Source: Microcaldota archaeon (lineage in GTDB: Archaea; Micrarchaeota; Micrarchaeia; Micrarchaeales; Micrarchaeaceae). Taken from it: 39,465 bases of DNA. Location of the stretch: positions 1 through 39,465 of the forward strand of contig JAJYUY010000003.1 of NCBI GenBank assembly GCA_021792295.1, written 5' to 3'. The translations under genes were made by a program, and so were the position numbers. Position 1 is the first letter of the stretch, and each line of letters starts with the position of its first letter. Of the stretch, positions 1 to 39,465 are shown one piece after another. Under the pieces are notes generated by a model that did not search any database, was not told the origin of the DNA, and saw only the letters and a program-made list of their open reading frames with translations.

Positions 1-59
1 AGGCTCTTGCCAATTCCATTACATTCCCTTTATTTTTATCTCGATTTATCTTTATATGC

Positions 60-138
60 TTATCTGCGGTTCGCTCTCATCCCACCCCTAAAGGGAACCC
101 TCTGAAGAGGGTGTGGGATTTCCCGCTCACGTTGTTAA
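60..138 (+). repeat. 79-bp palindromic repeat, copy 1 (IS200/IS605-type end)
   Basis: About 3 mismatches to 36788-36866; folds as TCCCAC[CCC-TAAA-GGG]A[ACCCTC-TGAA-GAGGGT]GTGGGA. Confidence 0.8.
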
Positions 139-1557
139 CTCTTTGAGCATCAGCTCTTTTATAACCTTGGGGTCGGCCTGCTTCCTGGTCTCCTTGAGCG
201 CCTGCCCGATTAGGAACTGGAGTGCCGCACCCTTGCCCGATCTATATTCCTCCACGGCCTTCGCATTAGAGCTTATTATGCTGTTTATTATCCTTTTTAT
301 GTCCTTTGCGCCCAGCGACACGCTATCCGCCTTCGCGAGCTCACGGGGAGATTTGCCTGTGTCTACATACGCCTTGACCAGCTCCTTCGCATAGCGCTCG
401 GTTATCTCGCCATTCTCGATCATCCTGACCAGCTCGACGAACGTGTCGGGACGCGCCTTCGAGCCCTCGACCCTTTCCGACCTCCAGTTAAGGCTCTTCA
501 TCAGGTAGTTGACGATCCAGTTCGCGATCTGCTTCGGGCTGTTGTGGAGCTTTATGCATTCCTCGAAGAAGGCCGCCATTGGCTTCCCGGTGTATACGAT
601 CACCCCTGCATAGTATTCGCTTATGCCGTAGGAGCCGACGAACCTCTTGACTATCTGGTCGGGCAGATCCGGCATGCTGGCCACCAGCCTGTCCACGTAT
701 TTCTTGCCGAGCGTCAGCCGCGGCAGGTCCGGGTCGAAGATGTAGCCGTAGTCCTCCTCGTACTCCTTCTTCCTGAGGCTCTTCGTCGTTCTAAACTCTG
801 CGTCGAAGTGGCGGGTCTCCCTCTGAATCTCTGCCCCCATTCTTACCAGGCCCGCCTGGCGCACCACTTCGAAGCTTAGCGCCTTCTCCACGTTCTCGAA
901 TCCAGTTATGTTCTTGACCTCTACGCGCTCCCCCCCATTTATCGATATGTTCGCGTCGACCCTGAGCGACATCTCCCTCCGCGGGTCGTAGACCCCCAGG
1001 TATTCGAGCATGGAGGAGAGCCTCTCCATGAACTGGCGCACCTGCTTCGGCGATGTAAAATCAGGTTCGGTGACTATCTCCGCGAGGGGAACGCCCGCCC
1101 TGTTGTAGTCGATTAGGACGCCCTGCGCGGTCGTTATGTCGCCCCCATCATATATGAGCCTTGCGGGATCCTCCTCGACGTGGACGCGCTTTATGCCGAT
1201 CCTGGCCTCGCCAACGCCGAAGCGCCCGTTCACCGCTATTGGGGCCTCGTATTGCGTGATCTGGAAGTTCTTCGACAGATCGGGGTAGAAGTACGCCTTC
1301 CTTGAGAAGAACACGTCCCTGTTTATGCTGCAGCCAAGCGCGAGCCCTATCAGCGTCCCGTACTCGACCGCCTTTGAGTTTATGACCGGCTTCGTGCCGG
1401 GGAAGCCGAGGCATATAGGGCAGGTGTTGGAGTTGGGCTTCGCATCGCTGAATTCCGCCCTGTCGGAGCAGAACATCTTGCTCTGCGTGTTGAGCTGGAC
1501 GTGCGCCTCTATGCCTATCTTCACGCTGTTAGCGCCGGCGGCGGGTTTGCTTTCCAT
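127..1557 (-). CDS. gatB: Aspartyl/glutamyl-tRNA amidotransferase subunit B
   Basis: 476 aa; GatB motifs such as VKIGIEAHVQLNTQSKMFC, NTCPICLGFPGTKPVIN, HVEEDPARLIYD, DYNRAGVPLAEIVTEPDF; adjacent to gatA and gatC. Confidence 0.97.
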   Translation of the reverse strand: MESKPAAGANSVKIGIEAHVQLNTQSKMFCSDRAEFSDAKPNSNTCPICLGFPGTKPVINSKAVEYGTLIGLALGCSINRDVFFSRKAYFYPDLSKNFQITQYEAPIAVNGRFGVGEARIGIKRVHVEEDPARLIYDGGDITTAQGVLIDYNRAGVPLAEIVTEPDFTSPKQVRQFMERLSSMLEYLGVYDPRREMSLRVDANISINGGERVEVKNITGFENVEKALSFEVVRQAGLVRMGAEIQRETRHFDAEFRTTKSLRKKEYEEDYGYIFDPDLPRLTLGKKYVDRLVASMPDLPDQIVKRFVGSYGISEYYAGVIVYTGKPMAAFFEECIKLHNSPKQIANWIVNYLMKSLNWRSERVEGSKARPDTFVELVRMIENGEITERYAKELVKAYVDTGKSPRELAKADSVSLGAKDIKRIINSIISSNAKAVEEYRSGKGAALQFLIGQALKETRKQADPKVIKELMLKELTT

Positions 1558-2957
1558 CAGCCGATCACCTCCAGGCTAGACCCGATAGCGATGAGCTTCC
1601 CCTCGTCGAAGTGGTCCGCGATTATCTGCATGCCCATCGGCAGGCCTTCGGCCTTGCCCATGGGCACCGACAGAGTCGGTATGCCGGCCATGTTCGGGCC
1701 GATCGTCAGTATGTCCATGTTGTATGTTTCTATTGGCGTAAGTTCCTTTATGTCGGACAATCTGGGGGGAAGCACAGGCATCGACGGCGCGATCAGCGCG
1801 TCGAGGCTCTTGAACGCGGCCTTGAACTCATTGATTATCTTGGTGCGCACTCGAAGCGCCTTGAGGTAGTATGCGTCCCTGAAGCCAGCCATCCTCGCAT
1901 AAGTGCCAAGAAGTATGCGGCGCTTCGCCTCATCCCCGAATCCATCGGTCCTTACCTTCGAGAAATAGCGATCGGAGTCCATGCCGGCCATCTCCCCCTG
2001 CATGCCGTATCTAAGCCCGCAGTACCGCGCCAGGTTCGTCGAGGCTTCCGATATCGCGATAAGGTAATAGGAGGGCAGTGCGTATTCGGTCATGGGCAGC
2101 GACACTTCAGATATCTTCGCGCCCAGCGCCGCGAGCCGGTCGGCCTGAGCCATCAGCGCCCTCCTTATGCGAGCGTCAACGCCCTCGGACATATACTCCT
2201 TCGGGATTCCGAGCCGCATACCCTTGACGTCCTTGCCCTCGAACTTGGTGAAGTCCTCGCTCGCTTTATCGCTGCTTGTTGAATCGAGGGGATCGTGGCC
2301 GGACATCACAGAGAGCATGAGCGCGGAATCGTATACGCTCTTTGATATTACGCCGATCTTGTCGAGGCTGTTCGCATAGTCGATTAGGCCGTACCTCGAG
2401 ACGCGGCCATAAGTCGGGGTGAGCCCAACCGTGCCGGTGAACGCGGCGGGCGCGGTTATGCTGCCGCCTGTCGATTCTGCAATGGCAACGTGCGGGAAGT
2501 CGGCTGCAGCGGTGATGCAACCGGCGCCACCGCTGCTCCCCCCGCAGCTGCGCTCAGGATCATGCGGGTTCTTCGGGACGCCATATGCGCAGTTAGTTGT
2601 GAAGGTCCCGAACCCGAACTCGTCCATCGCGGTCTTTCCGATTATTATTCCGCCCTCTGCCTTCGCCTTTTTTACGCACGTGGCGTCGAACGGGGGCATG
2701 TAGTCGCCGAGTATCTTCGAGCCTGCCGTGGTCCTCATGCCGTTCGTGCAGAGGCAGTCCTTTACCGATATAGGAAGCCCGGGGATCATGCCCCTCTTTG
2801 TCGGCTTCGCCGCAGGCTTTTCGCTTAACGTTATGAACGGGGAGTATCTCTCCTGTATCTTCCTGCTCTTTTCCATTACCTCTGCGATGAATTCCGCTAC
2901 GTTGACATCGCCGGCCCTGACGGCCTCTATGTATTCCCGAACCGTTGTTTGATTCAC
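1557..2957 (-). CDS. gatA: Aspartyl/glutamyl-tRNA amidotransferase subunit A
   Basis: 466 aa; amidase signature region with ISVKDCLCTNGMRTTAGSKIL and GGSSGGAGCITAAADFPHVAIAESTGGSI. Confidence 0.97.
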   Translation of the reverse strand: MNQTTVREYIEAVRAGDVNVAEFIAEVMEKSRKIQERYSPFITLSEKPAAKPTKRGMIPGLPISVKDCLCTNGMRTTAGSKILGDYMPPFDATCVKKAKAEGGIIIGKTAMDEFGFGTFTTNCAYGVPKNPHDPERSCGGSSGGAGCITAAADFPHVAIAESTGGSITAPAAFTGTVGLTPTYGRVSRYGLIDYANSLDKIGVISKSVYDSALMLSVMSGHDPLDSTSSDKASEDFTKFEGKDVKGMRLGIPKEYMSEGVDARIRRALMAQADRLAALGAKISEVSLPMTEYALPSYYLIAISEASTNLARYCGLRYGMQGEMAGMDSDRYFSKVRTDGFGDEAKRRILLGTYARMAGFRDAYYLKALRVRTKIINEFKAAFKSLDALIAPSMPVLPPRLSDIKELTPIETYNMDILTIGPNMAGIPTLSVPMGKAEGLPMGMQIIADHFDEGKLIAIGSSLEVIG

Positions 2958-2966
2958 GAAAACGCA

Positions 2967-3254
2967 CTACATTATCTTTGGCCCCTTGAAGTAGCCGTTC
3001 TCCTTGGCCTTCGCGTTGCCTAGGGGGTTCCAATCGGTGGGCTTGACCGAATCGTCGCGCACCCTGTCTGTTATGGGTATAGGATGGAACGAGGGCTCCT
3101 CATTCGTGTCGACCTTCTCTATGACCCTGAATGCATCGAGAACGGCTGATAGCTCCTTTGCATACCTGTCCTTTTCCGCGTCGGACAGATCGAGCCTTGC
3201 GATTAGGCAGATGTGGTCCATCAGCTTCCTGTCTATCTTCCCGTAGTCCTTCAA
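2967..3254 (-). CDS. gatC: Aspartyl/glutamyl-tRNA amidotransferase subunit C
   Basis: 95 aa; GatC-like (HICLIARLDLSDAEKDRYAKELSAVLDAFRVIEKVDTNEEP), directly upstream of gatA. Confidence 0.9.
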   Translation of the reverse strand: MKDYGKIDRKLMDHICLIARLDLSDAEKDRYAKELSAVLDAFRVIEKVDTNEEPSFHPIPITDRVRDDSVKPTDWNPLGNAKAKENGYFKGPKIM

Positions 3255-3438
3255 AAAGGCACCAGATTGATTCTGATTAAAAGGTTAATAGAACCTGCGC
3301 ATCCTGGCGCCGGCGCATGGTATCTGTTGTAATTGGCTCTTATCGCTCATGTGCAACGAAAGCCCCAACCAGTTGTGGTTTCTATGCGATGATGCGGCAC
3401 GCATTGGGCATGGTTCGGAATTTTGGGGCGACGAAACC

Positions 3439-3493
3439 CATATATATTACATCCGCCGCGTCTGTAAGTAGGTGTTGACGGCTGCCGGAGTGA
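3439..3493 (+). promoter_or_regulatory. Putative archaeal promoter (TATA box catatatattac) and Shine-Dalgarno-like ggagtga for the transglycosylase-like ORF
   Basis: Purine-rich cgaaa followed by catatatattac at 3439-3450; ggagtga at 3487-3493 just before ATG 3498. Confidence 0.5.
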
Positions 3494-3497
3494 TAAT

Positions 3498-3944
3498 ATG
3501 CGAAAAACCTGTCCTGTGTCTAGAATGCGTACCTCGCTGATTTCCGCGGTCATGGCCGGTGTGGTCGGGGTCGAGGCTACGGCGGCCCAGGCTTACAGCC
3601 CTGCGGTTGGAAGGATGCTTAGGAACGAGAGAATTGCAGTATCTGTTATCGAATCCAACAGCAGTTGCAAGGGATGGGACAGGGGCGCAGAATGGAGGGA
3701 TCTGGTAAAGCTCTGGTACAGGGAATCAAGCTGGAACCAGTGGGCGAGGAACCGATCGAGCGGAGCGATAGGCATACCGCAGCTGCTGCCAAGCGTCCAC
3801 CATGTACCGCAGGGGTACTGGGACTGGAGGCATCCGCTTCGCTCTGCGCGCGTGCAGATAAGGTGGGGCCTCAACTACATACGCAAGCGCTACGGGAACC
3901 CGGCAAGGGCATGGGCGCACGAGCGCGCACATGGATGGTACTGA
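3498..3944 (+). CDS. Secreted lytic transglycosylase (SLT/lysozyme-like fold) protein
   Basis: 148 aa with N-terminal signal peptide-like segment (MRKTCPVSRMRTSLISAVMAGVVGVEATAAQA) and SLT-like ESSWNQWARNRSSGAIGIPQLLPS...QIRWGLNYIRKRYGNPARAWAHERAHGWY. Confidence 0.78.
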   Translation: MRKTCPVSRMRTSLISAVMAGVVGVEATAAQAYSPAVGRMLRNERIAVSVIESNSSCKGWDRGAEWRDLVKLWYRESSWNQWARNRSSGAIGIPQLLPSVHHVPQGYWDWRHPLRSARVQIRWGLNYIRKRYGNPARAWAHERAHGWY

Positions 3945-4038
3945 CGCAGGAATTGCGCGACAGATCAGAACCGCATTTCAGGCCGGTTGCATTTTAGATT
4001 AGATGAAGAGGGGATCAGGAACCAGGTCCGCTATAACT

Positions 4039-4157
4039 TTAACGATGTGAGTGGGAAATCCTAATTTTAGCGGTGGGATGGAAGCGAACCGCAAAAAGGC
4101 GCATTCTCTGCAAGTTGCAGAGGAAGCCCGAGCCGCTTGCGGGTGGGAGGATGTCAC
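4039..4157. mobile_element. Remnant or non-autonomous IS200/IS605-type element (terminal palindromes only, no transposase)
   Basis: 4039-4093 is a degenerate reverse-complement copy of the 79-bp repeat at 60-138 and 36788-36866, lacking its inner hairpin; 4121-4157 (aggaagcccgagccgcttgcgggtgggaggatgtcac) matches the reverse complement of 36534-36570. Confidence 0.6.
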
Positions 4158-4225
4158 AAACCTAAAGCACTGTTTCAGTTGACAAGCAGGTCAAGAACAA
4201 TTAAGGTTTCTTGGTGGACTGTCTG

Positions 4226-4660
4226 CTAGTTTTGATTCGAAGACCGTTCCCTAAGGAACATCTCTCCAGCTTCGACAACCCAGTTATCAGGCACCTTTGC
4301 CCAGTCCATGACCTGGGAGCCGACGCCCAGCGTTGCCCCATTTCCGACAACAGCGTTTGCCCAGACCACAACGTCCTTGGCGATGTGTGTGCCATCGCCT
4401 ATTCTGGAATCAGCGCCGATTGTCGAATCTGGCCCTATAATCACATTATCCCCTATCCTCGCTCCGGTGAATACGACCGCAGATGGATCGATATACGTGC
4501 CCCTTCCGACCGTGACCCTATAATCTAGCTCTGGGCCCTTGCCTCCGTCAGGGTTGATGTGCACGCGGGGAAGCGCATCGGTGCGCATTATCTTTGACAG
4601 CCTTTGTGCTATGCTTGGTTTCATAGAGTAGGGTGCGGTTGTTGTGATGCCAAAACCCAT
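4226..4660 (-). CDS. Hexapeptide-repeat (left-handed beta-helix) acyltransferase-like protein
   Basis: 144 aa; hexapeptide periodicity (IDPSAVVFTGARIGDNVIIGPDSTIGADSRIGDGTHIAKDVVVWANAVVGNGATLG). Confidence 0.75.
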   Translation of the reverse strand: MGFGITTTAPYSMKPSIAQRLSKIMRTDALPRVHINPDGGKGPELDYRVTVGRGTYIDPSAVVFTGARIGDNVIIGPDSTIGADSRIGDGTHIAKDVVVWANAVVGNGATLGVGSQVMDWAKVPDNWVVEAGEMFLRERSSNQN

Positions 4661-4684
4661 AGTATCTCTAAATAACGCGCGATA

Positions 4685-4699
4685 CGAAATATATATAGT
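4685..4699 (+). promoter_or_regulatory. Putative TATA box for the Cgi121-like gene
   Basis: cgaaatatatatag centred about 28 bp upstream of ATG 4721, consistent with leaderless transcription. Confidence 0.5.
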
Positions 4700-4720
4700 T
4701 TTCTAAGCAGATAAAAGATC

Positions 4721-5185
4721 ATGGCGGTTCCTGCCCAGAGCAAAAGGCCTGTCATCAAGGTCTGCACCCCCACCGTCGGGATCGATGCCCTGCTAGAGAA
4801 GACAAAAGGCAGGGACGTCGTGAATTTCTTCGACTATGGCGCGGTTGTATCGCAGGAGCACCTTCTTTTCGCCTATGCGAACGCGATGGCGAACACGTCC
4901 AACAAAACAGCCAGGGCCAGATCGACCTCGGTCGAGATGCTGCTCTGCGCTGCGCTGACATCGCAGATAGGGGATGCGATAAAGAGGGTCGGCGCGAAGG
5001 GCGGAAAGCGCATGGTGGTATTCTGCGATACTGAGGCCGCATTCGGAAGGATATCCGAAAAGCTGTCAAAAATAGGGGAGTTCAGGCCCTCGGCAGCGCA
5101 TACAAAGGCGGCGCTCAGGGCACTCGGCGTGGGGGACATGGACGCGCTGCTGAGCGAGATGGCGGTGCGCGCGATGGAGCATTGA
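4721..5185 (+). CDS. cgi121: KEOPS complex subunit Cgi121-like
   Basis: 154 aa; Cgi121-like core (QEHLLFAYANAMA...ARARSTSVEMLLCAALTSQIGDAIKRVGAKGG). Confidence 0.75.
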   Translation: MAVPAQSKRPVIKVCTPTVGIDALLEKTKGRDVVNFFDYGAVVSQEHLLFAYANAMANTSNKTARARSTSVEMLLCAALTSQIGDAIKRVGAKGGKRMVVFCDTEAAFGRISEKLSKIGEFRPSAAHTKAALRALGVGDMDALLSEMAVRAMEH

Positions 5186-5219
5186 GCGCCTGCGCAGGTA
5201 CGATGCGAACCCTATTGGC

Positions 5220-6020
5220 TTATTGTCTGCGAAGCTTCCTGAGATGTTCTTCGTATAGCCTTATGTGCTCTGGAGGGACGGTCTTGGACAGGCGCATGTG
5301 TTCCTCTCGCATCCCATCGATCTCTTCCTGAGTTATTTCGATTCCGTTTACTACGGCGCCTTTTTGCGGCGCGGGCGCTTCGCAGCCAATCGCCACCACC
5401 CCAAGAACATAGACGGGTCTCGAGTCCAGATAGATGTCCCGACACCTGTCGGCGACCCAGCCGTCGACGTCCCCGCGGGCCAAAGGCCCTACCCATGGAG
5501 AATTGACCCGCCTCCGGAGATACCTTGATCCCAGCCTGTCGCCGCACACCTCCTTCCCGGTCGGTATGCCTGTTCCTTCATGGACGTACCTCCATCCGTC
5601 TTCTCTAGGGAAGTTCTCGACCGCCTGTATCTTCTCAGGGGAGTTTACCTTGAATATGTAAAGACCGCCCTTCTTTTCCATCTCCCAGTCCGGGTGCTCC
5701 AGTGCAAGCGCCGTGTCCAACATTCCCTGGAACCTCTTCGGCACCTCGGCCACAAACTTCTGGCCATTGAACGTGTATTCAACTCTGCTTCCTAACTTCT
5801 TGCCTGGTGCCTCGTAGAGCACTCCAGTCCCTACCCAGAACGGAACGGCGCTGTTGAATGCGTAGGACTGCTCGCTGTTGAGTATCGCGTCCGCCTCTAT
5901 GTTGGTAACGAACCGTTCCGGCTTCCTGATTAAGCCCTGGGCCGAATGGAAATCGACGCCATTGTTGTAGGCCACGACTATCCTCGCGTTCACGGTCGGC
6001 CAAGTCCTGTTTGCATCCAC
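5220..6020 (-). CDS. Hypothetical protein, no family recognised
   Basis: 266 aa full-length ORF, divergent from the chaperone operon; no recognised motif. Confidence 0.65.
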   Translation of the reverse strand: MDANRTWPTVNARIVVAYNNGVDFHSAQGLIRKPERFVTNIEADAILNSEQSYAFNSAVPFWVGTGVLYEAPGKKLGSRVEYTFNGQKFVAEVPKRFQGMLDTALALEHPDWEMEKKGGLYIFKVNSPEKIQAVENFPREDGWRYVHEGTGIPTGKEVCGDRLGSRYLRRRVNSPWVGPLARGDVDGWVADRCRDIYLDSRPVYVLGVVAIGCEAPAPQKGAVVNGIEITQEEIDGMREEHMRLSKTVPPEHIRLYEEHLRKLRRQ

Positions 6021-6077
6021 AATATCACTGAAAAGTTAGTGTCGAGTATAATATTTAAAATTGCCGGTAAAAGGCCT

Positions 6078-6096
6078 TGTCAGTTAATATTTGACA
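6078..6096. promoter_or_regulatory. Candidate operator: inverted repeat TGTCA-N9-TGACA
   Basis: tgtcagttaatatttgaca in the divergent intergenic region, about 30 bp upstream of the operon TATA box. Confidence 0.35.
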
Positions 6097-6122
6097 TTTC
6101 AGGAAAAAGGGCTAAAAAACGA

Positions 6123-6140
6123 TATTTATTTATATATATC
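6123..6140 (+). promoter_or_regulatory. Putative TATA box of the HTH-grpE-dnaK-dnaJ operon
   Basis: tatttatttatatatat about 26-30 bp upstream of ATG 6158; implies a leaderless mRNA. Confidence 0.5.
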
Positions 6141-6157
6141 GCTGCATAACTACTAAC

Positions 6158-6595
6158 ATGGGGCGGATACTGATCCAGTTCGTCGAGAGGCCCGATTCGG
6201 AGGACCCGGAGGAGATGATACGCTGGTTCTGCCATGTATTCGGGCTCGCTGGCAACGACGAGGAGAACTCGCTGAGCGAGCAGATCCTCAGGGCGTTCAT
6301 CGATGCCGCCTACAGGGACATGGGCCTCTCCAGCTCGGAGCTGCACCTAGACACGGAGCTTGCGCGCAGCACCGTAATCTACCACCTCAACAGGTTCATA
6401 GAGGCCGGGCTGCTGGTCAAAAAGGGGAGGCGCTATTATCTCAGGGCCTCGGAGATGGAGAAGGCGATAAAGGAGATAGAATACGACATAAACAGGGAGA
6501 TGCAGCGCATGCTCGACACGGCAAAGAGGTTCGACACGCTCATGGAGCATTCGAAGAGGATTAAGGCGGGAGGCTCGAGGAGAGAAAGTGATTGA
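6158..6595 (+). CDS. ArsR-like winged-helix transcriptional regulator, candidate chaperone operon regulator
   Basis: 145 aa; wHTH (LSSSELHLDTELARSTVIYHLNRFIEAGLLVKKGRRYYLRASEMEKAIKEIEYDINREMQRML), first gene of the operon. Confidence 0.75.
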   Translation: MGRILIQFVERPDSEDPEEMIRWFCHVFGLAGNDEENSLSEQILRAFIDAAYRDMGLSSSELHLDTELARSTVIYHLNRFIEAGLLVKKGRRYYLRASEMEKAIKEIEYDINREMQRMLDTAKRFDTLMEHSKRIKAGGSRRESD

Positions 6596-6596
6596 G

Positions 6597-7184
6597 ATGG
6601 CGGATCCAAAAACCAACATAGCAGCGAAGCCCGATGGTAGGGTGGAAAGCGCGAAGGATGCGCAGGAGAACGTGGCGAAGAATGAGGGAGTGAAGGAAGG
6701 GCAGAGATATGATGAGATGAGGGAGCAGATGCTGAGGCTGGCGGCCGAGTTCGACAACTACAAGAAAAGGACCAAAAAGGAGATCGAGGAGGCCGAGATG
6801 ACCGGCAAGGCGCTGCTTGTCAGGGACATGCTCCCAATAATAGACGAGTTTGAGATTGCGATGCTGGCCGTTGCAAAGTCGGACGACAAGGACATGGCGA
6901 GGGGAGTGGAGATGCTCTACTTGAACCTCATGGACGCGCTCAGGAGAAGTGGGCTCGGCGAGGTGAAGTGCGACGGCATATTCGACCCGTTCAGGCATGA
7001 GATAGTGATGGTGCAGGATAGCGACAAAAAGGACGGCACCATACTAGGCGTTGTGAAGAAGGGCTACGAGTTCAGGGGGCGCATGCTGAGACCCGCATCG
7101 GTGATAGTGGCGAAGCCCGCAGGGAAGAACGGCGGAAACCGCGATGAAAGCGATGCGGATGAGAAAACGAAAGGGGAAAAATGA
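6597..7184 (+). CDS. grpE: Nucleotide exchange factor GrpE
   Basis: GrpE motifs (LRLAAEFDNYKKRTKKEIEEAE...LLVRDMLPIIDEFEIAM...GYEFRGRMLRPASVIVAKP); directly upstream of dnaK; ATG 6597 preferred over GTG 6588. Confidence 0.93.
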   Translation: MADPKTNIAAKPDGRVESAKDAQENVAKNEGVKEGQRYDEMREQMLRLAAEFDNYKKRTKKEIEEAEMTGKALLVRDMLPIIDEFEIAMLAVAKSDDKDMARGVEMLYLNLMDALRRSGLGEVKCDGIFDPFRHEIVMVQDSDKKDGTILGVVKKGYEFRGRMLRPASVIVAKPAGKNGGNRDESDADEKTKGEK

Positions 7185-7200
7185 TATTTAAGTGGTAAAC

Positions 7201-9051
7201 ATGGCGAAAATAATAGGGATAGATTTGGGAACCTCGAACTCGGCAGCGGCTGTGCTAGAGGGTGGGCGCCCGGTGATAATACCGAGCAGCGAGGGGGCCT
7301 CGCTATACGGCAAGGCCTTCCCAAGCTATGTCGCGTTCACGAAGGACGGGCAGAGGCTGGTCGGCGAGGCGGCGAGGAGGCAGGCGGTTGCAAACCCGGA
7401 GGGGACCGTGACCGCCTTCAAGAGGAAGATGGGGAGCGACTTCTTTTACAACATACACGGAAAGCAGTACAGGCCGCAGGAGCTGTCCGCGATGCTCCTC
7501 CAGAAGATAAAGAACGATGCGGAGGCGTTCCTAGGGGAGCCGGTGAGCAAGGCAGTGATAACCGTTCCCGCGTACTTCGACGACAACCAGAGACAGGCGA
7601 CTAAGGACGCAGGCGAGATAGCAGGGCTTGAGGTCGTCAGGCTGGTCAACGAGCCCACAGCCGCGAGCCTCGCATACGGGGTTGACAAGGGAGGCAAGGA
7701 CATGAAGATCATGGTCTACGATCTCGGAGGAGGCACTCTCGACGTAACGATCATGGAGTTCGGGAAGGGGGTATTCGAGGTCAGGTCCACGAGCGGGGAC
7801 ACGCAGCTGGGCGGCACCGACATGGACGCCGCGATAGTGGAGTTCCTGGCGGGAGAGTTCAAGAAACAGTCGGGTGTGGACGTCAAGGGGAACCAGCAGG
7901 CGATGCAGAGATTGCGGGAAGCGGGAGAGAAGGCGAAGATAGAGCTCTCGAGCATACTGAGCACCGACATAAACCTTCCGTTCTTCGCTCAGGACAAGGC
8001 GGGCAAGCCGCTCAACTTCACCTATTCGCTGACGAGGGCCAAGCTGGAGAGCCTGGTGTTGCCCATAGTGGAGAGGTCGGCCAAGCCGGTCACGCAGGCG
8101 CTCAAGGACGCGAAGATTGAATCGAGCGGTCTGGACAAGGTGGTACTTGTCGGAGGGCCGACAAGGATGCCGATAGTGCAGAGATACGTGGAGCGCCTGC
8201 TCGGCAAAAAGATAGAGAGGGGCGTCGACCCAATGGAGGCGGTCGCGCTAGGCGCTGCGGTCCAGGCGGGCGTGCTGACAGGAGAGGTAAAGGACATCGT
8301 GCTCCTCGACGTCACCCCGCTATCGCTGAGCATAGAGACAATGGGCGGGATAGCGACGCGGCTCATAGAAAGGAACACGACAATACCCGTCAAGAAGTCC
8401 CAGATATTCAGCACTGCTGATGACAATCAGACCACGGTCGATATACACGTCGTACAGGGAGAGCGGGCGATGGCGAAGGACAATGTGGAACTTGGCAGGT
8501 TCAACCTGACCGGAATACCCCCGGCAAGGAGGGGCACCCCGCAGATCGAGGTGACGTTCGACATAGACTCGAACGGAATTCTTCACGTGACCGCCAAGGA
8601 CAAGGGTACGGGTAAGGAACAGAAGATGGATATTGTCGCCCCGCACAAAATGAGCAAGGACGAGATTGAGAAGAAAGTGGAGGAGTCGCAGGCTCACGAG
8701 GACGAGGACAAGAGACTCAGGGAGAATGTCGAGACGAAGAACAGCGCTGAGACGCTGATTTACACCGTGGACAGGAGCCTTGATGATTACAAGGACAAGA
8801 TTCCGGCCGATGTCAAGACGAAGATAGAGGAGGCGAAGAAGGCGCTGCAGGAGAGCCTGAAGGGTGAGGACTACGCCGACATAAGGGCGAAGAGCGACGA
8901 GCTGAGCAGGGCACTGCAGGAGATAGGCGCGAGCATGTACAAGGGGGGAGAGCAGCCGGGCGCTGGGCCGGCGGGAGGGCCTGAACAGGGCCCTGACGCC
9001 CCCGGCCATGACGGCAACGTGACCGACGCCGACTACAAGGTAAACAAGTGA
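7201..9051 (+). CDS. dnaK: Chaperone DnaK (Hsp70)
   Basis: [79 protein letters not shown] 7201 preferred over GTG 7192. Confidence 0.98.
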
Positions 9052-9067
9052 TAAGCGGGCAGGGCAA

Positions 9068-10177
9068 ATGGGGGAAGATTACTACAAGATACTTGGGGTT
9101 GGCAAGAACGCCAGCCAGGACGAGATAAAGAGCGCCTTCAGGGCGCTCGCGCTAAAGTATCATCCCGACCGCAACAAGGAGAAGGGGGCGGAGGAGCACT
9201 TCAAGAGCATCAACGCCGCCTATGCGGTCCTCAGCGACCCGGAGAAAAGGAAACAATACGACGCATACGGACCTGACGCGTTCAGCCAGCGATACAGCCA
9301 GGAGGATATCTTCAGAAACTTCGACTTCGAGAGCGTCTTCAGGAACATGGGCTTCGACATTGGGGGCGACGACATCTTCTCCAGCATGTTCGGATTCGGG
9401 CAGCAGGGCAGGAGGGCCGACATAGGAAACGACATACTCGCCAGCGTAAGGATAACCATAGAGGAGGCGGCGAGGGGAGCTACGAAGAGGCTGCGGATTT
9501 CACATATAAAGGCGTGCGACAGGTGCGGGGGGCGGGGAGGGGAACCGGGCACGAAAGAGATCCAGTGCAGCAGATGCGGTGGCAGCGGGCACGTGCAGCA
9601 GACGGCGAGAACCCCGTTCGGGATGATAAGGACGGTCGGCGCGTGCGACAGGTGCGGGGGGCGGGGAAGATACTTCGAGAGGGCCTGTAGGAAGTGTAAT
9701 GGGAGCGGCGCGATGCGCGTCAATGATGAGGTGGAGGTTGCCATACCAAAAGGGGTCGACACGGGCTCGAGGCTAAGGCTGCAGGGGATGGGCGACTTCG
9801 GAAAGGACAGGGTGGGCGACCTTTACATAGACATTGAGGTGCAGGAAAGCAGGCTCTTCAGGAGGGAGGGCGATATGCTGTACAATGAGCTGCACATACC
9901 GCTCCATATCGCGCTGTTGGGCGGGGAGGCGATGGTGCAGACGATAGGCGGCGGCAGGAAGGTCAGGATAGAGCCAGGGGTGCAGAACAACTCCAAGATA
10001 GTGCTTAGGGGAGAGGGCATGCCGCACATGAGAGGATCGTCGAAAGGTGACCACGTGGCGACCGTCATTGTGGATATACCGAAGCATCTCTCGGACGAGC
10101 AGAGGAGGCTTGTGAAGAAGCTCGCCGATCTGAATGCCGACGACGAAGACAAGGTAAGGAAGTTTGGGATATTCTGA
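9068..10177 (+). CDS. dnaJ: Chaperone DnaJ (Hsp40, zinc-finger type)
   Basis: J domain ([54 protein letters not shown]) and four CxxCxGxG-type repeats. Confidence 0.97.
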
Positions 10178-10321
10178 ATCAGATATACACAGCATTCGTC
10201 GGTCTTGTTATCTGGCGTATCTAGCGTCATTACGTGACAAGATTCTGTTGAATATGGCCAATATTGTCGCGAAGTTCCTGCCGGTGCAAGATTGATATAT
10301 TTAATCAGCCGAAATACAACT

Positions 10322-11104
10322 ATGCAGACCTGCAGGAATGGCGCTATTGACCGCGATGCTAGGGCGGCTTATGCTCAGGCGGACGGGAGAGGGGGCGTTG
10401 GTTGCATCGGCTTCAGGGGCATGTGGTACTCGCTTTTTTGCGGGTCTGTGCCGCCAGGTGATAGGCAGAGGGCAGAGCTAATGCTCTCCCATGCATTCGA
10501 GTACCTTGCCACGCGCACAGTAAGGGGAAATGACCTATTGGCATGGGAGAACGGCGGGTTTATAGCGCGAACCGATTTCCATCCGGGCAATGAAGGGCTT
10601 CGGTGGAGAAGCCTGGCCGGAGCGCCCGTATGCGGGGGGAAAGGCTCCGGTGGGTATCCTGATGCAAGCGTGTACGAAAGAGACGGTGCTGTTGGCAGCC
10701 TCATCCGACAATCGGATTGCGAGATGGAAAGGGCAGCCAGGAGGAATTGGGGCAGGGTTCATGTTACAATCGTCCCGGCCATGGTCAGGGGCGCCATATA
10801 TGGCGCAGTGGTTTACGGGTATCTCAAGGCGCGGGGTATGGGTGTGGATTACGCGTTTGCAGGTTATTCCAGCGGGAGGCGCTCGCTGCCGCCGCCAGAG
10901 TACGCAACAGAGACCGTGCACATTACCAAGGGCCAATCGGCGCTACTGCGAAGGGAATCCATGGGACGGAATGGGTGCATCTGGATTGTGGACAATGCGA
11001 TAGACACTGGGGAGACCGTGCAGAGAATCGCGGCGTATTTCAGGCGCATGGTCGACGAAGATAGGATAAGCATAATGGTCGCGAAAGAGCCGACACTCTG
11101 GTGA
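10322..11104 (+). CDS. Phosphoribosyltransferase-like protein (weak similarity)
   Basis: C-terminal GCIWIVDNAIDTGETVQRIAAYF resembles the PRPP-binding loop of type I PRTases; ORF-track start 10292 is a TTG inside a TATA-like gatatatttaatc, so ATG 10322 is preferred. Confidence 0.5.
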   Translation: MQTCRNGAIDRDARAAYAQADGRGGVGCIGFRGMWYSLFCGSVPPGDRQRAELMLSHAFEYLATRTVRGNDLLAWENGGFIARTDFHPGNEGLRWRSLAGAPVCGGKGSGGYPDASVYERDGAVGSLIRQSDCEMERAARRNWGRVHVTIVPAMVRGAIYGAVVYGYLKARGMGVDYAFAGYSSGRRSLPPPEYATETVHITKGQSALLRRESMGRNGCIWIVDNAIDTGETVQRIAAYFRRMVDEDRISIMVAKEPTLW

Positions 11105-11119
11105 AGTAAAGCTACTTCA
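11102..11119. terminator. Shared palindrome spanning the stop codons of two convergent genes
   Basis: TGAAGTA-AAGC-TACTTCA, perfect 7-bp stem with 4-nt loop; includes TGA of the + gene and TAG of the - gene. Confidence 0.5.
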
Positions 11120-13076
11120 GCCTTATCGAGTCGAGGTCGCGCGGGCTTCTAGCATCGGCGTGCATGAGCCTGCCAAGGGTCCTTGAGAGGTCCTCGCACT
11201 TGCGCTCCTCGCCGTGCATCACGAATATGCTCTTCGGCCTCGGCTTCAGCCCCTCCGTGAAGTTTATCAGTTGGCGCCTGTCGCTGTGGCCGGATATGCC
11301 GCTCACCCTCCTGACCTCCATGTTGACCTTTATTGGGACGAGCTTGCCGTCCCCGTTCGGCAGTGCGACCTCGCTTAGGCCGTTCTCTATCCTCCTCCCC
11401 AGCGAGTTAAGGCTGTTGTACCCTACGAAAAGCAGCTTGTTCTGCGGCGAGTCCGCCAGCCTCTTGAAGTACTCTACGCTGGTACCCCCGTTCATCATGC
11501 CCCCGCTCGCGAGTATTATCGCGGGGCCATGGTCGAAGACCTCCTCGCGCTCGCCCTTCACTATCTCGAATATCTCGCTCTCGAACGGGGACTTGTTGTT
11601 CAGGATCCTGTTCCTCAGGCTCTCCTTCAGGTATTCCGGGTACGCCGTGTGCATCGCGCTCGCCTCGAGTATCATCCCGTCGAGGTAGACAGGCACCTCC
11701 ATCTTGTACTCGGGCCGCTTGTTCATGTAGTTCTCGAGTATCAGCTGCACCTCCTGCGATCTTCCCACCGCGACGAGCGGTATCAGCACCTTGCCGCCCT
11801 TGTCTATGGTGGACTTGACCTCGCCCATGAACTGCCGTTCGACCTCGTCTCTGCTCTTCCCTATGTCGTTTGCTGCGCCGTAGGTGCTCTCTATGAACAG
11901 GGAATCGACCCTCGGATACCTAGTCGACGCAGGGTCGTACAGGCGCGTGAAGCCATACTTCATGTCGCCGGTGTAGACTATGTTGTGCATGCCCTCCCCG
12001 ACGTGAAGGTGCACTATCGCGCTGCCGAGTATGTGGCCCGCGTTGTGGTATGTGAGCTTCAGCTCGTCGGTTATGTTGGTAACCTCGCCGTAGTCCCTGA
12101 CGACCATGTGGGTAAGCATCTTCCTTATGTCCTTCTCGCCGTAGAGGGGCGTGCCGCCCACCCTCTGGCTGAGCCGTATGTAGTCGCTGAGCAGCAGCGC
12201 CGCCAGGTCGCGCGTGGGCGGAGTGCAGTAAACAGGGCCCTCGTAGCCTGACTTGAACAGATAGGGGATGAAGCCGGTGTGATCCATGTGGGCGTGGGAG
12301 ACGACGATCGCGTCCAGCTCGCTTATAGAGAGGCTGGCGCTCCCTATGTAGGGGAAGGCCTTGTTGATATCGGAGCCGGCGTTCGCGTCCGCCCCCCTTA
12401 TCGACGACTCCGGGCTAAGCCCGCAGTCTATGAGTATCCTGGAATGGGGAGTCTCGAGGAGCAGACAGCTCCTCCCGACCTCGCTGAACCCCCCCAGCGC
12501 GGTCGCCTTGAGCCACTCGCTTTTCCCTATCGGCTTGTTTATGGTCTTCCCTATGCCTATCATGAACTTCTTCCTGAAGTCGGCCTCGTTGAACATCAGC
12601 TGTCGAACCCTCGATAGTGTGTCGCTCTCCATCGTCGGGGTTCTGAGCACCTTTGGCGTCCAGGCGGTCTCCATCGATATCGCCCGCAGGTTGGAGCCGT
12701 GCTTCCCTATGACGAGCCCTGGCTTCATCGCCTCGACGTGAACCTCGGAGAACTCCGGCACGAACCTTATATTGTTTATCCCGGCCTCCTTTGGGACTAT
12801 CCGCTCTATCGCCTCCTTCGCCCTCTCCGGATCCATGAGCGCGGAAGGGTCGCTCCTCATTATCAGCTTCTTCTTTATGGATGATGCTATGTTCCGGATT
12901 ATCATGTCGTCCTTGTAGAGCGCCTTCAGATTTTTCAGGTAGACGACTATGTCCGGGCCCTCGAACTCGGCCTTTACGTAGCCCGCGTCATCGGGCAGCA
13001 TCGATCTTATCCTCTCAAAAAGTTCCTTGGGGCTTAGCTGCACTCTCTCGTTTGCCCTGGCTTCTTCCATTTCCAA
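11112..13076 (-). CDS. aCPSF1/FttA-type KH-beta-CASP ribonuclease (archaeal transcription termination factor family)
   Basis: 654 aa; N-terminal KH-type segments (PGLVIGKHGSNLRAI), metallo-beta-lactamase motif (VVSHAHMDHTGFIPYLF), beta-CASP region (SGHSDRRQLINF, FVMHGE). Confidence 0.95.
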   Translation of the reverse strand: MEMEEARANERVQLSPKELFERIRSMLPDDAGYVKAEFEGPDIVVYLKNLKALYKDDMIIRNIASSIKKKLIMRSDPSALMDPERAKEAIERIVPKEAGINNIRFVPEFSEVHVEAMKPGLVIGKHGSNLRAISMETAWTPKVLRTPTMESDTLSRVRQLMFNEADFRKKFMIGIGKTINKPIGKSEWLKATALGGFSEVGRSCLLLETPHSRILIDCGLSPESSIRGADANAGSDINKAFPYIGSASLSISELDAIVVSHAHMDHTGFIPYLFKSGYEGPVYCTPPTRDLAALLLSDYIRLSQRVGGTPLYGEKDIRKMLTHMVVRDYGEVTNITDELKLTYHNAGHILGSAIVHLHVGEGMHNIVYTGDMKYGFTRLYDPASTRYPRVDSLFIESTYGAANDIGKSRDEVERQFMGEVKSTIDKGGKVLIPLVAVGRSQEVQLILENYMNKRPEYKMEVPVYLDGMILEASAMHTAYPEYLKESLRNRILNNKSPFESEIFEIVKGEREEVFDHGPAIILASGGMMNGGTSVEYFKRLADSPQNKLLFVGYNSLNSLGRRIENGLSEVALPNGDGKLVPIKVNMEVRRVSGISGHSDRRQLINFTEGLKPRPKSIFVMHGEERKCEDLSRTLGRLMHADARSPRDLDSIRLK

Positions 13077-13107
13077 AGAATCACATTAAACTGGAGCCTG
13101 TATGTCC

Positions 13108-13749
13108 CTATTTCGCCTGGCTTGCTATCTTCTCTATGTCCTTGCCGCTGTATTCCGTATAGCCGGACTTGGTGACCACCGCTATGATCATACCGTCCCC
13201 TGTGGACGCGCTCCTCTTCATCGCTATGGAGAGCGCTCTCGACGCGAGCTTGACTCCCTCCTTTGTGCCGATGCCCTTCTTGTAGGCGTCGTCCAGATAG
13301 CCTGTCGCCATCTCGGTGCCCGCGCCGGTGACGACGTACTTGGACTCGTCGGAATAGCCCCCTATCGGGTCCATGCTGTAAAGCTCCGATTCAGAGCCAT
13401 CGAGTCCTCCTATCATGAGCTGCACGTAATATGGCATCATCTTGTTCTGTTGCAGTATTATCGAGAGGAGCGACGCCGCCGATTTCGGGGACATCGGATG
13501 GTTTTCGCTCATCTTGTAGACCTCGCTGTGCGCCCTCAGGATCCTTATTATCTCCTGCGCGTCGCCAACCGAGCCGGCTACCGTCAGCACGAGGTTATCG
13601 TCTATCCTGAAGACCTTCCTGACAGAGGTGTTGTTCACGAAGTCGCCCATGGTGGACCTCATATCAGCGCCCATCACCACGCCGTCGCTGCAGATAATAC
13701 CGACCGTGGTCGTACCCTTCATATATTTCGCGTATTCCGCTTTGTTCAT
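13108..13749 (-). CDS. psmB: Proteasome beta subunit
   Basis: 213 aa; short propeptide then TTTVGIICSDGVVMGADMRSTMG (N-terminal Thr nucleophile); upstream of the aCPSF1-type gene. Confidence 0.95.
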   Translation of the reverse strand: MNKAEYAKYMKGTTTVGIICSDGVVMGADMRSTMGDFVNNTSVRKVFRIDDNLVLTVAGSVGDAQEIIRILRAHSEVYKMSENHPMSPKSAASLLSIILQQNKMMPYYVQLMIGGLDGSESELYSMDPIGGYSDESKYVVTGAGTEMATGYLDDAYKKGIGTKEGVKLASRALSIAMKRSASTGDGMIIAVVTKSGYTEYSGKDIEKIASQAK

Positions 13750-13903
13750 CTAGAACACCCAACCTTAATATGATCAAGTCCGTCATTTTAGTGTATTACC
13801 GCCTTCTGGTCTGCGCTTTGGTTTTAAAGGATTGCCGACTGCTGAAACCGGTCGAACCAGAAAAAATGACAGTTATACTTTGTAACAATACATATATATT
13901 TGT

Positions 13904-13925
13904 TGTGCCGGCATCGGCCGGCACA
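13904..13925 (-). terminator. GC-rich hairpin directly after the TRAM gene stop codon
   Basis: TGTGCCGGC-ATCG-GCCGGCACA, perfect 9-bp stem with tetraloop, 1 nt from the gene end. Confidence 0.5.
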
Positions 13926-13926
13926 T

Positions 13927-14184
13927 TCATATTATGACGCTGCCGTTGCCTATGAACTGGTGCTTCGGGTTCTTCAGCTCGGCGTAGACGAATGTGCGGT
14001 ACACCTTGGTCACTCGCACGTCGTATGTGTTGCCTATCTTCGTCTTCGCGTTCCTTACAAAGACGACCAGGTTCCCTATCTTGCCTATGCCCTCTCCCCT
14101 CGCACCCTTCGCGTCTACCTTTATCCCGTAGACCTGCCCCTCCTCTATCCCTGAGATTCTATAGTCCGGTATTCCCATCTCCAT
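13927..14184 (-). CDS. TRAM domain protein (small RNA-binding protein)
   Basis: EEGQVYGIKVDAKGARGEGIGKIGNLVVFVRNAKTKIGNTYDVRVTKVYRTFVYAEL matches the TRAM beta-barrel pattern. Confidence 0.88.
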   Translation of the reverse strand: MEMGIPDYRISGIEEGQVYGIKVDAKGARGEGIGKIGNLVVFVRNAKTKIGNTYDVRVTKVYRTFVYAELKNPKHQFIGNGSVII

Positions 14185-14360
14185 CCACCCATTCCTTTGG
14201 CGGATTCGCACCCACCAAAACCCAATAGGTAATGGGACACTAGACTTATTAAAGCTATTCTACAGCTATGTGGAAAGACGAACATGAAGCACTCTATGTT
14301 GTGCTTTTGATGCGGTTTCGCAGCTGTTGGGCCCGGAGACTTGGTAGTTGCAGGGAGAAT

Positions 14361-14380
14361 GGTGGCGGCAATCCGCCACC
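14361..14380 (-). terminator. GC-rich hairpin just after the TFB stop codon
   Basis: GGTGGCGG-CAAT-CCGCCACC, perfect 8-bp stem, 4-nt loop. Confidence 0.5.
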
Positions 14381-14384
14381 AGGA

Positions 14385-15503
14385 TCAGAGGTTGACGTCT
14401 ATGTCAAGCTGCTCCTTCAGCTCCCTATACCTGTTCCTTATAGTTACCTCTGTCACGCCGGCAACGTCGGCGACCTCCTTCTGGGTCCTGCGCTCCCCGG
14501 CGAGCGCGCCTGCTATGTAAACGGCTGCGGCGCTGACCCCGGTCGGGCTCCTCCCCGATATCAGACCCTTCTTCATTGCGTTCCGTAGCAGTTGCACCGC
14601 CTTCTCCTGCGCGTCTCCGCTGAGCTTTAGCGCATTTATGTACCTGGGCACGTAGCTCACAGGGTCGGTCAGCGGGATCTTCAGGTCGAGCTCGTGGGAT
14701 ATTACCCTGTAGGCCCTGCCTATCTCCTTCTTCGGAAGCCCGGATATGTTCGCGATCTCGTCGAGAGTCCTCGGCATGCCCGCCTGTCTGCACGACGCGT
14801 ATATGACCGCCTGGACCACGGTCTCTATCGGTCGACCCCTTATCAGGTTGTTCTGCACGCACTTCCTGTAGAGCAGCGCCGCGCTCTCGCGTATGTTCTC
14901 AGGCAGCCCGAGGTAGCTCGACACGCGGTTCAGCTCCGGCAGGGCGATAAGGTAGTTGCGCTCGCTCGAGCTGGCTATGCTCGCGCGCTTGTGCCACTTC
15001 CTCATTCGGTAGAGCTGTGCCTGCCTCTTCGATGGTATGCGCACCCCCCTTATGTCCTTGTTGTAAAGATCTATCTCGGTAACAAGCCCCTTGTTCGGCT
15101 TCGTGTACCTTATCGGGGCGCCGGTCCTCGCCCTCGAGCTCCTCTGGTCCGCGTCGAAAGCCCTCCATTCTGGGCCCATGTCCGTCGCGTTCTCCCCGAT
15201 GACGAGCCCGCAGTTGTTGCACACAAGCTCCCCCCTTTCGTTGTCGACAAGAAGGTCGGTGCTGCTGCAGCTCGGGCACTTCCTTATGCGCCCGGAGCCG
15301 AGGTCTGCGGGCTGCTGCGGCTGCGCGCCCTGGGAGATCCTCGCATGCTGGCTCGCATCGGGCGCCTCTCCGGGAGCGGGCACCTCCTCCACGTTTATCA
15401 TGTTGTCCTTGAGGACCACCTTCTTGGACGCACCTGGCTGCGTCTTCTTGGGCCTCGTTTTCGTCACGGTTCTTGTCACGGTCTTTGAAGTTGTCTTCAC
15501 CAT
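14385..15503 (-). CDS. tfb: Transcription initiation factor TFB
   Basis: Zinc ribbon KCPSCSSTDLLVDNERGELVCNNCGLVIGE, B-reader/linker (MGPEWRAFDADQRSSRARTGAP), two cyclin-like repeats; start set at ATG 15503 (track start 15515 is TTG). Confidence 0.96.
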   Translation of the reverse strand: MVKTTSKTVTRTVTKTRPKKTQPGASKKVVLKDNMINVEEVPAPGEAPDASQHARISQGAQPQQPADLGSGRIRKCPSCSSTDLLVDNERGELVCNNCGLVIGENATDMGPEWRAFDADQRSSRARTGAPIRYTKPNKGLVTEIDLYNKDIRGVRIPSKRQAQLYRMRKWHKRASIASSSERNYLIALPELNRVSSYLGLPENIRESAALLYRKCVQNNLIRGRPIETVVQAVIYASCRQAGMPRTLDEIANISGLPKKEIGRAYRVISHELDLKIPLTDPVSYVPRYINALKLSGDAQEKAVQLLRNAMKKGLISGRSPTGVSAAAVYIAGALAGERRTQKEVADVAGVTEVTIRNRYRELKEQLDIDVNL

Positions 15504-15744
15504 ATTTTTCACCAATTAAGCGGTCTCAATAGCATTAAGCTTATATTCCTTTGCAGGATCAGGCAGTAATATTGTGTTGCAATAAGTATTTAAATCTTTT
15601 GGTTAAAGCCTTTTAAATGCTTGTGCGGATTCCGTCGATGGGCAATGCCCCCGAACACGGGCGATGCGTATATATATTTTGTTTAGCGTAAGCATGCTAT
15701 CGGTGTGGGAATGCCAACGAAGAGCGCGGATCCAGGCATGGTGA

Positions 15745-16416
15745 TTGCAGAAAAACCTTAAATACCACATGCGTCGACGTTATTATGAGGCGATTGGATT
15801 GGGGACCATTACTAAACCGGTAGAGAAGCCCGGGATAGAGGGGCTTGTTCGCAGGATCGAGGCTCTGGTGGGCGACCCGGCTGCGGCGGTGAGAAGCGCG
15901 CAGAACATAAGAAGCTATGAGATAGCCTGGGACACGGAATACAACGATCCCATCGGTGCGCTCATGATAAGTATGCAGCACCTCGACCTTGGCTTCTCCG
16001 GGGATCTGGTGAGGAGGCGCGGCATCCCGACAGAGCAGATAGTCGCGAGCGCCATAAAGGTCATCATAGAGGCCGCGGAGCATAGGAAAGATTTCTACGA
16101 GGTCGTACCCGAGATCGCGGACCGCTACATAGACATGATCGGTGGGGACAGGTACGCCAACGTTGTCCAAATAGTGAACAGGCTTGTGGCCGGCCATTAT
16201 CTTTATAGGGACGAGGACGAGGAGATACGCAAGGAGCTGATGGCCGGGGTTGACGGGCTGGATGAGACGCATCGGCAATGGGAGGCGGAGATCGCGCTCG
16301 AGGACCACGAGGAGGAGCGAAAAGAGATCAAGGAGGATGCGCTGGCGGAATTGGAGGCCATCCTGGCCAAGATGGAAAAAAATATCGCTGGAGTGCGGCC
16401 ATTGCTCAGGGATTAA
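15745..16416 (+). CDS. Hypothetical acidic, probably alpha-helical protein
   Basis: 223 aa with coherent composition and long helical C-terminus; start uncertain (track start is TTG; ATG 15769 possible). Confidence 0.55.
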   Translation: MQKNLKYHMRRRYYEAIGLGTITKPVEKPGIEGLVRRIEALVGDPAAAVRSAQNIRSYEIAWDTEYNDPIGALMISMQHLDLGFSGDLVRRRGIPTEQIVASAIKVIIEAAEHRKDFYEVVPEIADRYIDMIGGDRYANVVQIVNRLVAGHYLYRDEDEEIRKELMAGVDGLDETHRQWEAEIALEDHEEERKEIKEDALAELEAILAKMEKNIAGVRPLLRD

Positions 16417-16810
16417 CGATAAGGTTAGCGGCGGGCCGTAGCCCTCTTTCTGTTTTAGGCAGCATTCGTCTGAGCGGCCATACTGGCCTTGCATGCTCAC
16501 CGTGCACCTATCGGCCGTTTCATCCGTCGCGGCGCGCTCGTATTGTCATCGCTTGTGCGCCGTTGCGGTATCGTTTCTGCTCCGAATAAGGCCTTAAGCC
16601 ATGTGCACTCTGCATGAGAGGAGCTTCCTCCTTTCGGTAGGCTGCCCGCCCGCCGCCGATATTATATGGCGCCCATGGTATAAAGCACTTGCCGTGGGAC
16701 AGGGATCTGTCTTTCGGTCCACGCCATTTTGCAGGAGCATTGATGGACGGGACTGGACCCAAACCGCCGCGTTTGCATAGTAATTTATTGATTGGCAGAG
16801 AAATGGGGAT

Positions 16811-17092
16811 ATGGCTGTGGGATTCTGGCAGATGGTGGGGGGCGGGGTGCTCGTGGTAGTGCTCATGGTGCTGCTGCTAGGCGTCATATACCTTATCGGG
16901 AGGCCGCTCCTTAAGCTCATATTCGGCGTGATAACCAACAGCATACTTGGGTTGATAGCGATATTCGCGGTCGATTTCCTGTTCAACCTAGGGATACCGC
17001 TAAGGCTCTATACTCTTATCCCAACAGCGCTCTTCGGCCTGGCCGGTGTCGGAACCCTCATTATACTCAGGCTCTTTGGGATTCCGCTCTAG
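16811..17092 (+). CDS. BofA-like small membrane protein
   Basis: 93 aa, three hydrophobic segments; NSILGLIAIFAVDFLFNLGIPLRLYTLIPTALFGLAGVGTLIILRLFGI resembles the BofA family pattern. Confidence 0.6.
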   Translation: MAVGFWQMVGGGVLVVVLMVLLLGVIYLIGRPLLKLIFGVITNSILGLIAIFAVDFLFNLGIPLRLYTLIPTALFGLAGVGTLIILRLFGIPL

Positions 17093-17100
17093 CCGTACTC

Positions 17101-17112
17101 TAGCGATCGCTA
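17101..17112. terminator. 12-nt perfect palindrome overlapping the histone stop codon between convergent genes
   Basis: TAGCGATCGCTA; its last three bases are the complement of the histone TAG. Confidence 0.35.
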
Positions 17113-17307
17113 TTCGCACGCGAGGCGTATGTCCGACAGCTCGACCGTCTTCCTCTTCGCGTGCTTCGACAGCTTCACCGCCTTCTGCGATATCCTGAAC
17201 GCGGTCCTGTTGAGCTGCTTGCGCAGCTCCTCCGCCGCCGCCGCACTTATCCTCTCTGCACCTGCCTCTTTCAGGATCCGCTTAACGGTGTGCTCGGAGA
17301 TGTACAT
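17110..17307 (-). CDS. Archaeal histone-fold protein
   Basis: 65 aa; VKRILKEAGAERISAAAAEELRKQLNRTAFRISQKAVKLSKHAKRKTVELSDIRLA. Confidence 0.92.
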   Translation of the reverse strand: MYISEHTVKRILKEAGAERISAAAAEELRKQLNRTAFRISQKAVKLSKHAKRKTVELSDIRLACE

Positions 17308-17359
17308 TGAATCGTGATATATGGAAAATCGGCTCTAAAAGGATTGCGCCGCACTTCCG

Positions 17360-19477
17360 CTATTCCAGCTGTGTGAATATGCGCTTCGCAACCTCTTTGC
17401 CAAGAAGCGATTCCGCCTTATCCCTGCTCTTCCTGAGTTCCTGCACCGTCGTTATCCCATTGATGTACAGGGTTCGTGCCCTTACCCGCCCGACCTGCTC
17501 CAATCTCACAAGGTCGAGAAGCTCCTCCTTTATGCCGTAGCGCAGGCGGACGCGCGCCTGTACCAGCTGCGCCCTAGGCACCTTTGCTATCGCGGCGAGT
17601 TCGGTCGCAGAGTATATCAGCCAGTCGGCGTTCGTTATCTTCGCGTATAGCGCGCCTGGCGACGAGGCGTACGCCTTCACTATCTCCGCCTCCTTCTTCT
17701 CCCCTATCCAGTCCTCGAGCATCATCGCGGTGCTGAACACCCTTACTGGGTCGTAATCAGCGTATTCCTGCATTGTTATGTCGATCGAGGAGGGCATCTC
17801 CCTGCGCGACAGATACGTCGCATAGCGCTCCTCTGCCGGCTTCGTCGCCCTCGCATGCGGCTTCATCTCGAGCGTGTTCGACAGCATCAGCAGTATGTCG
17901 AAGGTGTCTCGTATCGACTTGAAGGAATCGATCATCATGCGCGCCGAGAGAGGGTCTATGTAGAGCTCGCTGACGCGAGCGCCGAGCTTTGTGGCAGAAT
18001 AGGCCCTGTTGCCCTGCTCCACGAAACCCCACTTCTCCAGGTCGTCCAGCACCTTTGTTATTATGGCGCTTATCTCCCATCGGTCGCCATATTGCATGCC
18101 GTAAAGGCTGCCCGATATGAACTTCGAGATGGAGTCGCGGCTGTTCAGGAAGCGCTCCGCTATGAACGCGAGAACATGGGACCTCAGGACGGACGCCACC
18201 CCAAGCGAGGAAGTTATGGGATCGGGGTTCGCGGTGATGTACCTTCTCTTCAGTTCCGGTATCTGGTGCTTGCCGGTAGCGGTTATGATCGCCCTACCCT
18301 CTGTGTCGTACTTGGGCCTGCCAGCCCTGCCGAACAGCTGCAGGATCTCGTTGACGCCTATGCGCTCCCTGTAGTTGCCGTCAAAACGCGTCGTGTCGCG
18401 CACCAGCACGGTGTGCGCGGGGAGGTTAACGCCATAGCCCAATGTTGTGGTGGAGCACAAAACCTTCAGCCTGTTCGCCTTGAACGACTCCTCTATTATG
18501 GAGCGCTGCTGACTCATCAGCCCCGCATGGTGGAAAGCGACACCCTTCTCGACAAGCGAGCCAAGCTTCACGCACTGCTCGGTCGGTTGGCTTAGGACGC
18601 CGAGTACATCGCCAGAGATACGCGATGCCTCCTCCTTCTGCTCGTGTGAGAGCGTTGAGTAAACCTGTTTTGCTATGCGCGCCGCGCCGAATTCTGCCGA
18701 CCTGCGCGTTGCGTAGAATATTATCGCCTGCTTGCCCCTCTGCAGCGTGTCCTCGACAACCCTGACCTCCGGCAGTTCGCTCTCGCCCAGCAGAGCCTCG
18801 ATCTTCTCGCGGCCTCCATCGTACCCGTGCAGAACGCCGTTGCACACTATCGAGCGCGAAAGCTTCACCGGCCTGTAGTCGCTCTCGACAAGCTCCGTGC
18901 CCAGCCAATCCGCAATCTCGCGAGCGTTGCCGATGGTTGCGCTGAGCGCTATCATCTGCGCACCCGTCATCGCCTTAAGCTTCGTCATGAGCAGCTCCAT
19001 GGTTGGCCCCCTGCTGGGGTCGCCGATCATGTGAACCTCGTCGAAGACGAAGCAGCCCACGCTGCCCAGCCAGTCGATCCCGTGGCGGATTAGGCTGTCA
19101 AACTTCTCGGTCGAGAAGAACAGCATTTGGTAGGCGGCCAGCCCCCTGTCATCAGCGTCGAGGTCGCCCGTTGATATGACACTCCTTATGAATGGGTAGG
19201 TCTCGCGGAACTCGTTGAACTTCTCGGATGCGAGGGCGCGCATGGGGGCGACATATACCGCCCGCTTGAACTTTGAAAGTATGGTTATGGCGCACGCCAG
19301 CTCGGCTACAAGAGTCTTGCCGCTCGCGGTGGGGCTTGCGACCACCACGCTCTTGCCCTCGATGAGCCCCTTCTCTATCGCGTATGCCTGGGGCGGAGTG
19401 AATGTCCTGATCCCGCGCGCCTCCAGCGATTCGATTATCTCCTTGGGCACCTTGCCCCTTATCTCTTCAAGCTCCAT
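17360..19477 (-). CDS. hel308: Hel308-like (Ski2 family) superfamily 2 DNA helicase
   Basis: Walker A ASPTASGKTLVAELA, DExH-type FVFDEVHMIGD, ALSATIGNAREIADWL, FHHAGLMSQQRSIIEESFKANRLKVLCSTTTLGYGVNLPAHTVLVRD, QLFGRAGRPKYDTEGRA; ATG 19477 preferred. Confidence 0.93.
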   Translation of the reverse strand: MELEEIRGKVPKEIIESLEARGIRTFTPPQAYAIEKGLIEGKSVVVASPTASGKTLVAELACAITILSKFKRAVYVAPMRALASEKFNEFRETYPFIRSVISTGDLDADDRGLAAYQMLFFSTEKFDSLIRHGIDWLGSVGCFVFDEVHMIGDPSRGPTMELLMTKLKAMTGAQMIALSATIGNAREIADWLGTELVESDYRPVKLSRSIVCNGVLHGYDGGREKIEALLGESELPEVRVVEDTLQRGKQAIIFYATRRSAEFGAARIAKQVYSTLSHEQKEEASRISGDVLGVLSQPTEQCVKLGSLVEKGVAFHHAGLMSQQRSIIEESFKANRLKVLCSTTTLGYGVNLPAHTVLVRDTTRFDGNYRERIGVNEILQLFGRAGRPKYDTEGRAIITATGKHQIPELKRRYITANPDPITSSLGVASVLRSHVLAFIAERFLNSRDSISKFISGSLYGMQYGDRWEISAIITKVLDDLEKWGFVEQGNRAYSATKLGARVSELYIDPLSARMMIDSFKSIRDTFDILLMLSNTLEMKPHARATKPAEERYATYLSRREMPSSIDITMQEYADYDPVRVFSTAMMLEDWIGEKKEAEIVKAYASSPGALYAKITNADWLIYSATELAAIAKVPRAQLVQARVRLRYGIKEELLDLVRLEQVGRVRARTLYINGITTVQELRKSRDKAESLLGKEVAKRIFTQLE

Positions 19478-19615
19478 GCAAGCACCGGACGTTGAGGTAG
19501 TATTGCGGCATATGCTAGCCGCATCGATATCTATTTTGCAAGGCATTACTAATAAGGATAGGTCAAGTGGGTCAGGAGGCGGCGCCGGCCGAATCGGCAG
19601 TTGCGCCAGACGGAT

Positions 19616-19632
19616 AAACCTATTTATTGCTT
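19616..19632 (+). promoter_or_regulatory. Putative TATA box for the LamG/pilin-like operon
   Basis: aaacctatttattgctt centred about 22 bp upstream of ATG 19644. Confidence 0.4.
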
Positions 19633-19643
19633 GTCAGGGCATT

Positions 19644-22418
19644 ATGAGGGGTTGCATGCTCGCGCAAAGGAGGGGGCAGATCACAATAGAGTTCATGGTG
19701 GTCTACGCTATTATACTGATAGTCTTCGTCATCCTGTTCTCGATCATAACAACGCAGCGCGCCGCGACCCTTGTGACGCAGCAGTATTCGCTGATGCAGC
19801 TGCAGGCGGAGGACATAGCCTATTACATAAACCATGCGATAAGCGCTGGCAGCGGCTACTCGGCAACGATAAGCCTCGTCAGCGGAGCCTCGTCGAAGCC
19901 CTACAACATAACGATGTCGAACATGGGCGTTGTTGTGCTGACCTCGAACACCGCGGGGAGGTACATCAGCGCGTATGCGTTCAGCAGCGCCCGCAACATG
20001 GTGATAAACGGGGCGCTCCAATCGTCGAGCAACGGCATAAGCACCTATAGCGTGGCCTCTTACACAGGCACCATGACGATAGCGAACGAGGGGGGCATAA
20101 TCTACATAGACCAGAGCCCTTACTCGACGCTCGGGCTCTTTGGGGACCAGATTGATGACATACACGAGAGCTACGCCGCCGGCTTCGACGGCGCAGACAG
20201 CTTCGTCAGCGTGCCCGACGCGCAGCAGCTGCGGCTCGACGGAGCGCAGCCGAGTTACACCATAGAGCTCTGGGCGAGGAGGGCTGCGATCTCCTCAGGT
20301 GGGCTGCTCGGTAAGCACACCGCTTCTGGAGGCTACGCGATCGGGATAGGGAACGGGGGCTGCAGCGGCAGCGAGATCAACTTCAGCAGGGTTGGAGTCG
20401 TAAACACGCTTTGCGTGGGTCAGCTGCCCTCTGACACGAACTGGCACCAGCTGGTCCTCGTATTCAATTCCATAGGCACCTTCAGCTACGTGGACGGAGC
20501 GCTCTCCGGCTCGAGCAGCGAGAGCGCAGCGGTGGCCTCGGCAACGGCCCCGCTTACGTTAGGCAACAGCTCGGGATCGCTCTACTTCAACGGGCAGCTC
20601 GGCAACGTGCAGATATACAACAGCTCCCTCACCCCCAGCCAGATAGGGAGCCTGTACAGGAGCGGGCTGCTCGGGCTGCCCGTCGAGAGCGGCAACCTGG
20701 TGGGCTACTGGCCCCTTAGGGGGGACGCGAACGACTACAGCGGCAACTCCTACGACGGCCAGTACCATGACGTCGCATGGCAGAACCTCGCCGAGCTGGG
20801 TATAAGGCTGCAGACGCGCGCGGGCGCGCCACTCGCCAACGGGATCGTGGGGATCGTCGACAACGGCAGCGCGACCGTGGGCCCGAATGCTGTGGCGGCC
20901 TCGCTTACAGCGTCGTCAGGGGGCATCCTGAACGCGTACGTCTCGTACGGGTCGGCAGGCACCGCGGTCAGCATATTCCCGTTCACGGGCAACATGAGCA
21001 CCGCCAACAGCCTGGTCGGCTGGTGGCCCTTCACTTACGGCGACAGCAATGGAGGCAGCATAGAGGACATAAGCGGCAATGGGGATGATGCGCTCGTCAC
21101 TAACGCACTTTGGCAGCGGCGCTCCAGCCAGGGGAGCTTCACCGCGTTGGAGGCGACAGTGCCGTCGAACCTTGAGAGCGGCTATGTGCGCGTGATTCCC
21201 GCCGGCGGGCTGCTGAACCTGCCCCAATCCGCCAACTTCACGCTTGTTGCATGGGTCAGGTACATGGGGCCGACGCCAAACTGCCAGAGCGTGTTCAGCA
21301 GCAACGGACAGGTGTCCAACGGCATAGAGCTCATGGGATACAGCGATTCCGGGAGCTGCGCGCTGCTATACATAGACGGCTACGGGATAGGCTGGCCCTC
21401 CTCGACCTACAACCTCCCGATAGGGAGCTGGGCGATGCTCACCGCCCAGTTCAGCGATGTGTATTCGAACCTCACCGCAGGAGGGAGCAAGCTGGCCTAC
21501 GTATACCTGAACAACACCCTAATCGCTTACAACAGCATACCCGGGTCGACGCCCACAACGCTCGGCAGCGCCTCTTCCATCTACTACATCGGCGCCAACA
21601 GCCCTGCAGGCGACGAGGCCTTCAACGGGCTGATCGCGAACGTCCAGCTCTACTCGCGCATGCTCAGCGCGGAGCAGATAGCGGCGCTTTATTCGAGGGG
21701 GGTGGCGTCGCTGCCTGTGCCAGGCTCTGGATTGGAGGGCTGGTGGCCGCTCCTCGGGGACGCGAACGACTACAGCGGAGGGGGGAGCAACGGCACGCTC
21801 TCCGGCAACGCACTATTCACAGGCAGCAGCTACGGGAGCAATGCTGATAATGGAGCATACGACGTGTTCACCTTCAACGGCATGCAGACCGCCAACATAA
21901 TGTACTCAGGCGCTCTCGGGCTGAGCGGGAGGTTCAGCGTTTCGCTGTGGTTCGAGAGCGCCAGGCCCTCCACGAACAGCTTCACCTCAGAGCTTTTCGA
22001 CACGCTGCAGACGGGCGGCAACACGCTTAACATAAGGCTGGCCGGCAGCAACAGCGTTGGCGGCTTCACAGGCATAGAGGGAAGCATCGGCGACGGGAGC
22101 TCCCAGCTCTCCGGCTCTGTCGATTATCCTTTCTCGTTCGTGCAGGGCTCGTGGCATCATCTCGTGGAGAGCTTCTCTGGGAGCGGATGGACCATCTATA
22201 TCGACGGGAAGTATGCCGCGTCGGGGAGCTACACCGGCACCCCAGAGCTGCTGGGCAGCGGAAGCTACATAGGTATAGGCGGCGGCCTGGGCCTGCCGTT
22301 CTACGGCCAGATATCGAACGTGCAGGTGTACAATGCTGTGCTTACGGCCACGCAGGTATCGCAGCTCTACCAGCAGGGTGCGCAGCCGCAGAGCTCGGTC
22401 GGGCTCTCCCTCGGGTGA
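19644..22418 (+). CDS. Large surface protein A: class III (type IV pilin-like) signal segment plus three LamG/ConA-like domains
   Basis: N-terminus MRGCMLAQRRGQITIEFMVVYAIILIVFVILF fits the archaeal class III Q-x-(S/T)-x-E pilin motif; LamG-like repeats near 20170-20760, 21010-21790 and 21850-22370, with NVQIYNSSLTPSQIGSLY and GWWPLLGDANDYSG signatures. Confidence 0.82.
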   Translation: MRGCMLAQRRGQITIEFMVVYAIILIVFVILFSIITTQRAATLVTQQYSLMQLQAEDIAYYINHAISAGSGYSATISLVSGASSKPYNITMSNMGVVVLTSNTAGRYISAYAFSSARNMVINGALQSSSNGISTYSVASYTGTMTIANEGGIIYIDQSPYSTLGLFGDQIDDIHESYAAGFDGADSFVSVPDAQQLRLDGAQPSYTIELWARRAAISSGGLLGKHTASGGYAIGIGNGGCSGSEINFSRVGVVNTLCVGQLPSDTNWHQLVLVFNSIGTFSYVDGALSGSSSESAAVASATAPLTLGNSSGSLYFNGQLGNVQIYNSSLTPSQIGSLYRSGLLGLPVESGNLVGYWPLRGDANDYSGNSYDGQYHDVAWQNLAELGIRLQTRAGAPLANGIVGIVDNGSATVGPNAVAASLTASSGGILNAYVSYGSAGTAVSIFPFTGNMSTANSLVGWWPFTYGDSNGGSIEDISGNGDDALVTNALWQRRSSQGSFTALEATVPSNLESGYVRVIPAGGLLNLPQSANFTLVAWVRYMGPTPNCQSVFSSNGQVSNGIELMGYSDSGSCALLYIDGYGIGWPSSTYNLPIGSWAMLTAQFSDVYSNLTAGGSKLAYVYLNNTLIAYNSIPGSTPTTLGSASSIYYIGANSPAGDEAFNGLIANVQLYSRMLSAEQIAALYSRGVASLPVPGSGLEGWWPLLGDANDYSGGGSNGTLSGNALFTGSSYGSNADNGAYDVFTFNGMQTANIMYSGALGLSGRFSVSLWFESARPSTNSFTSELFDTLQTGGNTLNIRLAGSNSVGGFTGIEGSIGDGSSQLSGSVDYPFSFVQGSWHHLVESFSGSGWTIYIDGKYAASGSYTGTPELLGSGSYIGIGGGLGLPFYGQISNVQVYNAVLTATQVSQLYQQGAQPQSSVGLSLG
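21737..21778 (+). repeat. 42-bp exact repeat inside LamG gene A (GWWPLLGDANDYSG)
   Basis: gggctggtggccgctcctcggggacgcgaacgactacagcgg, identical to 24968-25009. Confidence 0.85.
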
Positions 22419-22422
22419 TGTG

Positions 22423-22968
22423 ATGAGAGGCCAGATATGGAGTCTTGACGTCATATTTGCGCTGGTCATATTCAGCTTCACCGTCACCCTGCTAACGCTA
22501 ACATGGCTGAGTGTGAGCAACCAGCTCGCGGTTTCGTACGCCGGGTCAAGCGGGCTCATGGCGATGCAGGCGAGATCGTTCTCCGACATCATAATGTCCC
22601 CAGGAAGCCCAGCGGACTGGTACGAGATGATCAACACCACCAACAAGGACACGTGGGGCGCGGTGAGTCCAGGCATAACCTACCCGGGCAACGGCTCCAT
22701 ATCGCAGGCGAAGCTCCTCGCGCTGGTCTCGATGGCGAACAGCAACTACCAGGCGACCAAGCCCGAATTCGGGCTCGGCTACGATTATTACATAGCCATT
22801 CACAGCGGGCTGCAGTACCAGAACTACGTCAACCTAAGCATTGGGAGGAACCCCGCGTCGAACAATGCGCTGACCGTGTATGTCGACAGGGAGAGCTCCA
22901 TGATAAACGGGGTTCCGGTGGTGGTCGAGGTAATGGTCTGGTCGAACTCGACAGGTGGATTGACATGA
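22423..22968 (+). CDS. Surface protein B: small pilin-like protein with N-terminal hydrophobic helix
   Basis: MRGQIWSLDVIFALVIFSFTVTLLTLTWLSV; starts 4 nt after the stop of A; ATGA overlap with the next gene. Confidence 0.72.
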   Translation: MRGQIWSLDVIFALVIFSFTVTLLTLTWLSVSNQLAVSYAGSSGLMAMQARSFSDIIMSPGSPADWYEMINTTNKDTWGAVSPGITYPGNGSISQAKLLALVSMANSNYQATKPEFGLGYDYYIAIHSGLQYQNYVNLSIGRNPASNNALTVYVDRESSMINGVPVVVEVMVWSNSTGGLT

Positions 22969-25178
22969 CAAGGACAAAGGGGTTCGTGTTCACGCTAGAT
23001 GCGGTCTTCTCACTCATATTTGCGGCGGTAGCGATATCGGTACTACTGTATGTGCACTTCTCCAGCGAGATTCCAGCTTCTATACAGGGGGCGCAGGCGC
23101 GCTCGGTTCTGCAGTCGCTTGCGGGAACCAGCGCGGCCGCGGCGGCAGGAGGCTCTGCGCTGTGGAGGCAGGCGGTGGCGAGCGCGGATTCGAGGGGCTA
23201 CGGATGGCCGCAGTACGGGAGGGACGGGCAGCTCAGCTCCGCGACAGGGTACGGGCCGAGCGAGCCTTACCTTCTATACTCGTATACTGCGCCGTCCGAC
23301 ATCATACCGGTGCCGGTGGTCGGCGGCGGGGTTGTCGCGTTCGCAGCAGCAGGCGAGGTCTACGCACTCAACGCAACTACCGGCAGGCCGGCGCCCAACT
23401 ACCCGTACACCACTAGCGGGCAGGTGATAAGCTCGCCGCTCATCTACGGAAACGAGATAATATTCGCTAATTCGGTCGGGTACATAAGCGCGCTGAGCGC
23501 AGGGAACGGGATCGACGTGCTCTGGAGCAGCGATATAAATTATAAATATGTCACCACCCCGCTCGAGATGGAGGACGGCCACCTGGTCTTCGGGGTCAGG
23601 AACCAGAGCGGATACGGCTACGTTTACGCCATCGACCCAGTCAACGGCACGGTCGCGGCGAGCTACCCGACCAGCACCCCTGACGGGGGGCTGCTGAACT
23701 CGCTCGCCTTCTACAATGGTGGGTTCTTCGCGAGCAACGGGCTGGGTGCGGTCAGCATGCCGTCGGTCCTTGGGGCAGGGCTTGTCGCAATGAGGAGCAA
23801 CACGCCGGGCTTCGCGGGAGGATCGGGGTATTATGCTGTGACGAACGGCAGTACCGTATGCTACCACGGCCCGAGCAATTACCTCTCCAACGCGCTCGCA
23901 CACCTGGGCATCTACTGCATCAGCCCCAGCGGCAACATACTCGGCGCGCCTGCGATAGGGGACAACTATTCGATCTTCGGGGCCGGCGGGTCGATAATAG
24001 AGGTCGATCTTGCGCGCATGGTGAACGCCAGCTTCGGGATTGCGCAGAGCACATACAACACCACCCCCTCCATAGCCGGCGATACAGGATACCTGCTCGC
24101 CGGAAGCATGCTCTACTATTACAACAGGAGCGGAGGTGTGAGTTTCAGCGTAAAGCTGCCAAGGGACCCCTACCAGTACAACTACTCACAGGTAGCTGTG
24201 GCGTACGGCGACGCGTACGTGCCCGACGGCAACACGCTTTACGTGTTCGGGGAGCCGAGGCTGAGGGCGAACGAGAGCATGCTGAGCGCGCTAGGCAACC
24301 TTTATCTGAACGGGGGAGGAGGGCTGGCCGACCTGCTCCTCTATAATTTCTACAACTCAAGCGGCATTGGCATGTACCTGAATAACAGCTACGCCCCGGC
24401 GCTCCATGTAGCGAACTTCAGCGAGGGCGGCTACGCTGCGGTGCAGAGCGGGGTGCAGGTGAGCCCCGAGGCCGGGAACGCGGGCAACATGAGCGCATGC
24501 GCATGGTACAAGATAAACAGCCTCGCCGGCTATCACGGGCTGCTCTACAAGGGCACGGTCCACCCGAGCAATGGCAACATCATCGAGTACGCGATGGACC
24601 CTGGGGGGGCATCGCAGGGCTTTGCGGTATACGCACCGAGCGGCACAGAGATAGCGTACGCCAATGCCGTCAGCCCGCTGACAGCGAACCAGGTCGGACA
24701 CTGGTACTTCTCGTGCTTCGTCTACAGCTACAAGGAAAGCCTCGCCGACTTCTACCTGAACGGCACGCTATATCCAGGCACCTTTGTTGGGGGGACGCCA
24801 GCGGGTTACGGGAGCGGGAGATTGGTGATTGGGGGCGGTGTTGGAGGATCGTCTAACGCGCTTGTCGCGGACGTGCAGGTCTACAACTCCCTCATATCGG
24901 GGAGCCAGGTGGTAGCGCTCTATCGGGAGGGTCCGTTCGGAATGCCGCTGCAGAATGGAAGGATTATGGGCTGGTGGCCGCTCCTCGGGGACGCGAACGA
25001 CTACAGCGGCAACTCCAACATCGCATACCCGTCCAACGTCATATACACCAATTCAGGATACGCGCCGCAGTACCTAGGCAGCGCCTACGAAATAAGCAGG
25101 GCTGGCATGCCGGTGGTTCTTGATGACAACGGGATAGCGGAAAGCTACAATGTGAGTGTTGTACTATGGAGCAGTTGA
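22965..25178 (+). CDS. Surface protein C: pilin-like N-terminus, PQQ-like beta-propeller and LamG domain
   Basis: MTRTKGFVFTLDAVFSLIFAAVAISVLLYVHF; GWPQYGRDGQLSSATGYGP and repeated VYALNATTGRP / VYAIDPVNGTV blades; LamG with ADVQVYNSLISGSQVVALY...GWWPLLGDANDYSGN. Confidence 0.78.
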   Translation: MTRTKGFVFTLDAVFSLIFAAVAISVLLYVHFSSEIPASIQGAQARSVLQSLAGTSAAAAAGGSALWRQAVASADSRGYGWPQYGRDGQLSSATGYGPSEPYLLYSYTAPSDIIPVPVVGGGVVAFAAAGEVYALNATTGRPAPNYPYTTSGQVISSPLIYGNEIIFANSVGYISALSAGNGIDVLWSSDINYKYVTTPLEMEDGHLVFGVRNQSGYGYVYAIDPVNGTVAASYPTSTPDGGLLNSLAFYNGGFFASNGLGAVSMPSVLGAGLVAMRSNTPGFAGGSGYYAVTNGSTVCYHGPSNYLSNALAHLGIYCISPSGNILGAPAIGDNYSIFGAGGSIIEVDLARMVNASFGIAQSTYNTTPSIAGDTGYLLAGSMLYYYNRSGGVSFSVKLPRDPYQYNYSQVAVAYGDAYVPDGNTLYVFGEPRLRANESMLSALGNLYLNGGGGLADLLLYNFYNSSGIGMYLNNSYAPALHVANFSEGGYAAVQSGVQVSPEAGNAGNMSACAWYKINSLAGYHGLLYKGTVHPSNGNIIEYAMDPGGASQGFAVYAPSGTEIAYANAVSPLTANQVGHWYFSCFVYSYKESLADFYLNGTLYPGTFVGGTPAGYGSGRLVIGGGVGGSSNALVADVQVYNSLISGSQVVALYREGPFGMPLQNGRIMGWWPLLGDANDYSGNSNIAYPSNVIYTNSGYAPQYLGSAYEISRAGMPVVLDDNGIAESYNVSVVLWSS
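24968..25009 (+). repeat. 42-bp exact repeat inside LamG gene C
   Basis: Identical to 21737-21778. Confidence 0.85.
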
Positions 25179-27802
25179 GGGACAGGAAGGGATTCTTGCT
25201 GACGCTAGCAACCGTAGTGCTTGTAATCCTCATACTCGGGGAGGTGCTGACATACGTCTACACCAACCTGCAGTACGACACGCTGGACTCGCAGGGGACG
25301 CTGCCTTCCGCGTCCTCATTCCTTTACAGCAGCGCCGAGGCAGGAACCCCGCAGTTCCTCAACCAGAGCCTCGGCAGGGCGCTCGGAGCGCTGGGCGCAT
25401 ACGAGTCGGGCAACGTGCTGCTCCAGAACCAGAGCGTCGCATCCGCGCTCGCATCGCTGATGGAGAATGGGAACGTCTTCGGAGCCAACATGCTCGGATA
25501 CATGGGCGCCTACACACTCTCCGGATACAGCGCCAACATAGAGAACGAGGCGAATACGATAGGGCTCAACGTCAGCTTCTCGAACACGAGCGTGGTCGTC
25601 TACCAGAGCGTCCCGTACTCGGTCAACGCCATTTACCACTCGCGCATCACGATAAACGCAAGCTACGGGACCATATCCTATCCAATAACCGCCAATGGGA
25701 GCGTGATCCTAATTGGGGGGACCGACCCGTACGAGACCGGCAGCTCATTCAGCTATTCGAACCTCAGCGGCAACCTCGCCATAGGGGGGGTGCGCGCCGC
25801 CTCTGGAAGCAGGTCGCGGTACATGCTCGCCTACGGCAACCTCTTCCTGTATTCGAACGTCGCGAAGCCTAGCCCGGCGTGCAGCGACATACTCGCGGCT
25901 GTCTCGCAGAACAGCATATCCCACGACATACTGGCAACGGCGAACGCGATGGACCTGCCGGTTGGCGTGTGCGGCGCGCTCGGCCTGGTGACTTACAGGG
26001 CGAACAGCACGGCCCCGGCCAGGCCATACCTGGTATACGCGAGCGGCGGCAACTACATAAACGGGACGCTGGGCGCGTATGCGAACCAGGGGGTCCTGCT
26101 CGACGGGAATTCGCTCTCGCTGAGCAGCATCGGGGGCATAAGCTCTGCGATCGATTCCGGGAGCTACCTCGGCAGCGGCCTCGCCCCAGGCTTCCTGAGC
26201 CTGCTAAACGGGAGCACCTACGCCGCAGCGCCGTACGGCGCTGCGCCGTTGGGAATGCTCTGGAGGCAGGTCGGTAGCTTCTCCCCAGGCAATTCGATCA
26301 GCGCGTCTGGGGTCCCGGTGAACACGGTGTCTGGAGGCTATGACACAGTCTCCTTCTGGATGAGATGGTCAGGCGGCGCTGCCGGCGAGGTCCCGTTCGG
26401 GTTCAACTCGCCGACGACCACATACTACATCTACATAGGTGCGCAGGGGATAGGGTTCAGCACGGGCGGGGGCAGCCTGCTCGGGGCCGAGGTGGGGCCG
26501 AGATACGGCTTCATCAACGGCACATGGGTCAACGTTGTGGCAGGGTTCAGCAACGGCGTGCCCTCCGCGAGCAGCTCTGTGCTTTACATAAACGGGGTAA
26601 GGCAGCAGCTGCAGGTCCTGTCGGGGACCCTAGGCTCTGAGACGGCGAGCGGCGGCGTTGTGATTGGCGGCGTTGACGCCTCGCCGTACAACGGCTTCGG
26701 GGGGCAGCTGGCAAACGTGCAGGTATACAACACGCTCCTCAACCAGTACCAGGCCTTGCAGCTCTACCTTGACGGGATAAACGGGTTGCCGGTTAACAGC
26801 AGCCTCGCCGGATGGTGGAAACTGGACGGCAACGCCAACGATTACAGCGGGCGTGGCAGCACAGGATCATGGTCTGGCGGTGGACAATATTTCAGCACTC
26901 TTACTGGGTACACGGGCGACTCTTTCGACGGCGGATCGTTCTACAACGCGCCGGACGGGAGGGTCGTGGGGCCTGGATGGTGCTGGGGGCCTTCGAACTG
27001 CACGCTCAATACAGCACTGGCGCTCTATGCCCCATTCGAGCAATACCCGTACAACGCCTTCCCTGCGCGCGCCGGCGTGCTCGGAACAGGCAATGCGACG
27101 CTCCCTACAGCAGCGTATTTCGACTCGGAGCAGAACAGCAGCGTGGTCGCAACGAACGTTCCGCTCAACTCGGCAGGCGGCCAGTACAACACAGTATCGT
27201 TCTGGATGTACTGGAACGCGCCGGCGTCGGGCGCAGGGACCGCGGTGTGGCTTAACGGCTTCGGGCTGGAGGGCAACAGCGTCGACTTCGGGTTCGATGC
27301 GTCTGGAGGGAGCGGCATACTCGGAGTGCCATCGAGCAGCGTCAGCGGGCGATGGATCAACGTGATCGCCGCGTTCTACAACGGGGCGCTGAGCGCAAGC
27401 ACCGGCAACATGCTCATAGACGGGGTGCCGCAGGCGCTCTCAGGGGGCAGCCCTGGCACAATAGGCGCGTTGAACCCGGGGAACGTGGTAATCGGCGCGC
27501 AGCCGGGCGCTGACGCCCCGTTCTCCGGCTCGATCGCCGACGTGCAGGTCTACAACACGCTCCTGACCTCGGCGCAGGCGGCCGACCTTTACCTAAACAA
27601 CAGCGTGAACGGGCTGCAGCCGGTGGGCTACTGGCCGCTGGGCTGGGGGTACGGCGGGTTCTTGAACCAGACCCAGACGCTCTATGGCACCAGCACAGGG
27701 TACGCCTACAGGAACGGGATAGAATGCACAGAATCGAATTCTATAGATGCGGTGGGCCAGCAGTGCGGCATAGAGTTCCTTCCGGTCACTTATGGAGGTT
27801 AG
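25166..27802 (+). CDS. Surface protein D: pilin-like N-terminus with two LamG-like domains
   Basis: MEQLRDRKGFLLTLATVVLVILILGEVLTYVYTN; LamG-like repeats with ANVQVYNTLLNQYQALQLYLDG and ADVQVYNTLLTSAQAADLYLN; overlaps C by 13 bp. Confidence 0.78.
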   Translation: MEQLRDRKGFLLTLATVVLVILILGEVLTYVYTNLQYDTLDSQGTLPSASSFLYSSAEAGTPQFLNQSLGRALGALGAYESGNVLLQNQSVASALASLMENGNVFGANMLGYMGAYTLSGYSANIENEANTIGLNVSFSNTSVVVYQSVPYSVNAIYHSRITINASYGTISYPITANGSVILIGGTDPYETGSSFSYSNLSGNLAIGGVRAASGSRSRYMLAYGNLFLYSNVAKPSPACSDILAAVSQNSISHDILATANAMDLPVGVCGALGLVTYRANSTAPARPYLVYASGGNYINGTLGAYANQGVLLDGNSLSLSSIGGISSAIDSGSYLGSGLAPGFLSLLNGSTYAAAPYGAAPLGMLWRQVGSFSPGNSISASGVPVNTVSGGYDTVSFWMRWSGGAAGEVPFGFNSPTTTYYIYIGAQGIGFSTGGGSLLGAEVGPRYGFINGTWVNVVAGFSNGVPSASSSVLYINGVRQQLQVLSGTLGSETASGGVVIGGVDASPYNGFGGQLANVQVYNTLLNQYQALQLYLDGINGLPVNSSLAGWWKLDGNANDYSGRGSTGSWSGGGQYFSTLTGYTGDSFDGGSFYNAPDGRVVGPGWCWGPSNCTLNTALALYAPFEQYPYNAFPARAGVLGTGNATLPTAAYFDSEQNSSVVATNVPLNSAGGQYNTVSFWMYWNAPASGAGTAVWLNGFGLEGNSVDFGFDASGGSGILGVPSSSVSGRWINVIAAFYNGALSASTGNMLIDGVPQALSGGSPGTIGALNPGNVVIGAQPGADAPFSGSIADVQVYNTLLTSAQAADLYLNNSVNGLQPVGYWPLGWGYGGFLNQTQTLYGTSTGYAYRNGIECTESNSIDAVGQQCGIEFLPVTYGG

Positions 27803-28809
27803 GCCGCGCCTATCCCGGCGAACACGCCCTTGAGCAGCAGCTGGGAGATGAAGAATATGCCAAGCCCCGTGGCGATGAAAACAGGCATGTACTTCAGCCC
27901 CTTGATAGGGTTGCCGGTCGATATCGCGGCGAGTATCAGGCTTGCGAACGCCGAAACGGTCACTATTGAGGCTATCGCGAAGTAGTGGTACTCTGTTGGG
28001 GTTATCTTCGGCGGACTGGGCTTTAGGAACGAGAGCCCTGTTGTCGGCAGCCCCCCCGGGTTCGCCGCAAGTATGCCCGTCCACACGTTGCTCGTGACCG
28101 CGATCATCTGGCTGGTTATGCCGTATAGGACTGGGGAGGCTATCACACCGGCGAAGGCTATGAAGATGCTGTAGAGGAAGAGCTGGCCCGCGACCTCCTT
28201 CTGCGTGAGCTGCTGGCTCCTTATGTCCTTCGAGAGCTGCTCAAGCAGGTCGGCCATCGCCCCCCCGTATATTATCGACTCGGTTATCATCCTGACCGCG
28301 TGCGAGAGCTGGTAGGAGCGGTATTTCTTCGCTAGGCCCGCGAGCGCGTCGTTGAAGTTCTCGCCCTCGAATATGCGCATGTTCATGTCCTTTATGTCCT
28401 CGCTAAGGAACTCGAACTCGGGCCTTGCCGCCAGCAGCATCGCCCTGTCGAGCGATATGCCGCTCCTGAGGTTGGCCGACGCTATCTGCAGATAGTCGGG
28501 AATCATGGCCTCCATCTTAGTCTTCCTGTAGTCTATCCTGTACTCCATGTAGGCGTATATCATCGCGATGTAGAGGGATGCGAGGCCGAGCGCGACCAGC
28601 ACGTCGAGCAGGGAGTTGATGGCGTGGCTTTGAGACAGCGGGACGAAAAGGTAGAGCATGAAGGAGAATATGACGAATATCGCGATGAACCCGAGCACCG
28701 CGAGGCGCGCCACGCGCTCCACGCTGGTCCTCATGCCCGCCATGTCCAGCTCGTTCGATAGGGCGACCGCGACGTTCCTCGATATCAGCCTCTCGAACCT
28801 TATCGCCAT
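27799..28809 (-). CDS. TadC/GspF/ArlJ-like type II/IV secretion membrane protein 1
   Basis: 336 aa; multiple TM segments with YLQIASANLRSGISLDRAMLLAARPEFEFLSEDIKDMN...LLEQLSKDIRSQQLTQKEV. Confidence 0.82.
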   Translation of the reverse strand: MAIRFERLISRNVAVALSNELDMAGMRTSVERVARLAVLGFIAIFVIFSFMLYLFVPLSQSHAINSLLDVLVALGLASLYIAMIYAYMEYRIDYRKTKMEAMIPDYLQIASANLRSGISLDRAMLLAARPEFEFLSEDIKDMNMRIFEGENFNDALAGLAKKYRSYQLSHAVRMITESIIYGGAMADLLEQLSKDIRSQQLTQKEVAGQLFLYSIFIAFAGVIASPVLYGITSQMIAVTSNVWTGILAANPGGLPTTGLSFLKPSPPKITPTEYHYFAIASIVTVSAFASLILAAISTGNPIKGLKYMPVFIATGLGIFFISQLLLKGVFAGIGAA

Positions 28810-28813
28810 TGGA

Positions 28814-29902
28814 TCACATCGTGAAGACAGGCCTCGACGAGGTCGTCATCTTCAGGAACACTATCTGTAGGAACACTATCCCCACCACCCCGAACTCCAG
28901 GACGGTGGCGTTGACCGTGAATATCGATATGAATGTGGTGAGTATCGTCAGCACAGCGACGCCCATGCTCGGCACTATTATCCCGAAGAGCATGTAGAAC
29001 ATAGCGATCGCATTGAGCCTCTGCCCGTACCTCCTGAGCTCTATCACGCGCTCCTGGGAAAGCTGGTCGATCACCCCCTGCAGCGCAGAGGTCGTATCGG
29101 CGCCCGCCCTTATGGACACGGCCGCCTGGAGCATTATCCTCCTGAACGACGGGCTCTTCGTTTCGGTGACGGTCGCGTCTATCGCGTCCTCGAGAGGCGT
29201 GCCGAGCTGCACCTTCTCGACGATCTTCGCGAACTCCCTGCTCGCGAGCCCGTAGCCGCTGCTGACCGAGGTTATGGCGTTGAACAGGGGCATGCCGGAC
29301 CTGAGCGATATTATTAGGTCACGGGCCGCGAATATTATGTCCCTCTCTATCTTCTTCACCTCTGCGCCCCCTTTGCGCAGCGGAAGGCCCATGAAGAGCT
29401 GGAAGGAGGAGACGAATGCGGCTAGCGCGAGCATCACCGTCAGCAGCGCGGCAGGGGCGGCCCTGGCGAGCGCCTTGTCTAGTATGAGGAACGCGCCGCC
29501 GCCGACCGCGACGGCCAGCAGCGCTGAGACGACGATGGCGTTCATGACGAACTGGTAGACGCTCTGCCTGGAGCCCTGGACCTTGAGCGCGGTGGAGAGG
29601 CCCTTGCGCCTCATTCCTATGCTCTCTATATAGAGCCTGAGCTGGCCAAAGCGCGGTACCCCAGATGCCGGCGCACCCTTTCCAGGTTTGGATGCCCCCT
29701 TCGCTTCAGGGGCTGGGGCGGATTTACTTATTGATGACCGTTGCACAGGGGGAGGATTGGAGGGCTGTGGCGGGCGGGCCGGACTCGCCGCAGGCCCAGC
29801 GCGCCCGAACAATCTCGAGAAGGGCGATGGCTTGCCCTCCAGCTCTATGCGCTCCCCGTTTACCTCTATTGTGCGCTTCCTCTTGTCGAACACCGCCCTC
29901 AC
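28814..29902 (-). CDS. TadC/GspF/ArlJ-like type II/IV secretion membrane protein 2
   Basis: 362 aa; ERDIIFAARDLIISLRSGMPLFNAITSVSSGYGLASREFAKIVEKVQLGTPLEDAIDATVTETKSPSFRRIMLQAAVSIRAGADTTSALQGVIDQL. Confidence 0.85.
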   Translation of the reverse strand: MRAVFDKRKRTIEVNGERIELEGKPSPFSRLFGRAGPAASPARPPQPSNPPPVQRSSISKSAPAPEAKGASKPGKGAPASGVPRFGQLRLYIESIGMRRKGLSTALKVQGSRQSVYQFVMNAIVVSALLAVAVGGGAFLILDKALARAAPAALLTVMLALAAFVSSFQLFMGLPLRKGGAEVKKIERDIIFAARDLIISLRSGMPLFNAITSVSSGYGLASREFAKIVEKVQLGTPLEDAIDATVTETKSPSFRRIMLQAAVSIRAGADTTSALQGVIDQLSQERVIELRRYGQRLNAIAMFYMLFGIIVPSMGVAVLTILTTFISIFTVNATVLEFGVVGIVFLQIVFLKMTTSSRPVFTM

Positions 29903-30501
29903 TCCCCTTTCAGGAGCGAGAGGGCCTCCGAGAGCCTCTTGTCCCTCAGCGCCAGCAGGCTCGGATCGGCGCCCCCGGCATTGCCGGCAGCATTCGCACC
30001 CTTCATTGAATCGTAAAGCCCGAAGACTTCATCCCGGACTATCTCCATCTGGTTATTATCAAAAACCCTGTTCTTAATGCTTTCTATGATCTTCTCCAGC
30101 TCGGAGAGCTGGTCCGCCGCAGAGAGGTTCGGGAGCACAAGATTCGCGCTCCTTTGCCGCTTGAACTCTGGCTCTGGCTGCGGGGCCTTCCTGTCCGCAG
30201 CCACCGCCGATGCGATCGCGCTGAGCTCGCCTGCCGCGGCCCGCATGTGCGCCTCTGGCACCGGCGCTGCCATAGGAATCGGGCGCACGAACATGCCCGA
30301 CCTCGCGGTTGTTTGCTGCACCTGGCGGGACTGTGAACCCTCGATCGCAGACAGCTCGGCAAGCATCTCCGAGAAGGCCCTTGGCCGCCGCTCGACGCTG
30401 CTTCCGGATGAGATATCTGAGGAGACGCGGTCCACCGGCTCCTTCTTGGCAGCAGCCTCTATCCCCCTGACCAGCGCCAGCAGCTCTGAATATTCCGCCA
30501 T
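29899..30501 (-). CDS. Small hypothetical linker protein between ATPase and membrane components
   Basis: About 200 aa from ATG 30501 (MAEYSELLALVRGIEAAAKKEP); 4-bp overlap with the downstream gene; low-complexity middle region. Confidence 0.65.
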   Translation of the reverse strand: MAEYSELLALVRGIEAAAKKEPVDRVSSDISSGSSVERRPRAFSEMLAELSAIEGSQSRQVQQTTARSGMFVRPIPMAAPVPEAHMRAAAGELSAIASAVAADRKAPQPEPEFKRQRSANLVLPNLSAADQLSELEKIIESIKNRVFDNNQMEIVRDEVFGLYDSMKGANAAGNAGGADPSLLALRDKRLSEALSLLKGE

Positions 30502-30509
30502 ATGCCCAC

Positions 30510-32018
30510 CTACAGCAGCTCCCTCGAGAACTTCGCGTTCTCCGCGGCCAGCGCCAGCACCTTTGACTTGTCCCTGTAGTAGTGAGCGACGACGTAGCCC
30601 GCGTCGTCCATGTTCATTATGTCGTTCCTCACCATCCATTCGAGCACGGTCCGCTTCTCCTCGATGCTCTCGGCGAGCTCCTTGCGCGTGTACCCCCCGA
30701 ACAGCGTAAGGGTCTCCATGAGCCGCGTCATCTCGCTGATCCGGTTGAAGCTGTCGTTTATGACGTCCCAGCGGTGCAGCACGTTGACGTCGCCGCTGTC
30801 CAGCACCTCACCGAACTCGAGGAGGCGCCTTATCCCCTTCGCCCTGTGCCTGAACAGGACGGCTATGCCCCCGAGCGCGTTCATCGTTATCTTGGGTATG
30901 CCGATCGGGGGGTTGGTCATCCTGATTATGACGTCCTGCGCGTTGTCGGCGTGGACGGTGCTGTAGACAGCGTGGCCTGTGTGTATGGCCTCGAAGAGGG
31001 TTTCGGCGTCCTTCTCGGTCCTTATCTCGCCAACGAGCATCACGTCCGGCCTCTGCCTGAGCGCGTTGATCATGAGCTTGTACAGGGTCACCTCGCCCTT
31101 GCCCTCCGGGTTGGGCTGCCTTGACATCATCGGTATCCACTGCAGGAAGCTTGGGAGCATCAGCTCCCTCGTCTCCTCTATCGAGACTATCCTCCTTGTG
31201 GACTGGAAGAACATGCTGGTGGCGTTGAGGAAGCTCGTCTTGCCGCTGGCGGTCCCCCCTGAATAGAGCAGGCTGATCTCGTTCTGTATGCAGAGCCAGA
31301 CGAGCGCCGCTATCTCGCTCGAGACCGTCCTGTTCTTTATCATCGCCGTCATGGTCCACGGGTTCTTCTCGAACTTCCTTATCGTTATGGTGTTCCCCAT
31401 GTTCGATATCGGGTAAAGGGTCGCGTTGACCCTGGAGCCGTCGGCGAGCTCCGCATCCATCAGCGGGGTAAGGTTGTTTATCTCCCTGCCTATGCGCCTG
31501 CCTATCTGCGCCGCCTGCTCGTATATGGACTCGTCGCTCGGGGGCTTTATGTTGGTCCTGCACCATCCGATCTGCTTGTGGAAGACCCAGATGTAATCGC
31601 GCCCGCCGTTCACCGCTATCTCCTCGAGGTTGTCGTCGGCTATGAGCACCTCGAGGTCGCCCAGCCCCAGCATCATGTTGATTATGTACGAGGTGAGCAG
31701 CGCCTTCGTGCTCTCATTGGTGCCGGGTATGTACTTGTCGATCAGTATCTTGCTCGATTCCTTGTACCTTGCGTCGATGGCGCGCATGTACTTCTCGTCC
31801 TGGAGCCGCGAAGGGTCGACAGGCACCATGGTTATGAGCTCGCTCCTGAATGACATGAGCAGCAGCTTGGTGGCGTTGCCTAGGCCGGGAAACATCACGT
31901 TGTACTGCGGGGCGAACTCCGAACGGACCTCGCTTATCGTTATCTCGACGTGCATGCCGTGCGCGTCCAGGCCGTACTTTGCGAGCATCCTGTCCGCAGC
32001 TGATCCATTATCGGCCAA
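30510..32018 (-). CDS. GspE/TadA/VirB11-type secretion ATPase
   Basis: 502 aa; Walker A YSGGTASGKTSFLNA, RIVSIEETRELMLP, RQRPDVMLVGEIRTEKDAETLFEAIHTGHAVYSTVHADNAQDVI. Confidence 0.95.
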   Translation of the reverse strand: MADNGSAADRMLAKYGLDAHGMHVEITISEVRSEFAPQYNVMFPGLGNATKLLLMSFRSELITMVPVDPSRLQDEKYMRAIDARYKESSKILIDKYIPGTNESTKALLTSYIINMMLGLGDLEVLIADDNLEEIAVNGGRDYIWVFHKQIGWCRTNIKPPSDESIYEQAAQIGRRIGREINNLTPLMDAELADGSRVNATLYPISNMGNTITIRKFEKNPWTMTAMIKNRTVSSEIAALVWLCIQNEISLLYSGGTASGKTSFLNATSMFFQSTRRIVSIEETRELMLPSFLQWIPMMSRQPNPEGKGEVTLYKLMINALRQRPDVMLVGEIRTEKDAETLFEAIHTGHAVYSTVHADNAQDVIIRMTNPPIGIPKITMNALGGIAVLFRHRAKGIRRLLEFGEVLDSGDVNVLHRWDVINDSFNRISEMTRLMETLTLFGGYTRKELAESIEEKRTVLEWMVRNDIMNMDDAGYVVAHYYRDKSKVLALAAENAKFSRELL

Positions 32019-32024
32019 TCGAAT

Positions 32025-33308
32025 TCACCCTTCCACCTCGCCCTTTCCCCTCTTGACCCGCTCCTTCTCGCGCTCTATGCCCCTCTTTATCTTGTTGCCG
32101 ATCGCCTCAGCCTTGTCAGCGTGGCTCTCCAGCTCGTCCATCGCCTTCGCCTTCTTGTACATGGGCATCTCCTTGTCCGAGTCGAGCGCGTGCAGCTCCT
32201 CCATGATCAGGTTGACCTCCTTCCTTGCCTCGGCGACATCGGAAACGAGCCCAGCTATTGCGGCCTTCGAGGCCTTTATCTGCTCATCGATCTCGGAGAT
32301 GGATCCGAACGCCGCCTTTATCGCCTTCACGCTCTCCGACATTAGTTTGTACTTGGAGTTGAAGCCTGTGCTGATCGCCTTCATCTCGTCTAGCGCCCTC
32401 TGCCTCCTGTCCCTGAACCCTATTATCGCAGAGGAGAGCGCCCTCCTTGCCGCCTCCGTGTCCCTCTTCACCTCATTGACCTCCCGGGCAAGCCTGGCCG
32501 CCTCTGCCTGCTGCTCTCTTATCGCCCTGACGACCGATTCCGCGTCCGAGCCCTCGCTCTTCAGCCCTGTGTATATGTCGTCGAGCGACTTCCTGATTTT
32601 CTGCTTGAACTCCATAGTCCTCGCGTCCGCCTCGGCCTCCAGCGACTGGTAGAAGGCGTGCTTCGTGTCCTCAAGCTCGTGCATCGATTCCCTCGCAGCC
32701 TCGGCCCTCTTCAGCATTACGGATAGCTCCTCCAGCCTGTGCTTCAGCTCTGCGAATGCGTCGTCCGAAGAGGTAATGGAGGCTCTGGCGTTCAGCTCCT
32801 CCATCTTCCTGCTCATCTGCGCCATGTACTCCTCAGAGCTTTTCTGCATTCTCAAGAATGCGTTCGCCTTCTGCTCTATCGGCTCGTAGAGACGGTCGAG
32901 CTCGTTGAACATCTCCTGCACGTTCGGTAGCTTCTGCTTGTAGAGCGCCTCCATCCCGCTTACGTTGGCGGAGAGCGCGTCGAGGGCCTTCGAGAAGTTG
33001 TCCATCGAGACCCTCTCGAGCTCCATCTTGTTCTGCACCGCGAACTTCTGGGCCTCGACCTTGACCCTTACCGCCTGCTGCTCCCCCGGTGCTATGTTTA
33101 TCGGCTCGAGGTACATCTTCCCGACCTCGTAGCTCACCTTTATCAGCTTGGCCTCCTCGAGCACCTTCGCCCAGCTCTCCAGTATGTTCGGGCTGACGCC
33201 GAGCTCGACCGACAGGCCGGTAAGCTCGCGCCGGCCCCTGCTCTTCAGAGTTTCGAGAAGCGAATCGATGTTGGTGGTCGTCTCTGGGCTTGGTTGGGGC
33301 TGGTCCAT
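32025..33308 (-). CDS. N-terminal HTH-like domain plus long coiled-coil protein, first gene of the assembly operon
   Basis: LLETLKSRGRRELTGLSVELGVSPNILESWAKVLEEAKLIKVSYEVGKMYLEP followed by about 300 aa of heptad-like sequence; ATG 33308 preferred. Confidence 0.72.
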   Translation of the reverse strand: MDQPQPSPETTTNIDSLLETLKSRGRRELTGLSVELGVSPNILESWAKVLEEAKLIKVSYEVGKMYLEPINIAPGEQQAVRVKVEAQKFAVQNKMELERVSMDNFSKALDALSANVSGMEALYKQKLPNVQEMFNELDRLYEPIEQKANAFLRMQKSSEEYMAQMSRKMEELNARASITSSDDAFAELKHRLEELSVMLKRAEAARESMHELEDTKHAFYQSLEAEADARTMEFKQKIRKSLDDIYTGLKSEGSDAESVVRAIREQQAEAARLAREVNEVKRDTEAARRALSSAIIGFRDRRQRALDEMKAISTGFNSKYKLMSESVKAIKAAFGSISEIDEQIKASKAAIAGLVSDVAEARKEVNLIMEELHALDSDKEMPMYKKAKAMDELESHADKAEAIGNKIKRGIEREKERVKRGKGEVEG

Positions 33309-33442
33309 GAAACACACTAGGCATAAGCATTCTCAGGAAAAGTTTATATATAATGCCTAACAGGGAGCGACGTCAGGTTCGATCGGAGGGCGCGCCAGAG
33401 GGAGCCGCATGGGCCGCGTTCCCTTGGCCGGCGGATGGCCGA

Positions 33443-34120
33443 TCAAATCAGTACCCTGTAGAACATTGAGAAGGCAAGAGCTATGATTATCACGAAGATC
33501 AGGTAGGATATCGGGATTATAGGCACGAAGGCGAGCATCAGCACCAGTATCAGTCCCATCATGCTGGCGTAGACCGGCAGGCTCCACGAGAGCACCTTGC
33601 TGCCGTCGAATGGGAAGATTGGGAGCATGTTGAAGAAGGCGAGCCATATGCTTATGAAGATGACGAACTGTATTGCGGTGGCCGCGTATGTGCCGGTAAA
33701 GAACTGGCCGGCCGCCAGAAAGAGGGCAAATATCGCGAGGTTCGCCGCTGGGCCCGCGAGCGACACGATCCCATTCTGGCGCTTCGTGAAGCTGTGCGAG
33801 AATATGTAGGTGGCGCCGGGTATGCCTATAAGGAATCCGAAGGCGCCGCTGGCGAGCGTTATCAGGAGGCCTATCCTCGAGCTCCTGAATTCGGCGATTG
33901 CGCCGTACCTCTGTGCGACGAACTTGTGCATGAGCTCATGCAGAACGAACGAGAGCGTGACCCCTAGTGCAGATATGGGCAGCGCTGCGATGAAGCCCGA
34001 AAGGAATCCGTGGATGCCGTATCTCCCGAGTATCAGCGAGAAGGCAACGATCAGGACGAGGTCTGCGATGATTATATCGCGTATCTCTGTAATGCTGGAT
34101 ATGTTGTGCCGCATCGCCAC
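33443..34120 (-). CDS. M50-family (site-2 protease-like) membrane metalloprotease
   Basis: 225 aa, multiple TM; HELMHKFVAQRYGA (HExxH) and NMLPIFPFDGSKVLSW. Confidence 0.88.
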   Translation of the reverse strand: MAMRHNISSITEIRDIIIADLVLIVAFSLILGRYGIHGFLSGFIAALPISALGVTLSFVLHELMHKFVAQRYGAIAEFRSSRIGLLITLASGAFGFLIGIPGATYIFSHSFTKRQNGIVSLAGPAANLAIFALFLAAGQFFTGTYAATAIQFVIFISIWLAFFNMLPIFPFDGSKVLSWSLPVYASMMGLILVLMLAFVPIIPISYLIFVIIIALAFSMFYRVLI

Positions 34121-34176
34121 TCGACCATCTGAGAATAAATATAAACCCCAATACTATAATAAGTATCTGTATGCAT

Positions 34177-34248
34177 AGCTCCATCGTCTAGTGGTCAAGG
34201 ACGGCGGCCTCTGGAGCCGTAAACCCCAGTTCGAATCTGGGTGGAGCT
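34177..34248 (+). tRNA. trnQ: tRNA-Gln (anticodon CUG), no intron
   Basis: 72 nt cloverleaf: acceptor AGCTCCA/TGGAGCT, D arm GTCT...GGAC, anticodon arm GCGGC-CTCTGGA-GCCGT, T arm CCCAG-TTCGAAT-CTGGG; CCA not encoded. Confidence 0.93.
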
Positions 34249-34671
34249 AATTCAGGCTCTGATGTCGATATGGGCTCTGTGTGCTGTGTTGAATGAATCC
34301 GTCTCCCCTCGACGTGGCTGCCATCGAGGAATCAAACGGACCTGCGGGATAGAAGACGCACAGGCCAGGAAAGAGGACGGGCAGCGCATCCACATAAATT
34401 TGTCCGTGTTGCATTTCTCAAATTCGAACACAACAGGATAAGGGCAGGTTTGAGTTGGTACGAAACCAGGTTGCGTATATTCAGGGATGCAACACGATTG
34501 TTCAGGTCATCGCCGCGAAGCTATTAGCCTGAACTCGTAAGTCCTAAATCTATAAACCATTTGAAAAATTCTCCGGTATTTTGGGGCATGGATCTCGGCT
34601 CGCGTTATCGGTGGCGATGGCTGGAGCAATGATTGGGCCACCCACAAAGAGGTTTGGCGGCGGCGCCTGCG

Positions 34672-35568
34672 CTATCTGCGCTTTTCAAGGCTTTGTACCG
34701 CGATTTCCGCCAGCCTTATTGCACCCTGCCTCGACTCTGCACCGGCTATGAACCTGCCAGTATGGCAGAATACCGCGTCGCCGACACCGGTTACCCGCGC
34801 CAGGGCCTGGCCCTTAAGCCCGGCCCACGCCATGGGGAGCGTCGCCCTGCTTCTGAACCCGTTCATGCTCATCGGCACGACCCTAACCCTCCAGTCCCTC
34901 CTGCTTGACCCAGGATAGACGACGTAGAGCAGGTCTGATTTCTCTATCACCACCTCCTGCCATGGTATTTTGTAGTCTCTGAGGACGATGAACCTCGAGC
35001 CGCTTCTCTTTGCAATGCGGATCAGCGCCATCAGTACGGACCGGCTTTTAACATAGTATTCTGCCGCTCGAATCTCGCGAGCTAGCAGACCGCATGCGAA
35101 CGCTAGCGCGTCCCTGAACGCGGCCTCCTGCGTCATGCGCCCTCTTACCCATTCCTCATTGAACGAGTCTATCACTTCAAAGAGAGTGTACGGCCTTGCC
35201 GATCTAACGGTGAAGCTGCTTACGCCGTTGTCGCCAGCGTCGATGCCCTGGATCACCCTCTCGTCTATCCTATCGCGAACCACCCTGTTGTGCGCGAGCC
35301 TCTTGCCGAACTGCTTCCAGACCAAGCCTGACGAAGCGTAGGGTATGCCGTTCGGCCTCATGCCCGCCCTTCCTATCTGGTGGTGGTCGAAATCTCCGCT
35401 TCTGGGATCGTATCTCCCGCCGATGTCTATGCGAACGTCGGCCTTTTTGTATAATTCAGGCTCTCTTGTCCTTACGTAGCAAACCTTTGGGTATATCAGC
35501 CGCATTATCGCCACCGCGAAAACCTCGTCAGCATGAAAATGCCCGTCGTGAGTCGCCACAACCTTCAT
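34672..35568 (-). CDS. MYG1-family protein (DHH-like phosphoesterase/exonuclease)
   Basis: 298 aa; KVVATHDGHFHADEVFAVAIMRLIYP...VRIDIGGRYDPRSGDFDHHQIG. Confidence 0.88.
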   Translation of the reverse strand: MKVVATHDGHFHADEVFAVAIMRLIYPKVCYVRTREPELYKKADVRIDIGGRYDPRSGDFDHHQIGRAGMRPNGIPYASSGLVWKQFGKRLAHNRVVRDRIDERVIQGIDAGDNGVSSFTVRSARPYTLFEVIDSFNEEWVRGRMTQEAAFRDALAFACGLLAREIRAAEYYVKSRSVLMALIRIAKRSGSRFIVLRDYKIPWQEVVIEKSDLLYVVYPGSSRRDWRVRVVPMSMNGFRSRATLPMAWAGLKGQALARVTGVGDAVFCHTGRFIAGAESRQGAIRLAEIAVQSLEKRR

Positions 35569-35638
35569 TGAACCATCACAGAATAGAGCTATTCTTGTGA
35601 AAGCTATATAAAATCAGCGTTGGATGCGATAGTTCGGT

Positions 35639-36496
35639 TTAGATGCCAAATGCTCTCTTCGCGTTGTTGTATATTATGTCCTCAATATCGCTCTTTGGAA
35701 CCTTCAACTCGTTGAGTATGTCTGTCTGCTGCTTCAGTATGTGCTCCCTGTATCCGTCCGGGAATATTGTCGTGTCGGTGCCGAATATTATACCCTGCGG
35801 GCCGAACACTGTGAGCGACTTTCTGAATACGTCCCTTAGGGTGAGGAAGTTGTCCTGGTAGGGGAGCCAGTTGTTCGTGCCTGATGTTTCTATGAAAAGG
35901 TTGTCGCGCTTGTATTTCAGCATGAGAGTCTCCCTGAAGAAGCCCGCCCCGAAATGCGCTATCGCGACCTTCAATTCGGGGAATTCTGTTATTACTCTGG
36001 ATATGTTGAGGGGGTTGCCCGCATTGAGGTTGGATGCAAGCTCTATCGTGACGCCGAAATGGATGGTTATAGGTATCCTCTCCTTCTCGCATAGCTCGTA
36101 GAAAGGCCATGCTTCCTGCGCGCCAATGTCGAACCGGCCGCTCGTCGCGTATAGCTTCACGCCAGTCATGCCGGCCTTGAGCTCCGCCTTCAGCGTGTCT
36201 ACCGCATCGGGTAGAGTGGGATTTATTTTGGCGAATCCGACAAACCTGTTGCTCGAGTTGATGAATTTGGCGAATTCCTCGCTTTGTGGCGAGGTTGCCA
36301 TGAACACGGTTTTCTCGATTCCTAGCCGGTCCATTGCCTCCAGCCATGCGGCGGTGTTGTCTTTCACATCATGCTTCAGCCCCTCCATCATCTTCTCTGG
36401 AATCTTCCTGGCCTTCAGCATGCGTTCGGGGGCATTGCCTATCATTTCCTTGAACGTCCCTGTGGTGAACATGTGCGCATGCGCGTCTATTATCAT
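35639..36496 (-). CDS. Amidohydrolase-2-like TIM-barrel metal-dependent hydrolase
   Basis: 285 aa; MIIDAHAHMF, FVGFAKINPTLPDAVDTL, GVKLYATSGRFDI, ITIHFGV, IIFGTDTTIFPDGYR. Confidence 0.88.
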   Translation of the reverse strand: MIIDAHAHMFTTGTFKEMIGNAPERMLKARKIPEKMMEGLKHDVKDNTAAWLEAMDRLGIEKTVFMATSPQSEEFAKFINSSNRFVGFAKINPTLPDAVDTLKAELKAGMTGVKLYATSGRFDIGAQEAWPFYELCEKERIPITIHFGVTIELASNLNAGNPLNISRVITEFPELKVAIAHFGAGFFRETLMLKYKRDNLFIETSGTNNWLPYQDNFLTLRDVFRKSLTVFGPQGIIFGTDTTIFPDGYREHILKQQTDILNELKVPKSDIEDIIYNNAKRAFGI

Positions 36497-36568
36497 CCTA
36501 CCGCCCTGGGAATTATCGCAGCGATGATATAAAGTGACATCCTCCCACCCGTAAACGGCGTGGGCTTC

Positions 36569-36585
36569 CCGAACTAAACAACGAT
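36569..36585 (+). repeat. 17-bp direct repeat, unit 1 (ccgaactaaacaacgat)
   Basis: Identical to 36731-36747. Confidence 0.75.
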
Positions 36586-36730
36586 GATATTATGGATGAG
36601 AAGGTTATATACTTTGCGGGCAAAATCATACTATACGCTGGGACACAGCGGAATCCGAAAGGATAAATTTCGTAGATGGGAACGTAAGACGTGGAATCCA
36701 ACCACGCAAATCCGATGAAGCGAGAACATA

Positions 36731-36747
36731 CCGAACTAAACAACGAT
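36731..36747 (+). repeat. 17-bp direct repeat, unit 2 (ccgaactaaacaacgat)
   Basis: Identical to 36569-36585. Confidence 0.75.
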
Positions 36748-36787
36748 ATGAAGTCATAGCCTCCGATGGTATAAGGAGGCATCCTAT

Positions 36788-36866
36788 TTATCTGCGGTTC
36801 GCTTTCATCCCACCCCTAAAAGGAACCCTCTGAAGAGGGTGTAGGATTTCCCGCTCACGTTGTTAA
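36788..36866 (+). repeat. 79-bp palindromic repeat, copy 2
   Basis: Near-identical to 60-138. Confidence 0.8.
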
Positions 36867-36961
36867 GGGTCGCGGGCTCTTTGTAGGGCAATACAAGAAT
36901 CGTAGTTTCGCCGGGTAGAAGTAATATATACGTTTCCAGCGTTAACCATACGGCTGGTAGG

Positions 36962-37390
36962 ATGGCAAGAGGACTAGAGAACCACGTCATAATATGCGGC
37001 TACGGCATAGTGGGCCAGAAGATTGCCGAACAGCTGTCAGAGCATGGGGTGAGCTTCGTGGTGGTAGACGTGGACAGCAGGAAGGTGGAGGAGCTCGCCG
37101 AGAGAGGGTACAACGTGGTCGCTGGAGACGCTACAAGATCCAGCACGCTCAAGCTCGCCGGCATAATGAGCGCGAGGGCGATCGCCATAGTGCTCGACGA
37201 CGACGCCAAGAACCTCTTTACTGTCATAACCGCGCGCGACATGAGAAAGGACGTATTCATAGCGACGAGGGCGAACGACGCGTTCGTCAGGGAGAAGCTC
37301 ATAGAGGCTGGCGCAAACAGAATAGTCATGCCGCAGATAACCGCCAGCAAGGAGATAATGAAGGAGATATCGAAGAAAGGGTCGGGGTAG
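36962..37390 (+). CDS. Stand-alone TrkA-N/RCK domain protein
   Basis: 142 aa; HVIICGYGIVGQKIAEQLSEHGVSFVVVDVDSRKVEELAERGYNVVAGDAT. Confidence 0.88.
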   Translation: MARGLENHVIICGYGIVGQKIAEQLSEHGVSFVVVDVDSRKVEELAERGYNVVAGDATRSSTLKLAGIMSARAIAIVLDDDAKNLFTVITARDMRKDVFIATRANDAFVREKLIEAGANRIVMPQITASKEIMKEISKKGSG

Positions 37391-38167
37391 TTGGCGAAAG
37401 AGGGCCTGTTAGGTGGGGAGGGGATGGAGATTGCCAGCAGCGTGGCCGTGCTGCTGATGCTGGTTGTGATATCTTCGATGGTGCTCTCCTTCTACGTCAT
37501 GTACAGGATAACCGGCAACGGGCATGCCTCCATGTACTACTCGCTCTCTTCGATTTTCGACACGAACGATGAGGGCTACTCGGCGCTAGTGCTTTCGGCG
37601 GTGCAGGCCTACAGCGTGCAGTTCTACGAGCTAGTGGCGGTGCTCATTATAGATGGGATGGTAAAGGCGGTCGTAATCGCGTTCGGCGTTGCCATCATAG
37701 TTGGGATAATAACCAGCCTCAACATACGATCCAAGCTGATGAGTATAGCAAACAGGAGGATGTCCGGGCATGTTGTTGTGTGCGGCTACTCGGCGCTCGC
37801 CAGGGACATATGCGAGAAGCTGCACGGACAGGGGAAGAGGTTCGTGGTCATTGAGAAGAGGCCGGAGAAGATAGAGGAGCTGCTTGGCGAGGGGTACAAC
37901 TTCGTTGAGGGCGACTTTACAGAGCTTGAGGTCATGGGGCGCGCCTCTGCCGCATCGGCGTCCTCAATAGTGCTCTGCGCTGGCGACGAGTTCACGAACC
38001 TACTCGGTGTCATAACCGCGAGGAGGATAAACAGCCGGATCAGGATAATATCCAGGGCGAGGAGCGAGCAGGCGGTGTCGAAGATGCATAGGGGAGGGGC
38101 AGATCTTTGTATCATACCAGAGGTTGTCGCTGGTATTGAGATAGGGAACATGATGTTGGGCGTTTGA
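37391..38167 (+). CDS. Membrane-anchored TrkA-N/RCK protein (divergent channel-like)
   Basis: N-terminal hydrophobic segments, then HVVVCGYSALARDICEKLHGQGKRFVVIEKRPEKIEELLGEGYNFVEGDFT; track start is TTG, ATG 37424 also possible. Confidence 0.82.
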   Translation: MAKEGLLGGEGMEIASSVAVLLMLVVISSMVLSFYVMYRITGNGHASMYYSLSSIFDTNDEGYSALVLSAVQAYSVQFYELVAVLIIDGMVKAVVIAFGVAIIVGIITSLNIRSKLMSIANRRMSGHVVVCGYSALARDICEKLHGQGKRFVVIEKRPEKIEELLGEGYNFVEGDFTELEVMGRASAASASSIVLCAGDEFTNLLGVITARRINSRIRIISRARSEQAVSKMHRGGADLCIIPEVVAGIEIGNMMLGV

Positions 38168-38911
38168 ATGGCTTCCGCAAGCAGGACGATAAGGAACCTC
38201 TCTTTCCTTGTGGCGGTGCTATTCCTTCTCTCCATCAGCCTGAAGATATATGCCGGCGTCGGGCTTGAGAACGCTCTATTCGACAGCGTTCTGAGCTCCC
38301 TCCAAGTGTACTATGTCGGGATCCCCCAGTCGGACTTCGGGAGCAACCTGATACTGGTGGCCAAGATGATAGACACAGCGATGCTGCCGCTGGTCACCCT
38401 TCTGCTCGCGACCATGTTCTTCACAAAGATAAAGAGCTTTGACATAAGGGAGCGGGTGGCGGCGGCAAGGGTGAAGAGGACGAGCGGACATGTGGTAATA
38501 GCGCCGCTCAACAGGTTCTCCATGACCCTGATAAAAGAGCTTGTCGCGGAGGAGGTGAGGCCGGTTGTGCTTGTCAGGAACAGGGACGAGCTTCATGAGG
38601 CACTCAACAGGGGCGCGCTGGGAATAACCGGCGACATCAGGTCGATAGATAGCTTCAAGGAGGCAGGTATAGCAAGAGCCTCATACGTGGTCGCGTGCTC
38701 AGATGATGACGTCCAGAACGCCATGATAACCATAACCGCAAAGGACGCCAACCCGAAGGCAAAGATGATAAGCATTGTCAACACCAACGAGAACAGCGAG
38801 AGGATGGTGAGCGCCGGAGCGTCGCTCATCGTTGCACCGGAGATAGGAGCAGGGGAGGAGATAGCGGAGAGCATAATAAGGGAGGCATACGTTAAGGGAC
38901 GGAACAAATAG
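38168..38911 (+). CDS. Membrane-anchored TrkA-N/RCK-like protein (divergent channel-like)
   Basis: 247 aa; two hydrophobic segments, then SGHVVIAPLNRFSMTLIKELVAEEVRPVVLVRNRDELHEALNRGALGITGDI. Confidence 0.8.
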   Translation: MASASRTIRNLSFLVAVLFLLSISLKIYAGVGLENALFDSVLSSLQVYYVGIPQSDFGSNLILVAKMIDTAMLPLVTLLLATMFFTKIKSFDIRERVAAARVKRTSGHVVIAPLNRFSMTLIKELVAEEVRPVVLVRNRDELHEALNRGALGITGDIRSIDSFKEAGIARASYVVACSDDDVQNAMITITAKDANPKAKMISIVNTNENSERMVSAGASLIVAPEIGAGEEIAESIIREAYVKGRNK

Positions 38912-38913
38912 AA

Positions 38914-38935
38914 TGCCTGCGCCCGGGCGCAGGCA
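38914..38935 (+). terminator. Perfect 22-nt palindrome just after the third RCK gene
   Basis: TGCCTGCGCCCGGGCGCAGGCA, 2 nt after the stop codon. Confidence 0.5.
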
Positions 38936-39182
38936 ACTTCTCTGAGGTCAGCCAAGTTGGGCTTGGCAATACCATTGCTGCACCAAAGTATTTAATTCTT
39001 ACTCTTTCTACATAAAAGTTTACACAAGTTCATAGAAGTATAGTAAGGTATTAATACTTTGCCGGGTAAAACACTAACAGGGAAACGCGCATGACTGCGC
39101 TATACAAATAGGCGGAGTTGGCATAAGCCAACGCTTCTTCTGAGGTTGGGCCGAGCGTAGATGCAGTTCCCGGGGTTTGGAT

Positions 39183-39461
39183 ATGAGGTCAAAGGGGAGG
39201 GAGCGCGAGCTCTCTTACGAGGTAGACCGCCGTGTCGAGGACAAGGCAACAATGTATGCAGCGATTCTGGATGAGGAGGCTATGATCGAGAGGCGAATGT
39301 CTGACATAGGGCTCAGGGAGAAGCTCATCGAGTGTATGGATGAGATAATTCGATGCAGGAAGATGAGTGAAAGGTTCCTGGATGAGACCGGAGAGGAGCG
39401 CGTCTATGAGATCAGAGTCATTGTAAGCCCAGCCGCCGTATTGGTGAACATTGTTCGATGA
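39183..39461 (+). CDS. Small charged hypothetical protein
   Basis: About 92 aa complete ORF with helical, charged composition (RSKGRERELSYEVDRRVEDKATMYAAILDEEAMIERR); no family recognised. Confidence 0.4.
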   Translation: MRSKGRERELSYEVDRRVEDKATMYAAILDEEAMIERRMSDIGLREKLIECMDEIIRCRKMSERFLDETGEERVYEIRVIVSPAAVLVNIVR

Positions 39462-39465
39462 AGGC

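Follow-up and report, generated by a model that had tools for sequence, protein, structure and literature searches.

The locus described here most likely encodes a type IV pilus of the archaeal kind whose minor subunits, and in many species whose shaft as well, carry lectin-like domains; it would serve attachment to host cells or matrix. The window, by which we mean the whole 39,465-nucleotide stretch analysed, comes from a relative of Ca. Micrarchaeum, a very small archaeon that is probably host-dependent. Taken as a whole, the locus is probably best explained as the main type IV pilus machine together with a set of four pilin-like subunits, of which A, C, and D bear heads of the lectin fold (LamG), with a propeller in C. 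What the sequences contribute to this reading is gene content and layout, co-occurrence across genomes, pilin-type N-termini, homologs of pilin size that lack LamG, and the peptidase and TYGW-type pilins found elsewhere in the genome.

Genes A to D look, from their sequences, like pilin-like clients of the machine that faces them. All four are on the plus strand: A (19644..22418; 924 aa) has a class III-type pilin N-terminus followed by three LamG domains; B (22423..22968; 181 aa) is pilin-like and without LamG; C (22965..25178; 737 aa) has a pilin-like N-terminus, a PQQ-type beta-propeller, and one LamG domain; and D (25166..27802; 878 aa) has a pilin-like N-terminus and two LamG domains. A gap of 4 nt separates A from B, and B overlaps C, as C does D. 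Open reading frames, Pfam matches, and hydropathy bore out the initial annotation, which had described A to D as coupled genes whose products each begin with a short positively charged or polar stretch and a long hydrophobic helix, with LamG-like regions in A, C, and D. Each protein has a short basic leader and one strong N-terminal hydrophobic segment (residues 17-35 in A, 8-26 in B, 14-32 in C, and 10-28 in D), and C has an additional, weaker one at 112-130. LamG (PF13385) was above the Pfam gathering score in A (1.4e-49), C (4.8e-15), and D (1.5e-19; conserved region to ~370); the propeller of C was matched at 1.3e-9, and B had no Pfam match. Among orthologs, LamG was present in 23 of 23 for A, 31 of 32 for C, and 30 of 30 for D, with PQQ_2 in 23 of the 32 C orthologs and DUF2341 in one ortholog. 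LamG in the source genome, which is 68% complete, was found only in A, C, and D.

The N-termini of A to D are of the pilin type and not ordinary Sec signals, the alternative that the initial annotation had set against its own reading. We conclude this because Q at +1 and E at +5 were present in every ortholog of A, and because pilin-sized homologs without LamG exist. The leader of A is RRG followed by QITIEF (the conserved residues are Q12 and E16, invariant in an alignment of 23 sequences), and its pilin-like stretch extends to ~residue 165. B begins with MRG followed by QIWSLD, and Q4, S7, and D9 were invariant in 35 sequences. The N-termini of C (KG followed by FVFTLDA) and D (RKG followed by FLLTL) are also pilin-like. 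The acidic residue of B and C is at +6, not +5, and D has none near +5, as in deviating minor subunits. The Pfam profile Class_IIIsignal matched A below cut-off (E 0.02), and we judged it too insensitive for these proteins. The AlphaFold model of B (pLDDT 89.6) has a long predicted helix (3-57) and then a four-stranded sheet (strands within 121-174); Foldseek found no significant solved relative for it, and matches resembling ribosomal protein S3 (TM ~0.25) were taken as noise. The model of D, of low confidence (pLDDT 69), has a long N-terminal helix (6-82) and matched LamG folds only.

The same gene set occurs in distant families of the phylum without LamG and at ordinary pilin sizes, from which we conclude that LamG was added to finished pilins. 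Homologs lacking LamG in other families were 142-187 aa for A, 165-202 aa for C, and 461-568 aa for D. In one locus (L114), A, B, and C are all of pilin size, D has a single LamG, and the set faces the same operon.

The operon convergent with A to D, on the minus strand, encodes a secretion ATPase and two single-domain TadC/GspF-like platform proteins. Its content was as first annotated: an HTH/coiled-coil protein, an ATPase, a linker, and two GspF/TadC-like proteins. At its head is the HTH/coiled-coil protein (32025..33308 with an ATG start, or to 33317 with a GTG start), which had weak HTH and coiled-coil matches only, keeps its position in relatives, and is probably a regulatory or cytoplasmic accessory protein. 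The ATPase (30510..32018; 502 aa), of the VirB11/GspE type and the motor of the system, matched Pfam T2SSE (2.5e-32); its best solved relatives are A. fulgidus GspE (2oap), FlaI, and CpaF, and its orthologs through the order are 58-73% identical. The small soluble linker protein (29899..30501; 200 aa) had no predicted TM segment and no Pfam match above cut-off; it is at the same place in most relatives, with conservation mainly at residues ~115-197. Platform protein 1 (28814..29902; 362 aa) and platform protein 2 (27799..28809; 336 aa) each have a single T2SSF domain (5.2e-16 and 1.4e-14, respectively, in Pfam), and the former has a cytoplasmic N-terminal extension, its first predicted TM segment being at 123. 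At their stops, D and the platform gene nearest to it share 4 nt, and an ORF check of the window found all nine frames open.

Dozens of genomes have this gene set in the same layout, with protein identities of roughly 25-50%, and the locus is therefore more than a chance association. The synteny and co-occurrence test that had been set beforehand did not refute a link between the two operons. The convergent layout (B and at least two of A, C, and D facing the platform operon) was found in 36 of the 45 relatives with enough flanking sequence for the layout test; in the nine exceptions, the B gene was still present, elsewhere in the genome. Several genomes have the pilin cluster away from the machine. 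Platform gene order was intact in 53/58. Among 46 genomes judged near-complete, B was found in 42, with the ATPase in all of them, and four had no B match. Phylum-wide, the B family was found in 226 of 302 genomes. In 8 genomes (7 near-complete), no ATPase/platform pair other than this one exceeded the cut-off. The source genome has a second ATPase on contig 20, and there is no T2SSF platform on that contig.

The window contains neither a small major pilin nor a prepilin peptidase, as originally observed, and candidates for both lie in other parts of the genome. The candidate A24-type peptidase (300 aa; L082 1023-1922) has the motifs D27-x-F-N-x-R-N-x-P and G85-x-x-D88, with the aspartates invariant in 30 sequences, and all 39 near-complete relatives encode it. 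Its Pfam match was weak, and simple hydropathy gave seven segments (EppA has nine TM segments). The main text of the paper on Mia14 (Ca. Mancarchaeum acidiphilum) mentions one peptidase, called FlaK-like (PMC5498576). PibD is able to cleave leaders of 3-4 residues (PMC4187195), which makes MK[GA] leaders plausible.

Major-pilin candidates are of the E-Y-L-x-T-Y-G-W type, with three in the source genome and 1-48 per relative. We used the TYGW pattern after the strict Q+1/E+5 pattern had yielded only A in the source genome; the strict pattern gave few matches per relative, and several of these lie close to pilus ATPases. Frames with E-[FY]-x-x-T-Y-G-W were found in 100 of 100 genomes, and a reversed-pattern control gave zero. 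LamG was present in 30 of 65 sampled TYGW pilins (confirmed by Pfam in 6 of 6 tested), and the smallest sampled in this search for the TYGW type were ~150 aa. Mia14 has a cluster of eleven, in which the stem is constant (93% identical) and the heads are variable (42%). Relatives have a further, distant ATPase, and a second pilus locus is mentioned for Mia14 in the main text (PMC5498576); TYGW pilins may therefore be assembled by another machine.

The genome thus holds what marks an archaeal type IV pilus: a VirB11/GspE ATPase, a platform in the same operon, class III pilins (A and the TYGW type), and an A24-type peptidase. We infer that the N-terminal helix would insert A to D into the membrane, where the FlaK-like prepilin peptidase would cleave after K/R-G/A to release the short leader. 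Via the split platform of two TadC-like proteins, the ATPase would drive the subunits outward through the packing of their helices. At the tip or base, A to D would make up an initiating or minor complex, the tip position being still presumptive, and the shaft would consist of TYGW-type pilins, many of which carry a C-terminal LamG in related species. Through its LamG and propeller heads, the pilus may take hold of glycans or proteins of a host cell or biofilm matrix.

In an alternative that we consider unlikely, the peptidase would process A to D and the machine would build them into a short, wall-embedded binding structure without a long filament, as has been proposed for the sugar-binding proteins of Sulfolobus. 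In the Sulfolobus bindosome, large binding proteins carry class III signals and no appendage has been seen (PMC4187195), and the large heads of A, C, and D would be unusual for packed shaft subunits. However, the genome encodes pilin-sized TYGW pilins, the LamG-free homologs of A to C are of ordinary pilin size, and the main text of the Mia14 paper notes pili-like contacts made by ARMAN cells (PMC5498576). The Sulfolobus system resembles this one in having a dedicated ATPase and platform, but its platform is a single protein and its clients are ABC-transporter sugar-binding proteins (PMC4187195). The locus differs from a bindosome in its clients, which here are LamG/propeller proteins and not ABC-transporter substrate-binding proteins.

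That the locus encodes a short pseudopilus for protein secretion or DNA uptake, with the LamG heads as cargo or as parts that dock DNA or matrix and not as adhesins, seems improbable to us. The superfamily does take in secretion and DNA uptake systems (PMC6668835), and DNA import has been suggested for DPANN pili (PMC7414124). However, we recognised no genes for a secretin, for competence, or for secreted enzymes within the window, the LamG domains and PQQ-type propeller, with the DUF2341 of one ortholog, point to binding, and the constant stem and variable heads of the Mia14 cluster suit ligand recognition. It is very improbable that A to D are ordinary surface lectins with an uncleaved Sec anchor that just happen to lie next to a pilus operon: the single N-terminal hydrophobic helix of all four, the sub-threshold Class_IIIsignal match, and the genomes with separated clusters would fit, but the invariant basic residue and Q+1/E+5 of A, the pilin-sized homologs, and the conserved convergent layout argue against it.

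The type IV pilus reading has precedents. The main text of the Mia14 paper (Golyshina et al. 2017) describes a type IV pilus locus, MIA14_0170-0177, reports that LamG genes are linked to pilus loci, and raises a possible function in host contact (PMC5498576). That locus is very probably orthologous to this one, and a relative's locus (L078) has the same layout at ~146-159 kb. The main text does not call the LamG proteins pilin-type subunits, nor does it describe the four-gene set, LamG-free forms, LamG-headed TYGW pilins, or conserved layout (PMC5498576). Clade 1 pili of methanogens and Thermococci have an ATPase, two TadC, several class III minor pilins, two large DUF2341 tip proteins, and major pilins encoded elsewhere (PMC4858521). 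The likeness lies in the ATPase with two TadC, the several minor pilins, the large proteins, and the major pilins in trans; here, in contrast, LamG or propeller domains are fused to a pilin N-terminus, the operon has no FleN/FlaH-type ATPase, and the major-pilin candidates are of the TYGW type and longer than the ~70 aa of clade 1.

Epd/Tad systems share two adjacent single-T2SSF platform genes beside the ATPase (PMC6668835). We rejected that assignment on two defining features: no second ATPase (TadZ/FlaH) is beside the ATPase here, its place being taken by the HTH/coiled-coil protein, in which no ATPase domain was recognised, and no very short major pilin was found in our TYGW-type sampling. 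An archaellum was rejected as well; FlaI was the best NCBIfam match, but at 245 bits against a cut-off of 550. Saccharibacteria episymbiosis pili, as described, are a functional parallel in tiny host-dependent cells, although the system is bacterial (PMC12206443). Cryo-ET has shown filaments between Ca. M. harzensis and its host, and the authors of that work attributed them to the host (PMC8975820).

The proposal that A to D are clients of the machine thus stands, and the description of a new archaeal surface apparatus does not, given the Mia14 locus of 2017 (PMC5498576) and the large adhesins in clade 1 pilus loci of 2016 (PMC4858521). The locus had already been noticed, and it is its build that is undescribed in searchable papers: among the main texts of openly searchable papers, none was found to describe pilins of DPANN fused to LamG.

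The means by which tiny host-dependent archaea keep hold of their hosts has long been debated as an open question. If our reading is true, the gripping device of such archaea would be named, with LamG added to finished pilins as its evolution, and the pilus itself would be a grappling device for other cells or matrix. There would also be short, testable gene lists in the cultivated relatives Ca. Micrarchaeum harzensis A_DKE, Mia14, and ARM-1. More tentatively, the Micrarchaeota pilus may combine a constant stem with exchangeable LamG/propeller heads on both minor (A, C, and D) and shaft (TYGW) pilins, and tandem-expanded head diversity may set host or matrix specificity. The constant-stem, variable-head cluster of Mia14 suggests a way in which recognition could be diversified with assembly left unaltered.

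The nine genes of the pilin-like set and the facing machine operon are real, open frames and tightly packed, as the initial annotation described: A (19644-22418), B (22423-22968), C (22965-25178) and D (25166-27802) on the forward strand, and two TadC/GspF-like platform proteins, a linker, a VirB11/GspE-type ATPase and an HTH/coiled-coil protein on the reverse strand (27799-33308). Pfam identified three LamG domains in A, one in C together with a PQQ-type propeller, and two in D, one T2SSF domain in each platform protein, and T2SSE in the ATPase. Neither Pfam nor a further domain search gave a convincing known domain for B, the linker or the HTH/coiled-coil protein. Within the available genome (629,573 bases, 35 contigs, 68% complete), LamG was found only in A, C and D. 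An M50-type membrane protease (33443-34120) lies immediately upstream of the machine operon, a position kept in many relatives; in some of the second family the protease gene is inverted. A GrpE-DnaK-DnaJ chaperone cluster of bacterial type (6588-10177) is also present in this archaeal genome.

The pilin-like starts claimed initially for A to D held up in alignments and in LamG-free homologs. Each protein has a single strong N-terminal hydrophobic helix, and the aligned N-termini have a basic residue, usually followed by G or A, and then a gene-specific motif: Q-I-x-x-E-F in A (Q and E invariant in 23 sequences), Q-F-W-S-F-D in B, F-x-F-T-L-D-A in C, and x-L-L-T-L in D. An acidic residue is at +5 in A and at +6 in B and C; D has none and, without the usual glutamate, may be comparable to GspK, the tip pseudopilin of type II secretion. 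The shortest leaders are M-K-[GA], and Sulfolobus PibD can process leaders just three to four residues long (PMC4187195). The predicted structure of B, a confident model (pLDDT 89.6), has one helix of 55 residues, then a short helix and finally four strands, and this predicted fold has the general plan of a pilin; Foldseek found no significant match to the model among solved structures.

The strongest evidence that A to D are pilins, as judged from sequence, is comparative. Other families of the phylum have LamG-free counterparts of the set (142-187 aa for A, about 164-213 for B, 165-202 for C and 461-568 for D), and because of this we believe that LamG was most likely added onto complete pilin-like proteins. 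One locus from another family (L114) has the same operon faced by A, B and C of pilin size and by a D whose single LamG is near the end; this D could be an intermediate of LamG gain.

The two operons, initially proposed to belong together, are conserved neighbors. ATPase orthologs (58-76% identity) came from genomes whose titles read Candidatus Micrarchaeota or Micrarchaeaceae, or Marsarchaeota in two cases, with the complete genomes of Ca. Micrarchaeum sp. A_DKE and ARM-1 among the carriers. In DNA around the ATPase from 58 relatives, the platform order was unbroken in 53. The layout was testable where 6.5 kb or more of sequence lay past the platform; 36 of these 45 loci had the facing arrangement, with B and two or all three of A, C and D. 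All nine exceptions encode B in the genome: seven had no A-D match next to the machine, and in two (L094 and L099) LamG matches stay at the machine and B is on a separate contig. By our own tally, 42 of 46 near-complete relatives, all with the ATPase, encode B. Across the phylum, a profile search for B was positive in 226 of 302 genomes.

No prepilin peptidase or major small pilin had been seen in the window; candidates for both are encoded elsewhere in the genome. The candidate peptidase is a 300 aa membrane protein (own contig 24) with a weak Pfam match, found in 56 of 60 relatives and in all 39 that are near-complete. Its aspartates D27 (before F-N-x-R-N-x-P) and D88 (G85-x-x-D88) are invariant in 30 sequences and are the pair expected of a prepilin peptidase. 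The gene adjoins one for a contig-end truncated protein of repeated Ig-like units (L082:1-996).

The major-pilin candidates (TYGW pilins) were found by searching DNA for frames with E-[FY]-x-x-T-Y-G-W, a pattern that matched in 100 of 100 relatives (1 to 48 per genome); the reversed pattern gave zero matches. They are mostly stand-alone and start K-x|Q-S-A-M/L-E. The window's own genome has three, of about 160, 462 and 514 aa: the shortest is plain, the second has a weak propeller match and the longest has DUF2341. Nearly all of 65 sampled complete frames, counted from the glutamate, fell into one of two size classes: those of about 148-198 residues lack LamG, and those of 273-347 carry it (30/65). 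A few longer frames lacked LamG. Pfam verified LamG in all six long pilins tested. In G011, the genome we take as Mia14 (Ca. Mancarchaeum acidiphilum), eleven LamG-headed TYGW pilins lie inside 23 kb. In this part of the genome (L282-L284, 581-628 kb), four successive spacings of the clustered genes are exactly 1974 bases, and six representatives of the cluster averaged 93% identity over the first 40 residues and 42% over the heads; further on, near 627 kb, are two plain TYGW pilins. TYGW frames number 48, 38 and 37 in G093, G068 and G058, respectively, which is a very large share in genomes only 0.8-1.3 Mb in size.

The TYGW pilins are likely assembled by the machine of the locus, whose platform pair was the only one over the Pfam cut-off in eight genomes, seven of them near-complete. 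We go no further than likely because relatives have additional, distant ATPases and a second pilus system was reported for Mia14 (PMC5498576). Own contig 20 encodes a second GspE/VirB11-type ATPase (L081:5659-7029) adjoining an FtsY-like gene, and no pilus platform was found on that contig; the distant ATPases of relatives include some of similar length. A Lon-type protease frame on the same contig (L081:1241-4477) is interrupted in frame by an apparent intein, recognized by eye in the translated sequence.

At the level of sequence, we have shown the genes, their layout and co-occurrence, the pilin type of the starts, and the presence of peptidase and pilin genes at other sites in the genome. 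In the working we propose, the leader of the pilin-type subunits would be removed and the subunits extruded by the ATPase and platform. A to D would form a complex that initiates the pilus or sits at its tip or base, TYGW pilins would build the shaft, and the LamG and propeller heads may bind host or matrix molecules. When Ca. M. harzensis and its host were imaged by cryo-ET, small filaments were seen at contact sites; the authors ascribe them to the host (PMC8975820).

The initial annotation called this a candidate new surface apparatus. The locus is real and conserved, but it is an archaeal type IV pilus locus, a variation on a known kind, and that of Mia14 was reported in 2017. Golyshina et al. 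2017 (PMC5498576) described a pilus locus, one FlaK-like peptidase and many LamG proteins, some of whose genes are linked to pilus loci, and suggested a role in host contact; agreement in position and gene number suggests that MIA14_0170-0177 is the same locus as ours. Makarova et al. 2016 (PMC4858521) assigned large DUF2341 adhesins to the pilus tip in clade 1 archaeal systems. The split platform is a trait that Denise et al. 2019 (PMC6668835) ascribe to Epd and Tad, and the locus shares it, but two other Epd/Tad features, a FlaH/TadZ next to the ATPase and very short pilins, were not found, and we therefore do not assign the system to that clade. Among the open-access literature searched, four things appear to be new: that the LamG proteins are pilin-type subunits in their own right, that the four-gene core is phylum-wide, that LamG-free forms exist, and that there are LamG-headed TYGW pilins with variable heads. 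A pilus built from lectin-headed subunits, although unproven, is compatible with all of the data and is the most interesting reading of the locus.
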